Shown in pieces: positions 1 through 64,000 of a DNA stretch of 64,000 nucleotides (positions within the stretch are counted from its first letter, which is position 1; every line of letters begins with the position of its first letter). Under the pieces are notes generated by a model. That model did no database searches and had not been told where the DNA came from. It saw only the letters and a list, made by a program, of their open reading frames with translations. The position numbers and the translations under genes are program-made. Origin of the DNA: Ectobius pallidus (Eukaryota; Arthropoda; Insecta; Blattodea; Ectobiidae); assembly GCA_964059195.1 (NCBI GenBank), contig CAXKWD010000005.1:137655686-137719685 (forward strand), in the 5' to 3' direction.

Positions 1-299
1 AAAAAATTCTCGGTAACAATCAGGGGCTTATGGAAGATGAATGAGCGGTACAATTAACAGCACTGCTACTTTACCTTAGAAAGAAGATGGTGTTTTATAT
101 GACTTGGGCTCCGTGGATCTCATCAGCCGGAGTTTGTTGAGTGGCACGATAATGCCAGTTTCTAGAACGCTAACAAGAAGTGTTAAGGGTCTCACGCGAT
201 GCAAGAAGCTACATTAAAAGACGATTAGCTAATGAGAAGCGTAGAAATTTAATGTTGCTATTCTACATAATCTAACTAAACTCCATGGCGCTACTTCAC

Positions 300-574
300 T
301 TAAGGGATTAGGCCTGTCATCCGACCGCTGCATCATCTACCATAGGCAGATGGCAGGATTATAGGGGGCATGTGGTCAGCATGCCGGCTCCCACGGCCGT
401 TATTATGACTTACTGAACCGGAACCGCTACTTCTTTATCAAGTACCTTCTCAGGTTGTGTCACGAGGCTGAGTGCACCCCGTTCCAGATCTCTCTACCTC
501 TAAGGGGGTACCGTTGATGGATCCCAAATCTGCGAATTCGTAGTCAGCAACGCTAACCACTAGACCGAGCAGGC
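300..574 (-). mobile_element. tRNA-derived SINE, minus strand
   Basis: Read on the minus strand from about 574, the sequence begins with a tRNA-like head whose A-box-like stretch is TCTAGTGGTTAGCGT, followed by a decayed B-box region. A body then runs to about 300 and contains the phrase ACGGCCGTGGGAGCCGGCAT, which I recall from SINE-type repeats. No target duplication was found, so the ends are approximate. It is not a tRNA gene because the acceptor and T arms do not close. Confidence 0.6.
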
Positions 575-575
575 T

Positions 576-1484
576 GTCGTTATTCTGCATGTAACTAAAC
601 TTAAATTATTTTACATCTTATATCTGAAACAGGGCCTTATACGTGTATCATAGGTAATACTACTCGAGATCTGGATTTTAAAGGAAAATATATCTTGTGA
701 CTTGAGTCATGGTGTTAGCTGACTTCTCAGTCGTACGCATACGTTGGGATATTCTCAACCATATATTTCCTGCCAGTTTCTTGAAGTAATTTATCTAGAA
801 TGTGTGTTTTTTTAAGTATTGTTTTTATTTATGTATTAAATTATTACTGTTTTTTTAGTATATATTACCCAGTTTTTTTCATAACGTTATTTATTTTATT
901 TAAAAAATATAAATTTCAACATCACATACTTTAAAAAGTTAAATCCATTGCAAGAATAATGCTAATGTCTAAATTGACCTTCTCTGGTCCTCCATCCAAT
1001 TCTTGAGTCCCATACCGTCGTCCTTTGGGTCCATCAGGAATGATGCATCCTAATGACATGTCCTCCCCACTTATATTTTAATTGTTCTGCCATTGAATCA
1101 AGGTCGGCCATACCCTTTTCTTCCATACTTCTTCATTTTTATTCTGTTCTTCAGCATCTTCTATAGGATTACAAGCTCCATTATTTCTGGCAGATTTGGA
1201 GGATGTTCTTTTATCTTGATGTTAGTACCTACGTCTGTCATCCGTACAACAACACTGGTATTACACAGGATTGAACTACATTTCTAGGCTCAGCTGTTGG
1301 TATTTGTCTTCCAGAAAAAAACTTTAAGCTCTAGAACTTTTTCCTTGAGTTTCTTTTACTTAAATAATCAAGTCATCCTTGTATATAACCTCAGTAATTT
1401 ATTCGAATAATAGTGAATTCTTCAAAATTATTATTGTATCATTTTTATATGCCCTAGGTGATGTGTTGTACATTGTATATTTTT
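576..1484. other. AT-rich DNA, no gene seen
   Basis: The longest ORF, at 1093-1287, is hydrophobic and low in complexity, with no family I recognise. I see nothing else to call. Confidence 0.5.
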
Positions 1485-1725
1485 TAATGATGGTTTCACG
1501 GGCTATAAGCCGAGTAAAAGGATATATTGCATCCAAGCTTTCGGTCGCTGACATCTCTGCGGCTTTCCCTGTTGCATCGAAGCTTTCAGTCGCTGACATC
1601 TCTGCAGCCTCCCTGAGGAAGGCCGCAAAGATGTCAGCGACCGAAAGCTTGGATGCAATATATCATTTTACTCGGCTTATAGCCCGTGAAACCATCATTA
1701 GTAATCAACGCCGAGAGAGCCTCAA
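1485..1725. repeat. Long palindromic repeat, copy 1
   Basis: Arms of about 79 bp at 1485-1563 and 1622-1700 are near-perfect inverted complements, both carrying TTTCACGGGCTATAAGCC and GCTTTCGGTCGCTGACATC. Between them sits a second partial copy of the left arm (about 1574-1610), so the centre holds three alternating copies. A tail with CGCCGAGAGAGCCTCAA follows. The same arms and tail recur at 4.5 kb, so this is a mobile or foldback family. The 125-codon ORF across it is a by-product of the symmetry. Confidence 0.85.
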
Positions 1726-4502
1726 GTCTTACGTATTGTATATTTTGTCCGCTTAGGTGAATGTATTTTATTAAGAAAATTTAAGCATAGTTCGTCCATT
1801 TGCTACCATAATTTTAAATTACCGAATTCACTTGCTAGTGTACATAACTTGGTACACCACCTGTACATTGATTTTCGAAGTATATAAGCTCTTCATGCAT
1901 AGATTCCAGTCATTAACATAAAATGAATTTAAATAAAGCCCTTATTGTAGTCCGACATGGGCGTCATAACATAAACAGTAACACTATACCCTTTATGCAT
2001 AAATAAACTATGTTAATATTATAATCCATTGCCATAATGCATCATAACAACATAAATAAAAAAGGTGACATCATATTTATGAGATTAACTTTTCTATGAA
2101 ATAATCTTCTTTTGTGCTCGCGAAAATCGGATCACAGGACTCATATTCAGTTTTACCAGGGACAATCAAATTACAGATAAGTCGTAGAGAAAAAAAAACT
2201 TTTATGACGCATAGAGACGTGGTGATATATAAAAGCAAGTAGGCCTTTGACATGGCATAAACATTAGTAAACTAAACATGGCACATGACGCTTAGCCATG
2301 ATGTGGAATTAGTACAGACTGAAACTAAACGTCATTAGCCTATTTAACAGCGGAACTGCATATGTACACTGCATATGTACTGCATCCAAACATCAGATGC
2401 GAAATCGTCTCCAATCTTCCAGAAAATCTATATAATATTTAATATACATAATATATGTACTTACATATAAGTTAATAGGGTTCTATACTCATGACTGTAG
2501 TCATACATACCAGGACCTAAGGCCTAAGGTGAAGTTTTTAGTGTAATAATTATTGTACTTTTATTTCTTTAAACATACTTTACATTTGGATGTCTTTCAC
2601 TCTTTTATAATTACCATAGTGCTTAACCTTGTATCAAAAAATTTCTGCAATTTAATATACTTTGTGGTATAAGGTGGATAATGTTTACTATATTATATTT
2701 CATCCAAACGGTATGAAGTTCATCAATTATATGTAGGCTATATATTCCATGTTAAAACATCAGTTCAGACTGCTATTATAATAGTGTTAGTACAAGTATT
2801 ACTGGACCTATAGGCTACTGTCGATGTCTTCTCTAAATGAAATCTTTGTACTTCGGTAAACTTAAAATATGGTAATTAATCACATGGGGTTAGCATACGA
2901 GGACGTTAAAGCCAAAGTGGTGTTAGTCATTTTTTTAAAATTTTTAACCTAAGTATTGCAATGCTATGTTGCGGTATAGATCTGTTAACAGGAAGAGTCG
3001 TGTATGTCCTATTTATGTTCATATAATATATATACCTATATACGTAGGTGGGAGGACAATATTAGGAGAGATTATTATAACGCATCTAACGAAATCTTCT
3101 GTTTCCCTAAATGTATAAACCATGACTTACACCACTTTGGCTTTACCCCCTCAATTATCATTCCCACATTCATTATTATTATGATTGTAATGGATTATTA
3201 TTAGTGAATTTGTTCGTAAGGAGTAAATCACTTAACACACGATCATGATACATTATTATTAACTGTATAACGAATGGTTTCAACATTGAAATATTTCTTA
3301 CGCATTAGATTATGGAGTTCATATAAGGAAACTGTTAAATCTTTAACTTCGGAACGGATTTTCGGTCCTGCTAAATTGTAGAAGTTATGGTACTTATGTT
3401 TTTTACGTATTGCTCTTTTAGCACAACTTTTTTTTTTAGATTGAGCTTTCAAAACTAAATTGATGCACTAAACATTTGTTATCAAAATGAATTTATTCGT
3501 AACCTTTCCACCAAGTATGTGTGTGTTTATAAAGTCATTATGAAATACCACGCTTGATAAGTGTGTATAAAATAGAGTCAAACGACTGCAACGCTGCGGG
3601 TTTTCAAGCAGTTAATGTGAAGTTGCACTTAATTCTTCTTGTTGATACCTGCGGTGACTGCATATTTGTAAATGCTTATGATGTACTTGAATCAGTTAAG
3701 TTCCCAACACTCGTAATATCTCATTCGATGTTTTCATGCTAAGGAAGCTTGAGATTACGTACCGCACATACTTCCTTAAGTAAGCTAGTTTTGTGGATTA
3801 GATTAGCAAAGCAAGAATGTCCTCTTCTATCTCAACGACTGTGGAAGCAAGCCAGTATAATGCGCCTTTCTAATTGCATATATATACATTTACATATTTA
3901 AGCAGGAGTAGGCGTTTGTAGACGTAGCTACGATTCCCCAGACATTTAAGATAAGCAAAAGAAGAAGAAGAAAATAACAAAATTAAAAATATTATTTTAT
4001 TACCTGAAATCTCCGAGCCATGTTATTTTTACTGTTTTATCTTTCAGCCTCGGCTGCGATCTCAGCCATTTATTTGCATAGCTTACATTTTTATATAAGA
4101 GACCTTTTTTTCTTTAGCGAAGATTGCGTGTTTTGTTATCTTTATAAAAACGCTTTAAACAGAGAAGGAAAATTTGCAAGTCATATCCTAAGCTAGGGCG
4201 TGCAGGAGCGATTATACGGGACCAACTTGTTATAATTTAATTTCAAGATAAGGCCGGCAGAAGGCGGGGCTGGCAGTACAATACACGCATGCATCAAGAT
4301 GGTGCTATGGCTACAAGGGCACCATCATACAACACACAAAAACACCTGCAGTATATAATGACCGAGAAAATCTAAACATGATTGTGATAATCCTCTTTTT
4401 AGCACCCTATGTTTTCCTTTCATCTCATCTACAATGTCAGAAACATTCTTTGCAATCTAAGAAAATTATCTGCCAGTTGATTATATGAACATAATCTCTT
4501 CC
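1726..4502. other. AT-rich DNA, no gene seen
   Basis: No exon-like region stands out. At 3046-3077 the plus strand reads RRWEDNIRRD, which resembles the RRWEDNIRMD motif near the C-terminus of a common insect non-LTR retrotransposon. Too little remains to call an element. Confidence 0.4.
3243..3452 (-). other. Unrecognised 69-codon ORF
   Basis: The translation has a basic N-terminus (QSKKKSCAKRAIRKKHKYH) followed by a mixed, protein-like stretch (IRSEVKDLTVSLYELHNL). It looks less like low-complexity shadow than its neighbours, but I recognise no family and see no splice context. It may be a fragment of a mobile-element protein or chance. Confidence 0.2.
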
Positions 4503-4742
4503 TAATTATGGTTTCACGGGCTATAAACCGAGTAAAAGGATATACAATAACCAAACTTTCGGCTGCTGACATCTCTGCGGCCTTCCTCAGGGAAATGAGA
4601 TATCAGCAGCCGAAAGCTTGGATACTGTATATCCTTTTACTCGGCTTATAGCCCGTGAAACCATCATTAATAATCAGCGCCGAGAAAGCCTCAATAATAA
4701 CTCTCGGGCTATAAGCCGAGTGAAGGGATTTAAAATATCCAA
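4503..4742. repeat. Long palindromic repeat, copy 2, plus extra half-arm
   Basis: The left arm starts at about 4503 and the right arm ends at 4669, with a shorter centre than copy 1. The same tail (CGCCGAGAAAGCCTCAA) follows at 4678-4694. A third left-arm fragment (CTCGGGCTATAAGCCGAGT) then starts near 4702 and runs into the tandem repeat. No convincing target duplication was seen. Confidence 0.8.
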
Positions 4743-5312
4743 GACAGATGAAATGGAATTTTATACCTATATGCATTTCACCTGTCTCAACTGTTTAAGA
4801 CTAGCCTTGTCATGCCTGGCAGTTTAAACTGAGCATGAAAGGTGGAATGGAATTTTATATCTTCGTTTATATCATTGTTGTATTTCGCCTGTCTAAACCT
4901 AGCAGAAAGGCGATATGGAATTTTTATGTTGTATTTCGCCTTTATGAACTGTTTAGACTACCTGCAGAGCAGGTTGTTGTGCATGGTAGTCTAAACATAT
5001 CAGAAAGGCGAAATGGAATTTTATGTTGTATTTCGCCTGTCTGAACTTTTTAGAGCAGGTTGTTATGCATGGTAGCCTATACATCGCAGAAAGGCGGAAT
5101 GAAACTTTATAATTATCATCGTTGTATTTCCTGTCTGAACTGTTTAGACTACTTAGATTAATAATCCAATTATAACATTAAAAGCAGTTGGACATCAATG
5201 AAATGAAATTTTTAAGTTGTACTTCGCCTGTCTGAACTTTTTAGATTACCGCAAAACATTGTTATGCATGGTAGTCCAAACACAGCAGAAAAGCGAAATA
5301 GAATTTTATAGC
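4740..5312. repeat. Degenerate tandem repeat with internal dyads
   Basis: Units alternate between CAGAAAGGCGAAATGGAATTT and GTATTTCGCCTGTCTGAACTG blocks, which are partly complementary (AGGCGAAAT against ATTTCGCCT), so each unit can fold. Linkers share GTTGTTATGCATGGTAGTC. At least five diverged units are visible. I do not recognise the family. Confidence 0.75.
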
Positions 5313-5452
5313 CAGTTACTTAATCTTCGTGCGGGTGGAAAAGTATTTTACACGGTTTTGTAGCCTTACCCGAGAAACGTCAAGAGGAAGGAACAGTACT
5401 TAGTTTTTAGTATGCCTGGCGTTCTTTCAGAGTTTGAATCAGTTTATAGTAG

Positions 5453-6033
5453 TAAGTGTGAGAAAAGTGTTCCCTATTACAGGCCATGGAGGCCCAGAGG
5501 ACGAGTACGAGGCTCCCAGATTTTTAGCCAATCGGCACGTGAAGGTGGTAAGGTTGTCAGCCTTACGCATCGACCGCCTTTACCCCAGGAATGCTCCCGG
5601 TACTTATTTCTGTTAGAGACTGAGTAGACTCCAGGGCCATAGCATCACCAGAAGAATTAGGCCAATTGAAAAACTCCAATGACCCCATCGGGGATCGAAC
5701 CCGCGACCTTCCTGTTTATATCGCAGCGCCTCAGCCACTACACTACGGCGCATAGGCGTAACCAGGCCGACCTTATGGGGGGGGGGGGTTATAACATCTG
5801 GAGAGGGGAGTTCCGGGGTCCTCCCCCCGGAAAATTTTAAAAATTAAGGTGCACAATAACGAGTTTTAAGCTTCCCACGCTTTAAACTCATATTAAGTAA
5901 TTTATAAGCAGATTTTTAAAAAAGGTGATAGACTATATCACAATAATGAAATAAATAGTACTATTTTCCCTTTTTTAATTAATGGGGGGTTCAAAACCCC
6001 CCCTCGTTATGCCTATGCTACGTCGTACCCCCG
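5453..6033 (-). mobile_element. SINE family A copy, split by a MITE
   Basis: On the minus strand the head reads like a tRNA with A box TAGTGTAGTGG and B box GGGTTCGATCCC (plus-strand GGGATCGAACCC at about 5692), followed by a body that ends in the GGCCTCCATGGCCTG region. A 12-bp target duplication, AGTTTATAGTAG, lies at 5441-5452 and 6034-6045, outside both the SINE and the MITE nested in its 5' end (5751-6017). Sister copies lie at 16.0, 17.35 and 54.9 kb. Confidence 0.9.
5751..6017 (+). mobile_element. hAT-like MITE family 1, copy 1
   Basis: Terminal inverted repeats CATAGGCGTA and (T/A)ATGCCTATG are flanked by 8-bp duplications CTACGGCG (5743-5750) and CTACGTCG (6018-6025), 7 of 8 identical. 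The interior has a poly-G tract, GGGTCCTCCCCCCGG and a CGAGTTTTAAGCTTCCCACG block shared with the copies at 10.7 and 18.9 kb. The 8-bp duplication is the hallmark of the hAT superfamily. It is non-coding and landed inside a SINE. Confidence 0.88.
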
Positions 6034-6045
6034 AGTTTATAGTAG

Positions 6046-9000
6046 AGAAAGAATATTTATTGTTTTCAATCCTGAAATTCCAAGTCGAGCAAATTAAAAG
6101 GTTCAGGGATAGGGCGCCAGAAATTTCTAGATAAGAAAATGATTTTATGAAGTTTCTTTTCCGGAGTCAAAATTATGACGAATGCCCCCAACAGACGTGC
6201 TAATGAGGAGTCGAGGGGGTTCAGGTAGCGCTCGCCAAAGGGCAGGAAGAGAGTGCAACACCGAGTCTAGAGTACGCGGTCCGCGGTGGATGAGGGTCTC
6301 TTCCTGTTGGAGACCAGCCAACTGTTAACATTTAACGAATGGTGGTGCAGACGACCGTGAATGAGTGATAGCATTGCATATCGATGACTCCCGCCACAGT
6401 TAGAATTAATGCGACCTGTCTTCGAGTCTCACGTCAACCCCGAGCGAGCTACCAATGATTTCTGGCTTACCACACTTCATTTAGCGTACAACAATGTATC
6501 ACGTGATGCTCAATGGATTGATCACAAAACAGGCATGGGTTAGCGGGCGTGAGAGAGGCAAAGCGGGTTCTGCAAGCACAGTCATTATCCTGACACTTCA
6601 TCATTATAATACATGCAATATTTCTGTTCTGTGTTTTTCCGCTCTAGAATAATATCTATAGTATCATAAATCTAACTTTATCACAATTTAAGTTTTTTTA
6701 TTATTTATATTATAGTATCAACTTCACTGTTGCTGTTTCTAGGCAACAAATAACTCATACTGAAAACCTCTCAGCTTGATTTATTTTGTTGAAAGCTTGC
6801 GCTGTGTGTTGAAAATTATAAATCATCTCCCATTCACGTTTAATTGAAATATCAGTTAATATATTGCCTTATCTACAAGAAGCGGCAAGGTTTTATTGTC
6901 TGGAAATTTCAACGGATTACTACACTAGAGCTCTTAAGCAAACCTACATACAACATTAATTCCAGCAAAGATTAACATTTAAATCAACGTTCTTTAGAGT
7001 TACAGTGCATGCCGCTTATTGTGATCACTTTGGAATGCAGCTAATCTGATAGTATTAACCGATTGATGACAGTAGACAAAATAATTAATTGAATGTTATT
7101 TATTCATGAGATAATGTGTAACTGTGAATCATTGAACCATTCATTATACAGTATTAGTCTGCAAGCAACTATTCTTTCAACCGGTAACAAAGTTTTTAAT
7201 TGTATCTGTTTTCCTTTAGGAATCCATTAACCAATACTCCATACTCATTTACGAGTTATGGGTGTTTTTGGAAGTCTGCTGACCGCTTAGCAAAACATCT
7301 AAGACCTATCGGTTCAAGTCTTTTAATTTTACACTAACAATCACTGTTATATTCATAAATAAAAAACAGCAGCTCAAGGTCTAACTGAACATTATAAAAC
7401 ACGCCTATTTGTTACTAAAGAAGTAAATGAATTTATACTACTCGGACACTCTTAAGGAAAAAGAAATTCTTTCTGAACTGGTAGGCCCATCAAATTGTCC
7501 CTAGCAAATATGTGACATTTAAAAATGAAGAAAAAAGTTATTGCTACAAGACAAACTGCTATGATGTTTACAATAAATCTGAATTAAAATGAACGATGAA
7601 CACTTTGCGGAGAATCTCAAATAAAAACGATTATCCTTTGTCTGAAAGTAACGATTTGCACGTGGAAAAGCTCCTCTCTACCTCCACTAAAACATGGCCT
7701 AAAATGCCGAAAATGACCTAAAAATTGCCCAAATATTACCTATCTCTTGAAAATGACGGAAAATGCAAAATAAAGCAAAAAACCGCAAAAACAAATTGCC
7801 CTTATTTAATCAATTATTATATATATTGAGCTATTTTTTAACCTTCATACAGAAAAGATGCAAAATCATCAAATGCCTTGCCCTACTTAAAGCTCGGACG
7901 AGGCAAACTCCTTCACCCAATTGGAATTCCGAGAAACCATCATGAGTAATATCCTTTATAGACACCAGCTTAGTTTAAATAATTACAATAATAAATAAAT
8001 AAAATTATTCCAACAATATATTAAAACTAATGTAAATCAAACAATAGCAAAAATAAAATTTCAATATTCATTAAAAAATTATTCTTGGTTATCCATATGT
8101 GAGCTGATAAATTCCCTGGCTACGAAATTTTGGGGTTTCCTTTCATAACTTCAGGGATCGTTACGAAAATGATATAACAGAAGATGAAAGATTCTCGTTT
8201 AATATCCTATTCATGACCACTGGAGCTAGAATAGTCTGTAGAAAAAATATAGGCCTGTAGTATTTTTCACTAAAACGTTCTATTTGCAAGTATAAGCTAT
8301 TTCCTCTCATAGAACGGAATTAATGTCTCTCTTAATGGAAACGATCTTGCGATCAATTGCTGCCTTTCTCTTTTACTAAAGTGCTTTCGCTGCTTTTCTT
8401 GAAGACTGGCTTGTGAAGTGAATAATTTATTATACTCTGATGCAGAAAGAGGAGCATAATGAAATAAAGTTATGAACTTATCTGAGAGTGGATATGTGTT
8501 TGATGGTTGTTTTGTGAGTGATAAACTCAATAATCCAAACACTTTACGCCCTTTTAAGATATAAGATTATAGTATATTATTTATATAAAGCTATAAACTT
8601 GGGTACAATGCAATTTATATAATATAATATAGACTAATATAATATTTTAATGGAAATAACATTTTTCCCATAGTACAAACTCAGTTTTTTTTCTATTTTC
8701 AGAAAATATTATCATGATGCCCAATCCTTCAATTTCTAGTTCTTTTTCAAATATTTTTGGAAGGCTTCGCTATATTTTGTGTCGATTTACATCTACTCGA
8801 AATTTAAATTTGCCGATGTTTATGTCTATTAGAAGTTCTTTTCGAAGAGTTTCTGTATAATAGTTGCAAACTTGAATACTAGCTTTGTATTGGTTGACTG
8901 TTAATTATGGATGGTTATGGAATATTTCCCAGCATGATCCCATTAACCCGGGGTGACCCGCATGTGCTCCACATGGCTCTACCAATTCATCAATCATTAA

Positions 9001-9590
9001 TGTGTCGCAATATCGTAACATTTGCATGCGTCCCCCCCCACCAATGCAAATACCATTAAACATTTTTGTGAGAATTGTATTAATTTATTAGATGTTTGGT
9101 AGTTCTCTGTTAGGAGATGGTTCAAAACTCGTGAAAGTAATTTATTGATAATAATCAACGTTAGGGTTTTTAGGTGCACACCATTTTACATAAGAAAAAT
9201 AAGAGCCCCTGTGAGAGAAACAACAGTATGAAACGTTTTCTTTAGTTCAGAATGGAAGCAATTTTATAGAGCCTTTACCATTTTAGGACCTTTATCTTTT
9301 TTTCATCCACCATGCTTATAATTCCCTTTCCCCCTTTTAGTATTTTACTGCAGCTTTTAAATAATAATCTAAAACGCATTTCATTGCACTTTTATTGCTC
9401 CTAGGTATCTAGTTTTCTTTGCAATGTTCAAAATCTTAAATAACTTTCAATGAACTCTTCATCAGCTTGCATTGATGCTGCATTTGTTTTAAGAAAATGC
9501 ACGACTGAAGGCAAACCTGACACAATGAAGATTAACTACTAAATATTCCATTTTTCTATTGATAAATTTCATTTTTTCCGTTTTTGGTAA
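6046..9590. other. AT-rich DNA, no gene seen
   Basis: The stretch 6180-6560 is more GC-rich and complex than its surroundings but has no usable ORF or repeat that I recognise. From 7680 to 7950 there are A-rich runs of AAAATGCC/AAAATGACC. The ORF at 8297-8542 (81 codons, minus) is unrecognised and unsupported. Confidence 0.45.
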
Positions 9591-9597
9591 TGTTTGT

Positions 9598-9682
9598 TAT
9601 TATAAAAAAAGACTCGTCCACCTAACCACAGTTTGGTCCAGTTTAGTTTGTGGTTAGGTGGACGAGTCTTCTTTTTATAATA
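9598..9682. repeat. Near-perfect hairpin, 33-bp arms
   Basis: The left arm 9598-9630 and right arm 9649-9682 pair almost completely across an 18-nt loop, with GACTCGTCCACCTAACCACA against its complement and a single-base slip in the A/T run. It could be a minimal foldback element or could transcribe into a pre-miRNA-like hairpin. Nothing else supports either reading. Confidence 0.8.
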
Positions 9683-9689
9683 ATTCTAT

Positions 9690-10215
9690 TTTTCTTTTTA
9701 ATTTCGCTGGTATTAGTCAATGTGAATGCAAGTTTGTTACTTTACGAGGAAGCACCTTTCCTCCTCTATTTTGCCTTATTTTATCACATATTCTCTTCCT
9801 TTCTCCATATGGAAATTGGAACTAAATTCCTAAAAATTGTTGTTATACATATAATGAACTTTCCCCAAATCATGCATTAACAATTTTATTATAACGATTG
9901 ATAATAATAAGCCGGCTTCAGTCTGGTAGTGTTCTTCATTCTCTTCTTCAGAACTCCTTTGCCACTAATAACCTTGTAGATTTACATATAATGGTTTATA
10001 ATCAAATATTAATCAAACATTTCGTTGTTTGTGACGTGTAATCGCGTCTCCACGAAAAAAAAATAAAAGCAGAAATATAAGTTTATGAGAGTAATGCTTC
10101 ATGTTACAATATGAGTATTATTATTCACCGTAAGCAGCTGTGCCATTAAAATTATACTCATAGATTTCAAACTGATGATTTCACTTCATCATTCATTGTA
10201 TGATAAATTACACAA
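9690..10215. other. AT-rich DNA, no gene seen
   Basis: The plus ORF at 9650-9880 starts inside the hairpin and is a hydrophobic low-complexity reading. Nothing else was seen. Confidence 0.4.
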
Positions 10216-10219
10216 ATTC

Positions 10220-10333
10220 AGCTCTGAAAGGATTATCCTCTGGTTTAAGGATGGTATCCACCTCTGGTTAGTGGATGAGAAGGCCTTAAGGCCTTAACTA
10301 CACCAGAGGGAAATATAAATAAATAAATAAGAT
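10220..10333 (+). mobile_element. 3' end of a 5'-truncated non-LTR retrotransposon
   Basis: The sequence GGCCTTAACTACACCAGAGG leads directly into an (AAAT)n tail at about 10312-10331. This matches the layout of a non-LTR retrotransposon 3' UTR with a short tandem tail. Only about 110 bp remain, so the clade cannot be assigned. Confidence 0.55.
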
Positions 10334-10711
10334 TACTAAATTAATGTGTTCCTCCTGGATTCAGCAACAAAGATGAGCATAATAATAGACTCGCATAAAT
10401 GCACTAGTTCAATACGGACTTAAGCTAGATTGAGTAAAAGTGAGGGTTAGAGACAAAAGTAGTGTAACGTGGTTTTTTAGGTTATACCAGCCCGCAGAGG
10501 GTTTCCAGGGTTGAAAATTAATTTTAAAATGTAGTACAATCGACATTCCTAAAGAAACTTAGGCCGGTAGGCAGGCTACGCCCATTTGATAAGGGGTTGT
10601 GCGCCGTTGGTTTAAGACCTGAAAATATTTTATAGTATTTTGTTAGTTATTGTTTTAAAACGCTCTATGAAAATTCTCTTTACTTTTCGTTGGCTGCACA
10701 TTGCCTTAAGG

Positions 10712-10963
10712 CATAGGCGTACCCCCATTGATTAAAAAAAGGAAAATTGTATAATTTTTGTAAGTCTGCCCATAAATTACTTAATACAAGCATAAAGCGT
10801 GGGAAGCTTAAAACTCGTTATTTTGCGCCTTAATTTTTTTAATTTTCCGGGGGAGGACCCCCGGAAGCTTAAAACTCGTTATTTTGCGTCTTAATTTTTA
10901 AAATTCCATACCCCCAGATGTTATAACCCCCCCCCCCATATGGTCGGCCTGGTTACGCCTACG
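10712..10963 (-). mobile_element. hAT-like MITE family 1, copy 2
   Basis: Termini CATAGGCGTA and TACGCCTACG are flanked by a perfect 8-bp duplication, CCTTAAGG, at 10704-10711 and 10964-10971. It lies in reverse orientation to copies 1 and 3. A block of about 60 bp starting AAGCTTAAAACTCGTTATTTTGCG occurs twice in tandem, an internal duplication the other copies lack. Confidence 0.93.
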
Positions 10964-10974
10964 CCTTAAGGCAC

Positions 10975-11528
10975 TTGGTTTTCTCTACAACATTAGGTTC
11001 AATATTAACAATATACACATGGATTATTTTGGAGTATAACCTTAGGGTCATTTAGCATTGACTGTGTTTCTGACAGTCTCAAAGCCATGGAGGGCAAATC
11101 TATTACCAACACGTCCTTCATGATTCAGTGGCCTAACACTGCACAGCACCTGCATGTTACTCATGATCTGCTGCACACAATACTGTGCAGGTATAATATA
11201 ACATCTGTCAAGTCGAGATTACCCCTGGACTAGCTTGTCCAGAGAGAATGATTTTAATGTTTTAATAGATCGTTATGTACGTGTTAATTTAATACCATAC
11301 CTGTTTAACTTTAAAAGATCTGGGACCAAATTTATTTAGACAAGCCATCTTGACAGTCGCATCAAGATTACTAGTTTGATTCGTATTAAACACTTGCAGA
11401 TTATCATTAATACTGTTAAATTGGTAGATGTTACAAATAATTTGAAAATAACATAACTTAACTAATAAAGATAAAATGTACTCTATTTTCATAAAACATA
11501 ATTTTTACCATGCATATTACTGCTACAG
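10975..11528. other. No gene seen
   Basis: Anonymous DNA. The minus ORF at 11289-11492 has no recognisable features. Confidence 0.4.
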
Positions 11529-11536
11529 GGGATGCG

Positions 11537-12358
11537 TAGGGCCCTGATTTACTGGTAAAATAAAGTGGCTGATTTCGGTGTAAACTTCCTTGTATTTCGG
11601 TGGGTATTTCGTGAAATACATTACTTTATACTACATTGGGAACACTGCGCAATGATAAACTTTGCTTCTTTATTCACATGAACTAACATCCCCCCCCCCC
11701 AATTTCTATATTCTTCTGCCCTTGTAAGAACTGAAGAAACTTTCGATTTAGACATGATTAGAGTTAATGTTCAAATATAATGACGATAAATATTATCGTA
11801 ATTTCTACTAAACACCATCAGATAGCCATTTGCAAACAGAAGTGCCAACCATACTACTGTGGATAAAAGACGAAATCTGTTGAATACAAGTAACAAACAT
11901 TCTACGTACATTCTTCTGCTGTAATCGATCATAGGCATCGCTAACTTGGCAAAGACATAGCAGGAAAGGAGTGTACTCAACAGGTCACAGACAATCTTTG
12001 GGTACATTCTGCAATCTTTATAATCGATCACAAATATCGATATATCGGTAAATCTTCGACAGCCACAGAAAAAGCATAAAAAAAGCATGCTGCTAAGAAA
12101 TAAAAAAAAATACAGTACACCAAAACACAATATTGTGATTTTAAGGCACATTTTCGTGCTCATTTTTACTTTATGGACAGAAGGGGCATATTTCGCGCTT
12201 ATAGACACATTTCGCGGAATCGAATAAATTTCGCGATATTTCGTGGATTCAATTTGGTTCATATTGGTATTTTAAGCATATAAAAACTAAATATAGCTAA
12301 GGGATGTTGTTTTATAAAATTTCGCGCTTATCGTTGTTACCAAAAAATACGGCCCCTA
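11537..12358 (-). mobile_element. hAT-like element, 822 bp, carrying an ORF
   Basis: A perfect 8-bp duplication GGGATGCG lies at 11529-11536 and 12359-12366. The termini are TAGGGCCCTGATTTACTGGT on the left and, as complement, TAGGGGCCGTATTTTTTGGT on the right, an imperfect TIR of about 20 bp. Subterminal TTTCGCG/TTTCGTG motifs recur at both ends. No transposase domain is visible. The interior holds a 163-codon minus ORF (11771-12262). It landed next to a SINE head. Confidence 0.85.
11771..12262 (-). CDS. 163-codon hydrophobic ORF inside a hAT-like element
   Basis: This is the longest uninterrupted ORF in the first half of the window. Strongly hydrophobic stretches lie near residues 41-68 (ending in LFLCFFCG), 91-109 and 132-150, so it would be a small membrane protein if expressed. 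The first 35 residues are translated from subterminal TTTCGCG repeats of the surrounding element, which argues for chance or for a captured fragment extended by the repeat. I recognise no family and see no promoter or splice evidence. hAT transposases do not look like this. Confidence 0.25.
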   Translation of the reverse strand: MNQIESTKYREIYSIPRNVSISAKYAPSVHKVKMSTKMCLKITILCFGVLYFFLFLSSMLFLCFFCGCRRFTDISIFVIDYKDCRMYPKIVCDLLSTLLSCYVFAKLAMPMIDYSRRMYVECLLLVFNRFRLLSTVVWLALLFANGYLMVFSRNYDNIYRHYI

Positions 12359-12366
12359 GGGATGCG

Positions 12367-12554
12367 TTATCTCCTCTCACGCAGCGGGCCCGGATTCGAA
12401 TCCTGGTTGGTACCAAGTTACCCAGGTGGGGTTTTCCCGTGATTTTTTCTCGCCTGTGAGATAAATATTTGATAAATTTAGGCCCATGAAGTCCCCGGGT
12501 GTCATCTAGCCGTCATTAACATTTTCAACCCATCCTCGCCTTTTTCAGAGTGAA

Positions 12555-12585
<31 letters not shown>

Positions 12586-12795
12586 AGCCTGTCTCGTACT
12601 TTGTTTGTGTTTTATCGGAGGTGGCCCCGGCATTGGGCTGTTCACTCATCGGAGGAGGCCCTCCATGTCTGGTCGAAAACTATGTATGTGATCCAATATA
12701 ACCCCTCTCCCGAGGAGCCCTGTAAGGCCCGAGCGGCGTGAGTCTCTTAAAACGTCCCTAAAAGGGAGAGGCAAAAAACTAAGGAAAATAAGAAG
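12367..12795 (+). mobile_element. tRNA-derived SINE with internal (TG)n
   Basis: A B-box-like GGATTCGAATCCTGG at about 12391 is followed by a body with GGTGGGGTTTTCCCGTGA, a (TG)n tract at 12555-12582, and a 3' part ending GTCCCTAAAAGGGAGAGG and an A-rich tail. The same 3' end occurs alone at 51062-51125. The 5' head is cut by, or abuts, the hAT-like element's target site. Confidence 0.7.
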
Positions 12796-14787
12796 TCATA
12801 CCAATTAACCGTATTAATGAAAATGATAGTAATAATAGTAACTGATAGTAAATACTTCCTAATCTGTTCTTATTTTTGAGTCTCCGGGGTCCATACAGGG
12901 GATACTTTACCTTTTTACCTTAATTCAATTAAGGCAAGTTCAATAATACCCTCCTAACAGTGAATTGGTATGTTCTAGATTGTACCGTAAGTCAGTTATT
13001 TTGTTTAACATTCTTAAATAAATTATTAGTTTATAAAAGTTTAATCCTCAATATAACTTTTTTAGAATGACTTTGTCTCACTATGATTCTCACCCCTTAT
13101 AAAACTAACACAAATAAAGTTAGGAAATTAATTGACTTAGAATTTTCTTAAGTAAATCGGTCAGGAAATAATACTAACACTTTAATACTCTATAATTACT
13201 CTGGTATATAGTCTAGAACCTTTATTTCTAATTGACTTTTCTTAAGCGACGCAATGTTATCAAGGCTGAGATGAGTGCCAGGAGGAATAGACTGTAAATA
13301 CAAGGCTTAAGTTCAAGTTATCTTTCTAGGTTAATTATTTGCCGATAATCTAGCGAAATATAAAGACGGCGCTTGATGCTGAGTATTCTAGGCGAGAGCT
13401 TGGAATATAATTGAACTTCCTCCTGAAAGCAAATAAAGAGCATCCTAAGAGGTAATTAAACCCCGGTTACCGAGCAGCATTTTATGTGATTTCACTGGAT
13501 AAGTGTAGCACATTTTTAATTAACAAGACATTTATACTCTGCCGTTATTAAAATGCAGAGTTTCCAGAATGCTTTTCAACATGCGAGCTACCCTCTGAGT
13601 TCATAATGAACTCCGTTCTATTTGCCTCATTAACGTGTTTTTATAATTAACCTTGCGGGGTCCTGTTAAATTTCTGTACGTTACGATCCTTCATTACCCT
13701 GCTTCTATTAGTTGTATTCTCATAAATGATTATAGTTTTCCTGAACGTAGTATTAAGATAGTATTAATGGAGGGACCAGGTTTATTATGCTAGAAGCATC
13801 AAATTTTGATTTTACGTTACGTTTGCTCGTTGGGGGCTCTGTCCCCAAACCCCCAGCGAGATTCTCGGGAAAAGTTTTTTTTAAATAATTGACACCGTAT
13901 TGGAGTCGGTGGATTTAGACTGCCGTAACCTATATTACTATTTAGCAATAATAAACCTAAAAAAATACGGTACTAGATATTTTCGTGGGCAAAATAATAA
14001 ATTAACTTATTAAAAAGGTTCTCGCCCATTACAGGCTAAAAGGTCAAATGTCAGGTTTTTATCTCATTTGGAAATGGGTAGACATTAATCTCAGCAACAA
14101 TTTTCACAATTCTTTTGGGGTAAAATATTAAAATTTTGAACTTTTTTTAATTTTCCCATCGGCTATAGGTTAAAAGCTATAAGGCTGCCAAATTTCAAGT
14201 TTCTAGCTAATGAGGAAGTGGGTAAACATTAATGTCAGTGAATGTGTGATTTAGACTTTGGTAGATGTGAATGACATTAGGCTAAACAGTCAGTTTTTCC
14301 ATAGACTACTTGTAGGACAGCTAGAATTACCAAAGTAGGCATGCTTGGATGTTCCAATATTTATTTCTACCTGTGTATACCATCGTAATGTTATTCATAA
14401 TTCTGTATTTAAATATAGCGGCGCAGCGTCCTTAACAGTGATTTTATTCGCCATTCTTATGCTTATATTGCCATTCATGAAAAAATTTAAACAGAACTGT
14501 TCGAGTAGTTTTCGAGAAAATCGACCAAAAAGAAATTATTGTCATCTAAAGTGGATGTAAAAATGAAGAGAAAGTCGTTACCACATTTCGCACCGCATCT
14601 CCGAAGGATATACAAATACACAATCCATATAAAATAAGAAGCCATCAACTCACGCAACTCACCCTACCCAAAGCATGGACAATAGGCCTTTCTCACTTCA
14701 CATACCGATGTAGAATAAGAGGCCGTATTGTAAGAAATGCGGTTTTCATTTAAATATTTCAACCTGATACAAAGAATTATTGATAGG

Positions 14788-14836
<49 letters not shown>

Positions 14837-15870
14837 TTGTAGCCTGTTTTAACTATTCTGTTTTAGCTCTGTTCGTTTCTTATTACTCGGTTTTCAAATA
14901 CTTACTTAGAGTGCTGATTACTACGAGGTAAATAAATAGAAACAGTAATATGAAAATAAAACGGGCAACATTGGGACACACATAATGATTAAGATGGTAC
15001 TGAAAGGGACATGATTGAAAATGTATTAAAAAGATGCCTATTCACTTATGTATTTTGTAAGACAGTTTTGATTTCGATTCTGTAAAAGGAAATTATATAA
15101 TTTCTTATTAATATGTAGAATTTCAATATTCATCACATAAATCAGTCATTTAAATTTATTGTTAAATGCGGTTATTAACATGTTCACACAACTTTTTACA
15201 GTAATCTTCATCACCGGAATAAATATAGGAACTTTAGGTACTTTTTGGAAGTAAATAGGTAAATAAACTTGATTTTCTGAAATCAGTATTAATAGGACTT
15301 GTGTGATTTTATATATGATATCTTCAGTTATTGTTTACTGCAAGAACCGAGTTGTAAAGTTCTTTGACCTTTGTATTACTTTTATATAATGAAATGACTC
15401 TTATCATCTGAAAGTAATAGTTATTTTAGTTATACAGTAGTTACAAGTTTTTTCGTTTACAACAATTTATATTCTTCATAAATAACTATGCTATCTTTAT
15501 AATACATTTTATTACACGTTGAAATTTCTGAAATCTCTCCTTCTAACGTTCCTCTGTTCATTTCTATGTCTGTCTCGTCTTCCTGCCCATTCCTCCTTGT
15601 GTGTTTGTGTGTGAGGTAAATCACGCTTGCTCAAGGGTTTCTGGAGTCATTGGGCTATTGCCACCTGGGTCACCTGTCACACAGAGGACGTTACAGAGGT
15701 TTATGCTGAGGATCACAGGGCTTCAAGCTTATCTCAAGCGTCAAGGGCTGTAATGGGATGTACGAAATGATACCACTGCCGTCTACTACTGAGGTAACCT
15801 CCTTTGTGTGCGCTGTAACAACATAATTAATAATAATCAGGATGTTGATGATGATAATAACAATAGTGGG
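12796..15870. other. AT-rich DNA, no gene seen
   Basis: No gene-like ORF. At 13828-13860 a compact near-palindrome, GGGGGCTCTGTCCCC, is followed by a CCCCCAGCG echo. A (TA)n run lies at 14790-14834. The stretch 15640-15800 is more complex, with no recognisable coding or repeat identity. Confidence 0.45.
14790..14834. repeat. (TA)n microsatellite
   Basis: About 22 TA dinucleotides, directly downstream of a TAGGCCTA octamer at 14784-14791. Confidence 0.95.
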
Positions 15871-15871
15871 C

Positions 15872-15912
15872 CTAATAATAATAATAATAATAATATTAAT
15901 AATAATAATAAT
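15872..15912. repeat. (AAT)n microsatellite
   Basis: Imperfect AAT trinucleotide run. Confidence 0.9.
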
Positions 15913-16007
15913 TAATATTATTAAAATGATTGATGTTAAAATAGTAATTGTTAATAACTTAATAATAAATAATGATAAGAACCACAGTTATGTAAGAGAA
16001 TTTTAGT

Positions 16008-16305
16008 AAAGTAAAGTGATCCCTTTACAAGCCATGGAGGCCCAGAGGGTTCCAGAAGTGTGAGGCTCCAAGATTTTTAGACAATCGGCACACGAAAGTG
16101 GTAAGGTTGTCAGCCTTACTCATTAGCCGCCTTTACCCCCAGGATTGCTCCTGGTACTCCTGTTAGAGGCTGAGTCGACCCCAGGGCCATAGTGCCACCA
16201 GAAGGATTAGGACAATTGAAAAAACTCCAATGACCTCATCGGGGATCGAACCCGCGACTTTCCGGTTTGTAGCCCAGCGCCTCAACCACTATGCTACGGC
16301 GTATT
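16008..16305 (-). mobile_element. SINE family A copy
   Basis: The minus-strand head has a B box (plus-strand GGGGATCGAACCCGCGA at about 16241) and an A-box region near 16290. The body extends to CCATGGAGGCCCAGAGG and a TTTACTTTAC-type 3' tail (plus-strand AGTAAAGTAAAG). Probable target duplication: AAGAGAATTTTA at about 15994 and AAGAGAGTTGTA at about 16309. Confidence 0.9.
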
Positions 16306-16389
16306 CCCAAGAGAGTTGTAGTAGCAATATTAATTTAAGAAATAATTTATGAGCTACATAACATAAGCACTCCCTAGAATCCCTTGCTG

Positions 16390-16690
16390 AAATTCCAAGG
16401 CTGGCCAATTTGATTTGGGTGTTTCATGGTTTCCCTACATGTAAAGGCAAATACCAAATTGGATATCTACTTACCATGACGCATTCCCGCTATTTCAACC
16501 TGTATCGTATTCATTGAAACGAATACAGTCGAAAATTATCAGACGCCATAAACTCGTCAACAATGGAAAAAAGTTGCACATCAATAGTTGCATTGGCCTA
16601 CTGGTGTCCACACAGAACCTGAATTCCCTATAGAGCTTCGATGCTCAAAGGAGTGTAAGTAAAGCTCGTTTTAAAATATTGCAGTTTCTC
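16390..16690 (+). mobile_element. SINE family B copy, 5'-decayed
   Basis: It matches the family B body (GGCCAATTTGA, TTTCATGGTTTCCC, AAAGGCAAAT, AATTGGATAT) and 3' part (CGATGCTCAAAGGAGTG). The tRNA-like head has mostly decayed. The best copies are at 21.9 and 42.2 kb. Confidence 0.8.
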
Positions 16691-17319
16691 AGATGAAATT
16701 AAACGCGTTTAAGCAGTGGAGTTGGTTTTTAATTTGTAGCAGTAGTCCTGTTGAAATGGTATAGAATGAATGTGGATAATTTCACGAAAATACTTCTAGT
16801 CAAAATCAAGTTATTCAACAATGAACTCTCACGAACAATACAATTGCGTATTGCATTTGGTAATTATAGTATATCATCTTAACTTGTACATAATGTCTCC
16901 GTTGGTGAGATTTAGGACAGCTATGCAGCTAATTTCTCGTTTGAATTTGAATTTTGAAGAGTTATACTTTTTAAATTGATTGTATTATTATTATTCGCCA
17001 TAAAGCTTAATAAATACTTTAATATTTAAAGAAGTAAGTAAATTTAAAATTAACACAAAGTTTCATGGAAAGTAGTTTATCAGTCATGATAACTGAGTTG
17101 ATAATAGAGAAAAACTCCATGTTTTCGACAGGTGGCGGAGAAGTTTAGAATCCTAGGTTTCTATGTTTGCAAGAAAAGGAATTACGAAATAGTTTGTAAG
17201 TTAATGTTACATACTTACGTATTATCTTGTATGTCTTTGAAATGACATTTCCTACAAAAATTTATTTTAAAAAATTACTTTCATCTCAATAATAATCAAA
17301 ATAGTAAATGTTAATAACC

Positions 17320-17350
<31 letters not shown>
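17320..17350. repeat. (AAT)n microsatellite
   Basis: AAT run abutting the 3' end of a SINE A copy. A second run lies on its other side, as if the SINE inserted into the microsatellite. Confidence 0.9.
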
Positions 17351-17352
<2 letters not shown>

Positions 17353-17655
17353 GTAGAGTGCTCCCTATACAGGCCGTGGAGGGTCTAACAGTCCCAGAAT
17401 GTAGAGATTCACAGATTTTAGATATTCGGCTTGAAGATAGCAAAGTTATCATCCTTACGCAACGACTGCCTTTACCCCCCAGCCTCGGATTGCTCCTGGT
17501 ACTCATTTATATGAGGCAGGGTCGACCCCAGGACCATACTACCACCAGAGGGATTAGACCAAATGAAAAATCTCAACGACCTCATCAAGGATCGAACCCG
17601 CGAACTTCCGGTTTGTAGCGTAGCGCCTCAACCACTAGGCAAAAGTGAATCCCAA
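17351..17655 (-). mobile_element. SINE family A copy inside an AAT microsatellite
   Basis: B box (plus-strand GGATCGAACCCGCGA at about 17588), the body with CTTTACCCCCCAGC and GTCGACCCCAGGACC, and the 3' end CTCCCTATACAGGCC are all recognisable. The A-box end is decayed (ACTAGGCAAAAG in place of ACTACGGCG). Confidence 0.88.
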
Positions 17656-17663
17656 TAATAGTA

Positions 17664-17665
17664 AC

Positions 17666-17699
<34 letters not shown>

Positions 17700-17700
17700 T
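17664..17700. repeat. (AAT)n microsatellite
   Basis: AAT run on the far side of the SINE A copy. Confidence 0.9.
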
Positions 17701-18734
17701 ATCAATTAAAAGATCTATTGAAAGAATAAGTGGTCTAACAATTTCTACGGTAAAATTATTCAAAACTTACGCACTCGTGTAATAGTAATTGTAATAGGCT
17801 AAACAGGATTATATCCAATCATTTAGATTTATTCAGCCAACCGTCCTCCACTGCCCATCTATCTATCCATCCAGACAACCTTCCATCCAAGTTCATACTT
17901 TCATTGAAATGAATATTTTCCCCCTATTAAAAATGTATTTTCATTAAATCCTGAAGCTAGGCGTTCTGGCAGTTTGACAATGTACAATCTTTCTCCTTAA
18001 GCTTATATAAAGCAAATGCTGAGCAAGCGATTCAGGTTTTTTTTATAGCTGGTGCTTTAGTGGCTTTAAAAGTACATGTCAGGTGAAAACGAGGTGTTGG
18101 CGGAATCGACCACTTGTCACGACCATGTTACTTTGTCTTTACGACCGGTCGCCTTCTTCTTGAGCCTTCTTAGCTTCGCACATGTAGAAAGGAGGAGACA
18201 GCCTTTGAATTTATCCGATAAATAATGGAAACTCCTGGTTTGAATTAGTATTTAATAAAATATTGGCACAGCAATCACTAGGCTGTACTTTAGGCAGAAC
18301 TAAAGCACTTAACAATTCATATACTGTACACACAAGTTACTTAATCAAGAAACTAAAGAAAAGTGATCGAAACTGGAAAATAAGGCCGAAAGTTAGTCTA
18401 AGTAAAAGTCTCATTTGGTTAACGAATCTTACAAGTTTTCAATTGTAGGTTATTTATATTGAAGGTGTTTTAAGTAGTGTCTTATTTCGTGCGGTTTCCA
18501 TATTACTAAGACCATCATCTAGCACTTACCGTTTATTTCCGCAGATAAGTATTAAATAATAAAAACAGTCCCCGAAAATCCGGAATTATCTTATAGGAAA
18601 TATACAAAAAAAAATATACAAATTTAAACCATTATAAAATGACGCATTCCGATGTCAAGATAATATAATTTTGACAACGGAATATTGACATATTTGAAAT
18701 ATTCAAGATAATATTACATTTGCCCACAAATGTG
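17701..18734. other. No gene seen
   Basis: Anonymous DNA. The plus ORF at 18263-18448 is unrecognised. Confidence 0.4.
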
Positions 18735-18816
18735 CACTAACAATAGAAAATAATTGACAATGAATAGTTCTATGACCTATCCTACTGTATAGGCCTACAT
18801 ACAGATCCCGAACTCT

Positions 18817-19273
18817 ATGCCGGTCTCCTTAGCCGCGGTAGCTAAGGCGTGCTGCCTTGGAGCAGTGGGTAAGGAGGCTGTGGGTTCGAGTTCCGCCTCG
18901 GGCATAGGCGTAACCAGGCCGACCATATGGGGGGGTATAACCCCCAGGGAGAGGGGGGTCCGGGGGTCCTTCCCCGGAAAATTTAAAAAATTAAGATGCA
19001 AAATAACGAGTTTTAAGCTTCCCACGCTTTATACTTGTATTAAGTAATTTATAAGCAGACTTAAAAAAATTATACAATTTTCCTTTTTTTAATCAATGGG
19101 GGGGGGGGGGGGTTCAAACCCCCAAAACCCCCCCCTCGGTACGCCTATGGCCTCGGGCATGGGTGTTTGTGTGTCATAAAGAAAACACGGAAAACAAGGA
19201 AAGAACAGAAAAACAATGGAAAAACCGAGAACAAAGAAACAAGGAAAAAAACAGAAAAAATGACGTTAAAAAA
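18817..19273 (+). mobile_element. SINE (family C) nested in SINE B and split by a MITE
   Basis: The head resembles a tRNA, with an A-box region TAGCTAAGGCGTGCTG and B box GGGTTCGAGTTCC at about 18882. The tail at 19180-19270 is A-rich with AGAAAAAC repeats. The MITE at 18903-19149 interrupts it just after the B box, and the GCCTCGGG target sequence is duplicated around that MITE. Confidence 0.8.
18903..19149 (+). mobile_element. hAT-like MITE family 1, copy 3
   Basis: Termini CATAGGCGTA and TACGCCTATG are perfectly complementary over 10 bp and flanked by a perfect 8-bp duplication, GCCTCGGG, at 18895-18902 and 19150-19157. The interior matches copies 1 and 2, including CGAGTTTTAAGCTTCCCACG and paired poly-G and poly-C tracts near the ends. 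Confidence 0.95.
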
Positions 19274-19340
19274 ACTCTTGGTATGGCCTCGTAGCTAAAA
19301 AGGAGTATAAAAACAGTTGAAATAATATTAATAATGATAA

Positions 19341-19384
19341 TAGTAATAGTAGTAGTAGTAGTAGTAGTAAGAGTAGTAGTAGTA
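19341..19384. repeat. (AGT)n microsatellite
   Basis: About 14 AGT units with one AAG interruption. Confidence 0.92.
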
Positions 19385-19869
19385 AATCCAGTTTACTGTA
19401 TAAATAAAACATATTCGTTGATGCGTGTAACTTCTGTGCAAATAATAACATACCGAAGACACTGATTTATATAGCTGTGGTACTTAATCCACATCACCGC
19501 AGTTCTTGATTTTGAAATCTGCCATTGTTTCTCTTTCCCCCAGGAATGATTATGCTTTCGTTATCACTTTCTTGCTGGTCTGATTAATAATTCCTTGACT
19601 GTGTACGGAAAACAGATTTTTCACGGTGACAATTGCAGAGCTGGATGGAAATGACAGGATAGATTCAAGCATAAAAACCGCTTCATTTCAAGTGGAGGGG
19701 ATAGACTTAACGAGTTGTTGTGTAAATGCGGGAGTGATTTCTGCGTGAATTATTCCCACGGCTTCGGGGAAAATACAGCTAACCGCACATTATATTCTCA
19801 ATCCATCAGGGAATATTCAATACGGCGTTGGCTGCATGATAATATATATTTTGTAACCAGCAAAATTAC

Positions 19870-20480
19870 GTTAGTAGCTTTCAGTCAGGTTTAGCGTACT
19901 ATTTTATATACGCGAGCGGAAGAAATTTTCTGACTGCGCAGTTGTCATTTTTCGTAACTTTCAACCTAATTATCTCATTAACCATAAACGAAGTCACAAG
20001 AAGTAAAATATATTTTATATTTATTCTAATGTTATCTACTTCCCCCCTGAATCTGTACAGTTATCCATTGGCCTTCATGGCTTGATTGGTAATGAGAATA
20101 TTACCAATGCTTGTGTATCTATCTTGATTGGTAAGCTGTGTCTTAGGGCAACTTGTGTATTCAAGCAGCTTCATTTTTATAATAAATAATTTCTTCTTCC
20201 TTCCACTCTGTAGTTTGATATGGTAAGGATATAGGCAAAGGAATATATGATAATATTATAGGAGAAAAATTCCTCTGACACTGGGATTTGAACCCAGGAC
20301 AATATTATCATGTAATGTCCAACATTGACAATAATCTGTGGTTCATGAATGCATATGCATATATCTTTAAAGGAATATATATATTTTACCAATGTTTTGG
20401 AACTTAGCTAGCTAGCACATGATTGAGGAAATGTGATCAATTTTGCACTTCTGAAGCTTATACCTCCCAAAGTAGAGAAA
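19870..20480. repeat. Diverged local duplication, copy 1
   Basis: Blocks shared in order with 22470-22925 are TTTATATACGCGAG, ACTTTCAACCTAA, TCTACT...CCCTGAATCTG, TTCCACTCT(G/A)TAGTTTGATA, TATAGGCAAAGGAA and GAAATGTGATCAATTTT. This copy has an extra segment at about 20070-20200 and a SINE-derived insert at about 20245-20350. It could be a segmental duplication or two copies of an uncharacterised dispersed element. Confidence 0.75.
20245..20350. mobile_element. SINE family D copy with inverted head
   Basis: A B-box-like GGATTTGAACCCAGG (minus-strand CCTGGGTTCAAATCCCAG) precedes TTCCTCTGA...GGAGAAAAA, which on the minus strand matches the family D sequence at 60.35 kb. The following plus-strand piece, CATGTAATGTCCAACA, also matches family D. 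The two halves are in opposite orientation. Confidence 0.55.
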
Positions 20481-20552
20481 TTAACAACCCTTCCATCAGA
20501 ACAAGTTATTACAATCCTCACCCTCATTCACTACCGAATTCCAAGATATGTT

Positions 20553-20718
20553 TTTCTGTGCCCAAGGTTGCGGGTTCGATCCCCCCATGTCCGTAGATTT
20601 ATTGGCATGTAAAAGAACTCCTGCGGGACAAAATTCCAGCAGACCGGCGACGGTCACAGGCGTAAGACGGTCACAGTACATCCCCGTCATTAAATAACCA
20701 TAGGCCTAGACCAACTAA
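20553..20718 (+). mobile_element. tRNA-derived SINE, 5'-truncated, with target duplication
   Basis: A 12-bp duplication, CCAAGATATGTT, flanks it at 20541-20552 and 20719-20730. The B box GCGGGTTCGATCCCCCC lies at 20570. The body includes GTAAAAGAACTCCTGCGGGA and GCCGGCGACGGTCACAGG-like sequence. The A box is missing. Confidence 0.85.
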
Positions 20719-20929
20719 CCAAGATATGTTGAAGGTTGTATAGTGAATATGATATAGTTTATGTGGGTAATTGTAACTGTTCGTTCTGAGATACGAGGGT
20801 AGCTTCTCTGTAACGATATAAATGCGGTATGATCATCCTTTAATTAATATCGCAAGGATCTAGAAAACGTAAAAATGAGTAAATAAAAAAATGTAAAAGA
20901 AAGATTGTTCAGATATATATTATTGTATT

Positions 20930-21231
20930 TATTCTGACATTTTCATTGTTGTAAATATAACATGTTCTCTCCTTACTGTAAATAATATAATAATATAAAA
21001 TAATATTACTGTAACACTGTAAATATTCTATGTTTTGTAAATATTTTTTTTCTTGAATTAGTGTAAATAATTATTTTAGTCTAAGTTACTTAATTATATT
21101 GAACTGGACCGCTCCCGAGCACAAGCTTTGCTTCTTCGTGTAACGTTCGAAATCACAATTGTATACACTTATACGCTTGTAATTTGTAGCAATAAATTGA
21201 AATTGAAATTAAAAAAAAAAAAAAAAAAAAA
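20930..21231 (+). mobile_element. Poly-A-tailed retrotransposon 3' end
   Basis: An AT-rich 3'-UTR-like stretch contains GACCGCTCCCGAGCACAAGC and an AATAAA signal at about 21190, then an A tract of about 21 at 21211-21231. Layout and composition fit a 5'-truncated non-LTR retrotransposon or processed transcript. No coding part is present. Confidence 0.55.
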
Positions 21232-21924
21232 GATAAATATAATTGACGGTTTGGATGACTGGCGTTCGGATTACTGACGTCCTACTGTATTGGCATGTAT
21301 GGGGATGGAATGAAGATGATAATGACGGCCAAACGATATCCAGGGACCATAAGAGCCTAAAGTGATCCGACATTCGTCTTACCCAGAACTTAATGAAAAC
21401 CCTATTTGTATTCCCAGGGGATCTAGAAACTTCTATGTACAGTATATAGAGAATAATGTAGACTGAATTTTAGTGGCGAGTAGAGAACTTCCTCTATTTG
21501 TAGAGAACATCAAAATAAACAAGGGAAAATAAAAGGTTCGCTTTGTAAGCTTGTAGAACTTTAGTGATGTGTAATAACCGGCATGATGTAGATGTCGCTA
21601 CTGCGGGTAGAGCTGATAAGCGTGAATTTGACTAGAGCTCGGATGACGTAAGAGTACGACGTGCGGGTTGCTCGTGTCATAAGAAGTCTTCTCGTCAACA
21701 AATAAGTTAAAAGAGAGAAAAATCAGAAATCGAGCTCTTTTCCGCATTTGTACCATTTACTGTCTTTGCGGTGCCTTTTGTGTAAGGAAAGCAGAAAATC
21801 TTCAATACAAGAAAAAAAAAAAAAAAACAGAATGAAGTGAAATAAAACTTACTCAGTGGAAGAGGTCTAATATGTGCACATTTTATTTTAGAACAGCTTA
21901 TGCCTTTGATAAAAGCAAAGGAAA
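21232..21924. other. No gene seen
   Basis: Anonymous DNA with a short poly-A run near 21810. The minus ORF at 21707-21955 includes a poly-F run and is not supported. Confidence 0.4.
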
Positions 21925-22265
21925 TTGAAAAGCATTCGGGATGTCCCAGGTTCAAATCCCGTGGCCGGCCAATTTTACATGGTTCTTTTTTATGGTTTCC
22001 CCAGTCGTAAAGGCAAATGCCGAATTGGATATTTAGATACCATGAACCTCACCATTTAATGCTGTATCATATCCATTAAAATTAATAGGCCTATCAGTTG
22101 AAATTTACTCCGTTAAATACACCGACAATAGAAACAATTGACAAGCAATAGTTCCATGGCCTACCTTACTGTATAGACACAGATCCCGAACTCCCGATAT
22201 AGCCTCGATGCTAAAAGGAGTAGGCCTATAAACACAGCTGAAATAAAATTAAAATTAAAATACTA
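21925..22265 (+). mobile_element. SINE family B copy
   Basis: B box CCAGGTTCAAATCCCGTGG at about 21948, then the full family B body to the AAATAAAATTAAAATT tail. Compared with the 42.2 kb copy it contains two extra TAGGCCTA insertions (22086-22093 and 22221-22228), each replacing a single TA. The A-box part is weak. Confidence 0.9.
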
Positions 22266-22469
22266 CATTTGTGTCAAATGTCTACTTTTATCAGTTATCC
22301 CTAAACTTTAACCGTGTTTCACTCGATAAGTGTTATCCGGTTTATTTTATTTTTTCCACATTAGCAGAGGAAAGAATAACTTTTCCATTTGAAAATGTTC
22401 AATAAATTCGGCAGCTTTCGTGCAGATTATATTCTAATATCATTACATAGACCATAAATTCCACGATAT

Positions 22470-22695
22470 AAGGCAACCTCGAAGCGAAAGTGTTTTACAT
22501 TTAGCGCATTTTTTTATATACGCGAGATACCCGGCTGTGCGCGTTTGTCATTTCTCGAAACTTTCAACCTAAACGAAGTCGCGATACGTAAAATATGTTA
22601 CATTTATTGTAATGTCATCTACTGCGCCCTGAATCTGCACAGTTATGCTCCTTCCACTCTATAGTTTGATAAAAAAAAAAAAAAAAAAAAAAAAA

Positions 22696-22730
<35 letters not shown>

Positions 22731-22925
22731 TTTTATTGCTGTTAAGCCAGAAGCAATAGACAAAGTCAAAGTACAAGAATATACAACAAATGCAATGATA
22801 AAGGTATAGGCATATGATAAAGGTATAGGCAAAGGAACCTCTATTTTACTAATGTTTAGGAACTTGCTTAGTTAAGGAAATGTGATCAATTTTACACTCT
22901 TGTAGCTTTTACCACCCAAAGAGTT
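22470..22925. repeat. Diverged local duplication, copy 2
   Basis: Partner of 19870-20480. It lacks the extra middle segment and has a poly-A/(AAT)n insertion at 22671-22727 after TAGTTTGATA. Confidence 0.75.
22671..22727. repeat. Poly-A followed by (AAT)n
   Basis: About 26 A residues then about ten AAT units, possibly the tail of a retroposed element. Confidence 0.9.
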
Positions 22926-23276
22926 TGTAAAATAACGTTGATTTCTTATCCAAGTCTCAGTGTTTCCCGATACCTTTTCTTAGAACGTCTTCTTACAAGA
23001 ATCTTATACGATTTTCTGCTATTTGACCTATTCATTTTAGTCTGCATAATTTTAAATAGGTATTCATTTTAGCTTTGTTGATCCTTATCATTTAATCTGC
23101 AACCTGACGAACATGTTCTGGTTTAGAATTAACATTGTAAATCCATGTTTCATCGTGAAGAAACCCTGAGTAAGCCTAATCGTAGTTTGTGATGTGTTCA
23201 ATGTAAATCAAATAGTAACATTATTAGTAACAGCTATGATGATAATAATGATATTAATAATAATAATAATAATAAC

Positions 23277-23322
<46 letters not shown>

Positions 23323-24005
23323 TGATTCCATTATTCCATCCTTTATACGGTTCACTTTAATCCTTCCTAAGCAGTTCTAAAGTACAATTCAGGAGTTTAT
23401 CTTTCATCTTTCCCAATTCAATACTTTTCTACCATCCATCATCCATCCAGGTCAAGAAGTAGAAATACAGCAAATAAAAATAAAATGATAGACTGCTTTA
23501 GAGGTTTGCCTGCAATGCAGCAGTATATACTTAGAGAACATACTGTACCATTTATTTTTATAACGGTGTCGACCTCTTAAATTAATGCCAGTCTTCTGCA
23601 TTCATGTTGTTCATTTTTAGAATATTGTCTGATCCAGAAATGTTCCATGTTATATTGTAGGTTACTTTTTCCTTCGTTCCTTGCTTTCTTTCAATAAAAC
23701 ATTCTGAATTCATTATGAAACAGCTGACTTGATATTTTATTTCTGAAAGGTAATTCATCACAATACGTCACTTGTTCATAATGCTTTAATGCATAGCTTT
23801 ATACTTAATCTATTCTAACCACTGATTATTATACATTGTAATTTTTACCAATTTATTTATTTTTATTTTCATTCTTTAAATAGGTAATTTTATTAATTTT
23901 AACCTGCCGGAGGTTCAAGGCATAGGACTTCAGAAATCATACAATAAAAATAAACAGGTTATAAACTAGGAATATAAAGGAAACATAATATATACAGGGT
24001 AGAAG
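22926..24005. other. No gene seen; contains an (AAT)n tract
   Basis: An AAT microsatellite occupies about 23255-23321. The rest is anonymous AT-rich DNA. Confidence 0.5.
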
Positions 24006-24014
24006 GGGTATAAC

Positions 24015-24388
24015 CAGTGCCTTATTTAAGCCTAGGCAGACTAGGCAGCTGCCTAGGGCAGAAAATTTAAAGGGGAGGCTTTTAGGCTGTTACTGTTTTT
24101 TTTTAACATATTAAACATTTTATTCATAACTCTTCAAAATAGTAAACTAATATAACGCACAATGAAATAGAAATGAATAACATTGACAACAATACGCACC
24201 TGTTTATTTATTTACTTATTTATTTATTATTATTTTTATTATTATTATTATTACTATTATTATTAGCCTACTATTTCAGTTACAATAATACTTGTTGTAG
24301 GTTACTTTGTGATACATTCATGTGGAAATAAGGGGGCGAAACTAGTTTTCCTTTCCTAGGGGCGCTTAAGTAGCTAAATACGGCCCTG
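24015..24388. mobile_element. hAT-like MITE, 374 bp
   Basis: A perfect 8-bp duplication GGTATAAC lies at 24007-24014 and 24389-24396. The termini are CAGTGCCTTATTTAAGCCTA on the left and, as complement, CAGGGCCGTATTTAGCTACT on the right. A TTAT/ATT microsatellite sits at 24198-24266. No coding capacity. Confidence 0.93.
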
Positions 24389-24396
24389 GGTATAAC

Positions 24397-25236
24397 TTCA
24401 CAGATTCAAAGGCCTATAGATAACTTTTTAATAAATAGGAAATATAACATGCGTTTTGTGAATACTTTATGATATATTAACACTTATTAGGTTGAAATGT
24501 TCCGCAAAATTGCAACAGCTCGTGTTTTTATTTATACCGATTTCTTATTTTCTTATTCTGTTCTTTTATCGTAATTTCGGTTTAAATACTTTTCCCCCTT
24601 TTAATATATTTCATTTTTTCTTCCGAAAGAACGGTGGAGGAAGGTGTTATCTTTGGTGTTTCCTTCATATTTTGTTCATGTATCTATTTCTTCCTTTTCT
24701 TACTTTCAGTTAGCAGAGGCTTTCTTTGTATTTTCTAGCCCTTTTTTAACTTTTATCTCACACACGGCAGTATAAGACACGTGTCCTTTTTGTTAGAAAT
24801 GCCTCTACAATCTGGAAAGCCCTTTCTCTGGCACCTGAGGGGATGGAAGTCACAAAAGAGTAAGCACTCTGAATATACCTCCATGCGTGTAAAATGCACA
24901 GCTCTGACACAGTAAGGTGTAGGGCCTCCAGTTTACTGCAGAGGCCCCTCTTGTGTATTACCTACTTTATTATACAATTACCGAGTCCCCACACGTTCTG
25001 GGCTTCCTGAACCACAACCTGAAAGCGCGTAATTGCATTTCCAGGAATGCGTAAAGATTACGCAATCCCATGAGACAAAGTGTAAATTGAAACTGTTGTT
25101 TGATAAACATCGCTATTGCTTTGATTAAAGGTACAACATACATCAGAATGAAAGAAAAGCTTATAGATCGGGGATAGAATTTGACTCTGCCTTTCATAGC
25201 ACATTCAATATTATTTACATTCTTGTCAATGATGAC
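24397..25236. other. No gene seen
   Basis: Pyrimidine-rich ORF readings at 24492-24713 (plus) and 24970-25278 (minus) have no recognisable domain. Confidence 0.4.
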
Positions 25237-25714
25237 TAGGGGCGGATATCTATTACCTAAAAAATAGGATATATGCATGCATTTATGACCTTAAAGCATT
25301 AAAATGTGACCAATAAAAGTTAAAATATGACTTACCACTTACACATTGCGTATATTTTTTTTAAAGTTTAATTACATTACATTACATTCATTCATTTTTT
25401 AAATATAGTGTTAATTATTTAAAATATCTGTAAATTCTCAAAAAGTATCATTTGAATGCAAAATCTGAAAAATATGATACGAAGCTTCAAAATTTCTTTA
25501 ATATGCACACAAATATGCAAAAAAATATGACCTAAATACGCATATTCATACTAAATATGCTACAATAGTTGAAAATTTCCTAAATATATAGTTATATGCA
25601 CAATAAAAGCTGTTCCATTTTCACCAGGATGCTTGGAATCGGGTTTAAATTAGTCGGAAACCTGAAATAATGCAAAGGGGAAAAATATGACATGTCATAG
25701 AAATCCGCCCCCTA
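25237..25714. mobile_element. Element family R, copy 1 (TA-flanked TIR element)
   Basis: It starts TAGGGGCGGATATCTAT and ends ATAGAAATCCGCCCCCTA, an inverted repeat of about 17 bp bounded by TA. The interior is rich in AATATGAC and ATATGCA motifs. Related copies: 27140-27644, a left half at 52033 and a right half at 63071. TA flanks and ends starting GG are compatible with an IS630/Tc1/mariner-like mechanism, but no transposase is present. Confidence 0.8.
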
Positions 25715-26159
25715 GTTATAATATTTCATGGGACGATTGTCTAAAACTCAGGAATCCTTAAACTCCAGTGGACGTAAAGCCCTCCACGATCTACGTAAGA
25801 GTGAGAAATAGCACAACGTTCCGAGTTGGAATCCAAATGTGAGGTGTTTACCTCAGGTATGCAAGTTTATGGACTAGCGCCTTTGTGTAGCCTGGATACT
25901 GCACGCGGTACACCGGTGTCGGGGAAGTAGTGTTCGCTCCTGTACGGCGCTTCCCTTCGTATAGTGGAGTTCATGCGAACAGCTTTGAGAAAATGACCCT
26001 CCAATTGGAATATGAATAGCATATTGTAATTCAATGCTTAATAATGGTTTATTAACGTGACTTAGCTTAATTTAAATTATTGTAGGAATTTTTTCAGAGG
26101 TTTCTCTACATGTACAAACATTGTGGTTTCATGACTTCATTATTCACGATGGATATACA
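25715..26159. repeat. Segment duplicated near the window's right end
   Basis: Together with 25409-25714 and 26825-27053 it matches 63071-64000, including ATACTGCACGCGGTACACCG and GGCGCTTCCCTTCGTATAGT. The duplicate lacks the hAT insertion at 26160-26824. It may be part of a larger repeat family, as no coding function is seen. Confidence 0.85.
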
Positions 26160-26824
26160 TAAGCTTGACAGACGTCCCGGTTTGACCGGGACAGTTCAGG
26201 TTTTCAGACAAAATCCCGGTGTCCCGGCCGGTTTACTTCACGTCCCGGTAAAAATTAAATTTTATTTTCTAGATGACCAAAAAGGTCTAAAGCTAATTAA
26301 CTGTGAAGGATTATTTAGGATAATTACTTTGTCATTTATTTCTGTCTGTATGAAAAGTGAGAACTATAGAAGAGTGATGGTCTGCTAATGAATAATATTG
26401 TCATCGTATCGTCTTGTCTCGCCAATCGTGACCATGCGCGATGCGAGAGCTTGTGAAGATTTTTACAACAAGATTAAAACCAAAAAAGACTTTCTAAAAA
26501 AAGTCCTAGCCAATGAAAAGTACACGTAAATATTGTTCAAATTTTTATTCCTCATTCAAAGTGCTTCTTCTTACTTAAGTAATTTTTAAAATAATATTAA
26601 CATGTTAGAAATAAAATGTTTAAATTTATATGCTTATGTCATCCATTATTAGGCCTACCCCAGGTTTAGGTTCCTAATCAGTAACCATTTATTCATAGCA
26701 TTGAGAATAAACTACCCTCTAGAACAATGTAAAAACTCGCCAAGAGTGTGTACCCTTGAATACCCGCGACGCTGGGGGGCATTCCGGAGTCCCGGTTGAA
26801 CATTTCACAAATCTGGCAAGCCTA
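26160..26824. mobile_element. hAT-like element, 665 bp, with empty site at 63.8 kb
   Basis: An 8-bp duplication GATATACA lies at 26152-26159 and 26825-26832. Ends read TAAGCTTGACAGA and, as complement, TAGGCTTGCCAGA. Several GTCCCGG motifs sit near both ends. The homologous segment at 63.80 kb runs straight through (GGATATAGAGAGTG), giving a direct empty-site confirmation. The short plus ORF at 26110-26388 crosses the left boundary and is spurious. Confidence 0.93.
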
Positions 26825-26830
26825 GATATA

Positions 26831-27053
26831 CAGAGTGCTAATGAATAACACCGAAATATTTTACTTGTGTATAGATGGGACATATACAAGCAACTTTTAC
26901 TAGGAGACTTTTGTCTAGGCATTCAATTTTTCCTGTTACAGCATAAAATCTCCAAGGGCATGGCCGCCACTGATTCCTAACATTAAAAAAACAAAAAACA
27001 AAAAACAAAAGAACTTCGTTGTAACACTAGAGTTATGAATAAAAAAAACTAAT
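26831..27053. mobile_element. Mariner-like MITE, half copy
   Basis: It begins CAGAGTGCTAATGAATAACA and continues like the terminal repeat of the complete element at 59538-60157 (ATATTTTACTTGTGTATAGA, GCAACTTTTACTAGGAGA). The opposite terminus is not seen. The same half is at 63803. Confidence 0.75.
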
Positions 27054-27139
27054 TCTAAATAAAAACTAATAATATTCAGAAACATGAAAAGTGGGTACAG
27101 AATTTCAGGGTGGAGCATAGCGCTGCCATAAGTTATAAT

Positions 27140-27644
27140 TAGGGGCGGATTTCTATAACATAAAAAATAGGATATATGCATGCATTTATGACCTAAAAAC
27201 ATCAAAATATGACCAATAAAATTTAGAATATGACTTTACCACTTACACATTGTGTATATTTTTTTAAGTTTCATTACAATACATTCCTCAGGTTCGCGAG
27301 CGACCCCTGGGGATCCCGTAAGGGCATATTCAAATATAATGTTAATTATTTAAAATATCTGTAAATTCTCAAAAAGTATCATTTTAATGCAAAATCTGTA
27401 AAATATGACATGAAACTTCAAAATTTCTTTAATATGCACACAAATATGCAAAAAATGTGACCTAAATATGCATATTCATAGTAAATATGCTACAATAGTT
27501 GAAAATTTCCTAAATATACAGTTATATGCACAATAAAAGCTTTTCCATTTTCACCAGGATGCTTGGAATCGGGTTTAAATTATTCGAAAACCAGAAATAA
27601 TGCAAAGGGGGGAAATATGACATGTCACAGAAATCCGCCCTCTA
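27140..27644. mobile_element. Element family R, copy 2
   Basis: Starts TAGGGGCGGATTTCTAT and ends ACAGAAATCCGCCCTCTA. Relative to copy 1 it contains about 40 bp of GC-rich DNA at about 27291-27330 (TCAGGTTCGCGAGCGACCCC) flanked by ATTC on both sides, which looks like a tiny nested insertion. Confidence 0.8.
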
Positions 27645-28146
27645 ATGATGACATTATGTTACGATTGTCTAAGATAGAAATGTAGATTATTTAATTCATA
27701 TGCCCATAGTGCCTTAAAGGACATAAAAGATGATTTTCCAGATTTTCCATTTTTTAACACTTACCTCTTACCATACATCTTACCATAACTTACCATAAGT
27801 TACATCAAGTTTCAAAATTGCACATAAATTGTAACTAGGGCCCGGATTCTTAGGTTATAAACTATTTTGTTCCTTGTAACTTACAGGTTATTTTTAAAAT
27901 TATCGTCCGTTTCATTGTCATGGCAGTGCAACAAACCATGTGGTCGGTACCATATTGAAAAGTGTATAGAAAGACATTTATCACTTCATAAGTTTTGTTC
28001 AGAATAACTCACCTTATGCACATTTGTGCGCATTTAATCTCATTGTCATGGCAGTCACGTAGTCCAATCCTATAAAACCTAAAAATGACTATCAAACACG
28101 TTAAAAACTAAAATTATGTTTTTAATTATAGTAAGATAAAACACTT
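27645..28146. other. No gene seen
   Basis: A hAT-style left end, TAGGGCCCGGATTC, appears at about 27836 but has no matching right end. Confidence 0.4.
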
Positions 28147-28672
28147 ACCGTATTTACTCGAATATAACGCGCCCTTTTTTGTCCATTTGTAGCTTTCAAA
28201 TATGAGGTGCGCATTAAATTCGAGGGCGCATTAAATTCGAGTACAAATCCGTTCATTAGCTAGGCAGTATCGGTAACTTTTATTTGCGTTCCAATGCATT
28301 GCTGTAATTACCGACTTCATTAATTTTTTCGCTGGCCTATTACTAGCATTACATAGAGCGTATAAAAATGCTAGTGGAAAGAAGAATCTTCTTCTGACAT
28401 AAGCATCTCCGAGGATTCCAGTGACGAACACGTCAGTGAATAATGTGTCACTGAATATACTTGTAGGCCTAAAACTGGCAGTTAAATTTAATGGTAATTT
28501 CAAATGTTTACCTGGTTGTTCATTATTCCCTTAATACTATGACAAAATTCAAAATAAAATACCTATAATACCATTGATGAGCATTACGTTCACCAACAAA
28601 CTCTTTTTTATGATATCAAGTCTCAAAATCGGGGTGCTCATTAAATTCGAGGGCGCATTATATTCGAGTAAA
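28147..28672. mobile_element. TIR repeat with CGAATATAACGCGCCC ends
   Basis: The left end has TTTACTCGAATATAACGCGC; 28206-28241 has two tandem GCGCATTAAATTCGAG units; 28631-28672 repeats this and ends GGGCGCATTATATTCGAGTA. So 28147-28242 is a self-complementary unit of about 96 bp, and the 28.65 kb block is a further copy of its right end. The superfamily is undetermined. A minus ORF between them (28231-28503) is not supported. Confidence 0.7.
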
Positions 28673-28961
28673 CAAATTAACCATTACTTTTTAAATATCT
28701 GCCAACATTTTGCATCTTGCTCATTGTTACAGGTAGGGTCTATATTTGTAAGAGAAAATATAACATTGTAACCTCACTATCCCGGTAAAGAAAGATGTTA
28801 GTTAACCAATATCCCCGGTTTCTTTAGACGCAAATTAAAGAAATTCTTATGAAGCTTAAACTTGCAGTTTATTCAGTATTTACTCAAACAAGATGCCGAA
28901 AGTAGAGTATTCTAAGGGTTAAATTGATGAATTTCATATTTACCTTTGAGGGTAAATTGTG

Positions 28962-29259
28962 ATTAATTAATAAATATTCTCCTTATTCCCTCAAATTTCT
29001 ACTTAAAATGAAATACACAAACCACTTGGGATTACTTTGAAAATATATGTAAGTATTTTATTGAATTAAACATGGACCAATTATTGAATTTTGTCGTTAG
29101 TTATTTTTAATCTGATATGTTGAAAATCTACACACATAGGCCTATTTTTGTTTAATTCAATAAAATCCTTACATATATTTTCAAAGTAATCCCAAGTGGC
29201 TTGTGTATTTAATTTTAAGTAGAAATCTGAGGGAATAAGGATAATAGTTATTAATTAAT
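28962..29259. repeat. Large inverted repeat, ~110-bp arms
   Basis: The left arm 28962-29071 and right arm about 29150-29259 are near-perfect complements (for example AACCACTTGGGATTACTTTG against its complement with few changes) around a 78-bp loop holding a TAGGCCTA. A 12-bp direct repeat, ATTCTAAGGGTT, lies at 28909-28920 and 29264-29275, which may be a target duplication of a foldback element. Confidence 0.88.
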
Positions 29260-29275
29260 AATAATTCTAAGGGTT

Positions 29276-29833
29276 GGTTGATTATTTGAAAAACGTTCTG
29301 ATTGAGTTTAGGTGGTGGAGTTGAAAATGACAGGGGTCATTATATAATTAATTGAATTCTATAAATTGTGGAAAATTAAGCAAAAATTTTTCATGTAGTT
29401 TTGTTTCCAGGGAAATTGTAAATAAAAATGAAATTAATATGTTTGTTATAGCCGCTGTTTAGTTTATATATATATATATATGTAATTAGATAAGTTATAA
29501 TAGATATAATTTAACACCAATATCAGCCCAGAGACAAGTTTACTGACGGCATGTCTTTAGTGACGTGGATATAGCTTGTATCTGCTTCATTACAGTGGCT
29601 TCATAACAGTTTTTCTCTCCCTCTCATGGGACCTGGTTGAAATCCCTGCCACATCAGCTACAGCAGCGCCTCTGTAATTAGATGCCGCTGTACCGTAATG
29701 TGGATGTGTTTACTACGAATTCACACCGCTTCTGTTTGAACTGACTACGCTTCATTTATGGTTATTTCTGTTTTAAAAATGTAATCTGAATGATATGTCC
29801 ATACGGATGGTTCATCGTGTGCTTGTAACTGGA
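29276..29833. other. No gene seen
   Basis: Contains a short (TA)n at about 29467-29481. The stretch 29550-29760 is more complex but unrecognised. Confidence 0.4.
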
Positions 29834-29841
29834 CCTGTGTG

Positions 29842-30328
29842 CAGGGCCGGATTTAAGAGTATGCCGCCTATAGGCTAAAGTCCATTTGCCGCCCCCTCTA
29901 TAGTTCATATTTGCTTAATACATTTGTTTTATACACCAAGAGGATAGAGTTCATTGATGTTTTCATCTTTTTAAAACATAAAGTGCATTTAGTTTAGACA
30001 AAACTACAATTTTAATGGTTTACATAATAAATTATATAATCAAATTAGTTATCTACTTTTTTTAACTTCTTTTAAGATCCGTTAAATATGAAATGGGTTT
30101 CGAAATTTATTTATTTATTTATTCTTGGAGATCAGTGATCACTATTTTAAACATGTTTTTATATTTTAATTGAAGTAACTTAACATGTATTCTTAAATTC
30201 GTATGGAAAATATTATTAACGTCTGAAATACTTCGTTTTAACTTTTAAATAAATTGCCAAACTGCCGCCCCTGAAAATTTGCCGCTCTAGGCTGCAGCCT
30301 ACTTAGCCTATTTAGAAATACGGCCCTG
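29842..30328. mobile_element. hAT-like MITE, 487 bp
   Basis: A perfect 8-bp duplication CCTGTGTG lies at 29834-29841 and 30329-30336. Ends are CAGGGCCGGATTTAAGAGTA and, as complement, CAGGGCCGTATTTCTAAATA. Subterminal TTGCCGCCCC and TTGCCGCTCT blocks are typical of this kind of non-coding element. Confidence 0.93.
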
Positions 30329-30336
30329 CCTGTGTG

Positions 30337-31249
30337 GACTTGAATGTAGTCAAACTGTGAGCGAGGACCGTCCGTTTATAATATTAGATAATTAGGGACC
30401 ATATTTTTGGTAACAGAAGGGGATTTTACTCAGTCAAATTTCCGTAGGTACAGTTAGCTTTGAACGTTAATAAAATACCACAATTAAGGAAACTGAAACA
30501 GCAAAATATCCGTTTACGATAAAGGCTATGGAGCGTACGCTTTTTAGAGATCATAACACATTCATTTTCTGCTATCTTTATGCCGAGTTTGGGATGATTG
30601 TTAATCTGTGATCAAATGCAACAAAGACTCATATATGGCTTTGGAAGTTGCAGTACAGTTAGCTTCGACAAACAACACTAAGCCCTGATTAATGAATACA
30701 TCTGGAGCTAACTCGGAAATCGATTACAAAAATAACTTATTTTCAGCATATCATAATTGCAATTACCACTGATTAAACAAAAGCATTCTGGCACTTGTTA
30801 TAACAGTTTACCTTATTTTATTGTAAAGTGAAACGTAACCTCCCCTGTTTTTTTATTTTGTAAATAAATTTAATTCGGCTTGTGTATCTTTCATTATATT
30901 AATGAATATATATATTTTTTTAATAAACTACCTGTACTATGCGAAACGAGGTTCATCTGTTTTAATTTATAATGATACGTTTTAGGGTAATTAAACATTT
31001 ATACGAAATCAATGTTAACGGTTATAATCATTGTTTCAATTCCGAGAATTGAAAACGAACGAACAACACGTAATGGATGATCGGCTGTTATTAATATAAA
31101 TTCGGTGAAATTCAGTTTTTAACCTAAATCCTATTATATTCAATTTACGGTAAAAAAGCGTAAAAGAGATGTTCTTATAAATGTAGTAGACCTATACTCC
31201 ATAATCCGAGCTTATCATGTCGCATTGACAGTGATAAAAAATAGTACAG
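30337..31249. other. AT-rich DNA, no gene seen
   Basis: No ORF or repeat recognised. Confidence 0.45.
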
Positions 31250-31581
31250 TTAGGGCCCTTTCACACGAGTCAACAAGTTGATTACACAAGTTGAACGGGC
31301 GGGTGTCAGGAAGTGTAACGATATAGCAAATATATGGGAATCGCTCGAACCCTTTCACACGCAGTAAACTCGAGCGCCCAAGCTCATTCTCAGCCGGCAC
31401 GCGAGCCGCTAACGTTCTCATCCTAACTAGTTGACTCAACTAAAAGGACATTACAAAGCATTAGTCCATTCACACGAGGCACCTAGTTGAGTCAAGTGAG
31501 GGCAGAATGGAGGGCGTTCCATCTGTCGTTTTCAACACCGAACAATTCATAGAAGATATCCATAGTAATCCTGCAATATGG

Positions 31582-33026
31582 CAGGGGTGCCCACAGGGGG
31601 GGGGGGGGAGGGTTAAGACGCAGACTGCGTCATTGAAATTTCTGGGGGGGGGGCAAAATATTATCGTTTTATGAATTTTCTGGGGGGGGGGGTTGAAAAT
31701 TGTTGCAAAATTAGCGTTTTATATGTTAAAAATAAAAACGGTCAAATTTTATAACTTCAAAAGGTTTCTTCTAACAGTGGATTAGGAAAGGGGGGTCCAT
31801 GGGGTTTGGACCCCCAAAAGTTAAAACCTAAAATTCTATATTTGTATTTAAAAAAATATTTATTTATTTAAACAAGATTTGTTGGTGTGTCAAATATGAT
31901 ATAGCAGTTATTTTCTTTTCATAACATAATGAGTAGGCTTATTATATCCACTGTTCCATGTGTTATTCAACTTTTCTTATAAATAGTAATAAGTATTATA
32001 ACTTAAGTAACAACTTAAGTTGTCATGTATTAGAGTACAGTAAACAAATTTGCTAACTAGTTTTTCAGTGCTAAAATAGCATGAAATGTGATTTTAATTA
32101 GTTCAACATTTAAAAATTTCCCGGGGGTGGACACCTGACTTAGGTAACATTTTCTTGTTTACATTGGCACGTCTTCGAGTACGGTAAAACAATTTCCAAA
32201 CTAGATTTTGAGTGCTAAAATAGCGTAAAATGTGATTTTCATTAGTTCAATATTTAACAATTTTCCAGGGGTGAAGGCCCCACTTAGGTAATGATTTCTT
32301 ATTTACATTGGCATGTCTTAGAGTATGGTAAACAAATTTCCTAACTAGTTTTTTAGTGCTAAAATAGACTAAAATGTGATTTTCGTTCAATATTTAAAAA
32401 TTTCCCGGGGTGGACACCCGACTTAGGTAACAATTTCTTGTTTACATTGGCATGTCTTAGAGTATGATAAACAAATTTCCTAACTAGTTTTTGAGTGCTA
32501 AAATAGCGTAAAATGTTATTTTCATTAATTAAATATTTAAAAATTTTCCGGGGGTGGCCCCCTACTTAGGTAATGATTTCTTATTTACATCGGCATGTCT
32601 TAGAGTATGGTAAACAAATTTCCTAACTAGTTTTTCTGTGCTAAAATAGCGTAAAATGTGATTTTCACTAGTTCAATATTTTAAAATTCTCTGGGTTTGG
32701 ACCCCCGACCCCATTTTTGGGGGGTATTTTAAACCCCCCCGGCACTTTCTACCCTCCCCGCAATTATTTTATGGCTACTTATTTTGTTGCACTTATTATA
32801 TTATTATAATTATTAATATAATGTTACAAAGTGGCCCAAGAAGTTAAAGCAACAAAAAATAAATAAATTTAAAAAAATAACCCCCCACCCCAGAAAATAT
32901 CATATGGGTGCCCTTGTCGATAGCCAATCAGGTTGGGGGTGAGCAATGAAGTTTGTGGGGGTGAGCAATGAAGTTGGGTGGGGGGGGGGGGTGAGTCATG
33001 AAGCTTGAGGGGGGTGGGCACCCCTG
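31582..33026 (+). mobile_element. hAT-like element in the MADF exon (copy A)
   Basis: Ends are CAGGGGTGCCCAC and GTGGGCACCCCTG, perfect 13-bp TIRs. AATATGG is duplicated at 31575-31581 and 33027-33033 (7 bp visible, with an eighth possibly mutated). The interior has long poly-G tracts and five units of a ~145-bp minisatellite. No transposase ORF. Confidence 0.9.
32015..32710 (+). repeat. ~145-bp minisatellite, five units
   Basis: Each unit contains GTAAACAAATTTCCTAACTAG, GTGCTAAAATAGCGTAAAAT and a CCCGGGGGTGGACACC-type block. The corresponding part of copy B (about 34525-34930) has only three units, which accounts for most of the length difference between the two Harbinger copies. Confidence 0.88.
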
Positions 33027-33189
33027 AATATGGGATATGAGGTGTGAAGAATACAAAGCCAAAATTAAAAGGAGTGAAGGTTGGAGGGAAGTGGCACGAA
33101 AATGCTATGCCGATTTTAATAGCATGGAGCCTGCCAAACAAGGTGCAATCGGTAAGTACATTTCATTCAAATTATTAGAAATATTTAAG

Positions 33190-33440
33190 CAGGGGTGCCC
33201 CCCCCAAACTTCATGACTCACCCCCCAACGTCATTTCCCACCCTCTAACCTGATTGGCTGTCGACAAGGGCGTCCATATATTTTCTAAGGGGGTGATTTT
33301 TAAAATTTATTTATGTTTTGTTGCTTTAACTTCTTCGGCCACTTTGTAACATTATATTAATAATATAATATAATATAATAAGTGCAACAATGACGTAGCC
33401 AGAAAATAATTGCGGGGAGGGTCGTAAGTGCCTTTGGGGT
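33190..33440 (-). mobile_element. Deleted hAT derivative, opposite orientation (copy A)
   Basis: It begins CAGGGGTGCCCCCCCC and continues as the reverse complement of the right end of the hAT element at 31582-33026 (GCCAATCAGGTT, GCAACAAAA, GGAGGGT-CG). Only about 250 bp are left. It sits just downstream of the MADF splice donor, inside the putative intron. Confidence 0.82.
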
Positions 33441-34016
33441 TGGCGCATAGCTCTCATTCTACAGTTGCATCTCTGGCAATGAGCCCATTGCCTCCAGATT
33501 TGGAATTTTCGAATGAATCCTCTAATTTCTGATTTCTACTTTCATACTTCATACTACCGCAATATCTATCGGATTGATGATTAACCTATACAATCATTCC
33601 AATTATCAAGCCATCGTACTGACCTCCCTTTGGGAGAAAAGTTGATTCCACAAAGTGCCTCGTGTGCCTCGTGTGAACACAAACCAAATGAGTCTTCACA
33701 CGGCAGTCAACAAGTTGAGAGTCAACCAGTCAACTTTAAGAGCCTCGTCTGAAAGAGGCCTAAGGGCCCTTTCACACGAGTCAACAAGTTGATTACACAA
33801 GTTGAACGGCGGGTATCAGGAAGTGTAACGATATAGCAAATATATGGGAATCGCTCGAACCCTTTCACACGCAGTAAACTCGAGCGCCTGAGCTCATTCT
33901 CAGCCGGCACGCGAGCCGCTAACGTTCTCATCCTAACTAGTTGACTCCACTAAAAGGACATTACAAAGCATTAGTCCATTCACACGAGGCACATAGTTGA
34001 GTCAAGTGAGGGCAGA

Positions 34017-35370
34017 ATGGAGGGCGTTCCATCTGTCGTTTTCAACACCGAACAATTCATAGAAGATATCCATAGTAATCCTGCAATATGGCAGGGGTGC
34101 CCATAGGGGGGGGGGGTTAAGACGCAGACTGCGTCATTGAAATTTCTGGGGGGGGGGAAATATTATCGTTTTATGAATTTTCTGGGGGGGGGGTTGAAAA
34201 TTGTTGCAAAATTAGCGTTTTATATGTTAAAAATAAAAACGGTCAAATTTTATAACTTCAAAAGGTTTCTTCTAACAGTGGATTAGGAAAGGGGGGTCCA
34301 TGGGGTTTGGACCCCCAAAAGTTAAAACCTAAAATTCTATATTTGTATTTAAAAAAATATGTATTTATTTAAACAAGATTTGTTGGTGTGTCAAATATGA
34401 TATAGCAGTTATTTTCTTTTCATAACATAATGAGTAGGCTTATTATATCCACTGTTCCATGTGTTATTCAACTTTTCTTATAAATAGTAATAAGTATTAT
34501 AACTTAAGTAACAATATCTTGTTTAAGTTGTCATGTATTAGAGTACAGTAAACAAATTTGCTAACTAGTTTTTCAGTGCTAAAATAGCATGAAATGTGAT
34601 TTTCATTAGTTCAACATTTAAAAATTTCCCGGGGGTGGACACCTGACTTAGGTAACATTTTCTTGTTTACATTGGCACGTCTTAGAGTACGGTAAAACAA
34701 TTTCCAAACTAGATTTTGAGTGCTAAAATAGCGTAAAATGTTATTTTCATTAGTTAAATATTTAAAAATTTTCCGGGGGTGGCCCCCTACTTAGGTAATG
34801 ATTTCTTATTTACATTGGCATGTCTTAAGAGTATGGTAAACAAATTTCCTAACTAGTTTTTCTGTGCTAAAATAGCGTAAAATGTGATTTTCACTAGTTC
34901 AATATTTTAAAATTCTCTGGGGATGGACCCCCGACCCCATTTTTGGGGGGTATTTTAAACCCCCCGACACTTTCTACCCTCCCCGCAATTATTTTATGGC
35001 TACTTATTTTGTTGCACTTATTATATTATTATAATTATTAATATAATGTTACAAAGTGGCCCAAGAAGTTAAAGCAACAAAAAATAAATAAATTTAAAAA
35101 AATAACCCCTCACCCCAGAAAATATCATATGGGTGCCCTTGTCGATAGCCAATCAGGTTGGGGGTGAGCAATGAAGTTTGTGGGGGTGAGCAATGAAGTT
35201 GGGGGGGGGGTGAGTCATGAAGCTTGAGGGGGGTGGGCACCCCTGAATATGGGATATGAGGTGTGAAGAATACAAAGCCAAAATTAAAAGGAGTGAAGGT
35301 TGGAGGGAAGTGGCACGAAAATGCTATGCCGATTTTAATAGCATGGAGCCTGCCAAACAAGGTGCAATCG
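34017..35370 (+). pseudogene. MADF-domain exon broken by a hAT element (copy B)
   Basis: Same structure as copy A: ATG at 34017, 25 codons to 34091, hAT insertion, frame resuming at 35253 and ending at a GTAAGT donor at 35371. The 5' 75 nt and 3' 118 nt look identical to copy A on reading, so the duplication is recent or homogenised. No transcription evidence. The exon cannot encode the domain while the insertion is present unless the insertion is spliced out. Confidence 0.8.
34092..35245 (+). mobile_element. hAT-like element in the MADF exon (copy B)
   Basis: Same 13-bp TIRs and AATATGG duplication (34085-34091 and 35246-35252) as copy A. Three minisatellite units instead of five. Confidence 0.9.
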
Positions 35371-35408
35371 GTAAGTACATTTCATTCAAATTATTAGAAA
35401 TATTTAAG

Positions 35409-35662
35409 CAGGGGTGCCCCCCCCCCAAACTTCATGACTCACCCCCCCCCCCACGTCATTGCCCACCCTCCAACCTGATTGGCTGTCGACAAGGGCGTCC
35501 ATATATTTTCTAAGGGGGTGATTTTTAAAATTTATTTATGTTTTGTTGCTTTAACTTCTTCGGCCACTTTGTAACATTATATTAATAATATAATATAATA
35601 AGTGCAACAATGACGTAGCCAGAAAATAATTGCGGGGAGAGTCGAAAGTGCCGGGGGGGTTG
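35409..35662 (-). mobile_element. Deleted hAT derivative, opposite orientation (copy B)
   Basis: Counterpart of 33190-33440. The inner boundary is better preserved here: GGGGAGAGTCGAAAGTGCCG matches the parental interior. Confidence 0.82.
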
Positions 35663-35983
35663 GCGCATAGCTCTCATTCTACAGCTGCATCTCTGGCAAT
35701 GAGCCCATTGTCTCCAGATTTGGAATTTTCGAATGAATCCTCTAATTTCTGATTTCTACTTTCATACTTCATACTACCGCAATATCTATCGGATTTAATG
35801 ATTGATGATTAACCTATACAATCATTTCAATTATCAAGCCATCGTACTGACCTCCCTTTGGGAGAAAAGTTGATTCCACAAAGTGCCTCGTGTGAACACA
35901 AACCAAATGAGTCTTCACACGGCAGTCAACAAGTTGAGAGTCAACCAGTCAACTTTTTGAGCCTCGTCTGAAAGAGGCCTACG

Positions 35984-36170
35984 GTGATGCCATGTGGTAG
36001 AGAGATAGTGTGCCCTCTTCTGGATCTGAAGGTCGCGGGTTCAAACCCGGCCCGGTCGGTGGGTTTTTCAGGATGTAGCCTAAGAAATCTTGGGCACGGA
36101 GAGTCTTCCGGGAACAACTACGTGGGTCCCCTATTGTGGATTTACTGCTAGTTAAAGAACTCGAGTCTAA
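35984..36170 (+). mobile_element. tRNA-derived SINE
   Basis: A-box-like TGGTAGAGAGATAGTG and B box GCGGGTTCAAACCCGGC lie about 45 nt apart, followed by a body with TCTTCCGGGAACAACTACGT. It starts a few bases from the Harbinger right end. No clear target duplication. Confidence 0.75.
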
Positions 36171-36189
36171 ATTATTATCTGGACCAAAT

Positions 36190-38690
36190 ACTCCTCCCCT
36201 TTTATGATCATGTAATACTTTAGTTCAGGGCATGAAATTTGAAGTCTGAAGTCAGTGGACAAATCAGTAATTTTAGTCGCCACTATTGTTAAATATAGCT
36301 TTACAGCCTTTGGGAATGATGTAGAGATATTCCCTCCCCTATTTGTTCTTTACATATAAAATATTACAGCTTATAGGCCCATCGCCTTTAAATATGCAAA
36401 TTTAAGTAAATTAATTAAATAAATCCCATTGAACTGCTTTCCCCAATTACAAAATACTAATTACTAAATTGTATTTTTTTCGTGGCACAAACTAATTTGA
36501 TGTAGAGAAAAGGGAATGGTTTGTTATGTGAATTAATTACTGGTATTTTTGCTGTATCATAAAATAAAGGATGAATTTAAGAACAGTTAAAGCAAATTAA
36601 ATATTTTGTGTTTCAACTAACTGTAAACTTTAAAGCTGTAACAAACAACAACCAAACACACGAAGAAAATTGTTGTTACTAGAGGAGCTAGAACAACGTT
36701 TGGCTAAAACTTAGGGAACAAAATCTCATGGGAAATTCAAATTAGGCCTATTTTCGAATACTTCCGAGTAAATTTAATAATGTAAAAACGACTGCTGTGG
36801 CCATATCTATTATCAATTTGAACTTAAATTTTGTTGCAAAAACCATAATATAATAATATAAAACAAGATAGAAATTCTTCAAAATTGAATTTTCGCCAGA
36901 CTCATAATTCAGAAATTTCGCGCGCTCCCTTATTTTCTTCAGGCTAGTCGTCGAGGTGATGGGCTTACCTCTTGTCCCTCTATCCTCTTTCGTAAAATAA
37001 ATGTAACTAAATTATTATTTGATAATGAAACCTCCACTCAGAGGACTCTAAATTCCCGACCTAGGAGTGACGGTTGCAAAACATCTAATAGCCTATTTCG
37101 TATTTGAAACGAGCTTCTCATTCTATCCTGTAAGGGAGATATAAACAATGGACATTTCTTTAGATATCAGTAGTTAGATTTTAAAAATATTTACATTACT
37201 TTGGAAGTAACGACTTTACATGAGCAAGCATGTACTTAATTTAATATTTAAGTCCAAAGACTCATAACCTAACCAACCTGCGTCTTTTCCATCATTGCAG
37301 CCCATATGCGTCATTATATCGAACTCTCTGACATTTTATATACCTATTAATGTTAATATGGAGTATGATCATAATGTTTGTTAGTTGAATTTTACCATTT
37401 CAATTTTACCTGTGTCTTTACTTCCTTTTTATTTCTTAATATTGACTTATGATTTAGTGCGTTCAGTACCTAAGTATGGTACGGCTTGTGGCGTCTACGC
37501 TGCCTGAATCGATATATCTATCGCCATCAAGATTAGAATAGGCAATACTTTTAGGGATGGTACTTAACTACAATCTTGAACAGCTGTTAATGAAATAATT
37601 ATGTCATATCTTTGTTCTCTAATTCTTTTACTATGCCAAAGCCTTTAAGGTACACGGAACCATAATCAAGTCTTCTTGTCTTGCGTTTGCGATTGTACAT
37701 TATAGTCTATTACGAATGCCTTCCATAAATAACAACGATATAATTGTACAAACTTTCATGTTAGATTGTGTTTGCACTTAATTTCCATTATGAGTGGGCG
37801 TTTACTTGGAAAGTCTGTCTGTTTCCAGAGGCATGTTTGTGAATTATAGAAAACCTATAAAAGCATCGCTTTCAATAGGCTTATAGCTAATAGGCCTAAT
37901 GGTGATGAGCACACTAAAATGGCTGAATAAAGTTCAACAGCCCTCAGCATGTAAGTCTAATTAAACAAACAAAGGTTTTTCTACCGTGTTAGAACAAGCC
38001 AGATTACATAGCTATTTTGTTAGTTTTATCAAACGATTATCTTTCTTGTTTAAATACATATACAAACGAAAAATTAAAGTTCAAGTCACATCATACTGAC
38101 AAGCTAAAACCCCAGCTTTCGATTTTACTATATCTAGAAAGATAAATCTACAGTATCCCCTTCCTTCCTGCAAAGTAAAAAAAAATAATAATAATATAAA
38201 TACGTTATGCATAACATAATGTGAAATTGTGAGAGATTCTAAGATACACTTTTTTGTTCGTATATGAAACGTGTTCTATTTATTTCTAATTTTATAAGTA
38301 AATCCATCTTGATATATTATCCATTTTTATACATACACGTAGACCTATGTATACGGATAAAAATATTAGAGAATTTCTAGAACTCGCGGCGAATTCACTC
38401 CAAGTGATGAAAATGCGTGAGATGTAGGCCTATTAACTGGTCATTGTAGTAAATATAATAGGACAAAATTTAGCACATGGGTAGGCCTATAAGTTAGCCC
38501 ATATTGATTTGCAAACATTTTACTAATTTATTTACAGTTAATGTTTACGTCATTACTGATTCACTACCATTACTTTCCACTTGTTAATAACTGGTGATTA
38601 TCCTTTATTTTGTATTTATTTATATTTGAAACTAATGTTCTACAGCTTAATTCAATATGAAAATGAGGTAAAATTATAAAGTGCCCCTTA
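36190..38690. other. AT-rich DNA, no gene seen
   Basis: No ORF above background and no recognisable repeat apart from four TAGGCCTA octamers (36743, 37891, 38425, 38482). Confidence 0.45.
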
Positions 38691-39130
38691 TTACTTCCCC
38701 TGCCTGCACCATAGGTAGAGGAAGTATCGTTTTCGACCCTCAAATTCTAAGTTAAGTTTTTAGTATAAATACAAGTTTTGAAGTCCCCTGAATCCTAAAA
38801 TACTATTTCCAGAAAAATGTCTGTGTGTGTTTATGTGTGTCAGTGTGGATGTCAGGCTAGCTACAGAACGGAAAATCGTATGAAAATAAAATTTTGTATT
38901 TGGGTCAGGTACCTTCTGAAGATGTGATACGAAGATTGACGACAAGTTTCTCTTATTTTTAAGGGGACTTTACATGAAAAAATTTCCGTTTGTAGCGATT
39001 TTCTCGATAACGGCTCAAACGATTTTTTTTTTTTAATTTTGCACATGAGTTGTTTATACTAAGAGCTAAAACGTTTATTTGAAACATTTTTTCGAACAAA
39101 GGGTAGTTATAAGAAACCCACTTTGATACG
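38690..39130 (+). repeat. Dispersed repeat with GTCTGTGTGT core, copy 1
   Basis: The order is GTAGAGGAAGTATCG, then GTCTGTGTGTGTTTATGTGTG, GGGTCAGGTACCTTCTGAAG, AAGGGGACTTTACATGAAAA and AACGGCTCAAACGATT. The same order appears at 47.4-47.8 kb (plus) and about 60.8-60.97 kb (minus). It is an uncharacterised moderate-copy repeat. The phrase 'AACGGCTCAAACGATT' is common near arthropod and bacterial repeat ends, but I cannot assign a class. Confidence 0.6.
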
Positions 39131-40235
39131 TGGTCTTTGCGATATGCCCTCTTGTTCTATATCAGAATGTGAAATGATAAAAATGCATTGACCATGCTTA
39201 AAGTAAAGAAGGTTACGAGAGTACATTAATCAGATTTTATTTGGGTAATGTATCCTTCGGGGATGCAATGTTGATGTGGTAAGGGCATTCTCTTCGTTTT
39301 TACAACCAATTTACATGAAGAGAATGTAATACATAATAATTATATTATACTAAGAAGGCTAACATTTATCTGGGCAGAGGAAGTTATGTGAATTTCACGT
39401 CAGATATTTTAAAATTATAATTTCCCCAGTTTATATTACATTTCTAAAGTTGCCAAGGATCTTTTGTAGGTTTGTAGTTGATAACATTTTGTCGTTTAAA
39501 TCCCACAGTCAGATGACGTTGATTGATGGATGTTGGTATAGGTTACGAGGTTGCAGATTTAATCTCTGATGTCACTGGATAGTAGTGAGGGTCATGACGT
39601 AAAATAAATGCTTATCGTCATAAGAACCAATTACAGTAAAAATTTTAGTACTCCATGTTCATAATTACGATTGTCATCTAATTCTCGTTCTTAAAAATGT
39701 GTATCAACAATACTATCATACATATATTTTTCACTAGTGGAAATTTTTGTATGTAATTGTGAAGAACTTTACTGCCAGGACATTGACTTGCTAATGTTCT
39801 GTAAGCTGAAATCTATATTTTTCATGAAAACATCAATTTGTTCATTTGATTGTTTTAGCCCATTTTGCTTGATTTAGGCCTATTTGTAGGTTATATAATG
39901 TAACGGCAAGCAAAGATCTGATTTTTTTGTATAGATAGACGACAATGCCTAAATGGCTTAAATGGAAAAACATTGATCGATTTGGACGAAACTCATTAAA
40001 GACACACAGGTTTTTCTGGGGATAAGGATCTCGAATCTGAGGGTTTTTTCCGGGCTTCGCCTTATGCACCTGGAAGCTGGAATTTTAGCTTATTAATCGT
40101 TTTAATTAATTATAATTGATTTAGTGTAAGTGTTAATAAATATGATGATTTGATTAGTTTGCTGTTAGTTAAATTATTTTAAAACATGTAGCAATTGAAC
40201 TAATAAACGTGAGTGAAGCCTGCTGGTTAATTAAT
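39131..40235. other. No gene seen
   Basis: 39240-39330 echoes the dispersed repeat above (GGGTAATGTATCCTTCGGGG). Otherwise anonymous. Confidence 0.4.
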
Positions 40236-40239
40236 AACG

Positions 40240-40735
40240 CGAAAAACCAACAAAATTGGCGTTGGAAGTTCCCTTGTCATAGAAATTACGAGGATTTCAT
40301 ATACGGTCACAAAATGAACACAGCGTGGATATCGTTTTAACCACTAAACAGTTTGCAGCATTCCACACGTAATCTTGCCACTTGATAGTGATTTACGTTA
40401 ACTATTAACTTAGCATGTTCGCAGGAAGATCTACAGGTATGAAGAAAGTTTAGAAAATAAGCTTACATAAGCTTAATAAACGAAAGACATGTTTGTAACC
40501 CAAGGAAATTGGTCATATGTTCCAACTCATCGTAATCTTCACGTCATATAAATTATGAGGATTTCATATATCGTATGTTCAAAGTTTGCTCACAGAGTGG
40601 CGTTGGTTTAAACCATAAACTCTTTACAGCATCCCACATATAATCTCGCCAGGCATTGGTGCACTTCTAATGATAGTGATATAACTATTAACTTAGCATA
40701 TTCGCAAGAAGAGCTAGGAATATGGAGAAAGTTCA
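40240..40735. repeat. Diverged tandem duplication, ~215-bp units
   Basis: About 40240-40455 and 40500-40735 share TA(T/C)GAGGATTTCATATA, CACAG-GTGG, TTAACCA-TAAAC, GCAGCATTCCACACGTAATC (second: ACAGCATCCCACATATAATC) and ACTATTAACTTAGCAT-TTCGCA in order. Confidence 0.75.
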
Positions 40736-40985
40736 GCGAGTCCCCGCCATATAGGCCTAAGTGACATTTTAACGTCACCGTATGCATTGCACAAGTTGTG
40801 GAGCTCGACTGTACTTGCCAGCATTGGAGAGGGGATTCCCCTGGGTCCAGTCAGTGTTATGGGCATTGTCCAGGGAATTAGAACTGTCCCCCGTCTCCCG
40901 GCCCCACCACCCCCTTCACCCAAGCTGTTAACTCTCTCTGCCAACCCACCCACTCCGCAGCCGCATTTCCCGAGTCTAATATAGC
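40736..40985. other. GC-richer island with overlapping antisense ORFs
   Basis: A stretch of about 250 bp is clearly richer in C+G than its neighbours. It is open for 79 codons on the minus strand (40714-40953) and 65 on the plus strand (40787-40984). The plus reading is proline-rich near its end. No domain or splice pattern was recognised. Confidence 0.3.
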
Positions 40986-41281
40986 CATTGTAACAATGAA
41001 GGAATTTTTTTTTTCCAGTATGTAAGCATGTAATTGCTGTGTGGCATTTCAGAGCTCGGGCTGTACTATGCAGTATCCGTAGTCTCCCCTACATTCTGGT
41101 AATACATACTGTGGTGTCGTATAGGGTTGACCAAATGTAACACCATCTCAATACAATAGCGTTTTGGATGTTTACAGATCGGTTCGCCACACAGTTACAC
41201 GTTCCATTTTCTATTAAAACTGAACTGTTAATCTTTTCACTGCTTACTTACTCAAAGGAAGCTAAAGGAATGTTATACATT

Positions 41282-41735
41282 TTATGACATCAGGAGGTTC
41301 ATTGCCGCGCGTGCATGAGCCCGCCATTCAACCCTATTCTGTGATAGTTCCAGTCAAACATCCCTCGCAAGTCCTACTTCCCTTAAATCTATTCTACCTA
41401 ATATTGTCCTCCCACATACATCTGGTCTTCCAAGTGGTCTCTTCCCTTCGGGTCTGCCAATGAATATTTTTTAGGTATGTCTTTCCTCCCTCATGCGCGC
41501 AACATATCTTAGCTCATTTCATCTTCCGTGATTTAATTAACCTTATTATATTAGAGGGAAAGTAGAAATTATGAAGCTCGCCATTATGCAGTTTTCTCCA
41601 GTCCCTATTTTCATCTCTCTTACGGTAGGTTCGTATATTTTCCTAAGCATCCTGTTTTCGAACACTCTCAGATTAAGTTATTCACGAAGAGTAAAGCACC
41701 ATGTCTCACATCCATGTAATACATTCGGCAACTGG
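41282..41735 (-). pseudogene. Non-LTR retrotransposon C-terminal region, decayed
   Basis: The minus strand reads LHGCETWCFTLRE, then after a stop LRVFENRMLRKIY. After a frame change come GKRPLGRP and later DLREVGLARD and EWRAHARAAMNLLMS ending in TAA (41282-41284). This order (GCETW, ENRVLRKIFG, GRRPLGRPRRRW, DLREVG, WRA...MNLR) is the well-known C-terminal end of an insect LINE polyprotein, downstream of the reverse transcriptase core. Several stops and frame shifts show it is dead. The (ATT)n tract at 41810 lies just upstream in its orientation. Confidence 0.85.
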
Positions 41736-41808
41736 TACTCATGTGTATATGCGTCCCTAGAATTGCCAGATGGGAACGTGAACAAAACCGGGGATTTATA
41801 ATGATGCC

Positions 41809-41809
<1 letters not shown>

Positions 41810-41869
<60 letters not shown>

Positions 41870-41881
41870 TATTTATTTATT
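41810..41881. repeat. (ATT)n microsatellite
   Basis: About 20 ATT units followed by three ATTT units. The poly-isoleucine ORF across it is spurious. Confidence 0.95.
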
Positions 41882-42180
41882 TTGAGAGCTTACAACTTAC
41901 TGATGAGAAGAGTAAATTTTCACTACAGTAGGTCTGTTCCTAAAGCTAAGTCATGCATTGGCATGTGCCATAACGCCTGCGCACATGTTGAAGACAAGTC
42001 ACACTACCGAACAGAACGTAATGTTAAAACTTTGATGTGGTTTAGCCTACGTGTTTTTTATATTGTATTAAAGAGGTACTAGACTTCGTGGACTTTACGC
42101 TTTAACATATTTGGCAGTCTTTTCATTCATCACCAAATTATGTTTTCTTGAAAATAAAAATAGATAAGTTGTGAAAACTG

Positions 42181-42534
42181 AGCGAGGTGGCCGAGATAGT
42201 AACGTCTTGGATTCGCATTTGAGAGGTCTCAGGTTCAAATCCCGTGGCCGGCCAATTTGACAAGGGTTTTTTCATGGTTTCCCCAGTCGTAAAGGCAAAT
42301 GCCGAATTGGATATTTACATGCCATGAATCATCCTCACCATTTCATCCTTTATCTTTTCCATTTAAATTAATATCAGTTGAAATTTATTCCATTAAATAC
42401 ACCGACAATAGAAACAATCGACAATCAACAGTTCCATGGCCCACCCTACTGTACACACACAGATCCCGAACTCCTGATATAGCCTCGAAGCTAAAATAAG
42501 TATAAACACAGCTGAAATAATAATTTTTAAAAAT
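42181..42534 (+). mobile_element. SINE family B, best copy
   Basis: Full-length: A-box region GAGGTGGCCGAGATAGTAACG, B box CTCAGGTTCAAATCCCGTGG at about 42227, then the body to an AAATAATAATTTTTAAAAA tail. The flanking duplication GTTGTGAAAACTG (42168-42180) and GTTGTGAAACTG (42535-42546) defines the insertion. It carries single TA dinucleotides where other copies have TAGGCCTA. Confidence 0.93.
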
Positions 42535-42547
42535 GTTGTGAAACTGA

Positions 42548-45150
42548 GCCAAACTCTTATGCTTACATTATTAGGCCTACACCACAGAAGCGACAATAAA
42601 ATGATGCATCTACAGTTTCCATGCTAAGTTTTAACTTCTATAAGCTTTATACTATGTACTTAATGTTAAATTCATGAGGTTAGTAAATTAGCCATAGACC
42701 TAATTAGCTAAAAAGAAATGACTAATTTCCCGAATTATTTTAGCCTAAACTGCACGCAAATTAGCCGCATTGACTAAATTAGCAACATCTGGCAACCCTG
42801 GGTACACCGACACAATGAAAACATTGGAGAGGTTCAATGAAAACTGAAATTAAACAATTAATTATTAGTGCTATCTGTCTACCATAACATATTAACACAC
42901 TGTGAAAAAAAGCAAAGTGAGAAAATATTTAGGATGAATTCTGAGCCCAGAATGCTCAGAAAATATAAAATAATAATAATAATAACAACACACTTGCGTG
43001 CATGTCACGTAAACCTCTTGGTCTCATGTAGGATCTCATTTTCAGTCATGCTCATATAGGTGAAAGTAAAATCATGTAAAATGATCTGAAAACAGCTTCA
43101 CCGGGTCGGTCTATAAATCATATTTCCAGTCCCGGCATCACGTGATGTGTGATTCCTGACCTCGATGTCATGTTGGGTCATGGTACCGAGACTGACCCCT
43201 AGTGACGTCACGCACTCGTATCAAGTTAATAAAACCTTCGTGTACGAGTTTCATAAACCCGTTAATCAAGATGACGAAGAAGAAAAAAAAAACCTGCGAT
43301 AAATTTCAATATCAAATCATATCTGATGATAAATATACCATATTTTAACGTTTCGTTAAACCTGATTGATCTATCCTGCAATGCTAATACTATTACAACT
43401 GCAACATTAATATTTCATCATATAATGCTTTCCAGACTGAATGATATTAATATATTTTCATATCTCCTTGAAGTCTGAAATATACGACAGTTAGACAGTG
43501 GAGAATTTTAATTTACAAGTATTCCTGAGTGTACAGCATAATGTGATAGTCTATCACAAAAAAAGTTTGTAAACATTTCTATAACCGATCACATACACCA
43601 TTCAAAAAACAAAACAAAACGAAGTGATTTATATTAACGACGAATAGGGCGTGAAACTGAATATTTTCCAGGTTTTTTTAATGATATTACGGGGCAATTA
43701 TCTGTCCAAAGTTTGTTCACAGTCTCAGAATTGAGGCATATGTGTTTTGACTAGCGACGAGAAATTCTTCCGATAGCCTATCTAGATAGACTCAACATTC
43801 GATTTAATAAAAATATCAGGCTCTTGAAAAAACTACAGCAACATTAAATGATTATGTGATGATACCTTGTGTATGCAGGCGATGAGCAGCAGAGCATGCG
43901 CAATATTGCTTATCTAGAGCTTGTAACTTTTAGGCGGCCCATCCTTTTTGCAGCCGACTGTACATATTGTATAAATTCAACCGCTGACATGAAGTCTTTA
44001 AAATTATTGATTGTCAAAAAGTAAATTGAAAATATAGTTTTTTCTTGCACTCAAAATTGTATTTTCCCTCTAAAATCGTCACCAGAAATTGAGGGGGATG
44101 AGGTTCAACCAAGTATGAGTAGATCGGTACAGTTAGCTCCAATTCTGTACACAAGGTGACGTAGTAATGAGCTACATTCTGTTAGTTAGAGGAGAGAATT
44201 CCCATTTAATATCCTGAATCATGACATATGAATTATGTGTTGGCGTCAATTTAAATTAAATAATTGAAACATGAACAAAGGACCTCGGCTGCTTTGGGAC
44301 CATCATATCACCCCGGTGCCTTCCTGCTGATGATGACATTTCATTTCCTCTCATCTAAACCAGATGTTGATAACACAAGGCATTATAGTAATATATGTCA
44401 CTGCGAAAATAATGTCTGCCTTATGGAGGGTAAGATGGAATGAACACTCAGAAAATAAAATTTACATGATTCCCAATATAATTGATTTAATTTGGCGGTT
44501 AAAAGTATGACTTGAAATGTCATTATAGAACGGTTTTTTGTTGTTGTTCGTGGTTACTGTTTCTATATTCATTTAACAGAAAAAGTTTAATTAATCTTCA
44601 TCCGATTGGTTGAATATTCAACATATATATAAAAGAAAGTAAAGGAAAACAATCCCTATTACATATTATAATATTGGAAACTACGTCAAAAAATCACTAT
44701 ATTTATTTATGCCTTCTGGTTGTTTCTGGTTTTTACGAAACATGATGTATTTTTTTTACTATTACTCAGAATAAAATTAGTAGAAAATATATAAGAAATA
44801 TTTTTTACTTTAAGTATTATATATTATCCGAAGTTTCCTCAACTTTTCCTAACAATCCGATTTACGTAAAATGCCTCTAAGAATTTCTCCGTCAGCTATG
44901 ACTATAATTATTAACTTTTGTTAATAAGAAATCATAATATTGTTTTCTGTACATGCAATATTTCAACCTTAACGACTTATGCTATTCCCAGCAGGGAATT
45001 CATAATTGGATGGCTCAGTGCTAGAGGTGACTAAGATCCATCAAGGGATGTGTTAATATTTGTGTGTATTGTTGACCAGCAAAGATCGTATTCTATCTAC
45101 ACCAAACATGACTAACAGCCTTACTGTTTCTGCTACCCACACAGTTATGT
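42548..45150. other. AT-rich DNA, no gene seen
   Basis: At 43138-43210 a palindromic CATCACGTGATG and a TGACGTCA occur close together, resembling E-box and CRE sites but without any adjacent gene. Otherwise anonymous. Confidence 0.4.
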
Positions 45151-45204
45151 TATTCCCTATACAGCCCATGGAGGCCCCAAGGGTTCTAAGAGGTTCAGGC
45201 ACTG
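45151..45204 (-). mobile_element. SINE family A 3' fragment
   Basis: TTCCCTATACAGCCCATGGA and GGCCCCAAGGGTTC match the 3' end of SINE A. The rest is missing. Confidence 0.75.
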
Positions 45205-45659
45205 TCGAAGTTCTAATAACATTTGCCACATAGGAGTTGTACGGGAATAATAACACTCAAAATTAATTAAAAACCTTATGAGCTTGACACTTTCAGCACA
45301 TTGACTGATTTTTTAAACATGAAATGGATTTTTTTCACTGACGTTGACGCATGAGAGCAATACTATGAAAAAAAGTTTCAGCGTTCGGGAAACCAACAAA
45401 TGTGTTTGCAAATGCCTCGGAACAAACAACGAAATGTCACCGCTTGATACAAATTGTCCAACATTTGTCACCGGCAAATATCACTTCTGTGGATCAGAAA
45501 CCTATTAGTAAACGACTCGTTTTATTTTAATCGCCAGTCACTTCAAAATAATTCACAATTTCATTATTAATATTATTCATAGAATTGTTTATTATATAAC
45601 ATAATATAAGAAGTATAAAGAGAATGTTGCCTATAACATATTACATTAAAACAGTATAT

Positions 45660-45850
45660 TGCTGAGCTTTGTGGCTCAGAAGATAGCATCTGGGTCTAGC
45701 ATTCGGGAGGTCCCGGCTTGAAAGCCCGTTACCAGCCATTATTTCATCCTATTTCAAAACCATTAAAATTAAAATTCAGTTAAAATTGTCAGAATCCAAC
45801 TAAACCTAGACCAGGCACTCCAGCAATGTAAAGAAAATGTATACGAATAG
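45660..45850 (+). mobile_element. SINE B-like copy, degenerate
   Basis: Head GTGGCTCAGAAGATAGCATC and B-box-like CCCGGCTTGAAAGCCCG precede a shortened body ending near AACCTAGACCAGGCACTCCA. It is older than the other copies. Confidence 0.6.
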
Positions 45851-46803
45851 TGGCACGCCTTTGTACGGAGAACCTAACATGTGATATCAGCTTGATGTTT
45901 GTGTTCCTTAAAAATAAGTTTGAAGGTGCGGGTGGGTTTCAATTTAAATGAGTCTTAAAGTTATTTTTTGGAGGACAAAAATTATATTTATGAAGCATTG
46001 ACCTGCAGATCTCCGTGCAATAATATATTTAATTCTGTGACTGAAATATTTATAGGCTACATTTCTGTTGACGTTCCGTACATGTGAAATGGAATTCAAC
46101 TACTTGCCTTGTTCCTGTCTCCTTCCATATCTGGTAGGAACATTCCTTTATGATAAGCCTAAGAGTGGCGTCCTAGTGCTCCTTTTTTTATTTATTCCTC
46201 TTTCTACTTTCCTTTCTTAAAATGGCATCTCAGTTCTTTTTATTATCAAACTGTCTTTTCGATTACGATAGAAATCGACAAAGAGATATAGCCTACAACA
46301 TGTTCTCCGATGAAAGAAGAGAGGGGAAAGGAAGTTTAGAAGGAGGGAGAGAGAGAGAGAGAGAAAGGGAAGAAAGAAAGAGTGGGTATAGAAGTATAGC
46401 GTGAGAAAGAATGCAGTCATTGAGAAAGTTGGCGAAACAAGAACAAAATGGATGGAAAGAGCTGCCAACTATCTGATGGCATAGTTGGTTGAAAGAAGGA
46501 CTTTAAGAAAAGCCGAGTTCTGAAAGTGAGCAGGTGAATTATATGAGGAGGAAAGAAGAGCCTTTGATATTCTCAATATAAAACGCAAAGAAGTCAGAAA
46601 GGCTGAAAGACCGTAACGCCCTAGAGGAAAATGCTGAATTCAATGCCGAGTTTAAGTATTTTTGTTTAGTTACTTAAAAGAAGACTGTACCGACTATAAT
46701 GTTTAAGATGGTTTGAAATATTACTATCGCTGTATTTTATTCCAGCAGATAAATTGACATTTGCTTATATATTGCGGATAGTTTTCTAATTCATATATCT
46801 GAT
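45851..46803. other. No gene seen
   Basis: A purine-rich stretch with (GA)n at 46346-46366. The serine/leucine-rich and glutamate/arginine-rich ORFs over it are strand shadows of that tract. Confidence 0.5.

Positions 46804-46858
<55 letters not shown>
46804..46858. repeat. (AAT)n microsatellite
   Basis: About 18 AAT units. Confidence 0.95.
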
Positions 46859-47053
46859 GGCAGGGTTAATGTCTTAAGACTTTCCCTTGCACTCAACCAG
46901 ACGTGAAACTATGTTGCATTATTTAAGAACTAGCAGCTGCCCGCGGTTTCAACTGCTAGGTGTTTTATTTAAATGATTTATTTAACAGAAAAATAACTAG
47001 AACATTTAATTTATTAACAATAACATCGATTTTACATAATTTTAGTTAATTAA

Positions 47054-47149
47054 ATAATATCTTTCATTATATTGTTTAACGCAGGAAATATTTTTATTAG
47101 TTTAATTAATTATGTTTACTACGTTAAACAATATAATTAAAGATATTAT
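47054..47149. repeat. Inverted repeat, 28-bp arms
   Basis: 47054-47081 pairs with 47122-47149 (27 of 28) around a 40-nt loop. The arms contain TATATTGTTTAACG. Possible foldback element or AT-rich hairpin. Confidence 0.8.
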
Positions 47150-47394
47150 GCAATTTATTCAAATTATGTAAAGAAGAAGGCCTGTGTAATGATTTAATGA
47201 TAAGCTAAAATCCAGAAAAGCATTCTGAAGTGACCGAGATTTATATATTTTACACAGTTTAATTAAAGGTGATTATTCTAAATTTTTGAATTAATGATTG
47301 GAACATAAAATGACAATTGCCTATTTCTTAAATTTAAGTGTACTATATGAAATTTAATACGCCTTAAAAGCCCAATGGTATCAATTATGTCCTT

Positions 47395-47800
47395 TTTACT
47401 TTCTCGCATATACGTAGTATAGAGAAAGTATTGTGATCGTGACAAAAATTCGAAGTTGAGATAACACCGGGAGAGCACGTTTCATGAAGCCTAGAAACCG
47501 AAAAAAATATTTTTGGAATGACGTCTGTCCGTCTGTCCGTCTGTCCGTCTGTCCGTCTGTCCGTCTGTCCGTCTGTCCGTCTGTCCGTCTGTCCGTCTGT
47601 CCGTGGACAAGCACAGCGGGTAAACGGTTCATTGTATTTACTTCATTTTTTGAATTAAGGACTTTTTCGAAATTTTGTCGAACCGCCCAGAAATTTAGGT
47701 TTACAACTGAAATATTAAGGGGACTTTTCATGAAAACTTTTTTTAAAAAATTGCTTTTTGAAAAAATGGCTCTAACGATTTTAATAAAAATTTAAAATTG
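47395..47800 (+). repeat. Dispersed repeat with (CTGTCCGT)n core, copy 2
   Basis: Same order as the 38.7 kb copy (GTAGTATAGAGAAAGTATTG, CTGT core, AAGGGGACTTTTCATGAAAA), but here the core has expanded to an 8-bp repeat, CTGTCCGT, about ten times (47523-47603). The 103- and 111-codon ORFs over it are periodic translations of the repeat (PSVRLSVC and DRRTDGQT). Confidence 0.75.
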
Positions 47801-48185
47801 TAAAGTATTATCTGTGACTAATAAAATGGCTATATCCGTATTTCCGCAAAAATGACTTAAGGGGCACTTTACTCGTATCCATTTTCAATTTTTCTAGATT
47901 ATATCCATTACAGTAGGCGATACATGAAAACCTATCACAGTAAAGTTGTAGAAAAATTTAAAATGAACATTTTTTGTTTAACACATTTCTTTGTACATTT
48001 AATAGATATCAAGATAAAAACAAAATAAGGACAGCTTAAATGCGAATTTCAGAACATAAATGTCAATTAAAATATGAATGACATTTTGTTGCCCCTAGTA
48101 ACAAGAAAACTATAGGCCTAATGTACTTATTGTTGTGAAATGCAATCAGTTTAGCTCAGTCGCAATGAACACACTAAAACCAATT
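47801..48185. other. No gene seen
   Basis: Anonymous AT-rich DNA with one TAGGCCTA (48113). Confidence 0.4.
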
Positions 48186-48187
48186 AA

Positions 48188-48440
48188 AGCGAGGTGGTAG
48201 GCCTAGGCCTATAGGCTAACAGGGAAGAGGTCCTGAGTTCAAATCAAACCTCGTGGCCGTCCAAATTGACTTGGGTTTTTCATGGTTCCGTCGTTCTCAA
48301 AGGCAAACGCCGGGTTTGTAGGACTTGCTTATTTTCCATAACTCATCGCCGCTATGTCACTGGATATTATAATCGCTTAAACTGAATATCACATAAGAAG
48401 ACATCACTAAACAATAGAAACATGACGCGAATGAGTTGTT
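48188..48440 (+). mobile_element. SINE B-like copy with double TAGGCCTA
   Basis: The head GCGAGGTGG is followed by TAGGCCTAGGCCTA (48198-48211), then a B-box-like GAGTTCAAATCAAAC and the family body (GGGTTTTTCATGGTT, AAAGGCAAACGCCG). Diverged from the 42.2 kb copy. The double octamer sits within the tRNA-like head. Confidence 0.75.
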
Positions 48441-48449
48441 AATATAGAC

Positions 48450-49035
48450 CAGCGTTTCTCAACCTATGGTCCCGCGGACCACTGGTGGTTCGCGAACACG
48501 GTGCCGAAGGTCCGCAGACATAATTGATTTAAAAATATCATAAAGCAAGTGGGAAGTAAAGAAGTAGAAATTTTTCACATAAAATGGACACTAGATGTCC
48601 ATTTTAAAGGTTTAAAATTCTAGAGGTTTAAAATCTTCGAAAATACAGGTCATATCGACTAAATTTGACTAATATTGAGCCAAAAAAAAAAAAAAAACAG
48701 GAACTCTGCAAGAGTCGTCAAGCTCAACCGTCTCATTAAAAGTGAGTAATAACATAATTCCTAATTATATTATCAAATTGGTAATATAATTATATTAATG
48801 TCTGTTCAAAATATAATTTTACTGTCAATAGTTTCATTCCAATTCAATAACTGTGTTTCCGTCGGATTAAAAAAAATGTATTTCGTTATAACGACCTATA
48901 ATTTAATACCCCAAATATTAAGAATATAGGCCTACATATAGCCTACTTTTAAAAATTGGATGTAAAATTTGGCGTCCGTAAAGTTTTTTTACTCATTTTA
49001 GAGGTCCTCGGGTTCAAAAAGGTTAAGAAACGCTG
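48450..49035. mobile_element. hAT-like MITE, 586 bp
   Basis: Ends are CAGCGTTTCTCAACCTATGG and, as complement, CAGCGTTTCTTAACCTTTTT. The flanks ATATAGAC (48442-48449) and ATATAAAC (49036-49043) are 7 of 8 identical. Subterminal GTCCCGCGGACC and CCGAAGGTCCGC sequences resemble known hAT non-autonomous elements. Non-coding. Confidence 0.9.
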
Positions 49036-49130
49036 ATATAAACTAATGTTTCACGCAAACATACTAAACACGTGGTATGACCTACATGCAGTTAAAGCGT
49101 GCAATATAACCTAAGTAATAGTAGTAGTAG

Positions 49131-49590
49131 TGGCGAAATTCAAATATAAGTCGCCCCTTAAGCTTCCCCATTCGATATTCACATTTGCACAGACTGTGTG
49201 ATTTATTTTGTTTCTGAGCGAAGCAGAGTGACCAACTGCCCTTGTATACTGTTGCATATAGCTAAATAATGCATAACACTAACCACATAGTTAAGTGCGC
49301 GAAGCGGAGGCGGGAGCCGTAGCGAAGCGCCCTTGGATTTTCGAATAATGTACGATACACTGTTTGTAGGTTTCGAAAATGTGGCATATTATATCTCCCG
49401 CAAGGTTTGTCAGCCTGCCACCTCTCGTCTAGCGGTAAGACGTCACACCTCCAACGTCCAATCACGAGTTTCTTCATAATACTAGGACAGAAGAATTCGT
49501 TAGATCGTGGTATAAAATAAACTGCATCGGTGAAGATAGGTTGGGTGGGACCGATTTATCCCAAGGTGCGACTTATATTTGAATTTTCCC
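49131..49590. mobile_element. TIR element with CAAATATAAGTCGC ends
   Basis: Left end GGCGAAATTCAAATATAAGT and, as complement, right end GGGAAAATTCAAATATAAGT, both continuing into CGCNCC. (TAG)n flanks occur on both sides, so the target duplication is ambiguous. The interior includes CTCGTCTAGCGGTAAGACG, a tRNA A-box-like stretch without a matching B box. The minus ORF at 49262-49477 is not supported. Confidence 0.75.
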
Positions 49591-49627
49591 GTAGTAGTAG
49601 TAGTACTAATAATATGCAGTTTTACTG

Positions 49628-49680
49628 TCATTGATTATTATTATTATTGTTATTATTATTGTTATTATTCTTATTATTAT
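49628..49680. repeat. (ATT)n microsatellite, imperfect
   Basis: ATT units with GTT and CTT interruptions. Confidence 0.85.
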
Positions 49681-49689
49681 TTCACGGTA

Positions 49690-51055
49690 AAAGCATTGAA
49701 CATAAAGATCGACCCTGATGCTTTCCGTTCTAGATACTTCTTAGTTTTATGAAATGTAATAAGTAGGCCTAAAATTTAATTGTCTCTTTAATGTAATTTT
49801 TTCTGTGCTAGCCTTTAACACGTATATGCGAGAAAGTTTGTGCAACGTATTTTTGCACCATTTATTTAAATACGTATGTCAAATTAAACTCTTCTTAAAT
49901 TTTTCTTTATCGTTTAATATCAGTTTAATACAATGATGACCATATAATTGATGCATGTTCTAACATACTGCGTACAAAACTATTATAAAGTAACTGTAAA
50001 ACATGTTCATCTTTAACATTTTTGGTATTACGAAAAATAAATCCCAACTATTCATAAGCTTCATCTATCATGCTATTAATGTGGTTTCGAAAATTTAGAT
50101 TATAAGTTATAATTAGTCCTAAATATTTAATGGGAAATATACTATCTCACGTTTCCGAATTCATACTGTATTGAACAATCAGGTACAATGAAAATCTGAA
50201 AACATATAAAAATATTGGCCCTATTAAGGAATAAGTAGATTCTTCATTAGAAACGAGTAGATGGATTATTCAATTTAATAAGAGTGTTCCATATCTGGTC
50301 AAGTAACGAACTAAATATAACGAATGTTCAGAGAAATAACTAGGAAGCGAGCATTGAAGTTTATGTGCGTGGGAATACTTCATGTGTCTTATAGCGAATG
50401 CTGTGTTGGGATAATGTGTTCGATTTCAAATCCCAGGGGAATCATTTTTCACTCCCGACTTTCACGTTCATTACTGGCACGAATTCTTTGTGATAATAGT
50501 ACAATAACTCCAATAACGAACGACTATAAATTTACAGTCAAAGAGCAATTTCAACGTTCTCCCTTAAATCCTTGTTCTGGTTGAAAGTACACTAGGACGC
50601 TAAGAAAAATTGAAGCTGATTTTCAACCATGTCATTCAGAATATTTTTTAAACATTTTATTCCAATTAAGAAAATGATATATTGAAGTGTACCATTTGAC
50701 ACATTATAACTTTATCTTGATGTGTCAAATTATTCCCATGTTGTAGGCTACAGTCTTTTCTGTCGACATACTAATATTTTATTTTATCTGGCAAAGTTAA
50801 GGCCTTGAGTACTTTTCTTCCATTCAACCAGATTCAGAAATATACAATACACAGAGCTAATAATTATCATTACAAAATTGATACAATAATATTTAAGTAA
50901 GTAGAATGATTACACAGATATGCCTAAATACTAACATAATGAATACAATATGAGATAATAAAAAATAAACAGTTATATAGTAAGTACAGCAAACGTGGAA
51001 GTAAACAAATAGGCCTAACAATAATATTGAAGGGAATTATAATAATAATTATATT
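49690..51055. other. No gene seen
   Basis: A B-box-like GATTTCAAATCCCAGG at 50422 hints at a SINE relic, but the A box and body are not recognisable. The 86-codon ORF at 50324-50584 crosses it. Confidence 0.35.
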
Positions 51056-51061
51056 AGATTG

Positions 51062-51125
51062 GGCGGCGTGGGCTGCTTAAATGTCCCTCTTAGGGGGAGG
51101 TAAAACTAAGGCAAATAAAAATAGA
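51062..51125 (+). mobile_element. 3' fragment of the 12.4 kb SINE family
   Basis: GGCGTGGGCTGCTTAAATGT then GTCCCTCTTAGGGGGAGG and AAACTAAGGCAAATAAAAA parallel the 3' end at 12735-12795. Confidence 0.65.
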
Positions 51126-51490
51126 AAGAGAGAAAGAAATAACATTAATATTAATAGAGTATCGACAGCAATGGTTGATCCCTTCAACGTTGATCTTGGA
51201 AGGTGTTTCATATTCGGGCCAACGGCCCATCCACTTGACCCTAGATGGTGTGCCCACCAGATCAAAATACTGCTATAGGGGTGGACGTATATTAAACTAA
51301 AATAATAAATATAAATGAAAAGATAAAGCGCTTTCATTTACAGATCTTGTAGGCTTTTGCGGATTCTGGAGATTGAGGCTCTCACATTTACATAAAGCCA
51401 GCTCATAAATTATGAATGGTTATCATCAGGGCCCGGTTTTTGATGAAACCTATAAACTGACTAAATTTTAAGGAAAATGACTTAATAATT

Positions 51491-51747
51491 CCGGGGTGCG
51501 CGGGCAAAGAGAGTTAGGTCCACTTTCTTGTTACTGAGAATTAGAGTGACTTAACACACTATACCAGCCCAACATAGCTTTAGAGATGGATAAACCCATG
51601 AGGCACACATCCATAACTACCGTACAATTTTGAATTTGACTTACTTGACTTAACACAAATGTAGAGAACATCTTTATCTATAATTCTATGGACATATCTC
51701 AATCTTTTAGGATGGTGGACTTAACTCTCTTTGCCCGCGCACCCCGG
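51491..51747. mobile_element. MITE with 33-bp TIRs
   Basis: 51491-51523 and 51715-51747 are inverted complements with a single mismatch, starting CCGGGGTGCGCGGGCAAAGA. Flanks are ATAATT and AATTAT, so the target duplication may be AATT or the TIR may extend outward. 257 bp, non-coding, superfamily undetermined. Confidence 0.88.
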
Positions 51748-52032
51748 AATTATAAAAAAATGACATAAAAACTGATATTTTATTTATAAAAAAAATTATT
51801 GTACGCACAAATTTATAGACTAGTTTGTACATAATTGTAAAAACTGTAAATAACTGTAATGTTGTGAATGTTATTTTCTCACGGAAATTTATACTGGCAC
51901 TGAGGCACTGGTGAGTAAAAATTCGACACATCCTTTTGTGGTCTGCCGGATTATATTGTTGTTTATTGAGGGTAAACAATAGTTTGCACTCTCAAATCCA
52001 AGCAGGTGGCAGACTCTGGTGCCAAGTCAATC

Positions 52033-52168
52033 TAATGGCCGGATTTCTATGATCTAAAAAAGACCTACAAAAATTAAAATATGACCAATAAAATTTAAAA
52101 TATGACTTTACCACTTACACATTGTGTATATTTTTTTCAAGTTTCGATACAATAAATTTTATTAAAAT
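52033..52168. mobile_element. Element family R, left half (copy 3)
   Basis: TAATGGCCGGATTTCTAT then AATATGACCAATAAAATTTA and CACTTACACATTGTGTATAT match the left half of R copies 1 and 2. It stops where element E1 begins. The matching right half appears only at 63071, beyond element E2. Confidence 0.75.
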
Positions 52169-53001
52169 ACTAGCTTAAAAGACCCGGCGTCGCCCGGGTT
52201 TTGTATTTTGTAGTTGGAAATTAACTTATGAAGGACTTTCGATTTTTAAATTCTAGGTCTTTATATAGGTATTTATAATTTGAAATAGGAAGAACGACTT
52301 ATTACACTCAAACTATTCCCTCAGAAAGCGCTTGATATAGTTTTTTATGGCTCTTAGAGGATGTAGAATTTTGCATCCCTTCGCTTGCACAGCAAGCCTG
52401 GTAGGGGTTCAAATAAGAAGAAACAGAAATTCCTGTAACATAAAGTTGTAATATCGAGGTGGAAAATTTTATTTCCCACTCTCATGTTACCATGAAACTG
52501 TTTTGGGGATGAAATTAAACAGAAAGCATGATCACTTTCATACTTCTCTCTCCAAAAACCTGCGATATAATATAATAATATACACATTACCATACCTCGT
52601 TTTGTTTTCTCTATGTCCAGGGTAGAGAAAGTTATGTAACTGCATTATTTTCGTGGATTTCATTCTGTAATATTTATTTATAACATGAATTATTTTGATA
52701 ACTTCTCTTATTTGTCAAACTTACATGTCATTTTTTTTCCAAACCCATCTGATACAATTGGCAACAATTTCTTCCGTGATTTGGAATTGATAATTCTGTG
52801 TAAAAAGGGATTAAGTATTCTGAAAAACGTTTAATTTTTGGCATTTAAAACGTGAGCCCCTACATTATGAAACGAAGGTACTGTCAAAATTCCAAGTCTC
52901 TACCTGTTATAGTTTAGGCTGTACGTTGATTCCTGTCAGTCAGTCAGTCAGTCATTCATTCAGTCAGTCAGGACAAAGCCTTTTATATATAGAGAAGATA
53001 G
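52169..53001 (+). mobile_element. Element family E, copy 1 (E1)
   Basis: It begins ACTAGCTTAAAAGACCCGGC with a GTCGCCCGGG stem and shares about 170 bp with E2 (AAATTAACTTATGAAGGACT, GAAGAACGACTTAT, CTCAGAAA-CGCT). It ends with a (GTCA)n run (52934-52970), then TTTTATATATAGAGAAGATAG. The interior differs from E2 and holds no transposase, so it is probably a non-autonomous relative. The 79-codon minus ORF inside is unrecognised. Confidence 0.65.
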
Positions 53002-53720
53002 ATGAGATGGAAAATTGGGTGTATGTAATCTGCGCCACGGTTGACACCGAATTTGAAATAGAATAAAAATGAGGTATGTAAACTGCGGCACACAGATATG
53101 TAAACTGCGCCACAGCGACATGTAGGTTGCTGCAGTAGTTATAGGCAAACAAAAGTTAGACCTAATACGTGAAAGTTCGTTTCTATTCAGTAACAATTTT
53201 TTGCACTTGATGTGATGGGAACGTACGGTACTTGTCTGTAGGTTGGTATCGTTCTATGTATGTTGGTAACGAGTGCTTTACCTGCGCTATCTTTAGGTTG
53301 GTAACAACTTTTCTCTAGCGAAGCACATCAAAACACAATCTTACTAACGAGTCATTCACTTGTGTTTTACAGTCTCAGAGTCACTGTGTACATTATCTTT
53401 TAGTGGTCGCAATTTCATAACCAGTCCTTAGTCTGGAGAAGTGGAAAGGAAACTGTTGGTGCGTTAGTATGACGGTGACGCCATTTAAATGTCGGTGGCG
53501 CAGTTTACATCATGCAGGTTGGGGAAAAAGGTAGAAGATTACCTTTTCCCGGAAAATTGTGAATATTGTTATAATAATAATAATAATAATAATAGGAAAA
53601 GTAATAATACGAGGAAGAATCAAATGAAAACCGCAATTAATGTTTCCCACTATTTTACTGCAGGAAGAATATTTGCTTGTACATTATTTTTCTACTTAGT
53701 CCCCACCTAGTTCAACGCAA
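53002..53720. other. No gene seen
   Basis: Three TGCGCCAC-type phrases (53030-53120, such as AAACTGCGCCACAG) form a weak local repeat. A short (AAT)n lies at 53569-53594. Confidence 0.45.
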
Positions 53721-53756
53721 TTAAGAAATCGGATAGGAAGTGCTTCGATACCGCGT

Positions 53757-53942
53757 TAGAAAAATTATTTTTGGTAGACGCTGTACCCACTCGTGCACCG
53801 CCGATTGGACGTCTTCATCAGACTTGAACTTCTGCCCTCCAAGGTGATCCTTTAATGGTCCAAAGATGTGGAAATCCGATAGTGCCAAAGCGACGGAGAT
53901 TGCTGAGTGCAGGTGTTTTGCTTCAACATGAGAACGCCCTCC
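53757..53942 (-). pseudogene. Mariner-type transposase C-terminal fragment
   Basis: Within a 108-codon ORF, residues about 36-97 include LSDFHIFGPLKDHLGGQKF, then SDEDVQSAVHEWVQRLPK. This is the familiar C-terminal stretch of mariner transposases (SDFHLFGPLKEHLGG...DEDV...V.EWL...PK). Upstream, GGRSHVEAK recalls the NARPHVA region, but the residues normally between them are deleted. The catalytic N-terminal domain is absent. Relic only. Confidence 0.82.
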
Positions 53943-54167
53943 CTCGTATAACAAAGAAATCCGTCGACGACAGCAATAGGATGATGTAAGGCTTAGGTTT
54001 CGGTGGCGAACTGCAACATAAATAGCATTAATTAGAAACCAGTTCACAATCTGTATAGTTCAGTGGAAATAGGTTACCATACTCTTTAGTATAAGGCCAT
54101 GAACGTCTCATGTTAAATATTCAGATGTAAAAGAGGAACTTAAAAACGCCAGCGCAATGCAACTCAC

Positions 54168-54493
54168 GAGTATAGATGTTATACAGGGCTTCCCTACTCC
54201 AGCGTCTTTTTGACTTTCTCGCCATGGACCCCCCTCCATAAATCTTCGGGGCCCATGACCCCTCTCGCCATGGACCCCCTTCATAAATCTTCAGGGCCCA
54301 TGGCCTTCGACTGGACGCCGTTTCGGTACTGACATCGATTAACTCTGCGTCTTCGGTCGGGTATCTTCGCCGATGACGTTCGCCGATGCTGCTTGATAGC
54401 TTGTTTCTGTATTAATGTTGACAAAACCACTCCTACGCCGGGACGCTGCTTCGGTAAAGGCCTTGAAGATGCCCTCGTCTCTTCTTCCGGCAA
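54168..54493 (-). other. Exon-like module 1 (L type, 326 bp)
   Basis: Acceptor ACGTTGCAG before 54493; donor reads ACTC then GTGAGT. Open from the acceptor as LPEEETRASSRPLPKQRPGV and onward for about 70 codons to a stop just after AMGPEDL. Confidence 0.6.
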
Positions 54494-54655
54494 CTGCAAC
54501 GTATATAAAAATGAAATTAAAACCAGTTCACAATCTGAACAGTTCACAGGCCAAAGACCACGACACCATACTCTTCAGCATAAGGCCATGAATCCTTCAC
54601 CTGAACTATTCAGTTATAAAAGAGGAACAAAAGGCTCCAGAGAAATGCAACTCAC

Positions 54656-54803
54656 CAGTATAGATGTTATACAGGACTTCCCTACTCCAGCGTCGCTTTG
54701 CCTTTCTCGCCATGGACCCCCTCCGTAAATCTTCAGGGCCCATGACCTTAGCCGAGACGCCGTTTCGGTATTCATAAGGAAGAAGTTTGTCTTAGTCAGT
54801 GAT
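54656..54803 (-). other. Exon-like module 2 (S type, 148 bp)
   Basis: Acceptor TATGTTACAG; donor ATACTG then GTGAGT. Reads SLTKTNFFLMNTETASRLRS in the frame open through the block. Confidence 0.6.
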
Positions 54804-54853
54804 CTGTAACATACCATAAAATATCTATTTAAAACCAGTTCACGATCTGAATA

Positions 54854-55165
54854 GTAAAAAAGTAAAACAAAAGTAAAGTGTTCCCTATAAAGGCCATGGA
54901 GGCCCAGGGGGTTCCAGAAGGTTGAGGATGCCAGATTTTAGACATTCGGCACATGAAGGTGGTAAGGTTGTCAGCCTTACGCATCAGCCGCCTTTACCCC
55001 CCAGGATTGCTCCTGGTACTCATTTCTGTTAGAGGCTGAGTCGACCCCAGGGCCAACAGAAGGAATAGTTCAGTTGAAAAACTCAAACGACCTAATCGGG
55101 GATCAAACCCGCGACCTTCCGGTTTGTAGTGCAGCGCCTCAACCATTACGCTACGGCGTGCCCCG
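54854..55165 (-). mobile_element. SINE family A copy with 14-bp target duplication
   Basis: TCACGATCTGAATA is duplicated at 54840-54853 and 55166-55179, splitting the spacer of the exon-like array. B box at plus-strand GGGGATCAAACCCGCGA (about 55097) and A-box region CCATTACGCTACGGCG. The 3' tail is TTTACTTTTGTTTTAC on the minus strand. Confidence 0.95.
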
Positions 55166-55299
55166 TCACGATCTGAATAATAATAATAATTATTATTATT
55201 TAGCCATTAAATACAGTATCGTACAATAGGCTATGTCGATGTAAAAGTTACATATGATTACATAAATATACACGTACATTGAACACTAGACATAGTGTA

Positions 55300-55858
55300 T
55301 ACAGGTGATTTATCAAAAATTTATATCAATAAAACCAATTTCAAAAACTTCGTCAATAGTATAAAAAGCTGAATAACAAAGCTTTGCCTACAACTATTCA
55401 AAGCTTTCGATGTACGACAATACATTGCATTGAGAGCTCCATTGGATCTTATATTATAGCAGTGAACATCAGACCGTAGAGAATACGTATTTTGTCTTTC
55501 TTTAATATAAACAAGGCAAGTATAGATATAAATACCTGGAAAAGTTAAAATATTGTTTTCATTAAATAGAAGTTTATAGTGATAATAACTGGCTTTTCTA
55601 CTTATAATATGTACAGCTGCTGTCTGAAGTCTAAAGATTTTTATTGTATTTGAGGAATGCCCCCATAAATGTAGGGTACTCCATACAATAGCTGACAATG
55701 AAAGAGTGAATGGTATACATTTTTCAGATGATTTATATTTACAGTATATACTAGTATACGAAGGACATACAGGATCCTTGACAATTTATTACAGATATTA
55801 GTTATGTGATCATTCCAAGAAGTTAGTATCCAGCACAAATACAAGCAATTCACTGGAG
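55300..55858 (-). pseudogene. Non-LTR retrotransposon reverse-transcriptase C-terminal fragment
   Basis: The minus strand reads WNDHITNICNKLSRILYVLR, then VYHSLFHCQLLYG (first frame), switching by overlap to WSTLHLWGHSSNTIKIFRLQ, AAVHIISRK, ENNILTFPGIYIYTCLVYI and SDVHCYNIRS. This order (H...KLS..LY.LR, VY.SL....L.YG, WG...IF.LQ..A.R.I, ILT....Y, H.YNTR) is the thumb-to-C-terminal region of jockey/RTE-like LINE reverse transcriptases. At least one frame shift. The polymerase core is absent. It sits in the array spacer, so it inserted after the array formed or was inside one spacer. Confidence 0.85.
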
Positions 55859-55962
55859 ATATCTCATGGTACCATACTCTTCAGCATCAGGCCTTGAACC
55901 TTTCAAATGACCTATTCAGATGGTAAAAGGGGAGCAAATAACGCAAAAACTGTTAAACTTAC

Positions 55963-56286
55963 CAGGATTAGAGTTTTAGAGGGCTTCCCTACTCCAGCGT
56001 CGCTTTTCCTTTCTCGCCACGGACCCCCTCCATAAATCTTCGGGGCCCATGACCTCTCTCGCCATGGACCCCCTCCAAAAATCTTCAGGGCCCATGGCCT
56101 TCGCTGAGACGCCGTTTCGGTACTGACATCGATGAACTCTGCATCTTCGGTTGGGTAGTTCGCCGATGACGTTCGCCTATGCTGCTTGGTAGCTTGTATC
56201 TTTATTAGTGTTGAGAAAACCACTCCTAGGCCGGGACGCTGGTTCGGTACAGGCCTTGAAGAAGTCCTCGTCTCTTCTTCCGGCAA
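55963..56286 (-). other. Exon-like module 3 (L type, 324 bp)
   Basis: Acceptor ACGTTGCAG; donor CCTG then GTAAGT. Open throughout: LPEEETRTSSRPVPNQRPGL at the start, then NYPTEDAEFIDVSTETASQR and two WALKIFGGGPWRER-type repeats, and it stays open past the donor. The only L module with an open frame through its whole length. Confidence 0.65.
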
Positions 56287-56448
56287 CTGCAACGTATATA
56301 AAAATGGAATTAAAACCAGTTCAGAATCTGAATAGTTCACAGGACAAAGACCACGACACCATACTCTTCAGCATAAGGCCATGAATCCTTCAGCTGAACT
56401 ATTCAGTTATAAAAGAGGAATAAAAGGCTCTAGGGAAATGCAACTCAC

Positions 56449-56771
56449 CAGTATAGATGTTATACAGCGCTTCCCTACTCCAGCGTCGCTATGTCTTTCT
56501 AGCCATGGACCCCCTCCATAAATCTTCGGGGCCCATGACTTCTCTCGCCATGGACCCCCTCCAAAAATCTTCAGGGCCCATGACCTTTGCTGAGACGCCG
56601 TTTCGGTACTGACATAGATGAACTCTGCGTCTTTGGTTGGGTAGTTCACCGATGACGTTTGCCGATGCTGCTTGGTAGCTTGTGTCCTTCTTAATGCTGA
56701 CAAAACCAGTCTACGCCGGGATGCTGATTCGGTACAGGCCTTGAAGAAGTCCTCGTCTCTTCGGCTGGCAA
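56449..56771 (-). other. Exon-like module 4 (L type, 323 bp)
   Basis: Acceptor ACGTTGCAG; donor ATACTG then GTGAGT. One base shorter than module 3 with small indels, and the head has GCCAGCCGAAGAGACG in place of GCCGGAAGAAGAGACG. Frames differ between its halves. Confidence 0.6.
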
Positions 56772-56933
56772 CTGCAACGTATATAAAAATGAAATTAAAA
56801 CCAGTTCAAAATCTGAATAGTTCACAGGCCAAAGACCACTACACCATACTCTTCAGCATAAGGTCATGAATCCTTCACCTGAACTATTCAGTTATAAAAG
56901 AGGTATAAAAGACTCCAGAGCAATCCAACTCAC

Positions 56934-57082
56934 CAGTATAGATGTTATACAGGGCTTCCCTACTCCAGCGTCGCTTTGCCTTTCTCGCCATGGACCCCCC
57001 TCCATAAATCTTCAGGGCCCATGACCTTCGCCGGGACGCCGTTTCGGTACTCATAAAGATGAAGTTTGTCTTCCCCATTGAT
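56934..57082 (-). other. Exon-like module 5 (S type, 149 bp)
   Basis: Acceptor TATGTTACAG; donor ATACTG then GTGAGT. Reads MGKTNFIFMSTETASRRRSW, and its 3' half stays open as ARKAKRRWSREALYNIYTG. Confidence 0.6.
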
Positions 57083-57247
57083 CTGTAACATACCATAAAA
57101 AATCTAGTTAAAACCAGTTCACAATCTGAATAGTTCACTGGAGACATGCCTCGACACCATACTCTTCAGCATAAGGCCAAGAATCTCTCATATGACCTAT
57201 TCAGATGGTAAAAAGGAGCATAAAAACGCCAGAGCAAAGCAATTTAC

Positions 57248-57558
57248 CAGTATAGATGTTATACAGGGCTTCCCTACTCCAACGTCGCTTTTCCTTTCTC
57301 GCCATGGACCCCCTCCATAAATCTTCGGGGCCCATGACCTTCCTCGCCATGGACCCCCTCCATAAATCTTCGGGGCCCATGACCTCCGTCGGGACGCCGT
57401 TTCGGTACTGACATCGATGAATTCTGGGTCTTCGGTCGGGTAGTCCGCCGATGCTGCTTGGTAGCTTGTATCCTTATTAGTGTTGAGAAAACCAGTCCTA
57501 CGCCGGGACGCTGCTTCAGTACAGGCCTTGAAGAAGTCCTCGTCTCTTCTTCCGGCAA
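57248..57558 (-). other. Exon-like module 6 (L type, 311 bp)
   Basis: Acceptor ACGTTGCAG; donor ATACTG then GTAAAT, the weakest of the set. It lacks about 12 bp found in other L modules (the GTTCGCCGATGAC segment). Open as LPEEETRTSSRPVLKQRPGV to a stop after KATLE. Confidence 0.6.
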
Positions 57559-57720
57559 CTGCAACGTATATAAAAATGAAATTAAAACCAGTTCAAAATC
57601 TGAATAGTTCATAGGCCAAAGACCACTACACCATACTCTTCAGCATAAGGTCATGAATCCTTCACCTGAACTATTCAGTTATAAAAGAGGTATAAAAGAC
57701 TCCAGAGCAATCCAACTCAC

Positions 57721-57889
57721 CAGTATAGATGTTATACAGGGCTTCCCTACTCCAGCGTCGCTTTGCCTTTCTTGCCATGGACCCCCCTCCATAAATCTTC
57801 GGGGCCCATGACCTTTCTCGCCATGGACCCCTCCATAAATCTTCAGGGCCCATGACCTTCGCTGGGACGCCGTTTCGGTAGTAATAGAT
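57721..57889 (-). other. Exon-like module 7 (S type, 169 bp)
   Basis: Acceptor TATGTTACAG; donor ATACTG then GTGAGT. Head shorter than other S modules, but the CATGGGCCC...GGCGAGAAAG repeat occurs twice, as in L modules. Confidence 0.6.
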
Positions 57890-58053
57890 CTGTAACATAC
57901 CAAAACAATTAAGTTAAAACCAGTTCACAATCTGAATAGTTCACAGGACAAAGACCACGACACCATACTCTTCAGCATAAGGCCATGAATCCTTCACCTG
58001 AACTATTCAGTTACAAAAGAGGAAAATACAGATACCTGAGCGATGCAACTCAC

Positions 58054-58197
58054 CAGTATTAAAGTTATACGGAGCTTCCCTACTGCAGCGTCGCTTTCAT
58101 TTTCTCGCCATGGACCCATCTCTCGTAATCTTCAGGGTCCATGACCTCCGCCGGGACGCTGGTTCGGTACTGACTTGGAAGAAGTCTGCGTCTTCCG
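58054..58197 (-). other. Exon-like module 8 (S variant, 144 bp), first in minus-strand order
   Basis: Donor ATACTG then GTGAGT; acceptor-like GTCATCAG. Most diverged member; upstream sequence (58200 onward) is unlike the repeated spacer, so the array ends here. Confidence 0.5.
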
Positions 58198-59535
58198 CTG
58201 ATGACTTTAACATAATATAAAATTTAATTTTGTTTCTATGGTTGTGTTGTTGTCGTTGTTGTTCTGTCTTATTTTACGACGGCGTTGGTATCTCTATGGT
58301 TTTAATGAAAATCATGACGTTGCTCAGGAAACAGATTGTAATTTTTTCCCTCTAAAATATTATTATAGGCCTATGAATATTTTACTTGCAAACTCGTTAT
58401 TTAGACCTAAAAGCGGCAACAAAGGGGTCTCATTCAATTCGCAGAAACCATTTATATACCCAACAGTGATTTTATGTCTAAACTGACATTTCATAATTTT
58501 AGAAAAATGTATTGATTCTGTTAATATTTGTATTATGTACTCTATGTCTGTCCCCTGTAGCTACCAATGTTTTCCTGTCATTTATGTTATTCCCTTTATT
58601 GTAATTTTTTTTTCTTGTAACTCAGTTTTTTTATCTTGTTAAGTTGCGTTGGTAGGTTCGTAATATGCAATCCCGAAATTTGGAAAGCTGTAGTATATTC
58701 TAGAAATATATCTCCCACAAGGTATGTGAATTGCTCGTGAGATTTTTTTAATCACTCCTAGAAAATTCTAACTTTTTCAGGGGTTTTGGATATACAATCC
58801 GACTTGGCATCAACTTCTTCATTTCCCTTGAACTTAATGATCTAGCCTCAACTGTAGGAGAGGAGAACGCCATCCATTTTCACTGAATGCTGCCAAACTT
58901 TCAGGATTGAAAGCCTCTTTTACACACTTCAATATCACAGTCAGATTCTGTTTGAATAACGGATTAATCTTATTTGCAATATCTTTTACTCCAAATTTTG
59001 GACCACTAAACTGTGATTAATAGCCTGTGGAGGCAAATAGTTACTATTATACCGGCCAATAGTAAAGATGCCAAAATAATAATATAACATAATTAACTTA
59101 TACATAATATCGAAATAAACTCATGGTTAGATAATATAAATTTTGAATTGGATCGCTGCTATTTTGAATTTACAAAATAAGAAAACGCAAATTACAAACG
59201 GTTAATGAAAATAACAAACAAGAAAGAGAGAGAGAGAACATTACAGGAAATTTTGTTGACAGAAATCTCTAATTGAGTGCAATTCACTTAAGAAGTATTA
59301 AGTTTCACTCTAACTTATACATATTAAGCAAGGCGGCCGTATTGTAGAGCTGGGGTTATCCAAAGAAAAGTTAATTGGTTAACTGAACAAACACGTACTC
59401 AAATAACCATTATACTTTTATTTATTAAGAGCAATAGTTAACCAAATAAATGGATAAAAGTTCATTTTAACCGAATCTAATTTTGTTATTATTCCCTCTG
59501 CATGCTCCACTACATGGTAGTACTACATGCCCTTA
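58198..59535. other. No gene seen
   Basis: The plus ORF at 58238-58486 is unrecognised. No promoter or first exon for the array is apparent. Confidence 0.4.
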
Positions 59536-59537
59536 TA

Positions 59538-60157
59538 CAGGGTGTTAATGAATAACACCGAAATATTTTACCTGTGTATAGAGGGGATATAGACAAGCAA
59601 CTTTTATTAGGACATTTTTGCTCTATCACGTAAAATGTGCATGCTACAGGGCATTAAAGTCCTTAAAATTTGGTGCTCATAACTCAATAATTGAGCGAAA
59701 TAGGGTTAAAAATTTCATTAAATTGACTTCATGCCTTCTTAGCGATCGATAAAAACCTGATTCTTAACAATTCATCAACAGCTATACCATAATTTAGAAT
59801 TTTCATAATCTGCAAAATTTACTGATTAATCACGTGATTGCCCGCCACTGCATTATGTTTTTTTTTTCCTAATTCCAAACCTAACAAAAATGTTTCGTTT
59901 GTCTTTTTTCCCCTCAGAGTTGTAAGATATCGATCGTCATTTTTTACAATTTTCCCGACCACTACACAATATTCACTGTTCCTTTGTTTCCCATCATTTC
60001 AAGTATTAGAAGACAGTGGTGTGCATATCCTTGGGATATTTTATGTTATAACAGGAAGAATTGAATCCATAGAGCAAAAATCTCCTAATAAAAGTTGCTT
60101 GTCTATGTCCCCTCTATATACAGGTAAAATATTTCGGTGTTATTTATTAACACCCTG
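59538..60157. mobile_element. Mariner-like MITE, 620 bp, long TIRs
   Basis: Flanked by TA on each side. Inverted repeats of about 88 bp begin CAGGGTGTTAATGAATAACA and (complement) CAGGGTGTTAATAAATAACA and continue with few differences through TTTTATTAGGA. The TA target and CAGGG ends fit the Tc1/mariner group. No transposase: the 111-codon plus ORF is a reading through the middle and right TIR. Half copies occur at 26831 and 63803. Confidence 0.92.
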
Positions 60158-60311
60158 TATATTCTTAAATTGATGCGTGAATAACATAATTCCTGTTCAC
60201 AGATACACCACATTTTCTGATTGTTATTGTTCTTGATTCCTTTTCAACGCTTGAAAGTCTAATGAGTTCACAAATTTTATAAATGGTTTCAAGTGGTTTT
60301 TTATTAGTACA

Positions 60312-60420
60312 CACCTTAGCTCAATTGGTAGAGCAGTGGCACGGGTAGCTTTGAGATCCTAGTATCAGAGGAATTTTTCTCCTATAATATTCTCATGTAA
60401 TGTCCAACAGAGACCATAAT
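60312..60420 (+). mobile_element. SINE family D copy
   Basis: A clear tRNA-like A box, TTAGCTCAATTGGTAGAGCA, begins it; the B box is decayed. The body TCAGAGGAATTTTTCTCCTA and CATGTAATGTCCAACAG is shared with 20.3 kb. A (TA)n(CA)n tract follows at about 60427-60450. Not a functional tRNA because the T arm is missing. Confidence 0.65.
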
Positions 60421-60779
60421 CTGTAAGATATATATATATACACACATATACAAATAAATTGGTAAATTAGCCTGGATCATCGGTTCACTGCAAGAAGAAC
60501 ATTTCTCCAAGTTTTAGAGCGGATTGATAAGCATGTGGGTGCTTCTGGCGCCTAGGAACGTGGTATTGTTCATATGGAGGTACGTGGCTAACACAGATAA
60601 TAATCGTCCAGTACACATACCCAGAGAGTACAAATTTTCAATTAATCTACATAAATTCAGATAATTGCAAAAAATACCCAGTAATTCTCCCCAAATAGGC
60701 TATTAGTACATTAATTTAGATAGTACCCAAATATCCGTGTCACATCCTCAAAAGATACCTAACCTAATTACAGAATCTT

Positions 60780-60965
60780 GTTTTCATGCAAGTTTTTTTT
60801 TCCTAGAGCTAGGCTGCTCACAGACACACAGACACATACACACAGACAAGTTTATGAATTAGTTTTTTTGGGCTCAGAGGACCTCAAATCGTGAATTTAC
60901 GTTAAATCTCTACTTGGAATTACGGAGTTAAATACAATACTTCCTCTCCCTCTAGTACCTATGGT
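60780..60965 (-). repeat. Dispersed repeat with GTCTGTGTGT core, copy 3
   Basis: On the minus strand, GAGAGGAAGTATTG, CTTGTCTGTGTGTATGTGTC and GTTAGGTATCTTTTGAGGAT parallel the 38.7 kb copy in order. It ends against element E2. Confidence 0.6.
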
Positions 60966-61011
60966 ATAGGGAGAGGGAAAAAAGTGTATCATAAGTAAAT
61001 TTTATAATAAT

Positions 61012-63070
61012 ACTAGCTTAAAAGGCCCGGGTCGCCCGGGTTTTTATTTTGTAATTTGAAATTAACTTATGAAGGACTTTCGATTTGTAGGCCTACATAG
61101 AACTTGAAATGAGGAAGAACGACTTATCACACTTAAACTATTTCCTCAGAAAACGCTAGATATAGCCACTACATGCTTGATTTCCTTTTGCCACATTTCT
61201 GGCGTCACCATCAATACTGCTCTGTCAAACCGTTTCCTAACATCGCATAATTAAAAAGTTTTGTTATTTCTGGCCACAAACCCTTTGATAAAACTCCATA
61301 CCAGTTCAATTGGATTCAAATTGCTATGATAAGGGGGCAACCTCAGTACTTGATGGCCCACTTTATTTGCCATATCATCAACCACATATTTATTTTCATC
61401 TTTGTCCGCGAATTCCTGTGCTAAGATCACTAACTATGCCTTAACACTTTTATCATTAAATGTTACATTCTTTTCTTGAAGTATTTGGACGCCGATAGTG
61501 TTTCACACTGTGGTATGATGCATTGTCCATAACTATTAAACTGTTGGGTTCAAGTTTCGGCAAAACATTAGCAAACCAGTTACGGAATACCTCTCCATTC
61601 ATGTCTTCGTGGTACTTACCTGTTTTCTTTGACTCAAAAATGAGCAAACCCCCATCTACGAAGCCTGTTTCACTACCTATATGCGTAACTATTAGGCGTT
61701 TCCCCTTACCCATAGGATTTTTTAAACCTTGACTTAATCCTGCCCTAAAAGCTTTTTCCTTTGATTCAACAGTAGTGTCATGCCAAATTTTAGGGGTGGT
61801 GTGTCCTGCATTTACCCATGTCTCGCCTAAGTAATAAAACTTTCGACCCTCTGCTCGGTATTGCCGTACAGCTCTAAGATATCGTCTTCTCCAAAGTACA
61901 ATATCATCACGATCTACTATAACATTAACCTCACTTCTTTTCACATATTTCATTCCAATGTCCAACAATAACTTATAAATTGTTGTTCTTTTAAAATTAG
62001 GTAGGTCGGAGTCCTCATTGACAGCACAAAGAAGTTTATCCACAGTTGGAGGTATGTTATCAAAAAAGAATTGATGAACTTTTGCTCGAATAGCACTTTT
62101 CACAACGTCATCAATGTTATCTAAAACACTAAGCAGCTTTTCAGCCTTTCTTGGGGGAGTTTTCACTACACCAGAGTCTCTGTATTCACTACGCACTTTC
62201 CAGATACTTCTGGTACATATACCGGTGAATTCAGATGTTAATTTTACAACGTCCTCAATTGCAAGGGCTGGATATATATTTTTTAAACCCATTAAACACA
62301 TTCAATATAATTTCCTTCTGTCCACTTCGCAAAGATTTACCTCTCTTATTTTTAATTATGCCACTTGGGCCTGGTTGAATTTCAGTCATTATGTTTAATG
62401 CTTCTCACAGACTGGGTTATAAATTATAAACACCACGTTTCGCTGTTCACTGAAATTTGTATGTTTATATTATTCACAACAATGACTCGCAAACTGGAGG
62501 GTTATATCACGAATGCCACGTTTCGCAATACGTTGAAACATTTGCAATAAGTTGATATTGTTATCTTAAGAATTTTCGTCACATTTTATGAGCTTTTACT
62601 GTTATAAAAATAAAATCTAATACCGCACTATATTGTCTTGTAGCATGATGTGTGGTGTGGTTCAAACCACGTGCATTTGTTTACACGGACTTGCATTCTC
62701 AAAAGTCAAAATGAATGGATAACACACTTTCGAATTGGTTTGGTTGCAAGACTCACTTTTGTTTTTGTTTGTTTTGTTATGAAAACATGTGAAAGTGGAA
62801 CTCTCAAACTGTGAATGTCACACTTCTTTTGTCACACTTCAATTTTTTATGTAAACAATTGACAGCAGAACTCTCTAACTTTGTCTAACTTTGCCTCATT
62901 TCATCACATTTCCGACTTTCCCCGTGGATTTTCCAAAAATTTTCTTTCATACAAACCTTCTCCAGACAATTACGATCACAACAAAACAAAAATCAGCCAA
63001 ATCGGTCGAGCCGTTCTCAAGTGATGCGGCAACAACCCTTTTGTAAATTCATTTTTATTAATATAGATAG
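61012..63070 (-). mobile_element. Element family E, copy 2 (E2), with transposase relic
   Basis: The left end ACTAGCTTAAAAGGCCCGGG matches E1; the right end is TTCATTTTTATTAATATAGATAG. The only gene is a decayed IS630/Tc1-type transposase on the minus strand (61147-62389). I see no clear terminal inverted repeats, unusual for that superfamily, so the true limits may differ. The right flank is family R sequence. Confidence 0.7.
61147..62389 (-). pseudogene. IS630/Tc1-superfamily DDE transposase, decayed
   Basis: From ATG 62389 the minus strand reads MTEIQPGPSGIIKNKRGKSL and RSGQKEIILNVFNG, then shifts frame in an A run near 62280 into the 281-codon ORF (62301-61456). That ORF has an N-terminal helix-turn-helix-like region, then YYLGETWVNAGH at residues 156-167 and LIVMDNASYHS at 255-265. 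The first catalytic Asp of the usual LDETWV motif is Gly here (GGC, complement of 61825-61827); the second Asp (complement of 61525-61527) is intact. The frame then shifts again; the third motif, YHSNLNPIELVW, with its Glu at 61305-61307, is in another frame behind a stop at 61434-61436, and another stop lies at 61251-61253. Dead by at least two shifts, two stops and a lost catalytic residue. Confidence 0.88.
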
Positions 63071-63376
63071 TGTTAATTATTTAAAATATCTGTAAATTCT
63101 CAAAAAGTATCATTTTAAAGCAAAATCTGCAAAAGATGATACGAAACTTCAAAATTTCTATAATATGCACACAAATATGCAAAAACATATTACCTAAATA
63201 TGCATATTCATACTAAATATGCTACAATAGTTGAAAATTTCCTAAATATACAGTTATATTCACAATAAAAGCTGTTCCATTTTCACCAGGATGCTTGGAA
63301 TCGGGTTTAAGTTAGTTGGAAACCTGAAGTAATGCAAAGGGGAAAAATATGACATGTCATAGAAATCCGCCTCCTA
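63071..63376. mobile_element. Element family R, right half (copy 4)
   Basis: TGTTAATTATTTAAAATATC through CATAGAAATCCGCCTCCTA matches the right half of R copies 1 and 2. The left half is missing at this locus; the matching left half is at 52033-52168. Confidence 0.8.
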
Positions 63377-64000
63377 GTTATAATATTTCAAGGGACGATT
63401 GTCTAAAACTCAGGAATCCTTAACCTCCAGTGGACGTAAGGCCCTCCATGACCTACGTAAGAGAGAGACAAACACTTCCCCATGCAAGTTTATGGACTAG
63501 CGCCTTTGTGTAGCCTGGATACTGCACGCAGTACACCGGTGTCGGAGAAGTAGTGTTCGCTCCTGTACGGCGCTTCCCTTCGTATAGTGGAGTTCATGCG
63601 AACAGCTTTGAGAAAATGACTCTACAATTGGAATATGAATAGCATATTGTATTTCAATGCTTAATAATAATTTATTAACATGACTTAGCTTAATTTAAAT
63701 TATTGTAGGAATTTTTTCAGGGGTTTTATACAGTATGTTTCCTTTCTCTACATGTACCAACATTGTGGTTTCACGACTTCATTATTCACGATGGATATAG
63801 AGAGTGATAATGAATAACACCGAAATATTTTACTTGTTTATAGAGGGGACATATAAAAGCAACTTTTATTAGGAGACATTTGTCTAGGCATTCAATTTTT
63901 CCTGTTACAGCATTAGATCTCCAAGGGCATGGCCGCTACTGATTTCTAACATTTGAAAAAAAAAAACTTCGTTGTAACACTAGAGTTATGAATAAAAAAC
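63377..64000. repeat. Duplicate of the 25.7-27.05 kb segment, without the hAT insertion
   Basis: Collinear with 25715-26159 plus 26825-27053. It includes the empty target of the 26160-26824 hAT element at about 63793-63803, and from 63803 the half copy of the mariner-like MITE. Continues beyond the window. Confidence 0.85.

Follow-up and report, generated by a model that had tools for sequence, protein, structure and literature searches.

Copy-specific gains of TAGGCCTA at TA sites in SINE-B repeats of an insect genome window: possible excision footprints of a TA-duplicating transposon

Introduction

A palindromic insert with a duplicated TA is the geometry expected from the excision of an inverted-repeat element, and the scars of Sleeping Beauty read TACAGTA/TACTGTA. 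According to an extract of PMC7913693, Tc1/mariner elements leave footprints of 2-4 bp, and those of the element under test in that study measured 0-3 bp. Ends starting with GG are usual for ISL2EU elements, and the target duplications are AT for ISL2EU and TWA for Harbinger (PMC4482050, in extract), whereas a TA duplication is described for PHISTA, from rust fungi (PMC12730594, in extract). In this study, we analysed one stretch of 64 kb from Ectobius pallidus, referred to below as the window. In it the eight-letter palindrome TAGGCCTA, made of two TAs around a 4-bp insert, GGCC, that is itself palindromic, is a copy-specific gain at three TA sites.

Results

The three sites lie in copies of SINE-B, a repeat that we read, as did the first-pass annotation which named it, as a putative SINE; a tRNA scan found no tRNA gene. 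Copies of SINE-B are present in the window at 16.4, 18.7/19.3 (split), 21.9, 42.2, 45.7 and 48.2 kb, more than had been used before:

16390..16666, plus strand: older SINE-B copy without insertions, used for polarity, 72% to the 42k copy; not in the first-pass annotation
18740..18815, plus strand: 5' piece of SINE-B copy 18.7/19.3k; carries one insertion and is separated from the rest by a later insert
19273..19345, plus strand: 3' piece of SINE-B copy 18.7/19.3k, no insertion
21932..22265, plus strand: SINE-B copy 22k with two insertions, 85% to 42215-42525
42215..42525, plus strand: SINE-B copy 42k without insertions
45698..45787, plus strand: diverged SINE-B fragment without the 22086 insertion
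48244..48391, plus strand: diverged SINE-B copy without the 22086 insertion

The first-pass annotation had claimed that a single TA became TA-GGCC-TA in individual copies, quoting the sequences at 22086, 22221 and 18790 and those of the copies at 19.3 and 42 kb. Re-reading of the sequence confirmed these strings, and the replacement of TA by TAGGCCTA proved to be derived and copy-specific at all three sites, being absent from 4/4, 3/3 and 3/3 comparators. The opposite polarity, with the motif ancestral in the SINE-B family, was looked at and was found at none of the three.

22086..22093, unstranded: TAGGCCTA gain (TA to TAGGCCTA) in SINE-B copy 22k; absent from the 16.4, 42.2, 45.7 and 48.2 kb copies
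22221..22228, unstranded: second TAGGCCTA gain in SINE-B copy 22k; absent from the 16.4, 19.27 and 42.2 kb copies
18790..18797, unstranded: TAGGCCTA gain in SINE-B copy 18.7k; absent from the 16.4, 22.1 and 42.4 kb copies

The net change at each site is +6 bp, that is, GGCC plus a second TA, so that the TA is duplicated on both sides. Among the comparators of 22086, those at 45.7 and 48.2 kb are more diverged and loosely aligned, and the 45.7 kb copy reads AAAAT at the equivalent position, where the TA is thus not preserved. The 16.4 kb copy has TG in place of TA at the equivalent of 22221, and the gain at 18790 requires neighbouring substitutions too. The copy at 22 kb differs from that at 42 kb by three indels of 3 bp or longer, and two of them are this TA to TAGGCCTA event. 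Self-alignments were available for five of the 23 TAGGCCTA sites in the window (22086, 22221, 18790, 61088 and 29137), and a copy-specific gain was found in three of these five. At 61088 there is no clean TA replacement, the 52.2 kb partner reading TAGGTCT and being 17 bp longer, and at 29137 the motif falls within an unalignable loop, with no insertion evident from the self-alignment. Insertion is therefore observed at three of the 23 motifs, and we infer it for the rest.

The 23 matches to TAGGCCTA, about one perfect motif per 2.9 kb, compare with 0.88 expected from dinucleotide shuffles; none of 100 shuffles reached 23, the highest count being 4, and the enrichment is about 27-fold against both the shuffles and a Markov model. 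The matches form 22 separate loci, with two motifs overlapping at 48198. For counts of sequence classes, duplicated units and simple repeats were masked, leaving 55,581 bases. In this masked window TA-GGCC-TA ranks first of 136 TA-NNNN-TA classes (22 seen, 0.8 expected), and the runner-up is the simple repeat TAATAATA (44 vs 13.9). When GGCC was placed in all 16 XY-GGCC-XY frames, TA alone was enriched (46 vs 1.66, both strands counted) and no other frame exceeded 2. The flanks of the 22 loci are about as similar to each other as those of random TA sites (best 37/80; random maxima average 37.3). Preference for particular bases near the TA is weak, with uncorrected p-values of 0.005 and 0.014 at two of the ten positions, and so is clustering, with three gaps below 100 bp (p = 0.038, the 48198 array included). 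At least four motif loci are inside SINE-B copies, each at a differing position of the repeat, which indicates that TAGGCCTA is not a constant component of a single repeat. Two further places hold more than one motif:

38425..38489, unstranded: a pair of TAGGCCTA motifs, at 38425 and 38482, with a spacing of 57 bp; candidate insertions
48198..48218, unstranded: array TAGGCCTAGGCCTATAGGCTA, two adjacent units plus TAGGCTA, within the head of a diverged copy of SINE-B

The head that carries the 48198 array aligns only loosely with the copy at 42.2 kb and hence gives no ancestral state; the array looks like the result of further hits on freshly created TAs. Positions 1-14783, the first 14.7 kb, are without TAGGCCTA (p = 0.003 for the gap under uniformity), and five TAGGCTA/TAGCCTA are present within them.

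Derivatives that differ from TAGGCCTA by one mismatch are in excess in the masked window (31 vs 17.9 expected), and transitions make up 15 of them against 6.0 expected. This excess fits what insertions decaying neutrally would give and, together with the dissimilarity of the flanks, fits many independent events of spread age. By a hand estimate the mean motif age is about 0.07 substitutions per site, slightly different counts giving 0.03-0.17. Nothing in the data calls for selection on TAGGCCTA.

Among shorter TA-flanked products, TAGGCTA/TAGCCTA stands at the top of 32 TA-NNN-TA classes (21 vs 5.9, masked window), and these sequences, too, may have arisen as insertions. The sole TAGCCTA with good paralogues, at 5073, was ruled out as an insertion, being a substitution from TAGTCTA. 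No excess was found for TAGGCCA/TGGCCTA, in which a T or an A is lost instead (7 vs 5.95). The minor variants TAGGTA/TACCTA, which the first-pass annotation had predicted, failed to appear in excess either with masking (23 vs 28.6) or without (31 vs 30.9). TACAGTA, which we take to be a Sleeping-Beauty-type scar, is third of the 32 classes in the masked window (23 vs 11.4), and TACCATA, presumably a mariner-type scar, is sixth (19 vs 10.3); TACATGTA, which we assume to be the scar of Tc1, is not enriched there (2 vs 2.1).

Beside the 22 separate motif loci, the 64-kb window yielded no TA-GG...CC-TA element that was clean or convincingly intact. One search covered TA-to-TA spans of 60-2500 bp with 14/18 matching ends, simple sequence being left out, and further searches reached 8 kb and 6 kb; longer elements, or those with short or decayed ends, would escape them. 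Pairs of TAGG/CCTA ends within 6 kb with at least 11/16 matches numbered 32 of 4173, about 25 being expected at the background rate, and thus show no clear excess. Four end pairs have at least 13 matches. One of them links two elements of hAT-like type, another falls inside longer arms, and the remaining two form the ends of the following feature:

31253..35979, unstranded: tandem pair of ~2.5-kb units with termini GGGCCCTTTCACACGAG / CTCGTCTGAAAGAGGCC adjoining TA

Its units are 94-96% alike and DNA-transposon-like, with Harbinger-like ends. The ends read GGGCCC...GAGGCC, with GGG at the start, the outer flanks are TTA and TAC, and the middle is TAA; the target duplication may be TA, or TWA in decayed form. 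This pair is the sole lead to the source of the scars, as a possible but unproven relative of it.

Because of TA-GGC at their ends, the miniature elements at 5751-6017 and 18903-19149 (ends CATAGGCGTAACC), which we take to be hAT-like, were suspected as sources; their 8-bp duplications (CTACGGCG/CTACGTCG; GCCTCGGG twice) rule out a TA target. A third such element with ends CATAGGCGTAACC is located at 10755-10964, the 8-bp duplications having been observed for the other two. The inverted repeat 59610/60085 was also rejected as a pair of source ends, since it falls within longer arms (59534-60161). Separately, a repeat copy at 63.8 kb lacks an insert of about 667 bp that its counterpart carries at 26157-26825, with GATATA flanking this insert on both sides.

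One reading frame of the window resembles a transposase:

61456..62301, minus strand: 281-codon frame, Tc1-like DDE_3 transposase, shorter than its relatives

It scores 19.4 bits against Pfam DDE_3, under the family cut-off of 28.6, and has 466 relatives at E <=0.001; among the best 120 of these 466, the best match is 74% identical and all named relatives are arthropod. The arthropod relatives make the window look insect-like, although a mobile element does not by itself identify a species. No terminal repeats were found for this frame.

Searches of other collections gave no animal comparator, neither from viral nor from bacterial sequences. The SINE-B pattern had no match in viral contigs. 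A doubled TAGGCCTA matched 59 contigs, in 48 of which long open frames take up a fraction of 0.7 or more of the bases, and none of the 11 contexts examined was clearly animal. Two repeat patterns matched 18 contigs, which hold one TAGGCCTA altogether. Relatives of the transposase were absent from viral contigs and present at nine loci in bacterial records, and no relatives were found for the reading frame at 11774-12271. The motif may also occur in the sequences of other animals. Among the matches listed in a literature search of titles and abstract openings, there was no published description of an excess of TAGGCCTA.

Discussion

Our results show that the gain of TAGGCCTA is copy-specific at three TA sites, that it is specific for both TA and GGCC, and that a second product and decayed copies are likewise in excess. 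We tentatively read TAGGCCTA as the excision scar of an inverted-repeat, cut-and-paste DNA transposon which duplicates TA and has GG(C)...(G)CC ends, and give this reading slightly less than an even chance. Insertion of such a transposon would duplicate the TA. On excision the two outermost bases of either inverted end would stay behind, giving TA-GG-CC-TA; since each end is an inverted copy of the other, this scar would be a palindrome. Three-base overhangs (GGC) might instead pair with one central mismatch and give TAGGCTA or TAGCCTA. On this account a transposase would have made the cut, the element ends would have been GG(C)...(G)CC, and the remaining sites would have the same origin.

Counting for excision are the three polarised +6 bp gains, the first rank of TA-GGCC-TA in its class, the excess of TAGCCTA/TAGGCTA, and the excess of TACAGTA and TACCATA. 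Against it, TAGGTA/TACCTA, which one-sided repair is expected to give, are not enriched, and no clean source element lies in the 64 kb. Furthermore, 5073 is a substitution, two of the five self-aligned TAGGCCTA sites are without an evident insertion, target preference around TA is weak, and the first 14.7 kb are empty, which the excision model does not predict. Thus, of the footprint interpretation in the first-pass annotation, the derived replacement of TA held, but the variants that it foresaw did not appear as an excess and an intact element did not turn up in the window. A rough hand estimate, which sets 22 perfect motifs plus the decayed ones against about 7% divergence, would put these events on the order of 0.5% of substitutions, and a low-copy but busy element could supply that rate without many remaining copies.

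Alternatively, a novel TA-specific process may add GGCC and duplicate TA genome-wide without the passage of any transposon, at about 0.5% of the substitution rate by hand estimate. A break at TA would keep both TA ends, GG or GGCC would be added at the 3' ends, and the ends would be joined. We regard this as possible though on the unlikely side. Self-complementary GGCC overhangs would anneal and give one uniform product, in keeping with the missing excess of TAGGTA/TACCTA, and a micro-insertion of this kind would also suit the tandem two-unit array at 48198 and the failure to find a source element in the window. TAGGCTA/TAGCCTA, however, would require an additional trimming step, and we know of no enzyme that performs a TA-specific GGCC micro-insertion.

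A further route would start from the insect telomere repeat, TTAGG. Breaks at TA would be primed by this repeat in a telomerase-like manner, GG being added onto each TA end, and filling in and joining would produce TAGG|CCTA. The scar halves TAGG and CCTA are indeed fragments of the repeat, and TAGGGCCCTA is absent from the window, as expected of a TTAGG species, although it is rare by chance anyway. This route is nevertheless very improbable: T precedes the TA in 10 of 42 cases against 14.7 expected, so that it is not preferred there, TTAGGCCTAA is absent from the window, and TTAGGTTAGG was found once, distant from all motifs.

The evidence comes from one assembled window, and an assembly or sequencing artefact, or chance composition, has to be weighed for that reason. 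We consider it very improbable in view of the roughly 27-fold excess of a single 8-mer over shuffles and Markov model alike, flanks no more alike than at random TA sites, and the presence of decayed derivatives. In addition, a published PCR primer of the German cockroach contains GTAGGCCTATC, as given in an extract of PMC7650587, so that at least one insect locus targeted by PCR carries the motif. Finally, an ancestral TAGGCCTA that was lost from the other SINE copies is hardly credible even with few SINE-B copies in the window, as it would have to be missing in all three or four comparators at three different positions, every loss would have to leave a single TA or a remnant, and the motifs also occur at unrelated loci.

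If the motifs are excision footprints, as we favour, past jumps have left a record in the genome that can be counted, and the rate and age of an element and its choice of targets could be read from that record even with few copies left. If no element was involved, they point to a mutation process that is new and sequence-specific. In both cases palindromic AGGCCT sites are seeded together with fresh TA targets, and whichever reading holds, TAGGCCTA insertion accounts for two of the three indels of 3 bp or longer between two SINE copies.

Like the footprints of Tc1/mariner (ITm) elements, the scars here have a duplicated TA target around a short insert, which in those elements derives from the inverted ends and measures 2-4 bp (length from the extract of PMC7913693). 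As judged from sequence, GGCC, 4 bp and palindromic, fits the Tc1/mariner footprint length, and its origin from element ends is a candidate one. Unlike Tc1/mariner footprints, the scars would imply GG...CC ends, one-sided products are missing, and no source element was found in the window. With respect to PIF/Harbinger-ISL2EU-Spy (PHIS) elements, the scars duplicate TA, unlike ISL2EU (AT) or Harbinger (TWA), and so depart from the duplications typical of these families in the extract of PMC4482050. PHISTA is known from rust fungi in the description compared, an extract which gives no account of footprints (PMC12730594). The tandem pair at 31253-35979, only a candidate relative of the source, has GG...CC ends beside TA. 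The GGCC of the scars would fit ends starting with GG, as are usual for ISL2EU, and PHISTA, like the scars, duplicates TA (PMC4482050 and PMC12730594, both in extract).
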